A DNA stretch of 64,000 bases, taken from contig JAKCWG010000742.1 of the NCBI GenBank assembly GCA_021464415.1, positions 310,001-374,000 on the forward strand. The letters are read 5' to 3'. Below the pieces are notes generated by a model. The model saw only the letters and a list, made by a program, of their open reading frames with translations, made no database searches and was not told where the DNA came from. The stretch is from Lonicera japonica (lineage: Eukaryota; Streptophyta; Magnoliopsida; Dipsacales; Caprifoliaceae). Positions within the stretch are counted from its first letter, which is position 1; each line of letters opens with the position of its first letter. A program made the translations under genes and the position numbers. Below are positions 1-64,000 of this stretch, piece by piece.

Positions 1-147
1 TGTAATGGAAGAACTTATGTTACACTGTCCAAGTTGCTTCGAATATGTCAATTGGAAACGAAGGAATGTGCTTCACGTTGCTATAGAGCATGAGCAGAAG
101 GCTGTGATTGAATACCTCTTTGAAGTGTGTCCAACCATAGTCGACAG

Positions 148-436
148 TGTTAGAAATGATGATATTGAATGATGATATTCTCCAACATAAATTAGCATTA
201 TTATTTGTAATTATTAAAGTTTAGAATTATTCTTCTTTTCCTTTATTCCCTCCTCCATGTTTCCCTCCTTGTCTCCTCCTTTCTTCCTCATTTTAGGCTT
301 CTTGTTTCCTTCTTTACTTGTATATATATTCATGTCAATTCCATTGTAAAAGCATGAAAAGATTGTAACAATGTAATCCATTATGGAATTCTTGCTCATT
401 ATAATTTCTCTATTTCTTGTGTTGTATAATTTAACA
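148..436 (+). repeat. 5' LTR of LOB-carrying retrotransposon
   Basis: 289 bp beginning TGTTAGAAATG and ending TATAATTTAACA. It matches 2653-2941 with no difference found by eye. It is pyrimidine-rich in the middle, with TATATATATT near 330. Confidence 0.93.
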
Positions 437-448
437 TGGTATCAGAGG
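437..448 (+). promoter_or_regulatory. Primer binding site, initiator-Met tRNA type
   Basis: TGGTATCAGAGG lies immediately 3' of the 5' LTR. The first 11 bases match the usual plant Copia primer site for tRNA-iMet. Confidence 0.85.
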
Positions 449-639
449 ACAACCTCGCCACTAGCCACCACGACCTCGCCACCAACCACCAGCCACCACA
501 CAACCTCGCCACCAAGCCACCACACCTATCACCATTATCAAACAAATCAAATACGCCTCCAAACACTACTCGAATCAGACTTTACGCAGCAAACCTGTTC
601 AAATAAAACCACGTCCAAATAATTATTATTGAAGCATTC

Positions 640-705
640 AGCCTGGCTGGCAAGACCATCAGGTAACCACAGCTTAGTGCAAGGTTCGATTCCTACTAAT
701 AGCAT
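640..705 (+). other. tRNA-like (SINE-type) segment with a B-box match
   Basis: GCCTGGCTGGCAAGACC at about 640 and GGTTCGATTCC at 681 are spaced like the A and B boxes of a tRNA-derived pol III promoter. No cloverleaf or SINE tail could be confirmed, so this may be a decayed tRNA/SINE piece or coincidence. Confidence 0.35.
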
Positions 706-764
706 TTTATTTTTCCTCTATTTCCTTACAAACTGCAACTGCCACATCATTGACACACAAGCGC

Positions 765-1078
765 CACGTGTCAGCCACGCCAGCGCACATGACATCCAGT
801 CAGTGCCACGTGGCATCCAGTCAGCGCCACGTGTCCGCCACGTGACATCCAGTCAGCGCCACGTGACATCCAGTCAGCACCGCGTGGCATCCAGTCAGTG
901 CCACGTGTACGCCACGTGACATCCAGTCAGCGCCACGTGGCATCCAGTCAGCGCCACGTGTCCGCCACGTGACATCCAGTCAGCGCCACGTGGCATCCAG
1001 TCAGTGCCACGTGGCATCCAGTCAGCGCCACGTGTCCGCCACGTGACATCCAGTCAGCGCCACGTGTCAGTCACGTGT
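765..1078 (+). promoter_or_regulatory. Array of 16 CACGTG (G-box) palindromes
   Basis: I count sixteen perfect CACGTG hexamers in about 314 bp. They sit in alternating units of the type GCCACGTGRCATCCAGTCAGC (about 21 bp) and GCCACGTGTCC (11 bp), with one degenerate unit (CCGCGTGG near 880). CACGTG is the core bound by plant bZIP and bHLH (including PIF/MYC) factors, and the flanking GCCACGTG[GT] form fits strong bZIP/ABRE-type sites. The array lies about 500 bp upstream of the LOB-domain start codon. Enhancer activity is inferred only. Confidence 0.8.
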
Positions 1079-1582
1079 CAGCCACGTCAGCGGTTAACGC
1101 TGTTTGCTTGCCGTCAGAATTGACGGAATATTCCAGACACCGTCAGATATATTTACAATTTCACCCCTGTACTTTCTGATATTTCTATTCTAGCCCCTAA
1201 ACCTTCTTATTTTCCTATTCTAACATCAAGAGCCGTTGATCTCATTGCACCACTCATCCACTCGTTCAACTTCCCGATTCTCTCCTCCGTCAATCCCAAG
1301 CAACACCGTCCATTTCCTCAGTCATACCATAACCGACAACCCCTAATCCATACCATAACCGACAACCCGCAAATTCCGTAAACTCCAGACCCTCGCCATC
1401 ATCAAATGCCGACATCTTTTTGCTCCGACCTCGAAATTCGAAATTCAAATTTCGAGATCGGCGCCTTTAACCCTTTCACCAGCTTCCTGCCATTAAAATC
1501 AAAACACACCATCCTCACTGCAAATCACCCAATAGCACCATCCTCACTGCAAATCTCCCATTCAAATCCAATACAAACAGCC

Positions 1583-2677
1583 ATGTCGATCAGCATACGC
1601 CAGCGAGGTACTCCATGTCCTGCCTGCTCTTTTCGCCGCAGAGCTTGTCCTCCTTCTTGTGAATCAGTTAAAATCTTTCCAAATGCGTATCATCGTCGAG
1701 ATTATCACACAATCTTTTCCGTTTTCGGGGTAAAAAGTGTTGAATTCTTTTTACAACACGTACCGGATCACAAACATCGTGAAACTCTCGATTCGTTTCT
1801 CTTTGAAGCTAAGGCAAGAATCCTAAATCCTGCTGGTGGATGCGCTGCCCTCCTTACCTCTCTTGATCAAAAGCTTGAGGCTCTGCAGTCACGAATGACG
1901 GCGTTGGAGGCTCGACTGGACAGCGAGTCTCCCAGGGTTAATCCGTCATTTTCCTTTGTCCCTCCTGCAAGTTCCTCAAGGGCCAATCCATCCGACTCCC
2001 TTGCTCACCCACCAGGCTCCTTCGCTTCTCCATCCGGCTCTGGTCGACGCCGCCACCGTTCGACCGGAAAACTGCCGGAGAAATCTCCAGCCTCCAGGTC
2101 ATTTGCCTACCCATCCGGCTCCTTTACTCACCCATCCGGCTCCTTTGCCTCTCCACCTGGCCCCTTTAACCCTCCTGCAAGTTCCTCAAGGGCCAATCCA
2201 TCCGACTCCCTTGCTCACCCACCAGGCTCCTTCGCTTCTCCATCCGGCTTCTTTACTCACCCATCCGGCTCCTTTGCCTCTCCACCTGGCTCCTTTAACC
2301 CTCCTGCAAGTTCCTCAAGGGCCAATCCATCTGACTCCCTTGCTCACCCACCAGGCTCCTTCGCTTCTCCATCCGGCTCCTTTACTCACCCATCCGGCTC
2401 CTTTGCCTCTCCACCTGGCTCCTTTAACCCTCCTGCAAGTTCCTCAAGGGCCAATCCATCCGACTCCCTTGCTCACCCACCAGGCTCCTTCGCTTCTCCA
2501 TCTGGCCCCTCAGAGAATCCTCTAGAACCTGGGGTTCTTCCGACCCAGGAAGATTTGTTGGAGATCATCTCATGTAGTAAAAGGACGCTTTCAGGATTTG
2601 CTTTCCAAACTCAAGCTGACCGCCCATTTGCCACCTTGAGTTTGAAGGGGGGTGTTAGAAATGATGATATTGAATGA
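1583..2677 (+). CDS. LOB-domain (LBD) protein carried by the retrotransposon
   Basis: LBD proteins are plant-specific DNA-binding transcription factors. From the ATG at 1583 (MSISIRQRG) the zinc-finger C block is CPAC-x6-C-x3-C, exactly the CX2CX6CX3C signature, with Cys at residues 12, 15, 22 and 26. A GAS-like block follows (FSVFGVKSVEFFL, then FEAKARILNPAGGC with the conserved Pro and Gly-Cys). Then comes a Leu heptad stretch (LDQKLEALQSRMTALEARL). No intron interrupts the domain, although many LBD genes have one inside it, so capture from a spliced transcript is plausible. The C-terminal half is a Pro/Ser/Phe-rich repeat of 43 residues. The last residues come from Copia-type 3' sequence and the stop lies in the 3' LTR. 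An upstream in-frame ATG at 1406 would add 59 residues; I prefer 1583 because known LBD proteins start shortly before the C block. Whether it is expressed is unknown. Confidence 0.8.
   Translation: MSISIRQRGTPCPACSFRRRACPPSCESVKIFPNAYHRRDYHTIFSVFGVKSVEFFLQHVPDHKHRETLDSFLFEAKARILNPAGGCAALLTSLDQKLEALQSRMTALEARLDSESPRVNPSFSFVPPASSSRANPSDSLAHPPGSFASPSGSGRRRHRSTGKLPEKSPASRSFAYPSGSFTHPSGSFASPPGPFNPPASSSRANPSDSLAHPPGSFASPSGFFTHPSGSFASPPGSFNPPASSSRANPSDSLAHPPGSFASPSGSFTHPSGSFASPPGSFNPPASSSRANPSDSLAHPPGSFASPSGPSENPLEPGVLPTQEDLLEIISCSKRTLSGFAFQTQADRPFATLSLKGGVRNDDIE
1961..2512 (+). repeat. 129-bp coding minisatellite in the LBD tail
   Basis: Units begin CCTCCTGCAAGTTCC at 1961, 2171, 2300 and 2429. 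The last two spacings are exactly 129 bp. The first is 210 bp because it holds an 81-bp unique segment. All spacings are multiples of three, so the 43-residue unit (PPASSSRANPSDSLAHPPGS and on) stays in frame. Each unit contains smaller CAYCCATCCGGCTCC-like subrepeats. The last unit is truncated. Confidence 0.9.
2641..2652 (+). promoter_or_regulatory. Polypurine tract
   Basis: TTTGAAGGGGGG directly precedes the 3' LTR, the expected plus-strand primer position. Confidence 0.85.
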
Positions 2678-2941
2678 TGATATTCTCCAACATAAATTAG
2701 CATTATTATTTGTAATTATTAAAGTTTAGAATTATTCTTCTTTTCCTTTATTCCCTCCTCCATGTTTCCCTCCTTGTCTCCTCCTTTCTTCCTCATTTTA
2801 GGCTTCTTGTTTCCTTCTTTACTTGTATATATATTCATGTCAATTCCATTGTAAAAGCATGAAAAGATTGTAACAATGTAATCCATTATGGAATTCTTGC
2901 TCATTATAATTTCTCTATTTCTTGTGTTGTATAATTTAACA
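2653..2941 (+). repeat. 3' LTR of LOB-carrying retrotransposon
   Basis: 289 bp, reads identical to the 5' LTR. The LOB-domain frame runs 25 bp into it before its stop codon. Confidence 0.93.
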
Positions 2942-2946
2942 GACAG
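2942..2946. repeat. Target-site duplication GACAG (partner at 143-147)
   Basis: GACAG ends the upstream ankyrin exon half and begins the downstream half. In copy D the uninterrupted sequence is GTCGACAGATTAAT, so the pre-insertion state is known directly. Confidence 0.92.
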
Positions 2947-3133
2947 ATTAATAATTGAGAAGGATAGAGATGGAAACACACCTCTTCATCTGCTTGCTAC
3001 TTCCAATTGTTTTGTACCAAAACTCATACAACATCCTATGGCTGACAAGGGAGCCCTCAACAACAAGGGTTTCACTCCACTGGACTTGGTAATCTACGAT
3101 GATGACGAATCTTCTACGCCAGATCATGCAAAG

Positions 3134-3771
3134 GTAATCCCTTAATCTACGGATGATGCTGAGATTCAATTTACATCTGTGTAAAATAAAGAAGTTACAC
3201 TCACTAATAACCTTCTTTTCCTTATATATATATACAAGAACATTCACACATTATTGTTAAAAAAAATTTGAAATTAAATCTATATAACTTGTACACGCAT
3301 CACATGTGCATGGTTTGCTAGCGTGTACATGTATATATACACAGTTGTAACCCGTACCAAAATCACTATCAACTATTCAAAACTCTGGTAAATGTCAGCT
3401 ACACAATTATTTATCCCTTATACATTGTAAGATTCAAAAACAATTGCCCCTTATGATATAGAGATATTACATATTTAGTCCTTTACTTAATTGTCTTAAC
3501 TTTTCTCAACCTAAAATCTTCTTTCAAGATTAATAACAAAATTAATTTGGTGTGCCCAGTACTTTATTTTGTATCAACAACAAAAGCCTTAGCAGTGATT
3601 TGATCTTCTTGGTTTTAATAACAGAAAAGTCATGTATGAAGTAATTAGTATCCATGTTACATTAGGTGACGTTCGGCTTGAATAATGGAGTGGAAACATT
3701 AATTCAGAGAGAGAGAGAGAGAAACTATGGTCATTTCCATTTTTTTTTAAAGCAATTTTTTCAATTTTCAG
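3134..3771 (+). other. Last intron of ankyrin-PGG copy A
   Basis: Donor AAG|GTAATC and acceptor TTTTCAG|GGTGAAA keep phase 0 between PDHAK and GEIAEELKHV. The intron aligns with those of copies C, D and E (shared TAACAAAATTAATTTGGTG and GAGAGAGAGA stretches). Confidence 0.8.
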
Positions 3772-4368
3772 GGTGAAATAGCAGAAGAGTTGAAACATGT
3801 TGGTGCTATTTTGCACAAAAGAGCTGCTCCTGTTCCTCCTTGGCTTGTTTTTAAATATTTTGACAAGAATTGGTTTGATAGTATAAAGAAAATGACTAAA
3901 AATCACATGATAGTGGCTGCACTCATAGCGACAATAGCCTTTACAGCCGGATTTACGATGCCTGGTGGTTATATTCAAAGTGGCAATCAATATGAAGGGT
4001 TGGCCGTTCTTAGTACAAAATCAGTTGCTTTCCAAGCATTTATTATTTCTGATGCTATAGCACTGCTATTCTCTACTAGTGCTTTATTTATCTACTTAGT
4101 TGGCGCAATTTGTGACGCATTAAAGTTTCGCAACGATGGCCTAAAAGCATATTGTCTTGGATTATTTGCAATAAGTGGCTTGCTTTGCAATATGTTAGGC
4201 CTCGGAGCAATGATAGTTGCTTTTATTACAGGGACATATGCCGTGTTACAACATGCATACGCCCTTGCAATTGGGACCTGTGTTATTGTGTGTTGCGCGT
4301 TTGCCTTACATTCGTTTGTGGTGTTCATCCTGATAAAACCTTTTCTGGAAGGGAATATACATTTTTAA
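3772..4368 (+). CDS. PGG-domain exon of copy A
   Basis: 198 open residues: GEIAEELKHVGAILHKR, a short variable linker (PVPPWLVFKYFDKNWFD), then the PGG domain. Visible features are NHMIVAALIATIAFTAGFTM, MPGGY, the FQAFIISDAIALLFSTSALF helix and GLLCNMLGLGAMIVAFITGTY, about four membrane helices in all. Stop at 4366-4368. PGG domains anchor ACD6/ITN1-like proteins in membranes. The exon has no lesion of its own; its gene is broken upstream by the retrotransposon. Confidence 0.85.
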   Translation, partial: GEIAEELKHVGAILHKRAAPVPPWLVFKYFDKNWFDSIKKMTKNHMIVAALIATIAFTAGFTMPGGYIQSGNQYEGLAVLSTKSVAFQAFIISDAIALLFSTSALFIYLVGAICDALKFRNDGLKAYCLGLFAISGLLCNMLGLGAMIVAFITGTYAVLQHAYALAIGTCVIVCCAFALHSFVVFILIKPFLEGNIHF

Positions 4369-5570
4369 TTTGTTTCGATGAGGCGGGTGGTAAATGTTAG
4401 CAAATTACAATACCGGTCAGTGTTCAAGTTTCTCTATTATTTTAGAGATGTAGTGCATGCCAATAGGCAAATAATCATTATAAGAGGCTAGAAATTACTG
4501 TTTGTTATTTTCCTTTTCTCTTTACCTTGTTCAGTAAGTACGTCCTCTTTTGGGAATTTTTTATTTTTTTATGTTTCCTATACGAAATTCTATGTTATTG
4601 AGGATGAAATATAAATTCTTTTTCTTGCTAAAATTAAATGTCTCATTTTTATAAAAAAATGTTCCTGACCTTGAACCAGCTGCTCCTAGTGAACAAAACT
4701 ATAGGATATTGTGGAAATGGCTGACAATCACTTGTTAGCGTTTGTATTTACAGCTGAATTTATGAAGTCCTTCTACTGTTCTTTAAAGGGCCTTCTGAGA
4801 AAATGTAAAACATGGCCCTTTTATATAATTACATGAATAAGTATAAAATCATTTTAATTTACAATGAAAGAATAATATGGACTTTAACACAAACACGCAT
4901 AAATATTTGAGAAAGATTATACTATGAGCCTTTTGTATACGATGAATTTTATGTGTTAAAAAGTACACAAGGAGAAAGAAATGAACATTTTAGTATAGAA
5001 GACACAAATTTGCTGCTCCAAGAAAAACAAAGTGTGTAATGGATAAAAGATTATGTAGTTCTTGTAGTAAAATATATATATATATATATATTAACTTTTT
5101 TAGAGAGAAAAATAGTACTCTTAACACAAGTTACGGACTATTATAATATTATACACACTAGTTCTGTTGAAGCATCACAATATAAGTACTACAATAGCAA
5201 CGAGTACTTTAGTTCAAAAATAATAATGATATCAAAACTGATATTAAATTAACGATATCAAAGTTCCAGAAAATTTCTATTGTTTTGGATACCAAGCAAA
5301 ATAATTTTACCATTAATAATACCAATGGTGAGGAGTGAATGAATTAACATGCATTGGCGTAGAGACCCATCTCTAAATTGTAAACCTTCCAAAATATAAT
5401 GATTTACAATAACAACAAATAATAGTGTACTACTATTAAGTCTATATAACCAACATTGTAAAAACAATATTAACAAAGTAATAATGCCAAAATAAAATCT
5501 TACGCTTGTCAAAACGAACTATAAAAAATATTTTATAAATGAAACGATAGTACCATTAACTTGATAGGGA

Positions 5571-5750
5571 AATTTTGGGTTGAGGCGCGGACTAGGTCGC
5601 TCTCTTTAAGACGTTTCCCGGCTCTGCCCAAATTGTGTGCTTGCAGTTCGTAAATGCCACGCCGTCCCCAGGAAACAACAAGCTCCAGAATCCCCTCTGC
5701 CTCGATTTTCCTTGCATGTCGAAAAATCGGAATACTAACACCCATGATAA
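5571..5750. other. GC-richer block of unknown nature
   Basis: About 180 bp with clearly higher GC than its surroundings. The minus strand reads openly for about 70 codons from an ATG at 5745 (MGVSIPIFRHARKIEAEG), but I recognise no family. It could be a decayed exon or a piece of an element. Confidence 0.3.
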
Positions 5751-6546
5751 TTAATGCTCGAAATCGGTAGACAAATTTCGTTGAAGAGAACGAAGGAATT
5801 TTTTTTCTTTGGTGGTCTCGGTTTCTTAAAAAAATTAAGAAAAGAAACCTCTTTTTATTTGCTCACTAAAAGAAGAAAAATTAAATTTTCTTCCCCAAAA
5901 TTGTTTTTCTTTATATTCACGGTTAGCTTAAGAATATGATTTTTTATTTTTATTTTTAATTTATTCTCTCACATTCTTCAAAAAAAAAGAGAAAGTAATA
6001 TATATATATATACATACATACAAACACAACTTGAACAATAAGTGTAGAAAAATAAGGATGCACTCTCCATTTCCTTTGGCTCAAGCTAACCATATTTAGT
6101 GAGAGAGAGAGAGTGGAGTTGTTGGCCAAAATTAGTGGGAGAGTGAAAATCTCTTTGTTGGAGATTTAGTCAAAATTTTCAAATTCTAAATATCTAAATA
6201 AATTTTATTTAATAAAATAAAATTTTCAAATATATTTTGTTCAAAAGAAAATATTCAAAGCAAGCCCGAGTCGGGTCGGTCCAGTACTCCAGTACGATCG
6301 TTGTGCACGTGTGGTAAGCCACATATATAACAGTACTCGTCCAATTATACGAAAATTAGGTAAACAAAATATTTATGTAAACTCATAAAAGAATTCACAT
6401 TCTCTAATGTAGGACATAGGTAATGAAGCTTGCTTTAATTATTTTTCAAAATACACACCAATTTCCAACAAGTTCTTTATCCCGTGCATTTACAAATTTG
6501 TAATGATATATATTGTATTTAATGAATTACAAAAACTTATATCTTT

Positions 6547-6566
6547 GGGGGGGGGGGGGGGGGGGG
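6547..6566 (+). repeat. Homopolymer run of 20 G
   Basis: Twenty consecutive G within AT-rich DNA; potentially quadruplex-forming. Its exact length is likely to vary or be misread. Confidence 0.9.
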
Positions 6567-7198
6567 TTTACAAATAGTCCATCGTTCCTCAATATCAACA
6601 TACAGTAATTGATACAACAATTAAATTAGATTGACACGTAACAATAGTTAAACAGACTGGATACAAACTTGACATGTACTAAATTAATCAAATAAAATAG
6701 TGATTATTACAAAGCCTCCAGAGGTAGCAAATGAAGCAGTGTATATAGCATTGGAATTGTGAGAACAAGAGGAAATTAGCAAGAACCTGTTATAAAATTA
6801 AAAGTCAATCATGTATTTTTATATATGTATAACGTGAAGTCAAATAAAAAATCCTGGAAAAGAGACATAACATAATCTAAAATTTGCATATTCAAAGTTA
6901 TCGTTACATGATCAAATTTGCACCCCAGAACCTTTAAGAACTTTGATATAAAATTAATTAAATGGAATTTTATTTGAAGAAATAATACAACAACCCATTA
7001 AGACAATAACATATTACGTGCTTAAACATGATACGGTAAAACTATTGCCAAAAAGTACTTTCTTAAATTTTGATAATTCTGGTAAAATAATAACAAGGTG
7101 CGACAACAATTTCTCTGCCTCTTCAATTGTTGGATTGACACAGTGATGATCACTTGGTTTCAAAGTATAAACTAAACATATGTGAATAAGGAGTGAAC

Positions 7199-7690
7199 CA
7201 TTTCATAATTTCAAAGAATTTGAGAAAATAATCAAATAGAGAAGAAGAGAAATGATACAAAGCATAAGACAAATAAAGACAATTCATATTCTAATTCGTA
7301 ATGAAACATCTTCGATCAATCCAAAGGATTTAAATAATACATGCATGCCTAAACGGTTGAAATCAAATTGCAGAACAAAACCAATTCATAAATCGTAGCA
7401 AAATTATTGCTGGGAGAGACAAGAATAATGAGTATAGATGTCCCTTCGATTCTTAAAAATAAAGAAATGTATGAGAACAAAATAATTAACTTACCATGGA
7501 AATTCTCACTTCATAATTTCAAAGAATTTAAGAGAAGAAGAAAGAGGAGGTTACAAAGTATAAGAGAAATAAAGACAATTCATATTCTAATTCGTAATGA
7601 AACATCTTCAATCCAAAGGATTTAAATAATACGTACATGCCTAAACTGTTGAAATCATATTGCAGAACAAAACCGATTCATAACTGAGTT
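7199..7690 (+). repeat. Two direct copies of a ~185-bp segment
   Basis: 7199-7398 and 7508-7690 share long stretches: TTCATAATTTCAAAGAATTT, ATAAAGACAATTCATATTCT, GGATTTAAATAATAC and TTGCAGAACAAAACC. Start-to-start spacing is about 310 bp. No coding content recognised. Confidence 0.8.
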
Positions 7691-8131
7691 TAGTAAAAGC
7701 ATTATTAGGTCTTTAAGATTTTCATCAAAAAAAGTTTAAGTCAAAGTAAAGAAGGGAAGAGGTAAATTTTTTTTTTACATTTAAATAATAATACGTAAAC
7801 ATACATTCCGATTAGCAATGGAGCAAAATTAATTGGATTGCTTGGGGAAAGATGAAAATAATAACAAAAGATATGATAGGCAAAGAAGGACAGATATAGA
7901 CTTTGAATTGAGGAGATATAACAAAAAAGGTCGTTTTCTATTTTTGAAAAAATGATGAGCGTTTTTTGTTTTCAAATTATAAAGAGAGAATTGAAGCAAG
8001 TGCTTTAAATTGTAGAGAGATGTGACACTTGGCGCTAAGAGAGAGAGAGAGAGAGAGAGGGGACAAATGGCGCAATATGGTGATATTCTTCCATTATATA
8101 TATTAGTTATATGATATGATATGATACATCT

Positions 8132-8634
8132 AGAGCCTATCAGACACTGACCAATCCTTACGGATTGGTCCTATCTTTAAAACACGGAGCCTTTATTTAA
8201 TTTACCAATACCTGTAACCAAACACAAGCCAAGCAGCTATATGCACAGACCAAACAAATATAATTTTCCCTTTCATTTTGCTGCTCTCAGTACGTTTCTT
8301 CTCCATCTCCTCCCCTGCGACCTCACTTCTCCCTCTCCTCCCCTGCGCCTCACTCATCCCTCTCCCTCTCTCTCACCGTCCACCACACCCACCTTCTTCC
8401 ACCGCTCGCCACTCCACCCGCCTACGACCACCTTTCGCCACTCCACCCACCTCCGTCCCCTACACCCACGCACCTCCGGCTCTCTCTGATCGCCACTCCA
8501 CCCACCCACCGTCCACTCCACCCACCCACTGTTCCCTACACCCAGCTTTCTCCCTCTCTATTCTCCCTCGCAAGCACGAATTAAGGTATTTGTCGATTTC
8601 CCTCTATTTTCCTCCAAAAATTCTAGGGCTCAAA
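8132..8634 (+). repeat. Left terminal inverted repeat of MULE
   Basis: Includes an inner hairpin (CCAATCCTTACGGATTGG) near the end, then a C/T-rich, CCACC-rich stretch (8280-8570), ending near TTCTAGGGCTC. It pairs with 10493-10965 on the opposite strand. Confidence 0.85.
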
Positions 8635-9142
8635 TAATGCAAAGACTAGGGCTCGTAAATAATGTAGAATGGTGTTGTGCTCGATTTCCCTCTTAATTTG
8701 AGACAGAGATTACATTACATTTTCTCTGTTGAATCCAAGTAAAATTGTTAGTCTTGACAGCATGAATAGACTAACTTGTTCTCAATTATTTCATGAAGAG
8801 AAATTGAGTTTGTTGGTAGTGATCACCAGCAGTGGCCTCTGGGTTAGCTTGTCCCAAAAAATGTGTATTGGCTTCAACTACAGGTCTAAGAATATTGGCT
8901 TCAACTGCAGGATTGGTGCATTTTTTTATTTACTGTTTTCTTTTAATTTCAAATATTGTATCTGCATTTTTGTTCTAGCAAACTACATACATGATATTAT
9001 TTGATTGGTGTTATATATTTTGGGTTGAAATTGTTTTAACTAGTCTGTCTCCTGTCCATCTGCAGCATATGATATTTGAATAATTGGTTTCTTTGCACTT
9101 AATGCTTGAAATTGATGTGTATTTATATTGACTCTGTCCTGC

Positions 9143-9390
9143 TTTGGTGCATTGGCTGTTAAAGTTTGAACTATAGTAGAATAAGTAATTTTTAAGGGTT
9201 GCTTCCTTGCCTCGAAATTTCCAAGCAGTATTTGGTGCATTGACTGTTAAAGTTTGAATTATAGTAGAGTAAGTAATTTTTGCTTGCTTGCCTGCCTTCA
9301 AATATGCCTGGTTTGGTGCCTTGAATTTTAAAAAGTTTGAAGTACAGTAGAATTAGTCATTTTTGGTGCTTACTTGCCTTGAAATATGCC
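9143..9390 (+). repeat. Three tandem ~81-88-bp units
   Basis: Units start with TTTGGTGC at 9143, 9231 and 9312 and contain TTAAAGTTTGAA, TATAGTAGA and TGCCT elements. The last unit runs into the 3' end of the FAR1 frame and supplies its stop codon. Confidence 0.75.
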
Positions 9391-9863
9391 TACTTTGTTG
9401 GGGTTGATAAAGGGTGGGTGTGTCCCTCATTGAAAACTGTAACAATGTATTTCTCAGAATTTACCTTCAAAACTGCAAGCTTAGCGTTACAATTCTCACC
9501 TACGCTACCCCGACGTCTTTTCCTTCCAACATCAGCAATTATTGAAGATTTTCCTTGTTTAAAGCAAACATACTCTTTTCTTCTGACCTCATTAATTTCC
9601 GAATCTCTCTTAGTAGTCCAACTTCGAACACTAAACCCACTCGCTTTAGCATAAGCATTGTAGAACGTCATAACATCATCTAATTTATCAAATTGTTGCC
9701 CTTTCTTAGGCCTCATCTCATTGGATACTTGAGGATTGTACAACAAACTAGAACCACAATTTTCATCCAAGTTCGTTTCAAGATTAGCTTCATTACATAC
9801 ATCAAAATTTGAATTTTCACAATTATCATCCAAGTTCGTCTCTAAATTAGCTTCATTTTCCAT
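9390..9863 (-). CDS. FAR1-domain protein fragment (FHY3/FAR1-related)
   Basis: 157 residues from ATG at 9863. After an acidic Asn/Glu-rich N-terminus with a duplicated segment (NEANLETNLDDNCE / NEANLETNLDENCG) comes a FAR1 DNA-binding (WRKY-GCM1-like zinc cluster) domain. It shows FYNAYAKASGFSVRSWTTKR, CF before KQGKS, RRRGSVGENCNAKLAV and a final FNEGHTHPLSTPTK with the His-x-His pair. FHY3/FAR1 factors descend from Mutator transposases and regulate light-responsive genes. The transposase and SWIM regions are missing; the frame stops where tandem repeats begin, so it is a truncated element-borne FAR1 protein. If expressed it could bind DNA without other activity, which is inference. Confidence 0.75.
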   Translation of the reverse strand: MENEANLETNLDDNCENSNFDVCNEANLETNLDENCGSSLLYNPQVSNEMRPKKGQQFDKLDDVMTFYNAYAKASGFSVRSWTTKRDSEINEVRRKEYVCFKQGKSSIIADVGRKRRRGSVGENCNAKLAVLKVNSEKYIVTVFNEGHTHPLSTPTK

Positions 9864-9991
9864 GTCTTATAATGATTGTAATGAACCTATACAAAATACA
9901 AAAAATACAACAACAAAATGTCAAGCCTTACATAAAATGGATTAAAGAAGAAATTTATTATATACACTAAAATGGGTTCAACAATTAATAA

Positions 9992-10430
9992 TACATTCTG
10001 CATTTTCCATTTTTCATTCTGCCTTACCATTTTCCATGGGAAAAATAATATATTCAACATTATTTTTTTCAATAGGAATAACAGTAGAATAACCCAAATA
10101 CATTCTGCATTCTTCATTTTCCATTCTACCTTACCATTTTCCATGGGAAAAAAATATATATTCAACATAATTTTTTTTCACTAGAATAACAGTAGAATAA
10201 CCCAAATACATTCTGCATTTTCCATTTTCCATTCTGCCTTACCATTTTCCATGGAAAAAAAAAATATATTCAACAATATTTTTTTCACTAGGAATAACAA
10301 TAGAATAACCCAAATACATTCTGCATTATTCAACAGTTACAATACCATTTTCCATGGAAAAAAAAAATTCAACAGATTCTTTTCCACTACGAATACTCAT
10401 GTCCTAACCCAAATACATTATGCATTATTT
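9992..10430 (+). repeat. Four tandem ~108-bp units
   Basis: Units start TACATTCTGCATT at 9992, 10099, 10207 and 10315 (periods 107, 108, 108) and include TTACCATTTTCCATGG and AGAATAACCCAAA. The fourth is degenerate. Short copies of the start motif continue to about 10470. Confidence 0.85.
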
Positions 10431-10492
10431 GCTAATACAAATATTCAACAGATACATTCTGCATTATTTGCCGTATTCACTGGACCGATCCT

Positions 10493-10965
10493 TGATTCGA
10501 GCCCTAGAATTTTTGGAATGAAAAATAGAGGAAAATCTTACACCGACCTTAGTTCGTGCTTGAAACGCGCTTGCGAGGGAGAGTAGAGCGGGAGAGAGCC
10601 GGAGGTGCGTCGGTGTAGGGGACGGAGGTGGGTGGAGTGGCGAGAGGTGGTCGTAGGTGGGTGGAGTGGCGAGCGGTGGGGGTGGCGAGCGGTGGAAGAA
10701 GGTGGGTGTGGTGGAGGACGGTGAGAGAGAGGGAGAGGGAGGAGTGAGGCGCAGGGGAGGAGAGGGAGAAGTGAGGTCGCAGGGGAGGAGATGGAGAAGA
10801 AACGTACTGAGAGCAACAAAATGAAAGGGAAAATTATATTTGTTTGGTCTGTGCATATAGCTTCTTGGCTTGTGGTTGGTTACAGGTATTGGTAAATTAA
10901 ATAAAGGCTCCGTGTTTTAAAGATAGGACCAATCCGTAAGGATTGGTCCGTGTCTGATAGGCTCT
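10493..10965 (-). repeat. Right terminal inverted repeat of MULE
   Basis: Reverse complement of the left TIR with small indels in the CCACC-rich part. The terminal ~60 bp differ by one base (GACACGG against GACACTG). Confidence 0.85.
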
Positions 10966-10983
10966 GTATATATATATTAATAT

Positions 10984-11595
10984 GATAGATCCTGAGTTGT
11001 ATAGTGCAGCCACTACCGACGCTAATCTAGACTCGCTCACTCAATTTAAGGTCAACTTAAAGCTGTGAAACACATTGCTTCACATAGCCTCCCAATTTGG
11101 GCAACTTAAAGCTGTGAAACACATTCTCTCTTATAATCAAGAGCTATTACTCCAGCGCAATGAAAAAGGCGAGTGTGCGCTTCACCTAGCTGCGAGGGGT
11201 GGGCACTCAGCTGTAGTGCGAGAGCTCATCAACTGCGCAAAAGAACGGCCACCTAGTCCCGGAGATATTGAAGAAGGTGGCATCAACAGGGTGGAGTGGT
11301 CAAAGGATAACATCATGAAATCTGAGAGTTATCGCAATGGCTACACGCCTTTACACGAGGCTGTGCGATCTCGTCACGTTGATATTGTTAAAATGTTAAT
11401 TGAAGAAGATCCGGAATACTCGTATACTCCCAAATACTGGAAGGAAATGCACGAGACTCCACGTACTCTACCCGGCTGCCAGAAGAGGATTCGATGAATT
11501 GGTGGAGGTGATATTACAAAATTGTAAATCACATGCTTTCAGTGGTCCAAATGGTAAAACAGCTTCACATGGGGCCATAATTTCCAACAGCAAAA
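10984..11595 (+). pseudogene. Copy B exon 1, ankyrin repeats, frameshifted
   Basis: Starts MIDPELYSAATTDANLDSL, aligned with MEPSLYNAAITGNIEVV of copy D, then hits TGA at 11066 inside a duplicated 24-bp block (CAACTTAAAGCTGTGAAACA at 11053 and again near 11101). The +1 frame then reads LLHIASQFGQLKAVKHIL, CALHLAARGGHSAVVREL and YTPLHEAVRSRHVDIVKML. A second shift near 11458 moves RRGFDELVEVILQNC to another frame. The donor is AACAGCAAAA|GTACGT. Confidence 0.8.
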
Positions 11596-12533
11596 GTACG
11601 TATTTTTGTCTTCTGTTGATTCAACATTTATTATGTGGCATATTTTCACCATATAGTATAATTACTCTCACCAGTGAGGGGGTGGAGTGTCAAAAAGAAA
11701 AGAAAAAAAAAGAATATATTTATTATTGTGCTTCAATGCTGGCCTAACACTTACTATTGTACTATAAAGTTATTAATAGTGAAGTCAATTTTTTTTTAAA
11801 TCTATGTTCTAATTCCTTCTTTTTTGTTTTTTAACAATCACCCAAAATTACATGTAATATCCTCTCTTTTTTTCTTTTTCCCTTTTTATCTGTTTTTAGA
11901 TAAGGGCTTGTTTCGATCAGCTGTGTAAATACTTTTTACCAAATTTAAGGCAAAAAATGAGCTGGGCTAGTGTATTCTTTCCTTTATGAGTAATTCGTAT
12001 TATATGGACTGGGCTGGTGTCTGTCGGCCCAGACCTAAAGCCATCTTTACGGCAAGAGTTAGAAAGCCCTCGAGACATAAAAATGTCAAAAGTTAAGTTC
12101 GAAGTAAATCTGACATCTGTCAAACTATTTAATTAGCCAGACAATACAATGTCTATCATTCGTTTCTAACATATGTTGGACTATATTCATTATACCGTCT
12201 AAAGGTATTTTTTTTTTAAGTTTATGGTGGGACGATATGATGTTATCCGTCTGGAGCTCCATTAATGGGACGATATATATATATATATATGTATATTTAT
12301 ATTGTTTATCGTATGAGATTAATGAATGTCATCTCGAAGTAGGATGATATTCATTATATCGTCTAAGCTCATTTTACATTTTATGTCGTGCAGTTTTTTC
12401 CATATTGATAGGGTAAAATTTTCTCTCTTTAATTAGACTACACTTTTACACTATGCAGGAGAGATCGCCATAAGTCCATCCCTTTCATAACCCGTCAAAC
12501 CTTATTATACTATTTTTTTTCCTTTTTATATAG

Positions 12534-13060
12534 GATCCGCAGAATTATTGTTGAACTAGAGGACTGAAATTGAGAGATTAAAAGATTGTAACAATCAAAC
12601 ACCGCTGCATTTTGTTGCACACCTTGGTTATGCCGATTTGGTTTGCCCGCTATTACTTTCAGATAAGTCTGTCGCATACCTCGAAGACTATACGGGAAAT
12701 AAAGCTATTCACATAGCAGCTAGTCAAGGTCATGTATCATTGTTGAAAGAAATTATGCCACAGTGTCCAGGTTGTTGGGACATGACGGGTTGTAATAATC
12801 AAAATATTCTGCACATTGCAGTGGAGCATCAACAGAAAAATGTGAGTGAATATATCCTAGAAGAATGTCCAATAATTGACGCTCTAATAAATCAGGAAGA
12901 TGATGATGGCAATACACCTCTTCATTTGCTTTGTATTTCCAAATATTCTCTGCCCCAACTCATATTACATCCCACGGCTGATAAGGGAGTCTCAAATTCT
13001 CGAAAAATGACGCAGTTGGATTTGGTAACTAACAATGTGGACATACCTACGGCAACAAAG
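12534..13060 (+). pseudogene. Copy B exon 2, ankyrin repeats with in-frame stop
   Basis: The acceptor TATATAG precedes GATCCGCAGAA in the phase used by copy D, but TAG follows at 12557-12559. Thereafter the frame is open: TPLHFVAHLGYADLVCPLL, KAIHIAASQGHVSLLKEIM, NILHIAVEHQQKNVSEYIL, NTPLHLLCISKYSLPQLIL. The exon ends GCAACAAAG|GTGCGT. An alternative acceptor after TAG (12559) would skip the stop. Confidence 0.8.
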
Positions 13061-14432
13061 GTGCGTGCATTAAACATCATATATACTTCATTATTATTTT
13101 TAATTTTCTTTCTTTCTTTCTTCTTTAATTTCTGTTTCATATATACATATGTTTATGTTATTGCATGTAATAATGTTAAATTATACTTCACTTTCTTTCT
13201 AATTAAGAGTCTATATTTAGCAATTCACATTTTTTAAGAATTCACTAGCATCATTATAATCAATGATTTAGAACAAAATTTATATTTACCAGAAATTTTT
13301 GTATGTTGATTATGGTCTAGAAAGAAAAGTGACCCCTTGAAGTTTATTACCTTAAACATTCAAATATTTGTACTTTACGCCAAACTAACACAATTCTATC
13401 CAAATCTGAAAATAAATAAATAAATAATTGTTGATCGATATGATACTATTTGACCTATAATTTTACTCTTTTTTTAATTTTTCCTTTTTCTTTTAAGATA
13501 TCACTTTCTGTTCTCACAACAGAGTAGCTGTATTAAACACTCGCAAAAAAAAAAAGAAGATTTTTTTATATATATATATATACCATTGATTGTGTAATGA
13601 AATTAATGCATTCAAAAAAAATGAAAAATAAAATAAAATTCGAACATACTCTTAATTAGGAATGCAAGTACGCAACAATAGCAAACAAGCATATGTCCAA
13701 GATTAATCATCTAATTGTCATCCCAAATGATAAACTCAATCTGACAACCAAACGAGCTAATATATTTTTTTTTTTGATAAATTAATCTTTAAACATACGA
13801 GTATCAATCAATATATATACCCACTTAGTAGGATAGACTACAACCAATTAATGATCGATTGAATTTGTATATATGTATATATAACATACAACATACAGAT
13901 GGACGACAAAGCCATTTGTATTACGTGGTTTTTATTTGGGTTACTTGAGCATTTAAATTCTAAATGTCCAAGTTGGCTCTGAAATCTAAACAAAGAATAT
14001 AACATGTGTCACGTTTTTGTGTGATCTAATAATATTAAAAAAAGAAAAAGAACATGTGTCATAAAAATGTACTTTTCTCTAACCAATTAGTGGAAAAACG
14101 CAAAATGTTCGTCCAAGTTTTCATAAAACAATTCAAAGTTATTTTTATTTTTATTTTATTTTTTTGGATAAGAGGGTTGTTTATATATGTTTTATATTAG
14201 CTCCGCTTTAAAGAATTTAGGTGATAATATTTATGTGCATTTTCTATATTTGAAAAAAAAAGAATTTTTAAATAGACCCACTAAAACTTGTTTCTTATTC
14301 TAATTATAAATAACTTTCAACTCACACCACTATAATTCTCAATTTCCTTTTAGCTCACCCCTCCTTATTTTTAATTGCCAAACAAAACCTTAAAACTTGG
14401 CTTTAAAATCTTTCTACCTAGCCAATCTATCA
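13061..14432 (+). other. Intron 2 of copy B before the Copia insertion
   Basis: AT-rich intronic DNA with poly-A/T runs and TA microsatellites. I see no gene or further element in it. Confidence 0.6.
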
Positions 14433-14645
14433 TGTTAGAATATACTGTATATATTATGTTTCCTATTCCTAATCTACTTTTCATATTGTATTGATTGTGT
14501 TCCCATTGTAGTTTCCTAAATTGTATCCTAGATTAGGGTTTGTCTCTAGTATATATATTATCTCTATTGTACATTCTTTATCAATTTAAGAAATACAATT
14601 CTTTTATTCTTCTTCTTCAATCTCTTTCGTTTCTATTTCGTAACA
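14433..14645 (+). repeat. 5' LTR of Copia element
   Basis: TGTTAGAATATACTG...TTTCGTAACA, 213 bp. Confidence 0.95.
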
Positions 14646-14657
14646 TGGTATCAGAGG
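14646..14657 (+). promoter_or_regulatory. Copia primer binding site
   Basis: TGGTATCAGAGG directly after the 5' LTR, tRNA-iMet type. Confidence 0.88.
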
Positions 14658-15328
14658 GATTCATCCTCCTCTAGAACCAATCTTTCACCTAATTTTCAAT
14701 CAAATCCAAATCAAAAACCCTAGCATCATCAACCCAAGCAACCAACCAATCAAAAATCATAGCTTTATCCAATTGTCGATCCACTGTTCAAAGCCATACA
14801 GAACCTCGGTTAACCCAAAAATTATACCAAAAGCTTCGTCCTTTCAATACGAACCAAACCCCGTTTAAAACACCCCATTCGGACACCTAACGCGTTCTCA
14901 CGCGCCTCGGCAAGATCCCCCAGTCGCGCCGCCCAGATCCACGCGCACCTTCCTTTTCTTGATCAATCGTCACCTCGATACAGAGCCCTAAACCACCCAT
15001 ATAATAGACCAAAATCTTTGTCTCTTCAATACGAACCAAACGCCATCAAAATCACCCCGATCGGAGTTGGCACGCTCCCACACGCGCCTATGGAACATCG
15101 CCCAGTCGCGCAGCCCAGATCCACGCGCCACTGCCCTAAAAACCCTAAACCGGTTTTTTTCTGAACCGGTTTTTACTCCCTTGACCGGTTCACCTATCTA
15201 TAACCCGGTTTTTTTCACTCTAAGACCAGTTCCCCACTAAATCAGCTGCTCCGGATCCGTTTCTGGCCTCAGATTTCTCAGAATCAGATTATTTTTTGCA
15301 GCTACTGTGTTATCCTACACGTTTCTCA

Positions 15329-18300
15329 ATGGAAAAGCATGAGTTTTCGCGTCCGATTTCTGTCGTTCTCAATGGCACCAATTATGTTCAATGGTCCCAA
15401 GCCATGACTAGTTTCCTAAAGTCTCGTAAGTGCTGGAGAATTATTACTGGAGAAGTTGTTAAGCCAATCAAGAAAACCGATGAAACTGACGATAAATTTA
15501 ATGATCGCCTTGATGATTGGGAAAGCAAAAATGGTGATATCATCACATGGGTTCGGAATACCTCTATCTCTCGTATAGGGCAGCAGATTGGTCGTTTTAC
15601 CACCGGGAAGGAAGTCTGGGATTTTCTACAATCGAGGTACACTCCAAAGGATCTCTCTCATCAATACCAGTTGCTTACTGCTTTACATTCTAAAACCCAA
15701 CAACCCGAGCAATCAATTGATGATTATTTATCCGACCTTCAAGCTATTTGGGATCTGCTAGCCCAATCCGAACCTTCCTTTTGTGAGCATGATGCAAAAA
15801 AATTTGAAACGTACCGCGATAACCAGCGTGTTATCACCCTTCTAATGGGACTTCACGATAAGTTCGAACCAGTTCTGGCTGCTCTACTCCATCGCAATCC
15901 TTTACCATCTCTTGATAATGTCACGACAGAGCTTCTCTCTGAAGAAACTCGGTTTGCCACTCGGACCCACAACTTTAATGCTGTCTTAGCCGTTCCGAGC
16001 TCGAAACCTACCAAAAACTCGTTTTCTCGAAAATGTTCGTACTGTCATGCCACCACCCATATGCTACTAAAGTGTCCAATTAGGACGTGTTTCTTTTGCA
16101 AAAAGGTGGGACCAGGTCACTTTCAAGCAGATTGTTATAAGAACCCATCCAGGAGATCCTCCTCTAGATCATCCTCTAACACCATCACTGCTGCCACCAC
16201 TGATTCTTCTGAAGTAGACATTTCTACTGCACCTGTGACTCTAGCTGATATCACAGCTCTTCTAAAACAGGTTACATCCTCTTCTGGTTCTGCTATGGCC
16301 ACCACTACAGGTATATCTTGGTTTTTTGATTCCGGCTGCTGTAATCATATGACTTCTGATCCTACTATTTTCACCTCTAAGAGTCACAATTCTCATACAC
16401 CCACCATTAAAACTGCTGATGGCTCTCAATTATCCGTTAGTCATGTTGGGACGGTTACTACTCCTAGCCTCTCTTTACCTGCTACCTTTCATATTCCAAA
16501 ATTGACTATCAACCTTATTTCTGTTGGTCAACTATGTGATCTTGGACTGACTGTTATATTTTCCTCTTCTGGTTGTCATGTGCAGGATCCTCAGACGGGA
16601 CAAATTATTGGGATAGGCCGTAAAGTTGGCCGCATGTTCGAGCTCATACACCTCCATACCTCACCCACTTCTATTGTTACATCCACACCACCTGTTACAT
16701 CCCCACCAACTGTTTCTTCATTTGAGTTGTGGCATTCCCGTTTAGGACATGTGTCTTTTGATCGTCTTCGTTCTATTGTGTCATCTGGTCAGTTAGGGTC
16801 AATAAAGTCTGAGAAATTGTCTTGTTTATCTTGTCAACTTGGAAACAACCGGCATTATGTTTTAATAAAAATGATTCTATTTCTTCAGCACCATTTGATC
16901 TTATTCACTCTGATGTTTGGGGACCCTCTCCACATTCTACCATGGGGGGGTTCAAAATATTTTGTTATCTTTTTGGATGATTATAGTCGTTTTACTTGGA
17001 TCTATCTTATGAAAATTCGTTCAGAATTACCCCAAATCTATTTTAATTTTGCTCGCATGATTCAAACTCAGTTTTCTCGTCCAATAAAAATTTTTCGAGC
17101 TGATAATGCCATGGAATACAAAGGAACCTCATTTCTTAAATTTCTCAGTGAACAAGGCACTGTTCCTCAATATTCTTGTCCCGGTACATCTCAACAAAAT
17201 GGTCGTGCTGAGCGCAAGCACAGACATATTCTTGATACTGTTCGCACACTTCTTATCTCCAGTAGTTGTCCTGAAAGGTTTTGGGGGGAAGCAGCACTTA
17301 CTGCTATTTACACTATCAATCGTATCCCTATTCCCTTTCTTCAGCATCAATCTCCATATGAGAGACTTCATGGTACCTCTCCTGATTACAATTTCTTACG
17401 AGTCTTCGGTTGTGCTTGTTTTGTGTTACTCCAGCCTCATGAACATTCTAAATTGGAACCACGTGCTCGTCTTTGTTGCTTCTTGGGGTATGGGATAGAA
17501 CATAAAGGTTATCGGTGTTGGGATCCTATTTCAAAACGCTTACGGATTTCTCGTCATGTTGTCTTTTGGGAACATAAAATGTTTTCCTCTCTATCCAAAT
17601 TTCATGTCCTTGAAGAATTCCCACTTCCGTTCTTTACTCATTCCTCTCTTGACCTTTCCACCTTTGAATTTGAGGCTCCAGTTATCACATTCCCACAAGA
17701 ACCTGAACCAGAAGTCACACCATCACCACCTCAACCTCTCCGTCCAACACCTCCTGCACCATCCTCACCTGATGTTATTTCTTCCAACGAGCTTCAACAT
17801 ACGGCACCTCCCAATGATGATGTCTCGCCTGCTGATCCTGTCATAACTCCACCACAACGACAGTCCACTCGGGTAAGAGAGCTCCCTCATCACCTTCGTG
17901 ATTACCATTGTTATTCTACCATGATATCTCACTATGAACCTTCATCCTATAAGGAAGCTAGTACTAATCCACTTTGGCAGCAAGCTATGACAGAAGAATT
18001 ACAGGCTTTAGATAAAGTGCATACCTGGGATCTTGTGACTCTTCCTCCTGGAAAATCTGCAGTTGGGTGTAAATGGGTGTATAAAATTAAGACATGATCT
18101 GACGGTTCAATTGATCGATACAAAGCTCGTCTCGTAGCCAAGGGGTTCAATCAGGAGTATGGTATAGACTATGAAGAAACTTTCGCTCCTGTGGCTCGAA
18201 TGACGTCTGTTCGCAGTCTTATTGCTATTGCTGCTGTTCGCAAATGGGACCTTTTTCAGATGGATGTCAAAAATGCCTTTCTTAATGGGGATCTGACAGA

Positions 18301-19405
18301 AGAAGTATATATGAAACCACCTCCCGGTAATTCACACCAGTCCACTCAGGTCTACAAACTTCGTCGTGCCCTATATGGACTCAAGCAAGCTCCTCGAGCT
18401 TGGTTCGCAAAATTTAGCACTACCATCACAAAGCTTGGTTATTCCTCCAGTTCGTCAGACTCAGGCCTCTTTATTCGAAAGACAGATTCTGGGACTATTC
18501 TTCTTCTCCTCTATGTGGATGATATGATAATTACTGGGGATGATATTTCTGGTATCTCAGATCTCAAACAATCTCTTAGTCAGTTTTTTGAAATGAAGGA
18601 TCTTGGTCGTCTCAACTACTTCTTAGGGCTGGAAGTCCTTTCTGATTCAACAGGCTACTATTTATCTCAGGTGAAATACACGTCTGACGTTCTGGCTCGT
18701 GCTGGTCTCACTGACTGTAAAAATGCATCTACTCCATTGGACACCAATGTTAGACTTACTCCGTTTGATGGTACTCCTCTCTCTGATGGTATTTTATACA
18801 GACAATTAGTTGGCAGTCTGGTTTATCTTACTGTTACTTGCCCGGATATTGCTTATGCTGTCCATGTTGTCAGTCAGTTTATGGCTGCTCCTCGCTCTAC
18901 TCATTTTGATGCTGTTATTCGGATTCTTCGTTATCTCAAAGGGACAGTTTTTCATGGGCTTCACTACTCCTCAAAGTCATCTCTTGTATTACGGGCTTAC
19001 TCTGATGCAGATTGGGCCGGTGACCCTACGGATCGTCGGTCTATTACTGGTTACTGTTTCTTCCTCGGGGACTCTCTTCTTACTTGGCGTAGTAAGAAAC
19101 AGTCTGTTGTTTCTCGATCAAGCACTGAGGCTGAATATCGCGCTCTTGCTGATACTTCACAAGAACTAATATGGCTTCGACGCCTCCTCGATGAATTGGG
19201 TGCTCCTCAAGACTCTGCCACTACTCTTTATTGTGACAACCGCAGTGCCATTCAAATCAGTCACAATGACGTCTTTCATGAACGAACTAAACACATTGAG
19301 ATTGATTGTCACTTTATTCACCAGCATATTCGCAATCTGTACATTTGCCTTATGCCCGTATCTTCAGATGACCAGCCTGCAGATTTCTTCACTAAAGCTC
19401 ACTAG
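15329..19405 (+). pseudogene. Copia gag-pol polyprotein, one stop and a compensated frameshift
   Basis: From MEKHEFSRPISVV: gag (WSQAMTSFLKSRKCW; zinc-knuckle-like CFFCKKVGPGHFQADC), protease (WFFDSGCCNHMT), integrase zinc region (LWHSRLGHVSFDRL) and core (IFLDDYSRF, FRADNAMEYKG, QQNGRAERKHR), reverse transcriptase (QMDVKNAFLNGDL, LLYVDDMIITGDD) and RNase H (YSDADWAGDPTDRRS, SSTEAEYRAL, CDNRSAI), ending FFTKAH. Damage: an in-frame TGA at 18095-18097, where an Arg CGA would become TGA by a C-to-T change. There is also a one-base loss near 16845-16853, compensated by an extra G in the G-run at 16944-16950. The ~35 residues between are out of frame and include the first integrase catalytic Asp region. 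The rest of the frame is open. Probably inactive in its own mobility. Confidence 0.92.
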
Positions 19406-19463
19406 CCTAGCCGTTTCCAAACATTGATTTCCAAACTCCAGCTGGTCTCTCACTTACCACCTT

Positions 19464-19478
19464 GAGTTTGAGGGGGGG
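19464..19478 (+). promoter_or_regulatory. Copia polypurine tract
   Basis: GAGTTTGAGGGGGGG directly before the 3' LTR. Confidence 0.85.
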
Positions 19479-19691
19479 TGTTAGAATATACTGTATATAT
19501 TATGTTTCCTATTCCTAATCTACTTTCCATATTGTATTGATTGTGTTCCCATTGTAGTTTCCTAAATTGTATCCTAGATTAGGGTTTGTCTCTAGTATAT
19601 ATATTCTCTCTATTGTGCATTCTTTATCAATTTAAGAAATACAATTCTTTTATTCTTCTCCTTCAATCTCTTTCGTTTCTATTTCGTAACA
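19479..19691 (+). repeat. 3' LTR of Copia element
   Basis: 213 bp. Four substitutions against the 5' LTR: T/C in CTTTTCAT, A/C in TATTATCT, A/G in TGTACATT, T/C in TTCTTCTT. Confidence 0.95.
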
Positions 19692-20320
19692 TATCCCAAG
19701 CTAAAGTCTAAACTATGCATCATCTCATTTCCACATAGAAAATCCCAAATCACAAAGGGTACACAATACATGCACACACATATATCTATACACACACGCA
19801 TATAATCTGTTAGTATATAGTAATCTAAAAATCCAAAATCACTTTTTAATAGCCATGTATAATTTTCATTTTTTTAACAACTGCACCTAAAGTGATTCGA
19901 ACACGAGATCTTCCGTTAATAGATTATCCCTCATAGGGACCTAGTGAACCACTAGGCCAACCCCATGTGGTTTGTAGAAGTTGAAGAGGCAAAATTTCAA
20001 AATAGATTACTCCAGTTCTAGGTGGGCGAAATTTCCATTTAATTATTTGAAAATAATGGATGATGATCAGAGAATCAAAGTGAGAGATGCGCATAGGGAA
20101 GTCAGTGAATCATGATTGAATCAGAGTAGTCGAAATAATCAATTTTGGGGGATTATATTTCAAAAAGTTCGAATTAAATACAGAACTCTCTTTCAATTAA
20201 AATTAAGAAGGTTGAATATGCCTTTGTAATCATATATGTGTGTGTATATATATATATATATGTATGTATATATTTATATACATGTATATCTATTTGTTGC
20301 CTATTTTCTTAAACAATGGA
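19692..20320. other. Intron 2 segment between Copia and CACTA elements
   Basis: AT-rich intron DNA with a probable SINE on the minus strand (19858-19973) and TG/TA microsatellite near 20237-20290. No gene seen. Confidence 0.6.
19858..19973 (-). mobile_element. Probable tRNA-derived SINE
   Basis: On the minus strand TTGGCCTAGTGGTTCACTAG (A-box-like TGGCCTAGTGG) is followed about 45 bp later by GTGTTCGAATC (B-box-like) and then an A-rich tail. Order and spacing fit the tRNA-related head of a plant SINE. No target duplication was identified and the body is short. Confidence 0.55.
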
Positions 20321-20334
20321 CATTACCTGATAAA

Positions 20335-20880
20335 AGGTCTTAAGAGACTGACTCTCACAGTCGCTTAAGACCTCTTCTCAGTCTCTTAAGTCTTAAGCGA
20401 CTAACTATCAGTCGCTTAAGTAATGTCGCATAAGCTTAGTGGCTGTAGTTCTTAAGCGACTGAGAAATATGGCTCCGTCGCTTAAGAAACTCTTAAGCCA
20501 CGAACTCAAACTCCGTCGCTTAAGGCTTATGCGACTAAAGGAAATAGTTTAGTCACTTAAGCTAAGCCAGCTTAAGCGACTAACAATGGCTTTGTCAGTC
20601 TCTTAAGCTGGGCCAGTTTAAGCGACTGACAATGCCTTTGTCGGTCTTTTAAGCTGGGCCATCTTAAGCGACTAACAATGCTTTGTCGGTCTCTTAAGCT
20701 GGGCTACTTAAAAGACTAACAAATACTTGTCAGTCGTTTAAGATGGCCACTTAAGAGACTAACAAAGCCTTATCAGTCGCTTAAGCTGTCCACTTAAGTG
20801 ACTGACAATTGCTATGTCAGTCGCTTAAATTGGCCACTTAAGTGACTGACAATTCCTATGTCAGTTGCTTAAGTGAAAAA
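20335..20880. repeat. Left subterminal repeat cluster of CACTA element
   Basis: More than twenty copies, in both orientations, of a motif close to CTTAAGCGACTRAC, each with the palindrome CTTAAG. Head-to-head pairs give many short hairpins. Such repeats are the usual binding region for CACTA TNPA-type proteins. Confidence 0.85.
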
Positions 20881-21129
20881 TAAACATTCCTCATATCCTA
20901 CAGGTTTAGTAAACCTGTAATTCAAATTAATTCAAACCAATTCACATCTAAACTTGCAATTCAAACCAATTCATAGCTAAAATAAGTGTTCTTACAAAAA
21001 GTCAACACAAATTCGAGTTTATGGTTCACAAACAACATACAAACATTAAATGTAATTCACTTACAACATTAAAAACTTATTCACAAAAAATACAAGTTTA
21101 ATAAAAAAAGTTACAAAAGTACAAATTAT

Positions 21130-21795
21130 CTCTGACTGGTATTCGAACCAGTAGCTGCCTCACGAGTCTCCCTAAGCTGCCTCATCATGTCATGAAATTC
21201 TGCGAATTGTCCCTCAAGCTGGCGAATGCGTTCTTTCGCTTCCTTGAGTTCCTCATTTTGAGACTTAAGTTCCTCATCCTGAGACTTAACCTTCTATACC
21301 AAGATCGACTCAGAAGCAAACACTCGCGCTCCACCTCTTTCCTTATGCAACTTTCGGCCTGATCGTCCCAAGCCAGAAATCGTCGTCCCTCTCGTCGCAC
21401 CAATCTCTCCCTCAATAACACTCAGTTGTGATGCAAGTGGGACAGCAATCACCGGTTCTTCCACTCCTTCCTCGCGCAGGGGGTGTTCGGCTCTTTGTTC
21501 TTCTACAAGAGCCGTAACCCTGGCTCTCATTTTCTCCTGCAAATAGTAATTCAATAATAATTAATCCAATAACTCTATTATTAAATGAAAGTCGCATCAT
21601 TATCATAGATAGAAAAATAATCTTACTACTGTTTGAAGTCGTTCTTCTTATATGCTTCCGCATAAGCCTCGACGTGAGGGGCGGGTGCTCCTTCGAGCTC
21701 GTGTTTCTTTGCCCTAAAAAAGAATGGAGTTGTCCCCGAACAATGATCTTTTTTCTTTTCTGACCGCCTAATTCTCTTCATTCTATCACATAAGG
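21130..21795 (-). pseudogene. CACTA TNPA-type (Transposase_24-like) C-terminal fragment
   Basis: Minus strand, from high to low coordinates: CDRMKRIRRSEKKKDHCSG, TTPFFFRAKKHELEG, then EAYAEAYKKNDFKQ at 21795-21630, which fits the conserved block of plant En/Spm accessory proteins. Then RARVTALVEEQRAEHPL and GATRGTTISGLGRSGRK (21554-21294). One in-frame TAG (about 21293) separates these from a coiled coil, SQDEELKSQNEELKEAKER and RQLEGQFAEFHDMMRQL, ending near 21130. An intron lies between the first two parts (ACAG|TAGTAAG region). The N-terminal part is not seen. Confidence 0.6.
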
Positions 21796-21959
21796 CCTAC
21801 AAGACATTTTACCATTTACAAACAAATATAAAATTCCCACAATGGATAATCCAAAAATTGATAAACTAGAAGTTTACTTTTCAAGAGTGTAGAAATTGAA
21901 TTTTATGAAACACTTATTCACACAAAAAACAACATATATATAACCACTTTTTCACAAAA

Positions 21960-24700
21960 AAAACAGCTTTAAAAAAAGACAGCAAATAGTAGTTTACATG
22001 GACTATTTTCGCAGCAATAAAAACAGGTTTATGTGGACTTTTTCACAGCACTAAAATTCAGCAACAACAGAAAAACAGCACTTAATACACAGCACTCAAA
22101 AAACAGATTCGCAGCACAATATAAACATATTTTTCTCAGCTATTTCGCAGCAACAATCAATAAAAACAGTAATAACCTCTCAGCAAAAATAGCAATGATA
22201 GCAATAAATTCACAGCTATAATACAAATCAAATTCGCAGCAATAACACTATACAAAATCAGTTTTCTGCAGCAATAGAAAGTAGTTTAAAAACAGATTTA
22301 TATAGCAGCAATAAGAACAACTCAGAACAGATTTTATTTGCAATATTTCGTTGTAGAAATTAACAACAATGCAGCAGATTTTAATAGCAAATTGACAGCT
22401 TATAACCAAGTATATCCAGATTCAATTAACACTAAAATCAAGCACACAAAACACCAATTCTCAGATCTCAAAACAGATTTTAATCAAGTGAGCAAACTGA
22501 TTTTCTAAAATCAAAACAGATTATCAAGAACACAAAGCTGCCAACAGATTTTATATAAACGGATTTTCAGAATATATTCAATACTAACTAATCAAGAATG
22601 ATAACAAATTCGAACCAAGATATAACAGATTTTAAGAATAAAAAGAATAACAAGAATAGTTCTAGAGAGATAGTACCAGATCTGCAGAGAATTAACCACG
22701 CACTAATTAAAGAAATAGAGCCGAAAAATCTTCTAAAAATAGATTAATATCCACACAGCAGCACCGTAAAAACCAGCGTGTGCACAGCAGCAATAAAACA
22801 CCTCACAAATCTGATTCAAACATAGAGAACCCAAGCAAAACCAAGTGTAGCAAGATAGCACAGCCAAGAACAATCCTCACAGCAAGAAGAATCGAAAACA
22901 CATTAAATCTTCAAAAATAAACCCAATCTATTCAACAAAGATTCGCCCAAAATAATCTCTCAAGGTAAGAAAAGGATCTTCAAATCATACTATACACTCA
23001 TCTCTAGAATCAAATCATACCTACACAAAATGACACAAGGTTAATATAATCACCATGTATTATAAAGCAAGTACTTGTAAAGGTTTATAACCTATACCTG
23101 AAACATTTAAATCCAAGTCCTTGCAGCGAATGCTGCGAGCGACGGAAGTACCGGTGCTGGTGTTGTTGGTGGTGGTAGATGATGTGGCAGAGGCGTTGGC
23201 CGTATCGGCGGCAGGGCCGGTGGCCTACTACCCACATTACTTCTCATGTATATATAATTAATTAGAAATTTGAAACATATATAATTAATTAGTAGACACA
23301 TGTTAATCAAAATCATCTTCAGTAAGTATGCTTAAAAAAAACACAAGACGAAAAATATTTAATTGACGAGACCACACAAAGCTATAGCTTATGGCTATTT
23401 CTATAACAAATCTGTTTTTGCTCATTGAAAAAACACAAGACGAAAAATATTTATTTTAAATAGCTTGTTAATAATTTCACAAAAAGCTTATGTAGACGAA
23501 AAATGTTTGCTTATGTAGATGAACACTTGTTAATAATTTCACAAAAAGCTTTTGTTTGTTGTTGTTCTCTAATTCTTCTTCTGTACGACCACAATTGACA
23601 GTTTAATCTTTTGATTTTTCCTTGTTCAGGTCATAATTTATTCCTGGGACTGAAACATTTGACATTGTACCTGTGAAGGCCACTAATAGATTTCTACATG
23701 GAGCAGTACAAAATACTAGAGCAAATTGGCAGATGTTTTTTCTTAGATGGCCTATGTAAAAACGAACACGTTGATGAGGTTTCTTGTTTCTTTTTTGAAA
23801 TTCAAAGATGTTGGCTAGTTCTGTATGTGCTTAATACTCTTTAGAGGAATCGGTTATGAACTAATCTTGGTTTAATTTGAATTTCAACCTCCATACATTT
23901 CTGTTTCTGAACTATTTTTGGTCTGCTGAGAAATTCAAACTGCATCCATTTATGTCAAGTAAAATTAGGAGAGGAGTTGATGATGGCGGTTGCTAATTCT
24001 TTATTAAGATGTATTAGCATTTTTTTCATATGGATTATTTAGCATATCCTAATGTAAATTAAGTTACTACCACTTCTCTTATTGCAATAAATATCTAGGA
24101 AGTGTTCGCCATAATCAGGATGCATGAAATCTACACACCAGAAGAACTGATTCAACAGATTTTTATTGCATGCAGTTCCGTTCATATGTAAGACTAAAAT
24201 ATGAAGTTCCTACCACAAGATTATTTTCGACGAGTTGAATAGAACTCAATTAGTAAAACAACAAGATATCGAATCCGATGTATGTTTCTCTTTATTTATA
24301 TTGCATATAACCTGGTTTCTCAATTTTGAAACACTGGAGTTTATGGAGCAGGTTCAATAACACAAATAATAACCAAAAACAAACAAAGAGGAAAAATTGG
24401 AGAGAGATCTAGGACAATGTACCCTTAATGGCGTTGCTTTGATATGGGAATGGGACATGGTACGTGAAGTATAATTTTAAGTATAACACTACCAATTAAA
24501 AGTATAAATGTACACCTACATAAGTATATATGAACAAATCACTCCATGTATATAAAACTTTAAATATATATATATATATATATCAAAAAGAATGAAGAAC
24601 TGATCTCGGGTAAGAAAAGGGGAAAAATCATCTCTTTCACCCACTTTTTCTCTTTATTCAAATCAAAATGTGTATTATAATTATCAGTGGGTAGGCTAAT
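21960..24700. other. Non-coding interior of the CACTA element
   Basis: 21960-22860 is A-rich with many degenerate short repeats (AACAGCAATAAA-, AACAGATTTTA-like). 23100-23230 is GC-richer without recognisable protein. 23320-24700 is AT-rich and resembles intron or intergenic DNA. Confidence 0.5.
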
Positions 24701-24721
24701 ATTAGAAAAAGCATTACTTAC

Positions 24722-24918
24722 CAGATTTAACAGATATAGCAGATATAAGAGGACCATATATTCCTCTCATTAGGACTGCCGTTGTTCCATTTCCAGCATA
24801 ATGAAAACGAATCTCTAAACTTTTATCCTTAACAATCGCCTTAAGATTTATCTTCACTACCTTTATCAACCCCTTTTGTTTCGCGTTCAATATCAAAATC
24901 CTTCAATTTTTGTTCACC
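24722..24918 (-). pseudogene. Captured malectin-like exon of an LRR receptor kinase
   Basis: On the minus strand, acceptor TTTACAG and donor CTG|GTAAGT bound a 197-nt exon. It begins GEQKLKDFDIERETKGVDK and, after a single-base frame change, continues KINLKAIVKDKSLEIRFHY, AGNGTTAVLMRGIYGPLI, SAISVKSG. The pattern LEIRF-x-x-AGxGTT-x-x-RGxYGPLISAIS is characteristic of the malectin-like domain of plant LRR-VIII-type receptor kinases. No other kinase-gene exon was recognised nearby. Intron borders show the piece was copied from genomic DNA. It lies inside the CACTA boundaries, so transduplication is the simplest reading; an independent insertion is possible. Confidence 0.72.
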
Positions 24919-25403
24919 CTGTAAACAAGCTTGTTAAATAAAAATCATACACACTTCTAACGCGTACTTAAATGTGTTAGGGTCTGTGTATTTTGACCTT
25001 CTGAAGATGTATGGCCAAAATTCAGATTTCGAAAGAGTTAAAAGGTATTTGTTTCAGTTAAAAAATCAAAAGTAATTTCTTAATAAGCCTGATGCTTCTG
25101 AATCATTCAGAAACTCTCCACCTCTTAATGTGAATACTGTAGTCTGAATGGTTATATAATATCAATTTTGATCTCTACCATAAAGACTTGAAATGGAAAG
25201 TGGTAAAGGAATTTCTCAAAAAATCACCTGTATTAGAGGCCCTTGTCTTTGAGGGGAGTTAAGAATCAATAACACTTTTAGACTAAATCATGTATAATAC
25301 CTACATAAATTTGGGGCTTACTCGTGTATAATACCTACCAAATCATGTATAATACCTACAAAAAATCAATAAATTGAAGTTTTAAGGCTTACTCGTTACT
25401 ATG

Positions 25404-25790
25404 TTAGGGCTTGCGAGGCACGGCCGGTGGTGGTGGTGGATCGGCGGCGTGGACCAGTGGTGCTGTGATACCGTGCGACTGTGAGAGAGGAGAGAAAAAC
25501 CAGCAAAATGAGTAAGCCCTAACTTGACTCTTGGGTAGAGATGTAAGAGTGAGGGACGAGAGTGAGGGTTTTGAGATAGTGCCGGTGGTGGTGGTGGAGG
25601 ATCGGAGGTAGTGCGTGTCTAGAGGAGAGGATTGAGTGGGTAAGAGATGAGTGTGTGAGAGACGAGAGTGAGAGCGATATTTTGAGATGTGAGAGTTTTG
25701 AGAGGAGAGACTGAGAGTTGAAATTTTAGATTTGGGGGTCGTGAAATTTTGGTAAAGCGCGCGCGAGGGAAAGAATCCCGCTAAATAATT
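25404..25790 (-). other. 5'-leader-like block in CACTA element
   Basis: C/T-rich on the minus strand with an open stretch rich in Ser, Leu and Pro, resembling a plant 5' UTR or first exon. No domain recognised. Borders the internal repeat block. Confidence 0.35.
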
Positions 25791-25804
25791 GGATAATTTT
25801 TTTT

Positions 25805-26125
25805 TAAGCGACACATTTATATATAATCAGTCGCTTAAGAATTAGTTAAGCGACATAGGTTCATCAATGTCAGTCAGTTAAGTAAAAATAAAAAATTCTA
25901 AAAAATATTATTTTTAAAAAAAAATTTAAGCGACATATATATAAAATCAGTCGCTTTAGAATTACTTAAGCGACTGAATTTGATCAATATCAATCACTTA
26001 AGAGGAAATAAAAAATTCTAAAAAATATTATTTATAAAAATTCCTAAGCGACAGATATATATAATCAGTCGCTTCATAATTACTTAAGCGACTGAATTTG
26101 ATCAATGTCAGTCACTTAAGCGAAA
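25805..26125. repeat. Internal ~120-bp tandem repeats with CACTA subterminal motif
   Basis: Three units starting near 25805, 25926 and 26044. Each has TAAGCGACA, TCAGTCGCTT, TTAAGCGACTGAATTTGATC and AATAAAAAATTCTAAAAAA. They share the subterminal core of the element ends but lie 2.7 kb inside the right end. Confidence 0.8.
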
Positions 26126-26641
26126 ATAAAAAATTCTAAAAAAGATTATTATTTTTTATTATTTAATAATAATAATAGAAAATGAAAAAAAAAGCTGAAA
26201 AAATTATTTATTTATTTAATAATAATACTAACAACAATAATAAAAAATGCTGAAGAAGATTATTTATTTATTTATTTATTTAATAATAAGAGTAACAACA
26301 ATGATAAAAAATGATGAAGTAGATTATTTATTTTATTTATAATAATAAAAAATGAAAAAAAATGCTGAAAATAATTATTTAGTTATTTAATAATAATAGT
26401 AACAACAATGATATAAAATGAAAAAAAATGCTAAAAAATATTATTTATTTATTTAATAATAATACTAACAACAGTGATAAAATATACTGTGTATATATAC
26501 ATTCATACTTCATTCTCACAAACATTAATAACATCTCTCTCACTCTCTTTTTATTCAGCAATTAATTGGAAACTTAATTAAAGTGTGAGGTTTTGCCTTA
26601 AAACTAAATAGAATAAACAAAAAAAAAATACAATCATACCT

Positions 26642-27280
26642 CTAGATTCTAGGGCTCGGATTTGATGGAAGTATGAACCAACGAGGTGGCTCACGGCGTA
26701 GAAGAGGAACTAGAGCTCAGATTTGATACAGAAAGGAACCAACACGGTGCTTGATTGGAGAGATTGATTAGCGTGAAGGTGGGTCGAATTTGATGAATAG
26801 GGCATGAATTGATGAGTTATTAGTGTCTAAGTTGAGAGTGAGATATTTCAATGATGTCGGGGAGGATGAGTTCATGGAAAAGTGGTGGTGGTCGGAGTTT
26901 GAGGGAAGACGGTGGGATTTGGGGCTTTGGCGATAGTGGGGTGTAGAAGTGGAGAGCAAGAAAAAAAATCTGGGAAACCAAATAGAGGGAAACAAAAAAA
27001 AATCTGAATAGAGGGAAACGAAGTAAAATCTAGGAAGGGGAAACTGATAGGGGGAAAAATGAAAAAAAAAATAGAGGGAAACAAAAAAAATATAGAAAGA
27101 AGGGGGAAACTGAATGAGAAAAAACTCCGCTAAATATTTTGTTTAAATATTTTGACTTGAGAAAGAACCGCTCATGGTGTCCGGTGGTAGAGTAGAGTGG
27201 TCGGTGGTAAGTGAGTGAAGAAGACGAAAGAGACAGAGAGAGTAAAAAGGTGGGTGGCAACTGAGGGGTGAGAAATGAGT
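26642..27280 (-). other. Possible 5' UTR exon of the CACTA gene
   Basis: Minus-strand C/T-rich leader-like sequence ending in a donor-like CTAGAG|GTATGATT at 26642. No convincing protein. It may be the leader of the TNPA-type transcript. Confidence 0.35.
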
Positions 27281-27331
27281 GAATGAATGAGGTTTAGGGT
27301 TATAAAAAAATATAAAATATGTATATATATT

Positions 27332-27800
27332 TTAAAAAAAAAATTTGTCCGACATTCTACGCTTTAGTTTAATCTGCATCGATTTAAGAATGGAACCCAA
27401 CACAGTCTTATTACTACCCTCGTACAGTGGAGTCTGTGCTTCTATTAAAAGCTTATTATATTTGTCCATTGCAGCTTTAGCAATAGGGTCAACATGAACT
27501 CCAATATTGACATCATTTACACCATCGACAAAAATTGTATTGTAAGATTCACAAAATGGAAAAGCATTACCCAAAATTTTCATAGTGGGGTTTATGGAAG
27601 GATCGGCACTAATACTGGAAAAAGGCAAATTCTGTAGATATACCTCCTTTTGGTCCCATAACGAAGGTATGTTTGAAGCTTCACCGTATTAGTCTCATAT
27701 AGTATACTCATCCATAATACTATTACTGGTCAAGTTCTTACACATCTCATTCATATTAAGCCGCCGTTTATGGTTGCGACACTTTGTGCAGCAACACTTG
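27332..27800 (-). pseudogene. CACTA TNPD/tnp2 N-terminal fragment
   Basis: Minus strand: KCCCTKCRNHKRRLNMNEMC and SNSIMDEYTI (27800-27699) match the Cys-rich transposase-associated N-terminal domain; a TGA then stands where Trp is usual. After an out-of-frame stretch, AAMDKYNKLLIEAQTPLYEG and SILKSMQIKLKRRMSDKFF (27500-27332) match the region following it. The sequence stops there; the catalytic tnp2 core is deleted. Confidence 0.7.
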
Positions 27801-28065
27801 TACAAATCCGATCGGTTCATTAGTATTTTGTACTACAAACTCCAAGAATTTGAGTACCCCAGAATGAAGGGGTTCTAATCTCTGCAGCACTGCATCCAAC
27901 TCTTATCCATATTCCCTATTATTTATTCACAATATATATATATATATTATTTATTATAAAAAAAAATTAATAAATGTTAAATATATTGATTAGACTATCT
28001 TCACAAAAAAAGATAAAAACACTTAAATTATTTGTACTTTTATAGATATAGATTGATATATTTTA

Positions 28066-28085
28066 TTAAAATTAAGACTTCTTAA

Positions 28086-28131
<46 letters not shown>

Positions 28132-28149
28132 AAGAAGTCTTAATTTTAA
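28066..28149. repeat. Perfect 18-bp inverted repeat around an (AT)n loop
   Basis: TTAAAATTAAGACTTCTT at 28066-28083 and its exact reverse complement at 28132-28149 enclose 48 bp that is almost all alternating AT. A strong candidate for cruciform extrusion. Confidence 0.9.
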
Positions 28150-28394
28150 GTATCAAATCCTTAATTGTTTAAAATTCATCATATCCCTAATTAGTGTAAT
28201 ATTGTATCGTATAAAATACGTATTTGTGCTTCCTTGCTTATTGTGAATATTTTATGTTTAATTTATAATGATAATAGATATGAACTTATTTGAATCATTT
28301 GTCTTGTACCTAAATCATCAAAATCTCCCAAATTGCCTCTCATCCGACCAAAATGCATTATGAAAAAAGGCTTTATACTAAACTAAAAGAAAAG

Positions 28395-28800
28395 ACACTT
28401 AAGCGACTGATATGTGCAAACTCAGTCTCTTAAGCAGTTTGGTCAAAATCAAAAACTGTTAGTGGAAGCTTTTAAGCGACTGAGATATGAATCTCGGTCG
28501 CTTAAGATCTCTTAAGCGACGAACATTGGTCAGTCTCTTAAGTGTAGTCGCATAAGGTCTCTTAAGCGACGAACATAGGTCGGTCTCTTAAGCGTAGTCG
28601 CATAAGGTCTCTTAGGCGATTAACAAAGGGTGGTCGCTGAAGTATTGTCACTTAAGAGGCTCCTAGGTGACTAATTAATTAACTCTAGTCGCTTAAGTAT
28701 AGTCACTTAAGCATGCTTAAGCGACGGACTGTTATGTTAATCGCTTAAGAAGTGCTTAAGAGACTGACGAAAAAAAGTCAGTCTCTTAAGATGATTTTTG
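28395..28800. repeat. Right subterminal repeat cluster of CACTA element
   Basis: Many CTTAAGCGAC-type motifs in both orientations, including an imperfect terminal hairpin around GACTGACGAAAAAAAGTCAGTC, ending 8 bp before the GTGTAGTG terminus. Confidence 0.85.
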
Positions 28801-28808
28801 GTGTAGTG

Positions 28809-29350
28809 GGGGGTGAATGACTAAAAGCTTTAGTTTAGGTCTGGCTGCAAAGTTGTTTTCAACATTAATAGACAAATAGAATCGTTGAAGGAGAAGAGTG
28901 GAGGTAGTCCCTGTAAGTTAAAGAGATGACATAGATAAAGGATTTTGAAGAAGAAGATATAGTAGGAGTTGTTTGGTTAGCATTAGCCATTTTTTCAATT
29001 CAATTTTAAAAAAATTGTGGGTGAAAATAATGTTTTTGTGGGTGTAAACAAAAACACTCTTTGAAAAATTCTGATTGTCATATCACCCGTTTATTAATTG
29101 AATTTATATATGAAATTTGGTATAAATGATCTCTATAATGAATATCTCTACTATGTTAAAGAGATAGCCGTTTTCTTTAAAGTGGGTATGTATCTATTTA
29201 ATTACCCAAATAACCTTTATAATGCTAAAAATAAATGAAACTTAACAAGGGATTCAATAAACTAATGACCTTATGTATGATGAGAGCATCCTTTTACTAC
29301 TAGACTAAATACAATCACCTATTAATTCTTAAAGTATTTTAAATGTCTGT
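28809..29350 (+). other. Intron 2 remnant between CACTA element and MITE
   Basis: AT-rich intron sequence; nothing recognised. Confidence 0.5.
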
Positions 29351-29358
29351 TTAATAAA

Positions 29359-29622
29359 AGGTGGAGATATTGGCACCCCCAATATCTCTTGAAAACACTC
29401 CCACTTTTCATTCTGTCATTGGCAATCGAGTACGATATATGTTACTCGGTTGTGAAGAACCGATGATAAACTTTACAATGCCTTGCTCGGTTGTGAAGGA
29501 CCTAGTATATAAGCTTATATTTGGCCCTTAAGAATCGAGTAACAGATACCTACTCGGTTGCCAAGGACCGAATGAAAGTGGAAGTGTTACCAAGTGTTTT
29601 TGGAGTGCCAATATCTCTACCC
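29359..29622. mobile_element. hAT-like MITE with 8-bp TSD
   Basis: 264 bp. Ends AGGTGGAGATATTGGCAC and, on the opposite strand, GGGTAGAGATATTGGCAC form imperfect ~50-bp TIRs reaching TTCATTC. It is flanked by exact TTAATAAA at 29351-29358 and 29623-29630. The interior has repeated TACTCGGTTG motifs. It lies about 80 bp before exon 3 of copy B. Confidence 0.85.
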
Positions 29623-29704
29623 TTAATAAATCTCTAGCCAGCTAGTACATTAATACTACAAATGGCAAAAGTTGACATGTTTAATATATGCAAAAAAAAA
29701 TCAG

Positions 29705-30260
29705 AATGAAATTGCTGAGGAATTGAAGAATGCTGGTGCATGCTACTGTTGGCTTGCCCTGTCAAAGAAAAGTTGTCAAAAAGGAAATAGATGAAACCCA
29801 AATAAAATTTTTTTGGGAAGTGGCTAAAACACATATAGTAGTGACGACACTCATTGCAACCATAACCTTCGCGGCTGGATTTACCATGCCAGGTGGGTTT
29901 ATTCAAAGTGGTAGCCCACACCAAGGAATGGCGGTTCTTACAAAATCCACTGCTTTCCAGGCATTTATCATATCTGATACCATAGCCCTTGTACTCTTGA
30001 CTAGTACCATATTTGTGTACTTCGTTGCATCGATTTATCATGATAAGTATCGTATCATGATGTTAGTGATGGCTGCTATCTATCTCAATGTATTTGCCCT
30101 GTTGGCGATGATGGTTGCATTTGTTACGGGGGTATATGCAGTGTTAGCAAATTCATTAGCCCTCGCAATTGCCACATGTCTAGTTGGGTCTTGCTTCTTT
30201 CTATTTTATATTGCTGTGATAAAGAGGTTTCTTTCGGATGGAAAGTATAAGGGATTATGA
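29705..30260 (+). pseudogene. Copy B exon 3, PGG domain, frameshifted near its start
   Basis: AATCAG|AATGAAATTGCTGAGGAATTG encodes NEIAEELKNAGA in the expected phase, but the PGG body is open only in the next frame (HIVVTTLIATITFAAGFTM, MPGGF, AFQAFIISDTIALVLLTST, LAMMVAFVTGVYAVLAN), to a stop at 30260. The frame change lies in the linker around 29735-29790. The domain itself is well preserved. Confidence 0.8.
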
Positions 30261-30718
30261 GGATTATGAGAATCCTATCTTGCATTCGCTGCACGAGACG
30301 CTTCCTTTGCAACAGTATGTACTACAGATCGAAAATATATTATTAGGCACATGCTCCACCCTTTTGATTTCTAAATGGATTATTTAAACTTCTTTTGGTT
30401 AATAGCATGCTCTATTTGTATTTCCTGCACTTACATTGCAATTCTTATTAAAGGTTTTAATATGGGGGAATTTTAGGGAGGAATGATAAACGCTTAATAT
30501 TGTCATTCATTTGCTCATTTTCGGAGTTGTTTGACGCGTTTATTTCTCTAAAATACTCGGTTTGCCAACTTATTTCGCGATTAGTCTCGTAGCACTTTTG
30601 TATTTAACAATGCTTGGAAAGGCATATTTTTGTGTTTATTTTGGTGTCTTTAGATTTCAAGAAATATTGTATTTAATACAATATTGGAATTTTCCATGGA
30701 CAAAAAGAATTCAAGAAA

Positions 30719-30838
30719 GTCTCTATGTCCATGTGATTAAAGAGCATCCAAGAGAGAAAGTCTCCATGTCCATGTGATTAAAGAGCATCCAAGAGAGAAA
30801 GTCTCCATGTCCATGTGATCAAAGAGCATCCAAGAAAG
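30719..30838 (+). repeat. 41-bp tandem repeats in the LTR U3 region
   Basis: Three units of GTCTCCATGTCCATGTGATT plus AAAGAGCATCCAAGAGAGAAA, starting near 30719, 30760 and 30801, and repeated at 39453-39572 in the 3' LTR. They lie upstream of the TATA-like box and could be promoter repeats. Confidence 0.88.
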
Positions 30839-30918
30839 TGGAATTCTCCACCAAAAATAAACAATAAAAATAAAAATAAAAAAATAAAAATAAAAAGCAT
30901 TGTTTATTATTTTAGCAT

Positions 30919-30960
30919 CCAACACAACTCTCCTATTTATAGTCTTCATTGTTGTGTTGG
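30919..30960 (+). promoter_or_regulatory. TATA-like box framed by a 10-bp inverted repeat
   Basis: CCAACACAAC and GTTGTGTTGG are exact complements around CTCCTATTTATAGTC. This is the likely LTR promoter core, by position after the U3 repeats. Confidence 0.55.
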
Positions 30961-32257
30961 AGAGGGGACTTTATTACTTCTCATTTCTCAATTTATAGAG
31001 AGCTTGTAATAGTTTTATTTTCTAGAGAGAGAAATGGAGTTCACTTTTATAATTCTTGTCTCTACATTTATTATAGAGTAAATTTCTTTGCTAAGGCTAA
31101 AAGATGAAGTTTGCAATGCATTAATTATGTAAGTTCAATTCTCATTCCATTGTTAGTATTGTTAAATACTTTTTGAATCCTTCATCTTCTCCATTTTTTC
31201 AACCATTCATAAACTAGTAAGATAATTTTCATATGATGATTTGACTTTGTATGCCTTGTATACATAGATCTCAAGCATTAATGAGAAAATGATACACTTG
31301 TGTATTTCTTACTAGCTTATGTCCATTCTTTCTTTGAATGAGATACTTTTCATTGCCAAGCATGATTAGTTTTTGAATATTCATGGAAACACCATAAATT
31401 TGAGATTTTTATCTTTTAATACTTTAATGATATGTTGAGTGCTTTCTATACTTTATGTGATTTTAAGACTCATCATCTTCTTAGTTAAAGTATTGCCAAA
31501 GAGGATCTTTTAAATTTATGTCATAAAAAACTTCATTAATCATTTTAAGGATTCAATTTGTATTTATCAAATAAGTCTATATAGGACGGTTTGACCTCCA
31601 CCTAGACCTCCCAATCTTAGACAAATGAAATGTTATGATTTATCGAGCTAAACTCCTTGTAGTTGGCCATTTTCATAATCAAGTCATTTGCCTAGGGGAA
31701 ACTAACAATGAGTTCTTAAATGCCTAGTTTAAATTTATGCCTTTTATTTTTGTGTATTTTAAGTTTGAATCTTGGTTGATATTATGTGGGAATGGGTTGC
31801 ACTTGCTTCACACCCTTTGTCACAAGATAAAAATGAGAGATACACTTGTGTTGATATTTGCTTACATCCTTTCTTTATATGGCATTTATATGGGAATGGG
31901 TTGCTTTTGCTCCACACCCTTTTGCTTAGAAATGGGTAAAATATTCAACACTTAGGAATTGCATTGAGAACTTTGAATGAGATTGATTTTACTTAACTTT
32001 GCAAAACAAATGAATTCTATAATGCCTTAGCCTTTTCTCATCTATTGTTACATCATTTTAATTTTTATTGCAAGACTTTAAAATCAACCATTAAAATCAA
32101 CCAATTAAATTCTCTTCACAAAACCTTGGACTCGTAATCACCACATCGTCTTTCCGACTATCCTTGTGGTTCGACACTTGGACTTACCAAGTATTATAAC
32201 TTGACAACCTGCACTTGGGTACCTAAGCACGGAAGTATTTTCGGCGCGTCAAGTTTT

Positions 32258-32276
32258 TGGCGCCGTTGCCGGGGAT
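32258..32276 (+). promoter_or_regulatory. Primer binding site, tRNA-Asp type
   Basis: TGGCGCCGTTGCCGGGGAT is complementary to the 3' end of plant tRNA-Asp, six bases after the 5' LTR. Confidence 0.88.
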
Positions 32277-32422
32277 ACGGCGAAAGACAGATTACGGGTT
32301 TTGTAAAAAAAAAAAAAAAAATTCACTTTGTAAGTATTCTCTCCCTTTGTAAATTACTTTTCCTACTTATTATTATTTTTTTTTAGGTGGAAAATTTTAT
32401 TCGAGATCACCCTTCCGGGCTT

Positions 32423-35400
32423 ATGCGCGGAAATTTGTACATTGATCTTCGCATAAGTCCACCAAGAGGCCAACCACTACCAAGGCATCCTAGTCCTTCA
32501 CCTACTCCTTCCGAAATGGCTGACGAGGATAATGAGTCAAATACCGGAGAAAATAATAATCACGATCCTCCGGTTCGAACAATGAGGGATTATCTTCAAC
32601 CACCTCGGGCGACGTCTAATTCTTGCATCATTCTCCCCACCGGACAAGCGGGAACATTCTCCTTTAAGCCAGGTATGCTTCAACATATCCCCTCTTTTCA
32701 TGGTATGGAATCCGAAAATCCGTACTTACATTTGAAAGATTTTGAGGAAGTTTGCTCCACGTTTCGTGAGGCAAACACCAATGAGGAAGTAATGCGTTTA
32801 AAACTTTTTCCTTTCTCCTTAAAAGATAAAGGAAAATTATGGTTGAATGCTCTAAGACCGCAATCTATTCGGTCTTGGCAAGTACTTCAATCGGAGTTTT
32901 TAAAAAAATTCTTTCCCGTCCATCGGACCAACGCTTTGAGAAGGGCGATATCCAATTTTTCGCCAAAAGAAAATGAAAGTTTTTACAAATGTTGGGAAAG
33001 ATACAAGGAACTTTTAAACGCATGTCCTCACCATGGCCACGAAACATGGAGCCTTGTAAGCTATTTTTATGAATCACTCACTCCCGCCATGCGCACGTTT
33101 GTGGAAACGATGTGTAATGGAAATTTTTTGAGCAAAAGTCCGGAGGAAGCTTTGTTGTACTTTGACGAAATAGCCGAAGGTGCCCAAAATTGGAACACCT
33201 ACACGGACGAGGTTAAGGGTAAAGTTTCCGAGAGGGGGGGTTTGTACCAATTGTCAAAAGGTGATGACATTGAGTTAAAATTTCTTCAATTGTCAAAGAA
33301 AGTCGAAGCCATGGAGTCTTGTAAAATGAGGGAAAGCAGTGTAGGTACTAGCACCGTTTGTGTCATTTGTGAGAAGGTGGGACATTCCACGGAGGAGTGT
33401 CACACAATTCCGGCCTTCAAAGAGGTCCTTCAAAGTCCCTCACAAGTCAATGCCTTGAACTCGTATCCTAGACCACACAATGATCCATTTTCTCAAAGGT
33501 ACAATGAAGGGTGGAGGAACCATCCTAATTTTAGTTGGGGGGGAAATCAAAATACTCATCAAAATTCGAATGCAAATTCCTACCAACCAAGACCACCTCC
33601 ACCCCAAAACAACTCTTTTGGTCAAGCAAACCCAAACCCAAATTCAAATTTGGAGACTCTTTTGCGGCAGTTTGTAGACAAAACCAATAGAGATGTTAGT
33701 GATTTGAAAATTCAAATGTCCAAACTCACCACTGCTTTAGCAACCCAAGAAAAAGGAAAGTTTCCGGCCCAACCAATAGCTAATCCTATAGGGCAAGCCA
33801 TGATAGTTGAAGGGGAGTCGAGTGGGAATGTAGAGGAGTTAAAATCCATCACAACCCTTAGAAATGGAAAGATGATTGACAAAACTATAGTTCCTAAGGC
33901 CCAAACGCCGGTGGACATAGCCGAGTCAACACCAAGTGAAGGAGTAGAAGAAGAAAAGAATGTGAGGGAAAAGGAGGAGGAAAAGAGGAATGAGAAAGAG
34001 GACATAGAAAAAATCAGAAATAACATCAAAGTCCCTTTTCCCGAAAGGTTAAATCAACCTCATAAGGAAAATTGCAACACCGAAATTCTTGATGTGTTTA
34101 GGCAAGTCAAGATCAACATTCCATTGCTTGACGCGGTCAAGCAAATACCTTCATATGCTAAATTTCTCAAAGATTTGTGTACCACAAAAAGAAGGTTGAA
34201 TGTTAAGAAAAAAGCATTTATGACAGAGCAAGTGAGCTCTATCATGCAAGGCACTCGTATTCCAAAATTTAAAGATCCTGGTTGCCCAACCATTTCATGT
34301 TTAATTGGCAATTGTCGCATAAAAAATGCTTTACTTGATTTGGGAGCTAGTGTTAATGTGCTTCCTTTTTCGGTGTACCAACAATTGGGGTTAGGAGAGT
34401 TGAAACCCACCAAAGTGACAATTCAATTAGCGGATCGCTCCGTTAAGATACCGAGAGGGATAATAGAGGATGTTCTTGTGCAAATTGATAAATTCTACTT
34501 TCCCGTTGATTTCATTGTTCTTGATATGCAACCGGTAGCAAATCCCGCTAATGAAATTCCTGTCATTTTAGGAAGACCATTTCTTGCCACATCTAATGCT
34601 ATCATTAATTGCAAGAATGGAATTGTTAAATTGGCTTTTGGAAACATGACTCTTGAGCTAAATGTGTTCTCTTTAAGCAAACAACAAAATGATTTTGATG
34701 AAGAAAGTGAACATGTGAACATGATAGAGTCATTAGTCCAAGATCATTTTAATAATACTTACGATTTGGATTCAATGGAAGAGAATTTAACCACTTCCAA
34801 TGAATTCGATGAGTGTTTGCAAGTGTTTTCCTTACTTGATGATAAGGTTCAGGATCCGAAGGAGCAAAATGGGAGCACATCCGATCCAACACTAAAGCTT
34901 GAGGGACAAATGGAGCTCAAGCCACTGCCAAGCAACTTGAAGTATGCTTTCCTAGGTGCTTCCAGAACCTACCCTGTGGTAATCTCTTCCGAACTCTCAA
35001 AAGAGCAAGAGGTGAGGTTGGTAAGTATGCTTAATAAACATAAGAAAGCTTTTGGTTGGACACTAGCTGACCTCCAAGGGATTAATCCTTTAATTTGCAC
35101 TCACAAAATCCACTTGGAGGAAAATGCTAAACCATCTAGACAATTTCAACGCCGTTTGAACCCAAACATGCAAGAAGTTGTAAGAAATGAGGTATTGAAA
35201 TTACTAGATGCGAAAATCATTTATCCAATCTCTGATAGCAAATGGGTGAGTCCAACCCAAGTTGTACCAAAGAAATCCGGGCTTACAGTAGTAAAAAATG
35301 AAAAAAATGAATTAATACCCCAAAGAGTCACCACCGGGTGGCGAGTGTGCATTGACTACCGTAAGCTTAATGAAGTAACACGTAAAGATCATTTCCCGCT

Positions 35401-37804
35401 TCCATTTTTGGACCAAACACTCGAAAGAGTAGCCGGGCATGAATTTTACGCGTTCTTAGATGGATTCTCCGGGTACAACCAAATTGAGATTGATTTAAAT
35501 GATCAAGAGAAAACCACCTTCACATGCCCCTTTGGCACCTTTGCATATCGAAGGATGCCATTTGGGTTGTGCAATGCACCAGCGACCTTTCAAAGGTGCA
35601 TGCTAAGTATCTTTAGCGACATGGTGGAAAAGACCTTAGAGGTATTTATGGATGACTTTACCGTTTATGGTAAGTCATTCGATAATTGTTTGTTGAATGT
35701 TGAGCAGGTTTTAGAAAGGTGCATTGAGAAACAACTTGTTCTTAATTGGGAGAAATGTCATTTCATGGTGACAAAGGGTATTGTCTTAGGGCACATTATT
35801 TCGAAGAAAGGAATCGAAGTTGACAAGGCAAAAATAGAAATTATCTCAAAGCTCCCCACCCCCAAGTCAATCAAGGATGTTCGCTCATTCTTGGGGCATG
35901 CCGGATTCTACCGAAGGTTCATTCAAAATTTTAGCACCATTGCTAAACCCATGTGCAAGTTGCTCTTGAAAGATGCCCCATTTGAATGGACCAAAGAATG
36001 TGAAGAAGCCTTTGTAAAACTCAAGCACATGCTCACTACCGCACCCATCATGCAAACCCCCGATTGGAGTTTGCCATTCGAACTCATGTGCGATGCAAGC
36101 GATTACGCCGTGGGGGCGGTCCTTGGCCAAAGAAAGGACAAAAAGCCCGGGGTCATTTACTATGCAAGCCGAACTCTCAATGAGGCTCAAATGAACTACA
36201 CCACCACCGAGAAAGAACTCTTGGCTATTGTCTTTGCCCTCGACAAATTTCGGTCCTACCTCATTGGGTCTCCTATTGTCATTTTCACCGATCATGCGGC
36301 CCTCAAGTATCTTTTTACAAAGAAAGATGCAAAGCCAAGGCTTTTAAGATGGATTCTTCTCCTACAAGAATTCAATATTTTCATAAAGGATAAGAAGGGT
36401 GTCGAAAATGTGGTGGCGGATCATTTATCTCGCCTTTCATTCACCGACCACATTGAAGAGAGTGCTATTAAAGACTCTTTTCCGGATGAGCAACTATTCA
36501 CAATCTCTTCCTCACCATGGTATGCCGATATTGTGAACTTTCTTGTCACTGAAAAGATGCCAATCCATTGGAATGCCCAAGACCGAAGAAAATTCTTGTC
36601 TGAAGTCAACCGTTTCTATTGGGATGACCCGTACTTATTCAAGTATGGGGCGGATCAAATTATTCGACGATGTATTCCCAATGACGAGTTCGAAAGAGTT
36701 CTAAGCTTTTGCCATAATGAAGCTTGTGGTGGACATTTCTCAGCTAAGAAGACGGCCGCCAAGATTCTACAATGTGGCTTTTATTGGCCAACAATGTTCA
36801 AAGACGCCTACGCCTTTTGCAAAGCTTGCCCGAGATGCCAAATGTTAGGAGGAATCACAAGAAAAAGCATGATGCCTCTCAACCCGATCCTCGTAGTTGA
36901 AATTTTTGATTGTTGGGGCATTGATTTCATGGGACCTTTCCCATCCTCTTTCGGTAACCTTTATATTTTAGTAGCGGTTGATTATGTTTCCAAGTGGGTA
37001 GAGGCCCAAGCTTGCAAGAAAAATGATCACAAAGTGGTGATCCGATTTTTAAAAGAAAATATTCTTGCAAGATTTGGCACTCCCAAAGCGATTATAAGCG
37101 ATGGTGGTACTCATTTTTGCAACAAACCTTTTGAATCTTTAATGCAAAAATATGGCGTAAATCACAAAGTATCACTCGCTTATCATCCGCAAACCAATGG
37201 CCAAGCCGAACTTGCCAATAGGGAGATAAAGCAAATTCTTGAAAAGACGGTAAATCCAAATCGCAAGGATTGGTCATTGCGTCTTAATGATGCACTTTGG
37301 GCTTACCGTACGGCTTTTAAAACAATTTTAGGAATGTCTCCCTATCGGATAGTATATGGCAAGCCTTGCCATCTTCCCGTTGAGTTGGAACATAAATCAT
37401 TTTGGGAAATTAAAATGATGAATTTTGATATTGAAAATGTCGGAAGCAATCGAAAGTTACAACTTGAGGAGTTAGAGGAATTAAGGAGGGATGCATACCA
37501 AAATGCTAAGATAAGCAAAGAACGTGCAAAATTTTTCCATGATAAATCTATTTTAAGAAAAGAATTTAAACTTGGGCACAAAGTTCTAGTTTATGACACG
37601 CGTTTGCATCTCTTCCCGGGAAAGCTGAAATCACGTTGGACCGGCCCATACATTGTTCGACATGTATTTCCTTTTGGGGCCGTGAATGTTGAGGATCCCA
37701 AAACCGGCTTTGTGTTCAAAGTGAACGGACAACGCCTTAAGACATTTTTGGAATTCCCACCTCAAGAGGAGTCCACCACTCTTGAAGATCCGACCTATAC
37801 CTAA
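32423..37804 (+). CDS. Athila-type gag-pol polyprotein
   Basis: Open for about 1.8k residues; a TAG lies just upstream in frame and the first ATG is at 32423 (MRGNLYID). A TTTTTTTTTTTTAG|GTGG stretch before it looks like a splice acceptor. Domains, in rough residues from the upstream frame edge (32387): gag 90-265 ([17 protein letters not shown]), zinc knuckle [15 protein letters not shown] at 325, protease [10 protein letters not shown] near 651, reverse transcriptase with FMDDF near 1087, RNase H ([14 protein letters not shown]) near 1234, integrase HHCC near 1440-1480 and catalytic Asp-Asp-Glu near 1512, 1571 and 1607 ([23 protein letters not shown]). It ends in the integrase C-terminal region. 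No disrupted motif seen, so the enzyme set looks intact. Confidence 0.92.
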
Positions 37805-39217
37805 CAAGTATAGGTGATGTTATATATACTTTTATAAAAAAAACAAAAAAAAAAAAAAAAAAAAAAACTTTTGCTTTATTTTCTTTCCTTCCTTTTTGGG
37901 TTTGGTTTGATAAACATGATATGAGGATTGAAATGTGGTTGTAATGCATACATGTTATGTTTTATCTAATTCTAACCCGTTTGTTTTTGTTAGTGTGTAC
38001 ATATAGTAATTTTGCTTTGAAAAATAGCTCTCTTTTCCTCATGAAAATCGAAAAGCCAAATGGGAGAATGCCAATTTCTCGTTCTCTTCACATTGAGGAC
38101 AATGCGTTCTTCAAGTTGGGGGGTAATGTACTTAAACTTTAATGGCTTTTCAATTTCTGAATTTTTCATGCGTGTAGAGCTTAAAAAAAAAAAATTGAAA
38201 GTTTGAAATATGGTGATCATTTTTTTTTTTAGAATTGTCTTTGAATTGATGGTTTTTGACATGAAATTCTTAATTCGGATAGGTAGTTGAGTGATAATCT
38301 CCATGGCATTGCTTTATTTAGATTCTTGAGCCTTGTAGTTTCCTATGAATATGCATAATGTTGTGGTTTGATTTAGTCTTTGGTATCACATAGAGTGATT
38401 TTCATCTTATGTAGAGAGAAATAATGTTCAAATGCAATAAAAGCTCTTTCGAAAAGATCCTCCTTAGAGGGGACACATGCATGGCACTCAAAAAAAATTT
38501 AAAAACTTGGATGACTTTTAAACTTAATATTGACTTTAAGCTTCACTTGACTAAATTCATAAGTCATTTTGTCTAATATTAAGGATAGGCAAAGGTTACC
38601 ATATGGAAAAGGGGTGAATAGCTTCCTTTGTGCATTTAAAAAAAAAAAAAGAAGAAGTTATGAATGCAAAATTACAAAGTGAGACCGCTGCCCTCCATAG
38701 AGATGCAAACCACCTTGAGCTAATTTAGCAAAAAGTCCAAGTAAAAGATAAAAAAAAAAAAAAAAGTGCTTAAAATTGACAAAGTTCTTGAGCTTTTGTT
38801 TTTGAAAGATTTCTCTCTTCCACTATTGATGAATAGAACTATTTGTGATTAAGAATGATTGTGTCAAAGATCCATATACATAGTGTGTTCAAATGGGAAT
38901 GTGGAACTAGTTTCTAAAGGAGATTGTAAGCAATGGAGATCGTTATTCAAATGCCAACATTCCGGAAATTGTAATAGTAATGCCAAACACTTAAATCAAT
39001 TCATGAAAATGCTTCAATTCTACTACTTAGATTTCAAACTTCGGATGTTTGTGGGTATCATCACTGTAAACCCTCACGAGACAAACCTCGTCTTCTAAGG
39101 GAACTTGGGAGTTTTTAAAATGGCTTAGTGCATTTTATCAATGCATTTTCGGATATTATATATAGCTATTTTTATTTTGCATGCTAAGGGACTAGCAAGA
39201 GATAAGTCGGGGGGAGT
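37805..39217 (+). other. Athila 3' untranslated interior, no env frame
   Basis: 1.4 kb without an open frame of env size. Contains TTGAGGACAATGCGTTCTTC followed by AAGTTGGGGGGTAATG (38093-38129), an internal polypurine-like tract of a kind common after pol in Athila/Tat elements, and several poly-A runs. Confidence 0.6.
39206..39217 (+). promoter_or_regulatory. Athila polypurine tract
   Basis: GTCGGGGGGAGT directly before the 3' LTR. Confidence 0.75.
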
Positions 39218-40985
39218 TGATAAACGCTTAATATTGTCATTCATTTGCTCATTTTCGGAGTTGTTTGACGCGTTTATTTCTCTAAAATACTCGGTTTGCC
39301 AACTTATTTCGCGATTAGTCTCGTAGCACTTTTGTATTTAACAATGCTTGGAAAGGCATATTTTTGTGTTTATTTTGGTGTCTTTAGATTTCAAGAAATA
39401 TTGTATTTAATACAATATTGGAATTTTCCATGGACAAAAAGAATTCAAGAAAGTCTCTATGTCCATGTGATTAAAGAGCATCCAAGAGAGAAAGTCTCCA
39501 TGTCCATGTGATTAAAGAGCATCCAAGAGAGAAAGTCTCCATGTCCATGTGATCAAAGAGCATCCAAGAAAGTGGAATTCTCCACCAAAAATAAACAATA
39601 AAAATAAAAATAAAAAAATAAAAATAAAAAGCATTGTTTATTATTTTAGCATCCAACACAACTCTCCTATTTATAGTCTTCATTGTTGTGTTGGAGAGGG
39701 GACTTTATTACTTCTCATTTCTCAATTTATAGAGAGCTTGTAATAGTTTTATTTTCTAGAGAGAGAAATGGAGTTCACTTTTATAATTCTTGTCTCTACA
39801 TTTATTATGGAGTAAATTTCTTTGCTAAGGCTAAAAGATGAAGTTTGCAATGCATTAATTATGTAAGTTCAATTCTCATTCCATTGTTAGTATTGTTAAA
39901 TACTTTTTGAATCCTTCATCTTCTCCATTTTTTCAACCATTCATAAACTAGTAAGATAATTTTCATATGATGATTTGACTTTGTATGCCTTGTATACATA
40001 GATCTCAAGCATTAATGAGAAAATGATACACTTGTGTATTTCTTACTAGCTTATGTCCATTCTTTCTTTGAATGAGATACTTTTCATTGCCAAGCATGAT
40101 TAGTTTTTGAATATTCATGGAAACACCATAAATTTGAGATTTTTATCTTTTAATACTTTAATGATATGTTGAGTGCTTTCTATACTTTATGTGATTTTAA
40201 GACTCATCATCTTCTTAGTTAAAGTATTGCCAAAGAGGATCTTTTAAATTTATGTCATAAAAAACTTCATTAATCATTTTAAGGATTCAATTTGTATTTA
40301 TCAAATAAGTCTATATAGGACGGTTTGACCTCCACCTAGACCTCCCAATCTTAGACAAATGAAATGTTATGATTTATCGAGCTAAACTCCTTGTAGTTGG
40401 CCATTTTCATAATCAAGTCATTTGCCTAGGGGAAACTAACAATGAGTTCTTAAATGCCTAGTTTAAATTTATGCCTTTTATTTTTGTGTATTTTAAGTTT
40501 GAATCTTGGTTGATATTATGTGGGAATGGGTTGCACTTGCTTCACACCCTTTGTCACAAGATAAAAATGAGAGATACACTTGTGTTGATATTTGCTTACA
40601 TCCTTTCTTTATATGGCATTTATATGGGAATGGGTTGCTTTTGCTCCACACCCTTTTGCTTAGAAATGGGTAAAATATTCAACACTTAGGAATTGCATTG
40701 AGAACTTTGAATGAGATTGATTTTACTTAACTTTGCAAAACAAATGAATTCTATAATGCCTTAGCCTTTTCTCATCTATTGTTACATCATTTTAATTTTT
40801 ATTGCAAGACTTTAAAATCAACCATTAAAATCAACCAATTAAATTCTCTTCACAAAACCTTGGACTCGTAATCACCACATCGTCTTTCCGACTATCCTTG
40901 TGGTTCGACACTTGGACTTACCAAGTATTATAACTTGACAACCTGCACTTGGGTACCTAAGCACGGAAGTATTTTCGGCGCGTCA
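39218..40985 (+). repeat. 3' LTR of Athila-type element
   Basis: 1768 bp, one visible substitution against the 5' LTR. Confidence 0.95.
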
Positions 40986-40990
40986 AGGAA

Positions 40991-41617
40991 TGAAAAACGT
41001 GTATTTCTAATATCTTAGTCATAGTTCAACCTCTGTACATTTTGACTAGCCCATTTTTTGGTTTTTTAAAATTAGTTAGCAATATTAATTTTATTCACTC
41101 CAATATTTTGAAAACGGTGATAAAATATTAATGTCTATGGAAAAAGGCAGCAAAGTTTTTCTCAAAAAATGATGTCAAATAACAATTTTGTTTACTTTAT
41201 AAATAGTAGTTCTCATTTCTAATGATTTGGGATAATTGGAAATTGCTTTACTAAGGAATTTTATACCATTTACAAAGTCTCTTTTAAAAGGGTAAAATGC
41301 AAGACAAACCCTGAAGTTTAGGGTCCTTTGCAACTTAAACCTCAATGTTTCAATTTTGGCAAGATGAACCCTAAAGTACAATTATGACTTCAATTCATAC
41401 CTTCCGTCCAAATCTGTTTCCATTATTGGACGGAATGTTGCGTGGACTACCAACATACACAATGAGTTGAACTCCAATGATGAGTGGGCTTTAAAAATGG
41501 AGCAAAAATCATCCCCTTTGCATCGATCTCCCGAATAAAACCCTAAAATTCTTTTTGAACCCTAATTCCGTAAAGCATAAGAGGTGAGCTGGAGACCAAA
41601 GAACCCCAATTCTATAG
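40991..41617 (+). other. Spacer with a possible MULE end
   Basis: 41289-41460 (ACAAACCCTGAAGTTTAGGG, then TTTGCAACTTAAACCTCAATG and TTGGACGGAA) has the look of a plant MULE terminal region followed by a gene leader. No inverted partner was found downstream. Confidence 0.35.
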
Positions 41618-41925
41618 ATGCGAGAACATGCTCTTGTGGTCTCAATGCCGTGGTTCGAACGTCATAGACAGTTGCAAATCTAGGAAGAAGGTTCGAAGAA
41701 TGCGAACAATTTGGGGTAAATAATTATTTGTAAATAGTGGTAACAGTTCTTCATGCTCTTCTTTCTTTTTAATCTTCGTTTTTTATCTTGTATTCCTTTC
41801 TAAATATAGAGCATTGGTAGCTATGGAATTTTGTGTGGGTTGATCCGCCTATGTGTGACCTAGCAGGAAAAATAATTTTTGGTTTGATTGGTAGGGCGGC
41901 CAACAATTGGGAAATCGAGGTTCAA
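41618..41925 (+). pseudogene. GRF-type zinc-finger protein remnant
   Basis: First exon (41618-41720): CSCGLNAVVRTS, then TAG where the family has Trp, then T-x-AN-x-GRRF-x-x-C. This matches the zf-GRF pattern CxCG...TSWT-x-xNPGRRF-x-x-C. A GT donor follows (GGG|GTAAAT). After an ATATAG acceptor (about 41807) the second part reads FVWVDPPMCDLAGKIIFGLI, the usual W-VDPP-C continuation, then a stop. Small GRF proteins are widespread in plants, many linked to MULEs. Broken by the TAG. Confidence 0.6.
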
Positions 41926-43082
41926 GGCTAAAAGGAAGAGAGAAAAACCTATAATTTTTGCTGGGTCATGGGTCATCATTGTTTTCTTGTTCAGTAAACA
42001 GTAGGTGAAAATGTTAGTTTGTTGAAACAATGGGGTTTTGTTTTGTAATGGTGGAAGTAGTGTTTTTGGCTTTTTACTATGAATGAAATTGTACATAGTG
42101 CTCTTGTTTTAGTGCTTTTTGCACATGGAAGTCCTATTTCTTCCCTTAAAGCTAAGAATGAAATGGAATGTAGTGCTTTTATTATGAAGCTGCAATGATG
42201 TTAATTAATGAAATGAAGTTATTGTTTTGTTAAGAATTGACAATTTTTTGGTTTGATTGTTCCACAATTGCATTCATTGAAATCCATCGGAACTCATCCA
42301 CAAGAAACAAGAAAAGGGAAACAAGAAACAACAAAGTCATGCATAAAATCCTTTTCAACTTTTACCACTTAACTAGTAATAGTAGAGTTACTGAAAAACC
42401 ATTAAGCCCAAAGTACTTGCGTAAAACTATGCATCTTGCATCAAATATACCCACAAAGTACTTGTAAAAAAATAAAAAATATGCTCTTGGCATTTACCCA
42501 AAAGTACTTACAAAAAAGCTATGCATCTTGTATCAATATACCGCTAAAGTGCTTACCAAAAAAAAAAAAAGGACTTCAAAATATTAATCATATACCACAT
42601 TAAAAAACTATAGCTTTTACGCCAAAGTACCTAGACAAAAAAACATTATGAAAGAACTTTCCACTACTTTTTGAGAAAGGATTCTTATAGTAAAGTTTCA
42701 TTCCCCCCTCCGCACATCATGCTTCCTTCTTTATTTCTTCCTCCTTGATTGGTAACTTGAGAAGTTTGAGAACTCTGTGATCTTAGTGGAGGGACAAATC
42801 CTGTATTTCCATAATATGCCTGAGATCCTCTCTTGGCCTGATAGAGAGATTTTAATTAAACAAAATTAATGAGAGGAGGTACGGATTCATTTATTAGAAT
42901 TTGTAGAAAGACCTGCCAAAACAACACGTGACACGATATTTAATAAGTTGGTATCAATTAAAATTCGTTAACTCATTATCACCCGTTAAGACCCCATAAT
43001 TATAAAGACACGTGTATTATATTATATATATATATACATACATGTCACATATATTTTCTAATCTATCTATGTATATACCTGT
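41926..43082. other. Spacer without a clear gene
   Basis: AT-rich. 42700-42850 on the minus strand reads QAKRGSQAYYGNTGFVPPL and SQSSQTSQVTNQGGRNKEG after an acceptor-like CTATCAG. This is a low-complexity Ser/Gln-rich end like that of some MULE transposases, but I cannot place it. TA microsatellite near 43020-43036. Confidence 0.4.
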
Positions 43083-44774
43083 CACTACAAGAAAATTTAT
43101 TTTTGCCAACAAAAATTATTTCGTCGATAAAGAAGCTTTTACCCGACAAATTTGATTACTTGTTGGCTAAACACACGTGCCAAATCTAAAATTTTGGCGC
43201 CAATTTAAGCCGACAAACTAGTTTTTTGCTTGACAAAATCTTTGTCGCGAAAGAACTATTTAGTTGGGGGGAACTTTGGCGGGTGTTTTTCGCTTTGGCG
43301 AAAACTTTGGCCGAGAATTAAATTAAAAAAAATGTATTTTGTCGGCGAAAACTTAATATTTATTTATTAATTAATGTAATTTTCTTATTTTTTTATCGGG
43401 AAACCTAAAATATAAATCTAATGAAATAGACGTGCGTAATTAGAATTTAATGAAAGCTTCCCAATTAACATCGCGCTCTCTTTCGCAATTGATCATAAGC
43501 CCTAGAAACTTCAACAACCACTGATAAACCTACCCCTTTCGATCCCCACCACAGAAAACCCTCCCATTCGATCCCCACCGCAAAAAACCCTCCCCTTCGA
43601 CCCCACCGCAATAAACCCTACCTTTGATACACACCAGCAGCACTCTTAATTATACTGTACAATTGGAGGCACTCTCATTAAAGTTACTCTCTAAGGTAAT
43701 GCTATACGTTAGTAATATAAAGTTTTGGTTCTTAATAATGTTTTATATTAAATGGCATTGATCTCCAATTCACCTTTAATTTGGGTGATTGTGGTAGGGT
43801 TTTTGGGATTTAGCTTAAGTTATAGATTATGTTTTGATCTTTTATTATGTTATGTAATTTTGTGTTTTAGTGTTTTGTAGTCCCTTAAACTTCTAATCAC
43901 AAGAAGCTACATACTATTATTATAGGTAAGTAGTTTATAATCCACGCAATGCGTGGGTGTCTAAATTAAACCAAATATGAACCGTTTCGAGCACTGTCTT
44001 GAATTTCTTTACTTTCGAAAAAATCAGAAAATTGTGCTTTTGTAGACTTAATTAAGAAGATGAATCAATAGGGCTATATATACATATATATATATGTGTG
44101 TGTGTGTGTGACAGGAAAATATAATATTAAAATTTTTTTCCATCTGTTGCTTTGTGCAACAATTAAATGGAGATGCCCCTTTTGATAAACAATCGGTTCT
44201 ATTAGTAAGGAGGGGCTTCACTGTCCTTTTTGTTGTAGAGAAGACTGCCTTTGGGAATTTTTTTTCTTTTAGACTTTTTATCAAACAGGAATGTGCACCT
44301 TTCGATGGCCAGCCTTTTTTCCATCAATAATCACCTCATTCCCACAGCTTTATGCTGCCTCTGGTTCTACAACAGCTGGTATATGTTAATTAGCATTGCC
44401 AACAAAATTCAAAAAAATATGCAGGTGCACAGCTGCCTCTATTGTTTGCCTACATTACAATTCACTATGGTCAAATCTGCTGCTCTTGTTTGGTTCCAGA
44501 TAACATTGCCCAAAAAAAAGTACTTATTACATGTGTTCCCATGTAGTACTGCTATGAAATAGAAAAAAGAAAAAAAATGTCAATGAATGGGAAAAGAACA
44601 AATAAGATATTGCTATTAAGATGGGGAGTACTTAGATAAACATGTGGTTTGCATGTCCTTTGAATCCCACCCCTATTTAATTGTTTATTTCTCTCCAGTT
44701 TAGCTACTACATATATCCTATGCTTTACCAATATTAGTTATTTCTTCTCGAGTATGTTTGTTACTACTACATTC

Positions 44775-45033
44775 GAGTTAATTACATGTAACTCCCTCAA
44801 AGTTTGACCTGTTTTGCACCTTTAAACATAAAATTTGGAAAGACACTCATAAAACCATGAAGTTTTGAGCGTGTTTCACTTTTGTCCATTTTTAAACGGA
44901 CCGTTTAAAACTCTAACGGAAATGGTCATGTGCGGGGTATAACCATCATTTTCTTCTCATTTCCTCCTCCTCCACTTTCCCTCCACCTAATTCAGCCATA
45001 TGCAGTAAAAAATGAGCAAAAATAGATAAGAAG
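44775..45033 (+). repeat. Left TIR of Pack-MULE
   Basis: Pairs with 46079-46358 on the opposite strand with small indels, ending at AAAAATAGATAAG. Contains TTTAAACGGACCGTTTAAAA, itself nearly palindromic. Confidence 0.88.
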
Positions 45034-45227
45034 TTTTCCTCTTTCCCCATTTTCCCTCCATCAGTAGTTGTTCATTTTTTTTCCAGCTACAATAAATTCA
45101 TCCTCCCCACTTTGACCAATTTTTTTTCTCTCTCAAGGCAGTTAATCAATTTCAATAGAATATATATCTTGTAATTTACTTGAAGCAAACAAACAAACAA
45201 AATCTTGTAATATAATTAGGCAGAGCC

Positions 45228-45609
45228 ATATACAACTTGCTCGTAAACTGCTCCAATTGCCATGTTCCCTTACAGCTTCCCCTCGGTGCCAGATCTATAT
45301 GATGTGCCTTATGCCAGGCTTTCACTAACGTTGCCGATCCACGCTTTGCCTTTCCATCTCACGCTCCTCCTCCTATGTCCACTCCCTCCCCCTCCCAAGC
45401 CACTCCCCCTACCCCTTCTCCTTACAACCACACACCGCCTGGGCCTCCTCCGCTGTGCACATGAGGAAAAAAGGGGCGATCATCAGAATATCGTACAAGT
45501 ATTCGAGGAACGCGCGAGCATATAAGTTGTCTGAATGATTCCAAGTGTATGAGACATTTGTTGATTAATAAGTTTCAGTTTCCAGAAGCTTCCATTCTTA
45601 TGCTCACCG
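45228..45609 (+). pseudogene. Captured type I metacaspase exon (LSD1-type zinc finger)
   Basis: Reads IYNLLVNCSNCHVPLQLPLG, ARSI-stop-CALCQAFTNVADP, a Pro-rich stretch (PYNHTPPGPPP), then CMRHLLINKFQFPEASILML just before CACCG|GTAATTCC. This is the N-terminus of plant type I metacaspases: an LSD1-like CxxC...CxxC finger, Pro-rich linker and the start of the p20 caspase-like domain. Lesions: ATA in place of the expected ATG (45228), TGA within the zinc finger, TGA after PPPLCT, and a frame change before CMRHLL. The catalytic His/Cys region is not present. The retained donor implies capture from genomic DNA. Family members regulate programmed cell death with LSD1; this fragment cannot encode a protease. 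Confidence 0.85.
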
Positions 45610-46078
45610 GTAATTCCTCTCTGTTTTCCCCCAGTTGTTTATAGCTTGAATGTTCATATATCATTTAGAACCTGTGATACACGATGGGTTTGGGTTCTCC
45701 TCCATCACCATTCTCGCTATCTCTCTTCTCCCTCGATACTTGATGAAGCTTCTTTAGCTCTAGCAACTGTAAGGTTATGTCAAAATCCCTAACTGAAGTT
45801 GAATTTGGTGGTTTTTGAAAAGAGGGAAAATTGTCCAATTGGGTTTTGTTGGAGACCCAAGTGTCTCTTTAATAGCATTGGATTAAATGTTTTTCGGTGA
45901 AGAGTGATAAGTTGTAATGGATTCGATTGAATGGGTTTTACGAATTAGGGTTTTGAAGAAGAAAATAAATTAAAAGAATGAAGAGAATGGAGTTTACTTA
46001 GGAGAGCCTATACCAATTTAGAGAGAAAATGGAGGTGGATACAAATAATAATTATACTTTGGAGTGCAATTGCTCTGC

Positions 46079-46358
46079 TCTTATCTATTTTTGCGGCATT
46101 TGTGCTGATTTTTTACTGCATTTTGGCTGAATTAAATGGAGGGAAAGTGGAGGAAGAGGAAATGAGAGGAAAAAGACGGTTATACCCCGCACATGACACG
46201 CACATGACCATTTATGTTAGAGTTTTAAACGGTCCGTCCAAAAATGGATAAAAGTGAAACACGCGCAAAACTTCATGGTTTTATGAGTGTCTTTCCAAAT
46301 TTTATGTTTAAAGGTGCAAAACAGGTCAAACTTTGAGGGAGTTACATGTAATTAACTC
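46079..46358 (-). repeat. Right TIR of Pack-MULE
   Basis: Reverse complement of the left TIR, about 90% similar by eye. Confidence 0.88.
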
Positions 46359-46559
46359 ACTACATTCTCTCTATATATATAGCCTTAATTATACATCCGG
46401 CCGGCCACATGTACGTTTTATATATTATTGGCAAGTAAATATTGAGAGGGATATTGGAACTTGTCATTAATATGTATTACTCTTCTACTCATTTTGCTTA
46501 AAGCCTTTCAATTTCTTGTCGAATATGCATTACTCTTTCACATGTATTACTCTTTTACT

Positions 46560-48739
46560 CATATTGAGAAGGATTTCAATCTACTAATGGCACAAATGGG
46601 AATTCTCATAACCAACCCGAGGGATTTCAATCTAGTAATGGCACAAATGGGACTTATGTACCTTTCACTCGATCTACCTCCAGGAATGCCAAAAATACTA
46701 ACACTTCTTTTACTCATACTGTACCAAATAGTATTGATCCATGTACCCATACCGAGGGTGGCACTATTCCTCAGTCACCTCCTTAAGCGCCTAAAATGAG
46801 AAGTGTTGTTCGCCGACGTCGGCGTAAGAAATATAATTTATCTAAAGTTAAATTTTTTTGACAATTGTTTATGGGAAACATATATATATATATATACAAC
46901 TAGATTTGTAACATTTTTATGTATGATAAGATTAAATAGAAATGGTAGGAATTCATCAAATAAACAAGCAACAAGGGGGCATGTCGAATGGTTAAAACTA
47001 GATGCATTGTTCGTTTATCAAATTCGAGGATCAAGGCTGTTTTCGACCCCAAGCATGGAAGAGCGACCGATTAAAATGTACATAGCATGTTAGCTCATGA
47101 CGTGGGGGCAGTTATCTGCCAACACTACCCAATGCAAGACGGATATTGGACAAAAGTATTTGAATATATAAAAAAGGACCTTATAGCAGAAATCACTGTG
47201 AGTAAAAAACGACCTTTCAAGTTGTATGATCTGATTTTTGGGTTGTAGTTTATCATCAATTCCTATTTAACATTCACATTCTGAAAGCATTAATTTTAAT
47301 TAGCAAAATAACACAGGTACAATAGTTTTTCCATGTGCATGGTTTAAAAGGATTATTAAAGACTAAAGCAAAAATGTTGCTATAGTTTTTCCATGTGGTT
47401 AATCAATCATGAATTTTCCTATAGCAACTAACCAGTTAATTAATACTTAGTTGAGTAATATATCTTTCTTATTATATGTAATATTAAGATGTTGCATTAA
47501 TGGCTTACTTAGAGTAATGGACAACTAATACTGAATTGTGTGATTTATGACATGTCTCCATTTATTTGCAAATTTGTAGATGAACTTTGACATAGACCCC
47601 CAAAATTCTAGAATACTATGACTACATTGACAATCTCATGGCTATTCGATATAGAGAGTTCAAGTTTGAGTTGCGACTATTATTTAGACTTTGAGTCACC
47701 CCAGGAAGCATTAGCCAATCCTCATATAAAGATAGAAAATAGACCAGGGCAATGGGAGCTTCTGTAACATTTCCGGTCATACCGATTTTTGGCATTCGCT
47801 AATTAGATCACGTGTTTCATTCTCTCTTTAATTCTTTTTATGGTGTCATTAACATAGCCTTTTTTATATATATAATTTACCTTTTCATAGAAACAATCAA
47901 ATGCTAACAAGAATAACCGGCAAAAAAGGCCATTTGAACATCATGATGGCTCATGCCCGCCTGGCTACATAGTGGAGGAGTAAGTTGAGGTAACACATTC
48001 TAATTAAGCTATTTGAGACTTAGCCTTTTAAGTTATTATGCCCAGTTAGTTATGATACACATATTATTCCAAAAAAATAAACCTTTTGTATTCCATTTTT
48101 TATTGACATTTAAATTGCAATCATAAAATGTAATTCTTGTAGGTGGGATCCCAATTTCCGATCATTAATGCATTTTAGAGAGCTTATGGTGCGAAAAGTC
48201 TAAATATTACCAATGATACAGTGAAGGCCAAATATGTGAGTTACACATTTTAAATTGTGATATATATTCTCTTTTAGTTATTTAATTGAGGCTGCATTAA
48301 ATTATAAAATCATGTTTAGTAACATATTCAATTTTTCTCAAAATGAGATGGTCACAAAGAAGGACGAGTATATTAAGGATGTGTCAAAGGACTATCCCGA
48401 GGATACAATATTAAAAGACATGATAGATGAAAATGTGGGACTTGATATTGTAAAAGATGTATTGGGTACTAAGCGTCGTCAGGAGTTTCATGGAATTGGA
48501 GTAAGTCAAATTCGTGAATTTAAGAAGGGGTTGTCATTGAGAGCTCGACAGTTGGAGGAACAGCTAGTAGTAGAGAGAGTAGCATGAGAAGAAGACGAAC
48601 AAATACTTGACCGTTTCATGCAATCCTCGGAGCAAACTATGCATCTACTAGTGCAAATAGTGCCTGGGTTTGTTCATCCTCCAATGATTGTACCACCACA
48701 ATCAAATTATGATCATGTGGATGAAGAGGAGAACAAATA
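46560..48739 (+). pseudogene. CACTA Transposase_24-like protein remnant
   Basis: Several decayed exons: a Ser/Thr/Asn-rich part (46560-46790); AVFDPKHGRATD, then a stop, then LAHDVGAVICQHYPMQDGYW and KKDLIAEIT (about 47030-47215); SPQEALANPHIKIENRPGQW (about 47700-47760); NRQKRPFEHHDGSCPPGYIV (about 47920); SQFPIINAF and NITNDTVKAKY (about 48145-48236); then TKKDEYIKDVSKDYPEDTIL, DVLGTKRRQEFHGIGVSQI and a coiled-coil tail ending DEEENK at 48739. These blocks follow the order of plant En/Spm-type accessory proteins. Several stops and frame changes. Confidence 0.7.
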
Positions 48740-49202
48740 ATTAGTTAGCACACTATCTTTTTTTCTTTTAACTTATAAGTCATATAGAAATGGTTATGAT
48801 ACCACATAAAATGCTTAGTTAATTTTTTGTACTTTTTAGCTCACTACATACAAAATGCTTGTTATACTCTTTAGAGATGCACTACATATAAGTTACTATG
48901 TTGGTTTTCTATATAAATGCTCGACTTATATATAAGTGCTCGACTTTTTAAGGGTTCTAAGATTTATAACAAAATTAATTTCGTGTTCCCAATACTTGTT
49001 TTGTATCAACAACAATCAAAAATCTTGGCAGTGATTCGTATAATGACAGAAAATTTAATTATGAATTTAGTAATATTCATGCTCCATTAGTTGACGTTCT
49101 ACTTGGATAATGGAGTGGTAACATTAAGAGAGAGAGAGAGAGACTAAATATGATCATTGATTCATTTATATTGTTTTAAGCATAATTCTTTCAATTTTCA
49201 AG

Positions 49203-49776
49203 GTAAAATAGCAGGAGAGTTGAAAAATGTTGGTGCTATATATTCAGAACTCGCGAATTGCTCCCGCTCCCATTCTTGCTCATCATCATCCTCCTCCTCC
49301 TGTTCTTAGTAAGGACTTCTAGATTGATGAATTAAAGAAAATGACTATCAATCACATGGTAGTGGCTATACTCAGAGCGAGTAGCCTTTACAACTGGATT
49401 TATATTGCCTGGTGGTTATATTCAAAGTAGCGATGAAAATGAAAGGATGGCAGTTCTTAGTACAAAATCAATCACTTTCCAAGTATTTATCATTTCTGAT
49501 ACTATAGCACTATTATTTTCTACTAGCGCCTTATTTATGTACTTTGTTGCTGCGATTTACGCTTCACTTGAAGAAGAAGAAAGTTATGGCCTCTGTGTGT
49601 TTGGTGGCCTGTTTTGCAATATGCTTGGCCTTGGAGCAATGATAGTTGCCTTTATTACGGGGACATATGCCATGTTACAACATGCACATGCCCTTGCAGT
49701 TGCAACCTGCGTTATTGCCTGTTGTACCTTTCCCACATATTTGTATTTGCCCATCATGATGAAGCTTGACAAGTGA
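49203..49776 (+). pseudogene. Ankyrin-PGG copy C, orphan PGG exon
   Basis: Upstream intron sequence (48960-49200) matches the last intron of copies A and D. The acceptor is changed from TTTTCAG to TTTTCAAG, shifting the AG by one base. KIAGELKNVGA-like sequence follows, then a linker with three His and five Pro codons (CATCATCATCCTCCTCCTCC), stops and shifts. The PGG body is open from 49405: LPGGYIQSSDENERMAVLS, FQVFIISDTIALLFSTSAL, CNMLGLGAMIVAFITGTYAM; stop at 49776. No ankyrin exon for this copy is found nearby; the CACTA remnant occupies that place. Confidence 0.8.
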
Positions 49777-51294
49777 TCGAAACGACATAATTTAATTTGT
49801 TTAGATGTGGTGGTACGCGCTTAATGTCACAAATAAGAGTAGCATTTAGTATTCAAGTTTCTTGATGATATTGTATGTTCTAGAGGATGAAACACAAATT
49901 CTTTTCCTTGCTCATTTTTTTTTTAATTTTTATTTTGGGTATGAATCCTTGCTCGAATTAAATGTATCGTTCTTATTAAAAAATTGTTCCGGATCTTGAA
50001 CCTGCTCCCTGTCATTTTTTAAATCTCACCTTATATACGGAATAAGTTATGTTGTCAATAATTGATTAAATTAGTGCATAATTTGAGAAAAGATGTTAAG
50101 GTTGAAAGTAAATTAAAGTATTGTTTGACTTTTATCGGGCATTTAATTAATTTTTCATGTTGATATTTGTATATTATATATATTTATCTATTTATATGAG
50201 AGAGAGCCTCGTCATCTTAATTAGTCTCACATTGGCCAACTACTTTTCAATTTATTTTAGTTCTTTTCAGTGTTGAAAGGTGGACGGCTTTTCCTAATCA
50301 TTCATTTTCTTTGAAGTTTGATAACACTGAGCTGGGCTAGCTGAATGTGGGCTGGGCTAGATTAAGAGTGGGCTAGCAGAGTATGGGCCCACCTCTGAAT
50401 CTGGCCCGCATAAAAACTGTCATATTATATGTGTTTATTATATATTGGTTTAAAAAACCTTATTATAATCTATTACAACAAATAAATAATTAATACATTA
50501 ATATATTAATTTTTTATTACTGGATTAATGGGCAACACAATAAAACTTTAGTTAAAGCAACTAGATGGGCTCACTTAATTTACACCCGAATAGCTGAAGC
50601 TGGGCTTAATTGGTTTATTTATGAATGACTTTTCTATCTTATGCCTTTTCATTTCCATAGACATCTTCTAATAAAAGTCTTTCTAATGGTTATTATTTAT
50701 TTTTACACACACATATATATATATATACAAATTATGAAATTCATGTATGCACTTAAAAGATAGAATAAATAGAGTATGACTTTTCAAAACGATGCCAACA
50801 TTACTCATTTTGGTAGCTAATCCATCTATGGGCAAAGTCCATTTTTGTGAAGTCAAAACAAATCGAACACTAAACTCAAGTTTAAAACTCTACGGCCTTT
50901 GTATTTTTAAGCAAATTACATAAAAAAAAAAAAAAAAAAAGAAGATAAAGATAAAATTGTCCGAATAACATTCATTAAACATTCCAAATGTGATATACTC
51001 AAACAAACAACACTTATTTTGATGGAACATTCAAAAACAAAAAAAAAATTAGATTAAGTTTCCCGAATTCAAAATTAGTTTTAGTTTTCAAATTCAAACA
51101 AGTAAACAAACGCAACTTATGAATATGTGTGGATTATACTACCAGAGTACCAGTATGTGCATTAGTTATGTTACAAATATTTCACCAGCTAAAGAGTATT
51201 TGTAATATGTATCCTAGCTAAGAGTATATGTAAATTACGAGTATATGGGAATAACACTTATAATATTTGTTTGAATAACGATAACAATATATAT
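49777..51294. other. AT-rich spacer after copy C
   Basis: 3' flank of copy C, then anonymous sequence with a GCTGGGCTAG repeat patch (50326-50375), TA microsatellites and a poly-A run near 50920. No gene seen. Confidence 0.5.
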
Positions 51295-52518
51295 GGGGTG
51301 TTCTTAAATGCACACACAAAATCAGTCTTCTCACCTCAGTGTGAGAATACTTTCTTCTCACCCGATCAAACCTTTAAAAAAACCTTACACTTCGCCCCAG
51401 CAGTGGGGTGAGTTTACTGAAACAATATAGGGACGATAAAATTTCGTTGCTAAAAGTAAAAACATTAAATAATATTAAAATTTTCATTAAGATAAAACAT
51501 AATAATAAAATTTACATTGTTCTTAATAAATTTTATTAAAAACTTCATCTAAATAGTACCTCCAAGATACAAAATATTAATTGTCATAAATAAGTTTTAG
51601 TAATTATATGATATTTTATATAATCTTTTCTTAAATGGTTATTATTCATATTTCAAATTTATTTACAAATTTTATTTTTATCTTTATCAAATAAGTAAAT
51701 ATAATACTTAATTCACTACTTCAAAAATATTAAAAGATCAATTTGTTGTTTGTAAATATAAGTTATCTTTTGTGAAAAGGGAAAAAATGAATTTGAAAAA
51801 TAAAATAGTTTTCATAAAAATAAATCATTTATTAACATATTTTGTTACTTTCGATTTCTATGATATTTAATTTTTCGGAGATTCAGGAAAACGATATCCT
51901 TACAAAATGTTAAAATGATAGAGATTTTCTCACCAAACTATTTCCTTTTTCAATATTTTTTTACGATTAATTTTAAGAAATTAATTATTGAAACAATAAA
52001 AACACAACATACAATACATATTTTTTTATATATATATTTATGACATATTAGACACACAATAACACTACATTTCTTTAACTTTAACTTTAACATTAGATAA
52101 TTTAACATGAGTTTTATTGAACTTTGCTTTCATGCATGCTCAAATAAAAAGAATGAATAAATTAAGAAAAACATCATTGAAAATGTTATTGTACCGGTGC
52201 AAATAAAAATAAAAATAAAATTCTACTAATCTATATAAAATTATGAGAATACTTATTATAAGCATGCATTTATGAGATGTATGTAATTAAGTGAAAATAG
52301 TAGATGTTTGTTTGTTGGAAATAATGTAATTTTTTAATTAATTTTTAATTTTTAAAACTTTAAATGGGTGAGAAGATAAATTAGTGGCGATTTTTTCAAA
52401 GTATAGAAAGCAAGGCGAGAAGAAAAAGTTTTGCGTTATTTTTTAGGTTAAGATTAACGTAACTTTGACCTTTAGTATGGTGAGAAAACGGACTATGTGG
52501 ATGTATTTAAGAATACCC
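51295..52518. mobile_element. Non-autonomous inverted-repeat element, hAT-like
   Basis: Left GGGGTGTTCTTAAATGCACA and right end, opposite strand, GGGTATTCTTAAATACATCC continue as an imperfect ~45-bp TIR reaching TTCTCACC. Flanks are TATATAT on both sides, compatible with a 7-8-bp duplication but uninformative because AT-repetitive. Interior 1.2 kb AT-rich, non-coding. Confidence 0.6.
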
Positions 52519-55438
52519 TATATATATTATGAATTACACCAAGTACAATGATAGCAAGCCTTAAAAAAAAATTTGCACCTCATTCTAATTGTTTCTTAAA
52601 ATTAAACTCAAAACTTGTGGGCAAAGTACCGCATAGTAAATACTTTGTGAAAAAGTGAGTTTCTGTCAGTGGCCCTTGATCTTGATATATTTCAATCTTG
52701 AATACAATAATAGTAGTTAGGTGATTGATTATTTATATAATTTATATATTGAAACCACATCACAGCAATTAATACCGAATAATTCTTACAACAAACCTCT
52801 ATTTGTCCTTTCCTTATTTGTTAATTTCTGGGATTATGACTAATAATAACATATTAAGATTTGGGGTTACTTGTGTTTTTAATTAGAACCAACAAATTTT
52901 CTCTTGTCATCTTCCTTCCATTCTACCCCTCATTTCATAATTTACTAAAAAATATGATATAGCTAGACTAGTTGACTATGAGCACATGATATATACATAT
53001 ATATCATTTTAATTTGGTGATAACTAATATATTATAATACTATATTTATGTGGATGTAAATTGAATTTCAACTAAGAGACATGTACCTCGTGAAAATAAC
53101 ACGAATAATTAATAAAATTTCCACTTTCTACTCTTAATGTGATGATTTTGTCAACTTGGCTGTGGGATTCAGATAGTGCTGGTCCCTACCTTTAATTTCC
53201 AATTTAATTTTTATTTATTTTTTAATTTTTTCGTTTTTTTAGCTGTCCATAATTTTTCTCCCTCTAGTGAAAGTTTGATCTCTCCATTAAATCACTCTCA
53301 GAATAACTACACACTTTAGTGACATGTCTACTCTATATCATGCATTTAGTTGATTAGTTATTTGTATCTAATTAAAAAAAAATAGATTTAACATGTACGT
53401 ACTGACTCATGTATATTTAATTTGAACAAAGTAATTAAACAAATAAATCACACTATATCATGCATTTATTTAGTTAGTTATATGTACATGTCATATATGT
53501 ACGACTACTGTATATTTAATTTAAAAAAAAAATAATTAACCAAAATAGTAGGACTTATTTGCAAAATCCTTAAACTAGAGTTTTTAGCGACCGGTTTGAT
53601 TTAGGTCCCTTCAAGGGCGTAGGGAATGTGGTAGCCCGCATGTGGATTTTTCTTAATAGGTATAGTAAAATAAAAAAATTTGTGTAAACATTTAAAACTT
53701 AAGATTTAGTTTGTAAGGTCTCAAAAATTTTAGGATAAAATTGTAATTATTTAAAAATAAAAACTTATTAAATCGGCAGTATTACTCCAATATACGTACA
53801 CACAACGGACATGTCATTCAACATTATCCGAATATGAAATCCGGAAGAGATATTTTGTAACTCGTATTTTATTTGGATATCTCTTTTTGTAATATATGTT
53901 TTTTGCTAGGTATCTCTTTATGTAATAGATGTTTAACATCTTAATATGTATATATATATATGTGTGTGTGTGTGTGGATGTATTTTATCATGATATCAGT
54001 TCTTATAATTATTAATATTTTTTTTCTTAATATTAGTCAATTCTCCATTAAATTGCCATCTTAACTCTGTCACAAGGTTTATTAGTAACTCAGTTCAGGC
54101 TATTCGAATTCTTTCTCCTTTTAAATTAATGACTTTGTAGGGACTTTTGATCCTGGAAATTCCAAAAATAAGATACGGTGAAATGAGTAGTTAATAATAA
54201 AAAATGTTCTAAGCACACAGGCCTAGCTTGGCGACCGAGCCTATGCTTGCGGGGCAATTGTGGGCGGCCAAATTTTCGGCCAGGCCTACCATGAGATATT
54301 CTTCATGAGTATGAATGCACCATTATAGATAAGAGAGGTAAGACACTGGTATTTTTGTTTATAGGTATGTTCTTTCAGTGAGTTTTAATGCTACTAATAA
54401 TACGTCTTCCTTTGTGTGTGTCAGAGCTTTTATTGTTGTTAATAATGGAGTTTAATACAAGGGAACAAGCTTCCGGGTTTTCTTTTATCTCTCCTCTTTT
54501 CTATAGATTTCTCAGTTAAAGAAATCCCTCTCCTGTTGAGAGCTATCCCTTTCTATTTATATTGTATAGAATTAAAGTTATAATGCTCTATTAGGGTGCA
54601 TGTCTAAAAGGCAGCCGTGGGTAAGACGTGAGTCTCCCTACATTAATTGTGGAATGATTTGCATTAAAGACCGGTCACTTCTACATAACACATGTTAGGA
54701 TTTGGTGATTGCGTTCTACACAAGTAGGTGAGATGCCGTGTGGTAGGTGACTTCTATCACAAGTTAGTGGCTTTGCACGTATTCGTTATGATGACTAAAG
54801 ATCCATCACATCCTTCCGCATGTTCTCTGTTTTCCCGGGCGTGTTAGTCACGCCACTCAACCGATATCGGGGTATGCCGAGTTGCCATGCTTCTCGGCAG
54901 GAAGCTGAATTCGGCACCCAAGTTGCTCTTCATTAAGCCTTTGACCGCCAAACCCACGAACTGGGTCTGATTCGTGAGCTTTTAAAGTGTCGGGCTGACT
55001 TAGTATTTCAATAATAATTTTATGTCCCCTCAAATATATAGCAGTGTAGCGCATATAAATCATTTTATAAGATCCAATTGACATATATGGGACAAATTAA
55101 TTTGGTCGTAAATGTCACGCCAATAAAAACCACAATGACCTCGTCATATATATTAAATTTCTATGATGAATTAAGTGCACTCTCAACTTTAAAAAAAAAA
55201 TGAAGAAGAAAGAAAGTCAATTCTCGACTTTCGATAACAATTAGTTAAGTGGGAAAACAACGTGGATTGATTCTTCAATTCACTAACCAACATATTAAAT
55301 CAAAAGAAAAAAGACTTAGAAGTCGTTGGGTGGGATATATATCTCCATATATTGAGGTCAAGTTTAGATAAAAAATAATCGATCAGGAACGCACCCAAAC
55401 TTGGTCAGTTTATATATATATATATATATTTCAAGACA
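52519..55438. other. Spacer upstream of copy D
   Basis: AT-rich, with a TA/TG microsatellite at 53950-53975. 54210-54990 is GC-richer and contains TGTTGAGAGCTATCCCTTTC followed by TATTTATATTGTATAG and a CCGATATCGGGG stretch; it looks like a decayed LTR but no partner or TSD was found. The last ~400 bp should include the copy D promoter. Confidence 0.4.
55408..55430 (+). promoter_or_regulatory. TATA-rich stretch before copy D
   Basis: GTTTATATATATATATATAT ends about 9 bp before the ATG. If it is the TATA box, the start of transcription would fall inside the coding sequence, so the true core promoter may lie further upstream or translation may start later. Weak call. Confidence 0.25.
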
Positions 55439-58400
55439 ATGGAGCCGAGCCTTTACAATGCTGCCATTACTGGCAATATCGAGGTGGTCGTTACAACTCT
55501 ATCTGCACATCCATCACTAATAAGACAAGTCAACTCAGACGGTGATAGTGCGCTTCACCTTGCCGCGAGGGGAGGACACACAGGTGCAGTGCGTGTACTC
55601 ATTGACTTTGCAAAAACGCTTGGCCAATATATTGAAACCGGAATAAGGGATGAAGGGCTGGGTATCTTACGGCATAGGAATAAGAACAATAATACGGCCT
55701 TACATGAGGCCACTCGGTACAATCGCATTCCAGTGGTGAGCATGTTACTTGAAGAAGATGATCAGAGCACCGATGAATATAGAAACGAGTCGGGGGAGAC
55801 TCTATTGTACATGGCTGCTAGCAGAGGATTTCATGATTTGGTGGATGTTATTGTAAAAGCTTGTAGATATCCGGCGTGTGGTGGCCCAACCGGTAGAACA
55901 GCTTTACACGCGGCCGTGATTTGCAATAGCAGAGGTATGAAATTTGATATTTAACAAATTTTTATACCAGCGTCAAAGCTGCCCTATTTTCCTAGCTTCT
56001 TCCACTTAATGTGACTTTAAGGGTTTTTTTTTTTTTTTCTTTTGTCAAGAGTCTTTCGGTGCAATTTTTCCGCTTGCTTAAAATTTAAAAGATGTGTTCC
56101 CTAAGACAAATACTACTTCACAATATTTGCGATGTGGATTTGAATTGAAGTTGCCCAATCCGATGTCGGTTTTAGAATTAGGATCCAATCCGAATCATAC
56201 CACCACATCTGAATAATCCAATAGATCGAGTTCAATTTAAAATATTAGATTGGATCGGTTTCCAATCCGCTTTGTTTGTATATAGCAATCAATTACAATC
56301 AAAATAATAAGTTATATATATATAGTAGTACTCATAGGAGTGGCCACTTGTAGGTTTTCATGAAGATTCAAAGTTACATACAATTAATAAATATAAGAAT
56401 TATGAAAATGAAAAGCACAAATAAATTAATAAGAATGAAGAAGGAAAGCTTATTGTCTTGTGGTGATGTTCCATCTCAAATTATATTTTGACACGTGACA
56501 ATATTAAAACTAAACATATAAAATAATCGGATTGGTTTATGAGATTTGTAAAAATGAAACCATTCAAATAATTATGTTGGTTTATTAAAAATTGGATCCC
56601 AATTCAAAACATAAATCTTGAATCAGTCGATTTTTTTGATTTGAAGTGGATCTTGAACACCCTATGTCTAGGGGCCTCAAACTTAAAACAAATAAAAATT
56701 CCAAACTCAAGGATTGGATTCTATTTTTAAAATTTAGTATGTGATTATTCATGAAAAAGAAAAATTGATTGCACGTACCATAATTTAGGATGTCCCTAAT
56801 ATTTTACAAGAATAAAATTACAGGTCAACTTGTTATGACTCACTTTTTTTCCTAATCCAATCCATTTAGGCCTATTGGTCATTATATTAACGGGTAATTT
56901 CTTGTTCCCAGAGTGGTTTTAGCTTTGACCAATAACGATATTTGCTTTAGTGGTGTTTGATTTTCAAGTATTTTTAATAGAAAAAAAAATTAATATGTAG
57001 AGGCCACAAAAGACATCCAAAATAGAGATTTTCATAATTATATAAAAATATATATATAACCATTATATATGTATTCTTTTTTTTTTCAGATTGTGTTCGA
57101 AAAATATTGGAGCAGCGGCAATATTCAACAGCGGATGATTATTCCAAATTACCAATATATTATGCTGCACATCTTGGTTTTGCAAACGTGGTAAACGAAT
57201 TTTTATCTGTGGACGAATCATTTGGCCACGTGGCATGTGATGAAATGGGTAATAACGCACTTTTCGTAGCGGCTATTGAAGGTCATATATCTGTAATGCA
57301 ACAATTTATATGGCGCTGTCCAAGTTATCCGGATATGTTGGTTGATCATAGTGGAAGAAATGTGCTTCACGTTGCTATAAAGCATGAGCAGAAGGCTGTG
57401 ATTGAATATCTCTTACAAGAGTGTCCAACGATAGTCGACAGATTAATCATTCAGAAGGATGGAGATGGAAACACACCTCTTCATCTGCTTGCTGCTTCCA
57501 ATTGCTTTGTACCAAAACTCATACAACATCCTATGGCTGACAAGGGAGCCCTCAACAACGAGGGATTCACTCCACTGGACTTGGTAATCTACGATTATGA
57601 CATATCATCTACACCAGATCATGCAAAGGTAATCCCTTAATCCACGGATGATGTTGAGATTCAATTTACATCAGAATTTACACTCACTAGTAACCCTCTT
57701 TTCCATTAAAAAAACAAAGTGATTACAAAAAGAGTCGCACATAATTTATAAAAAAAAATTGAAATTAAATCTATATGAGTTTAACAAGCATCGCATGTGC
57801 AAACTTAGGTAGTGTAATCCGTGCCAAAGCCACCATCAACCGTGCCACAAAAATATTTATCCCCAAATCATTTTTTTTTTCAAATTTCACACCACCATTA
57901 TTTGATGTATTTTCAAAATATCAAATAAAAGAATTTAACAATTTTTTCTCTATTATTCTACTAATCTACTCTCCCTGGGTCGCTTTTTTTTTGTCTTTCT
58001 CTCTCATTAATTTCTTTTTAAATTTTAGAATACATTAACTTCTTATTTTTAAAATTTAAAATACATTAACTTTAAATACAAAAATTAGAAATTATTAAAC
58101 TTTTATATTTAAAATCTACTTATCGATACCTATAAATTAAGATCCATTATGACTACAAAGTTATTTGTCAACGATAAAAATTCAAAAAAAGCTGTTGCAA
58201 CCCACTGTATCTTTTTCTAAACCTATTTTCTCCATATAACTTACATTTATATCATTTTACACAATTTATTGTTTCAAATCCAACTGCAACCTAATTGTTC
58301 CTTTAGCTTAGAAAATAATAATAATATATACATACACACTAGGTATTGCCTATGCTGAACGGTACGGGTATATAAAAAATATTAACAGTTAGAAAATAGT

Positions 58401-59791
58401 AATATTGGTAAAAAAATACTTAATATTTAAACAATGTGCAACCCTAAATATGCATTACGAAAACTGTATACGCAACAAATCACACTACTTATCAGTTGCC
58501 ATATCTATTTATGATAGCTCATTTATGTTGGTTCAGAAAAAGTCTGCCTATTGTAGTGTGATTTGTTGCGTATACAGTTTTTGTAATGTATATTTAGGGT
58601 TGCACATTGTTTAGATAATGATTATTATTAATTTTTTCCAATATCATTATTTTCTAACTGTTAATACTTGCTTTCTCATTCGGCACATGTAATAAAGTAT
58701 ATTTCAAGAACATATATGATGGGTCAACGATGGTCAACAATTAACAGAGGGCAATTTTGTAAATTCAAAGTTTCATTAACATAAGTTAGCCATTTTTTCG
58801 GGTTGGTAGTTGAAGGAGGTTAAATGTCGGGCTTTTTTACTTTAGGGGGCAAAATGAAAACAAGCAATAATTCAAGGGGGTTTAGTGAATCCCCCCACGC
58901 CCAAAAAAAAAAAAAAAACAAAAACAAAAAGAAGAAGATGCCCCTTATTATGTAGAGATATTATATATTTAGTCCTTTAGTTAATTGGCTTAATTTTTCT
59001 CAACCTAAAAACTTCTTTCAAGATTCGTATATAACATAATTAATTTGATGTGCCCAGTATTTATTCTTGATTTTAATTACAGAAAAAATAATTATAAAAT
59101 AATTAGGATCTATTTATTTATTTATTTTTATAAAAAAAACAATTCTTTCAATTTTCAGAGTAAAATAGCAAAAGAGTTGAAACATGTTGGTGCTATTATG
59201 CACAAGCGGGCAACTCCAGTTCCTTCTACTGCTGCTATTGCCGCTGCTTATGCTGCTGATGCTGTTACTGGTGCTGCTTATGTTGCCCTTAATAGGGACA
59301 CCCAATTTAACGATTTAAAGAAAATGACTGACAATCACATGGTAGTGGCTGCACTCATAGCGACAGTAGCCTTTACGGCCGGATTTACGATGCCTGGAGG
59401 TTATATTCAAAGTGGCGGTCAATATGAAGGGATGGCAGTTCTTAGTAAAAAATCAATTGCTTTCCAAGCATTTATCATTTCTGATACTATAGCACTAATA
59501 TTATCTACTAGTGCATTGTTTATTTACTTCATTGGCGCGCTTTACAGCGCAGCAAGTTTGGGCGAAGATGACGACAAATTAGATAATTTTTTCTTATTTG
59601 CATTCGGTGGCTTGCTTTGCAATATGATTGGCCTCGGAGCAATGTTAGTTGCCTTTATTACAGGGACATATGCCGTGTTACAACATGCACTTGCCCTTGC
59701 AATTGCAACCTGTGTTATCGCCTGTTGCGGCTTTCTCATATATTCGTTTGTGTTATTCAAAACGATAATTATTTTTAGGGCTACGAAATAA
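55439..59791 (+). CDS. Ankyrin-PGG membrane protein, complete copy D
   Basis: Three exons: 55439-55934, 57090-57628, 59159-59791; GT-AG borders (AGAG|GTATGA, TTCAG|ATTGT, AAAG|GTAATC, TTTCAG|AGTAA) keep the frame through 555 residues. About residues 1-345 are ankyrin repeats (SALHLAARGGHTGAVRVLI, TALHEATRYNRIPVVSMLL, TLLYMAASRGFHDLVDVIV, NVLHVAIKHEQKAVIEYLL, NTPLHLLAASNCFVPKLIQ). Exon 3 gives SKIAKELKHVGAIMHKR, an Ala-rich linker, and the PGG domain with about four membrane helices (MVVAALIATVAFTAGFTM, MPGGY, FQAFIISDTIALILSTSAL, IGLGAMLVAFITGTYAVL). It belongs to the ACD6/ITN1-like family of membrane-anchored ankyrin proteins, known in Arabidopsis for defence/salicylate and ABA/ROS roles. 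It is the only intact member in the window; no lesion seen. Confidence 0.9.
58381..58665. mobile_element. Foldback MITE in the last intron of copy D
   Basis: 285 bp, almost wholly palindromic: ATTAACAGTTAGAAAATA at the left is mirrored at the right. A near-perfect ~58-bp inner arm (AACAATGTGCAACCCTAAAT ... AAATCACACTA) surrounds a ~66-bp loop. Flanking TA dinucleotides fit a TA-target (mariner-like) MITE. Confidence 0.8.
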
Positions 59792-61520
59792 TTTAATTTG
59801 TTCTGATGTGGCAGACGGCAAATGTTAACAAATAAAAGTACCAGTTTGTATTCAAGTTTCTCTATTATTGTTAAGAGATGGTGCAAGGCATTAACTTAAA
59901 ATTAGAGATGTAGTGCATGCCACTAGGCAAATGATCATTTCGGAAAGGTTACAATGTTACTGTTTGTATTTTCTTTTTTTCTTTACCTTGTTCAATATAT
60001 AAGTCCCTTTTTGGGATTGTTTTTTCTTTTTTCTTTTATGTTTCCTGTATGCTATTATATATATATATATATATATATGTTGTTAAGTAGAAATATAAAT
60101 TCTTTTTCTCGTTCAAATTAATTGGCTAACTTTTTTTTATAAAATATTGCTTGTAATTTTCAACCTATTCCTTAATGAAGAAAATTACAGGATATTGAGG
60201 AAATGTCTTCAAAATCACTTATTGGTAGTTTCACTTACAACAAAAGTGACTTTTTCCAAAACAATCTACATATAGAATTAGGGGAAAACTAAATACGCAT
60301 AGGAGAGATAGTAATGGTGCAAAGAACGCCGGTTAAAAAATTAATTCTTTTTTTCTAATTGTTTTTATTTGTACAGGAGAGTATCATAATCTATTGCTAT
60401 AGATGTGGGGGCTAGATGTGGGGGAAGAGCCGCTAATCGCCTAAGTGGGGTTAAATGACAATATAATTTTTTACAGCCTCCACGGTCAAATTATTCCAAT
60501 CACGCCAAAGAGGGTGGGGGAAGAGACGCTAATTAACTAAGTGGGGCTATATCTCAACATAATTTTTTACTAGCATCCATAATCAAATCATTCTAAACAG
60601 GCTTATGACTGCTTTTTTTTTTTTTTTTCAAACTAAATCACTTTTTAAACAAATTTGCCTGTCTAACTCACTTTTCAACTTATTAGCTTAAATAATACAC
60701 TTTAAAAATAATAATTTGAATCACTATTTTAAAGGTAAACATGTGATTTAGAATCACTATTTTTATTAATAAATAGTGAGATTAGATCACAATTTTAAAC
60801 AAATCACTGTTCTCTAAACCTTTTATGAAATTGAGAAAAATAGTGATTTAATTTCCCTATTTATCATTAAAAATAAAGATTCTAAATCACTTTTTCTGAT
60901 TTGTGATATTTTAGTTATTAAGTTAAAAAGTGGATAGTGAGACAAAATTATTTTGAGCTCATTTGGTTCTTCTCCAATTTACAAATTAAACAATTTTAAA
61001 TTGCCTAATTCGTAAATTATCTAATTTGAGCGTTTGGTTGTAAAAATTAACAAGTATATAGTTATAAGTTTTGTAAGTTGTAAAAAAATCACATAACAAA
61101 TTTTTTTTTATTGAAATGAAACAATTTACAATAAAACAATTATAAATGAGATAATTTACGCAACCAAATGAGTCCTAAATAAGTTGAAAAGTGGGTTAGT
61201 CAAACAAAATTATTTAAAAAGTAGTATAGTTTGGCAAAAAACAACAACTCAAGACCTATGGTGGGACTAGAACCATGAGCCAACTTGGTTAGTTCAAATT
61301 GAATAAGACCTGTTAACAATTAAATCTTGTGTTTGAAAGGTTTAATTGACAGGTGGATTATTGTAGCTCTTTAATTTGATGGTTATACCGACGGTGACAT
61401 ATGGTATAAAGTTATACTAAATAATTTGTCAATACTTTGAGGTACATGTACAATTCCGCCCAGATTTTGGGCCTTTTCATTTGTCAACTCCCACTTCAAA
61501 TACCCCAAATTTCTTTGTAC
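59792..61520. other. 3' flank of copy D and spacer
   Basis: Resembles the 3' flank of copy A for ~300 bp (GATGTAGTGCATGCCA, CAAATGATCATT). Contains an (AT)n run at 60057-60078 and the inverted-repeat element at 60610-61250. A tRNA-like GGTTCTAGTCCC on the minus strand near 61270 may be a SINE trace. No gene. Confidence 0.5.
60610..61250. mobile_element. Inverted-repeat element, possibly nested MITEs
   Basis: ACTCACTTTTCAACTTATTAG with flanking CAAACTAAATCACTTTTTAA on the left pairs with CTAAATAAGTTGAAAAGTGG and AAAAAGTAGTATAGTTTG on the right. Inside, GAGCTCATTTGGTTC (60955) and CAACCAAATGAGTCC (about 61161) bound a second ~220-bp inverted-repeat unit. No clean TSD. Confidence 0.5.
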
Positions 61521-63510
61521 CAATTGCTTGCTGCTTCCAATTATTACTTTGTACCAAAACTCATACAACATCCTATGGCTGACAAGGGAGCCCTCAACAA
61601 CGAGGGATTCACTCCACTGGACTTGGTAATCTACGATTAATGCATATATATCATCTACGCCAGATCTTGCAAAGGTAATCCCTTAATCCACGGATTATGC
61701 TGAGATTCAATTTATATCAGTATAAAATAAAGAAGTTACACTCACTAATAACCCTCTTTTTCATTAAAGAAAATGCTTACAAGAAGAATCGCACATAATT
61801 TATAAAAAAATTTTGAAATTAAATCTATATGAGTTTAACAATTAAGCATCGCATGTGCAAACTTAGCTAGTACTGTAACCCTTGCCAACACCACTATCTA
61901 GGGGTGTGCAAAAACCGAACCAGACCGAGAAGACAGACTGAACCAGACCGGACCGTAGGCTTTTTTTCGGTTTTTATATATGTTGCGGGTAGGTTCGTTC
62001 TACTTTTTTTTGGACTGATCAAATTCGGTCCGGTCCTCGGTCCTATAGGTTAAAAAATCCTATAAAACCGAACCGAACCGAGTTTTTGTATATTTTAAAA
62101 AAATATATATATATTTACTCTTTTTAACATTGAATGTTGGCATATTTTTTAACATTTCAATCTATTTTTTGGCACATAAAATGGTTGTGTATTAATTTTT
62201 AATGCTGTGTATTTTTGTTGTTGTGTATTAATTGTTTTTTTGGAAAAAGTTAGCCATTTTTTTTAAGACATCTTTTATTATTCTAGGCCCAATTTTATTT
62301 TGCAACAAGCCCATATATCAAGCCTAGACCGATGGACCGACCGAAACCGACCCGATAAACACTCCTTCGGTTCGGTCCAGTCTTATATACATTTTCGGTC
62401 TAGTCCGGTCCAAAAAAATAAGGGACCGAAGTAGTCGGTTCGGTCCAAAAAGGCGGTCAACAGGTCGGTTGACCGACCCGTGAACACCCCTACCACTATC
62501 AACCGTGTCACAAAAATATTTATCCCTTATATATTATAAGATTAAAAAAAAGCAAATTAAACTTAACCCCCATAATTATTTATCTCAATTTTTTTTTTCC
62601 AAATTTCACACCACCATTAAAAATGTTATGCATCATCTCATCTTCTCAGTTCCTAAATGTAGATTGACTTTGAATTTAGGTTTTTTAAGTTTGTTTGGGT
62701 GGTTAGGGGCTGTGCTGCAATGGGCGGCGGGGTGCGGTGGTGTTAAGTGGTAGTGGGATTTGGATTTGCGGTTGGTATTTAATTAATAAGGTTCCGTTTG
62801 ATTGTAAGGTGGAAAAGAAAATAAATTGAGTTAGTTTTGGTAAAATATGAAAAATAAGTTAAGTGATAGGGGTGATATCCTCTTGATTTTAAGTTTTTCC
62901 ATAAAAAAAATTTCTTTGCTTGGTAGGAAAAAAATTTCATCAAAAATATAGAAGGATGGAGGACAAATAGTTATAAATTGAACAACATATTTCACCTTAT
63001 TTTCTATATTTTCACACAAGCTAACTAAATTTATTTTTCTTTTCTATCTTTACAATCAAACGGAGCCTAAGTTACATTTTGTTTGTTTATAATTTTAATA
63101 TTTTAAGCCTATGTTTTGTTTAGAAGAAAATTTATATTATAAGGGAAATAAATATTGGCTCACATTTAATTATAATAAATAGATTAAATTTTGTGTCATT
63201 AGATTTGTTTTGAAGATAAATCAAAAGAAGTTAACAATTTTTTTCTCTCTTATTCCACTAATCTACTTTCTCTCGCTCAATTTTTTTGGTCTAGCTCTCT
63301 CTCATTAACTTCCTTATAAAATTTCAAATACATTAACTTTAAATACAAAAAATAGAAATTGTTAAAATTTGTATATTTTAAATTTACTCATCAATACCTA
63401 TAAATTAAGCTGCATTAAGACTACAAAGTTATGTGTCAATGAAAAGATTAAAAAAAAAATGCTATTGTAACCCACTTTATCTTTTTATAAACCTATTTTC
63501 ACCATATGAC
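61521..63510 (+). pseudogene. Ankyrin-PGG copy E, truncated exon plus intron
   Basis: 61521-61674 matches 57483-57628 of copy D (GCTTGCTGCTTCCAATT; HPMADKGALNNEGFTPLDLV), with a TAA in YD-stop at 61638 and the same donor CAAAG|GTAATC. The intron homology continues to about 63510 around a MITE. Nothing upstream of 61521 is ankyrin-like; the junction shares TTTGTACCAA with the exon, suggesting microhomology-mediated joining. Any PGG exon would lie beyond the window. Confidence 0.8.
61899..62492. mobile_element. hAT-type MITE with 8-bp TSD
   Basis: 594 bp, ends TAGGGGTGTGCAAAAACCG and, opposite strand, TAGGGGTGTTCACGGGTCGG. Exact CCACTATC at 61891-61898 and 62493-62500. The interior is full of CGGTCCGGTC/ACCGAACCGA repeats in both orientations. 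Inserted in the intron of copy E; the copy D intron lacks it. Confidence 0.9.
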
Positions 63511-64000
63511 TTATATTTAGACCAGATTGAGGTTGTTTTCAATTGAAAAACTCGAATCTTGTCCCATTTATGATATGCTTAAATTCGAACACATTTCACT
63601 ACCTCATTAAGGTCGGGTTGAGCCATTTTGTCATCTATAATCATTCACCAATATATACAAAAATAAATATTTGAGAAAATTAATGCACCTTATTATTATT
63701 ATTATTATTATTACAATAACATTATATATTTCTAAAATTTTAATGGTAAACAGATTAAACCATTGGTAGTAACATTGGTTTACACTATTTAAGTTTGTAA
63801 AAGATTAAATATATATATATATATATATATTACTATTACTTTAAAGTTAAAGGAAAAATTAGGTTGCAACTGGATTTGAAACAATAAATTTTGTAAAATG
63901 ATGTGAATGTAAGTTGTATGGAGAAAATAGTTTTAGAAAGAGAAAAAGTGGGTTGCAATAGTTTTTTTATTTTTTTTTTTTCATTGACACATAACTTTAT
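62501..64000. other. Intron-like tail of copy E and anonymous AT-rich DNA
   Basis: 63230-63510 matches the copy D intron (57940-58240). A (TTA)n run lies at about 63690-63712 and (TA)n near 63809-63829. No coding signal. Confidence 0.5.
63420..64000. repeat. Inverted repeat reaching the window edge
   Basis: 63420-63515 (CTACAAAGTTATGTGTCAAT, then GCTATTGTAACCCACTTTAT) is mirrored by 63835-64000, whose reverse complement continues like 58155-58310 in copy D (AACCTATTTTCTCCATATAA-type). It may be a foldback element or an inverted duplication of intron sequence. Confidence 0.6.

Follow-up and report, generated by a model that had tools for sequence, protein, structure and literature searches.

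A reading frame for a LOB-domain protein is carried in the Lonicera japonica 'Sijihua' assembly by at least three kinds of LTR retrotransposons, belonging to both the Ty3 and the copia superfamilies. LOB-domain (LBD) transcription factors are DNA-binding proteins found only in plants, and the family is one of developmental regulators. The frame probably serves Lonicera LTR retrotransposons as an accessory gene, encoding a predicted DNA-binding protein that would act for the elements themselves.

One such element lies at 148-2941 of the window, the whole stretch of 64,000 nucleotides analysed, in which the following features were placed:

143..147, no strand: target-site duplication GACAG, left copy, 5 bp
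148..436, + strand: 5' LTR, 289 bp, TGTTAG...TTTAACA, identical to 2653-2941; genome matches 99-100%
437..448, + strand: primer-binding site TGGTATCAGAGG, adjoining the 5' LTR (read directly)
760..1092, + strand: leader tandem array of 21/32-bp units with CACGTG (repeat analysis)
1583..2677, + strand: LOB-domain ORF, 364 codons and stop (ORF list, Pfam)
1613..1903, + strand: LOB domain, protein residues 11-107 (PF03195; Ramosa2 5ly0 by sequence and predicted fold)
2111..2510, + strand: 129-bp tandem repeat in the ORF, 43-residue PSGSF-rich unit (repeat analysis)
2564..2570, + strand: approximate deletion junction (comparison with the C5 copy)
2645..2652, + strand: polypurine tract AAGGGGGG, immediately before the 3' LTR start at 2653
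2653..2941, + strand: 3' LTR, the same as the 5' LTR at 289/289 bp, TG...CA ends
2942..2946, no strand: target-site duplication GACAG, right copy, 5 bp
14433..19692, + strand: copia element sharing LTR ends, primer-binding site and polypurine-tract region with the window element (sequence comparison)
57354..57612, + strand: uninterrupted paralogue of the ankyrin-gene exon, empty site (alignment with the joined flanks)

With paired LTRs, target-site duplication (TSD), primer-binding site and polypurine tract all present, the element is an LTR retrotransposon, as the preliminary description had it in calling it young and non-autonomous. It is inserted in an exon of an ankyrin gene, and its joined flanks align to the paralogous exon at 93% and gapless; therefore the empty site is visible within the same window. 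No gag or pol of its own was recognised in the ORF list or in the Pfam scan of the LOB ORF, the single other frame of at least 100 codons being one of 208 codons that overlaps the LOB ORF, and the element is filed as non-autonomous. A tRNA-like stretch near 640-700 was dropped as a tRNA, the search that covered it having found none in 1-4000.

All 40 scored genome matches to the window LTR are at least 99% identical and form 16 LTR pairs, the window element included; the family is young. The LTR has no match in a phage collection, an uninformative result. Since the LTR recurs in the genome and one copy chosen by its LTR bears the same LOB ORF, this ORF is not a chance match, and the idea of a family spreading an LBD-like protein holds. 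The window frame has a LOB domain but no longer the C-terminal part of its protein. The window copy departs after the codons EDLLE from the C5 copy, which continues EDLLEHP, and its LTR-to-LTR distance is 820 bp shorter, part of this loss being unplaced because the reading of the C5 copy covered just 1.1 kb. By this comparison the window copy is a recent deletion derivative, and its frame, having lost the original C-terminus, runs on into the 3' LTR for its last codons. The primer-binding site is common to the window element and the copia element at 14433-19692, and over 63 bp (2598-2660) the former matches the 3' end of the latter at 86% identity; this copia element may supply the small one with trans-acting machinery.

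A first look across the genome brought up 1605 LOB candidates, and the best 150 were scored with PF03195. These 150 comprise 24 ordinary host LBD genes and a separate, tight score group of 126 element-type matches, and the LOB matches lie scattered across contigs C1 to C9 and further ones. Twenty of the 126 were read with 10 kb of surroundings; 22 copies were read in all, L051 and the window copy being the only ones reached without selection by LOB score. The frame does not persist only as stop-ridden remnants: 7/126 matches have a stop inside the LOB match, and 17 of the 22 copies read are open from the LOB domain through a C-terminal motif. The other five are broken, L030 by a stop in the domain and L027, L042, L043 and L048 by an early end. 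In the alignment the start region (M.NT) is alike in most rows and the C-terminal motif is present in 13 of 14.

Profile search confirmed a true LOB domain in the window ORF, which aligns to positions 1-96 of the 99 in PF03195 at 2.6e-20 and 73.3 bits, where the cut-off is 24.2. The Ramosa2 LOB domain, whose structure is solved (5ly0), matches it in sequence at 2.4e-15; L031, L038 and L050 score 79-84 bits with PF03195. The CX2CX6CX3C signature noted earlier is exact in the window copy (CPACSFRRRACPPSC), and across 21 rows three of its cysteines are invariant and the fourth is kept in at least 90%. The GAS block of LBD proteins reads FGASN and DPVYGC, forms that the majority of the 24 host rows show. 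In the element rows, the GAS-like block described earlier is present, but its letters are replaced, with FGVK.. (FGVK for FGAS) and NP..GC; variants (FGVS, FGIS, FGKS) are also found in some host rows. Similarly, the reported leucine heptads are there as LX6LX6L, but Met or Val stands at the third Leu of LX6LX3LX6L, the coil pattern of class I LBD proteins. The two best Foldseek matches of the predicted model are 5ly0 chains (E 8.9e-5 and 2.8e-4), which hints weakly at the LOB fold, since the pLDDT is just 66, with an rmsd of 8-9 Å and a TM of 0.42-0.50 against 5ly0. From their sequences, the element LOBs are best placed as a divergent branch of the LBD family.

In the tree the element LOBs form one clade (100/100) against the 24 host rows, separated by a long branch (0.54 + 1.15 changes per column as drawn), and no element LOB read exceeds 39% identity to any of these host LBDs, which are the host matches among the best 150 of 1605 candidates. 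Because of this distance the capture looks old rather than recent, and the recent capture of a spliced mRNA from a living host LBD, as proposed in the preliminary description, is rejected for the 24 host LBDs compared. Its argument from the absence of an intron in the domain was dropped as well: 18 of the 24 host matches also reach profile position 95 or beyond, the other six stopping at 88-90, so that this absence says little. The host match L017 perhaps reaches this far through reading into an intron.

Neither is the small element of the window the sole carrier. In the Tat/Retand-like Ty3 elements of type I, the LOB frame lies antisense on the downstream side of pol. In L031 it occupies 4858-5559 (+), between the 3' LTR (3285-4234) and a pol on the other strand that is open over the 1169 codons read, with RT at 193-352, RNase H at 414-541, RVT_3/RNase_H at 601-723 and integrase at 814-981; L032 and L035 show the same opposite-strand order. 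The second RNase H thus sits between RNase H and integrase, as described for Tat/Retand elements (PMC6317226), and an antisense ORF between pol and the 3' LTR is likewise a Tat/Retand trait. The large antisense ORF of type I is the LOB frame itself, smaller ORFs having been outside the Pfam scan. The pol of seven type I copies gives a median omega of 0.14, and its frame has stops in three of the seven (L034, L043, L049). In type II, the LOB is antisense in copia elements, with a gag opposite to it recognised by Pfam in L037 and L038 and by eye in L047. LTR pairs were found in this type, with TSDs in L038, L039, L042 and L047, and no TSD was found in L037. Together with the window copy, L033 and L044, these four are the seven copies in which the LOB lies within LTR pairs with TSDs. 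Neither the 3.4-kb repeat pair of L041 nor the very short repeats of L033 were taken for element ends. In type III, the LOB is in sense orientation in small elements (the window copy, L044, L048 and L051, the last assigned by its ORF); L050 is typed loosely. About 250 bp (250-300) upstream of the LOB ORF are common to types I and II, and detectable DNA homology between them stops near the end of the LOB domain.

dN/dS was calculated across the copies, leaving out L030 for the stop inside its domain. The median omega is 0.21-0.39 for the LOB domain against 0.57-1.48 for the C-terminal part, within and between types, the latter excluding the window copy, L027, L042, L043 and L048 as truncated or shifted. 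For the fixed differences between types I and II, counted without L050, the ratio is 0.25 in the LOB domain and 0.71 in the C-terminal part. Variable sites at codon positions 1/2/3 number 58/46/76 in the former and 63/52/52 in the latter, an imperfect neutral control because it aligns poorly and is repeat-rich. Against type III, a small and diverse set whose synonymous sites are far diverged, the LOB fixed-difference ratios are 0.64 and 0.90, which is not low. Hence constraint seems to act on the LOB domain (median dN/dS 0.2-0.4) and much less on the C-terminal part, in a sample biased towards intact domains and low omega by the choice of copies on LOB score (22 of 126, from the best 150 of 1605).

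These values bear on whether the LOB frame is a roleless remnant of a captured gene, copied passively through lying between LTRs. Coding capacity is not needed for non-autonomous elements to move, the window copy is young and lacks its C-terminus, five of the 22 frames are broken, and many genes have been captured by LTR elements in sorghum according to the relevant part of PMC7264820. However, the domain appears constrained across lineages at a dS of about 0.5-0.8, the ratio of fixed differences between types I and II is low, three element types keep the frame, in either orientation, and its start region and C-terminal motif are alike among copies, which makes this explanation unlikely.

Under the accessory-gene reading, an LTR retrotransposon would have captured an LBD transcription-factor gene a single time and long ago, and selection would have maintained the DNA-binding, dimerising domain while the gene passed among at least three element types of both superfamilies. 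Where the carrier is Ty3 (Tat/Retand-like) or copia, the antisense LOB may be expressed from the shared upstream stretch as its own promoter, while in small elements like that of the window the sense LOB is probably transcribed from the LTR. The protein would most likely enter the nucleus, dimerise through its leucine coil and bind element DNA (or host DNA), regulating transcription or integration of the elements in cis and in trans. A possible extension, put forward tentatively, is that the captured gene and the region upstream of it passed together between Ty3 and Ty1 as a mobile regulatory cassette, a shared element-encoded regulator used in cis and in trans by carriers and parasites of one genome, where element LOB genes perhaps outnumber host LBD genes.

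The protein could instead be directed at the host, mimicking an LBD in order to alter the cell state (e.g. proliferation) where retrotransposition can reach the germ line. Its origin in a family of developmental regulators and the constraint on its DNA-binding half, with the remainder drifting, would fit such a mimic, but the strong divergence of the domain from the 24 host LBDs compared renders it quite improbable. Far less credence is given to a separate mobile LOB unit nested in different retrotransposons: the type I/II block has a definite start upstream of the ORF and its homology fades near the domain end, but no terminal repeats or TSD were noticed at its edges in one alignment inspected by eye, and its position is alike within each carrier type. 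Finally, a host LBD subfamily grown by ordinary duplication, with retrotransposons inserted nearby, would agree with the annotation of L. macranthoides relatives as hypothetical proteins, like host genes, but is ruled out for practical purposes by the LTR/TSD anatomy of the seven copies and the scatter of matches over contigs.

According to PMC7264820, plant LTR retrotransposons have long been known to carry extra ORFs, often antisense, whereas their function and, for most, their origin are not known. The antisense ORFs of Retand/Tat elements (aORF-3R) mostly carry a TRP28 domain (PMC11963269, PMC7264820), in 97% of clusters in PMC11963269. The type I frame resembles them in its antisense place between pol and the 3' LTR and in the second RNase H, but it encodes a plant transcription-factor domain and occurs also in copia elements and in sense orientation. 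In the domain-gain section of PMC9289625, a survey of 121 angiosperm genomes, 15 gained domains are given, all in Gypsy and none in Copia, among them an orchid m6A demethylase domain and B3 in Aegilops tauschii; LOB is not named in that section. As there, a host domain, and for B3 likewise the DNA-binding domain of plant transcription factors, is fixed in an LTR element, but the Lonicera LOB frame is common to Ty3 and Ty1. The captures of maize Bs1 and of sorghum LTR elements also hold host gene sequence, usually in sense as in the window copy, in the account of PMC7264820, whereas the Lonicera frame seems old, is widely copied in several element types and is apparently constrained. The antisense genes of HTLV-type retroviruses, as outlined in PMC11963269, may offer an analogy, without homology, for an element-encoded nuclear regulator. 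Among the papers listed by searches of the open-licence PMC literature, none joins the LOB domain with a retrotransposon ORF. Because this ORF encodes a recognisable transcription factor and the structure of a relative has been solved, the role of a retrotransposon extra ORF becomes directly testable.

Surveys of the LBD gene family in Lonicera call for caution, given that 126 of the 150 best-scored matches are element-type by score (22 read). Some gene models fuse an element-type LOB domain to other domains.

The element that the preliminary description had placed at 148-2941 is indeed present at these coordinates, and its LTRs, target duplication, PBS and PPT were all found.

Features of the window element
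148-436 and 2653-2941: LTR pair, 0 differences across 289 bp
Target duplication: GACAG, 5 bp
PBS: TGGTATCAGAGG
PPT: present
1583-2677 (stop included): LOB ORF, 364 codons

Apart from one frame overlapping the LOB ORF, no further ORF of at least 100 codons was found between the LTRs. The LOB domain scores 73.3 bits (Pfam PF03195) and matches the solved Ramosa2 domain by sequence and, as a middling model may suggest (pLDDT 66, rmsd 8-9 Å), by fold as well. The flanks of the element, once joined, align without gaps at 93% to an empty site at 57354-57612, the insertion-free paralogue of the ankyrin gene that it interrupts. The leader holds at 760-1092 an array of 21/32-bp repeats with many CACGTG motifs (G-box core), which could be binding sites or else plain repeat expansion.

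The identical LTRs mark the insertion as young; at the substitution rate of grasses, 1.3e-8 per site and year, its age would come to less than about 0.4 million years. With the window LTR as query, 989 first-look candidates were found in the genome, and all 40 that were scored are full length with 99-100% identity. They comprise 16 same-strand pairs (32 matches, window counted) and 8 matches without a scored partner, the start-to-start spacing being 3.1-3.6 kb in the 15 other pairs against 2.5 kb in the window pair. One of these pairs (the C5 pair, L051, chosen by its LTRs) contains in a 1.1-kb stretch the same LOB frame, open, with 0 mismatches and 1 gap to the window copy over 1,097 aligned columns. 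Since the reading frame of L051 extends (EDLLEHP) beyond the point at which the window copy breaks off, the latter is a very recent deletion derivative that has lost the C-terminal part of its protein, whose end motif (...DWTALGDI....ILNF.ADD...) is recognisable in 13 of 14 aligned proteins. A near-complete copia element at 14433-19692 (214-bp LTRs, 98.1% identical; gag-pol of 957 + 435 codons in two adjoining frames) shares its LTR ends and PBS with the window element, along with a 63-bp PPT block at 86% identity, and is a candidate source of trans-acting machinery for the small elements.

A PF03195 profile search of the genome gave 1605 unscored first-look candidates, and 0 matches in 14 control genomes. 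The best 150 were scored, and every one exceeds the cut-off of the family. Those at ranks 1-24 (110-148 bits) look like ordinary LBD genes; the 126 at ranks 25-150 (80-87 bits) are of a different kind, and 7 of these contain a stop. At 73 bits, the window copy falls below all 150. Among the 22 element-type matches inspected (L025-L050, four being duplicates), the frame is open from the LOB domain through the C-terminal motif in 17; L030 has a stop within the domain, and the frame ends early in L027, L042, L043 and L048. Collinear DNA homology among 20 of these loci, taken with 10 kb of surroundings, defines three carrier types.

Carriers of the LOB frame
Type I (L031-L036, L043, L049): 3' LTR of ~0.95 kb, LOB, then pol on the opposite strand
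L033, short type I derivative: two LTRs, 97.8%; TSD ATGGT; PBS TTGGCGCCGTCTGTGGGA
Type II (L037-L042, L045-L047): LOB opposite copia genes in L037, L038 and L040, and by look in L047
L037: LTR pair of 1.6 kb, 98.9%, no TSD
L038: LTR pair of 1.6 kb, 97.4%, TSD TATAC
L042: LTR pair of 1.6 kb, 93.9%, TSD ACTTC
L039: LTR pair of about 0.18 kb, 96%, TSD GACGG
L047 (G000:C167:284400-294399): LTR pair of about 0.18 kb, 98.9%, TSD ATTTC
Type III (L044, L048, window family): LOB in sense
L044: LTR 91%, TSD GAGTA

The type I pol frame runs without a break across the 1169 codons available in L031, and over the compared stretches it is free of stops in L031, L032, L035 and L036 (986 codons); the stops in L034, L043 and L049 number 3, 5 and 2, and no pol frame of this kind was seen in L033. 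The frame encodes RT, RNase H, a second RNase H and integrase in this order, in agreement with the description of Ogre/Retand in PMC6317226. Among the type II loci, L037 and L038 have copia gag (Retrotran_gag_2) on the strand opposite to LOB, L040 has a GAG-pre-integrase piece there, and L047 has an ORF that looks gag-like. The LTR ends of L048 are ambiguous, L050 is loosely type I-like, and no LTR pair could be settled in the remaining loci within the 10 kb surveyed. L047 lies on the window's own contig, ~21 kb upstream of it.

When 54 LOB domains are placed in a tree drawn by midpoint rooting, one branch (100/100; 0.54 + 1.15 as drawn) parts the 30 element-type and related rows from the 24 host rows, so that the element LOBs form one clade; the drawn order is II, I, III, with several forks open. 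Given this long split, and since no element LOB exceeds an identity of 0.39 with the 24 host LBDs (nearest L010), a single old capture followed by transfer between elements fits best. Furthermore, ~250 bp upstream of the ORF are common to type I and II loci (L050 excluded), which fits a cassette that moved together with its presumed promoter.

The best named protein relatives come from Lonicera macranthoides (86 of 89 matches), the other three (P0001, P0068, P0074) lying on short contigs, as do the further relatives P0090 and P0091. P0090 (1351-bp contig) lacks ~16 residues inside the LOB domain, by either splicing or deletion, and keeps the LNFDADD-type C-terminal motif. In the L. macranthoides models P0013, P0019, P0050 and P0051 (the first three scanned for domains) LOB is joined to a 2OG oxygenase, ABC transporter or BTB domain, the BTB join occurring in one LguiA and one LguiB model; these are either annotation running into elements or real chimeras.

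The main rival to an accessory role is passive hitchhiking of the LOB frame, on which the substitution patterns bear. In a sample selected by LOB score, and hence biased toward conserved copies, the LOB domain has a median dN/dS (Nei-Gojobori) of 0.38, 0.21 and 0.28 within types I, II and III, and 0.25 (I-II), 0.35 (I-III) and 0.39 (II-III) between them; for the C-terminal part the medians are 0.57 and 1.48 within types I and II, 0.76 for I-II, and 0.80 and 1.21 against type III. Fixed differences between types, which are less exposed to this bias, give for I versus II a ratio of 0.25 for LOB and 0.71 for the C-terminal part, but LOB ratios of 0.64 and 0.90 versus type III, a small and diverse set. 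Counted over all types, variable sites at codon positions 1/2/3 are 58/46/76 for the LOB domain and 63/52/52 for the C-terminal part. Seven type I copies allow a comparison with pol: their dN/dS is 0.36-0.37 for LOB and 0.14 for pol. The binding domain hence shows signs of constraint.

Most likely, the LOB protein serves the elements as an accessory DNA-binding protein, expressed from its own promoter where the frame is antisense and from the LTR where it is sense, and able to act in trans on other carriers. The anatomy and mobility of the elements are established; we infer the expression, DNA binding and effect of the protein. Antisense ORFs are described as typical of Retand, with TRP28 in 97% of clusters, in the relevant part of PMC11963269, and most are given as of unknown origin in that of PMC7264820. 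A screen of 121 angiosperm genomes reported 15 extra domains, all in Gypsy and including B3 in Aegilops tauschii, and its relevant section does not name LOB among them (PMC9289625). No LOB-bearing retrotransposon was found among the open-licence papers listed in the literature searches.

By look, the interrupted gene is one of several clustered ankyrin-repeat genes that carry a membrane part at the C-terminus, and we take them to be ACD6-like.

Ankyrin-repeat gene cluster of the window
1-4368: copy with an exon disrupted by the window element
11069-13237, 29727-30260, 49363-49776, 55379-59791 and 61525-61637: further copies

An open ORF of 1805 codons at 32387-37804 is by appearance a putative Ty3-type gag-pol.
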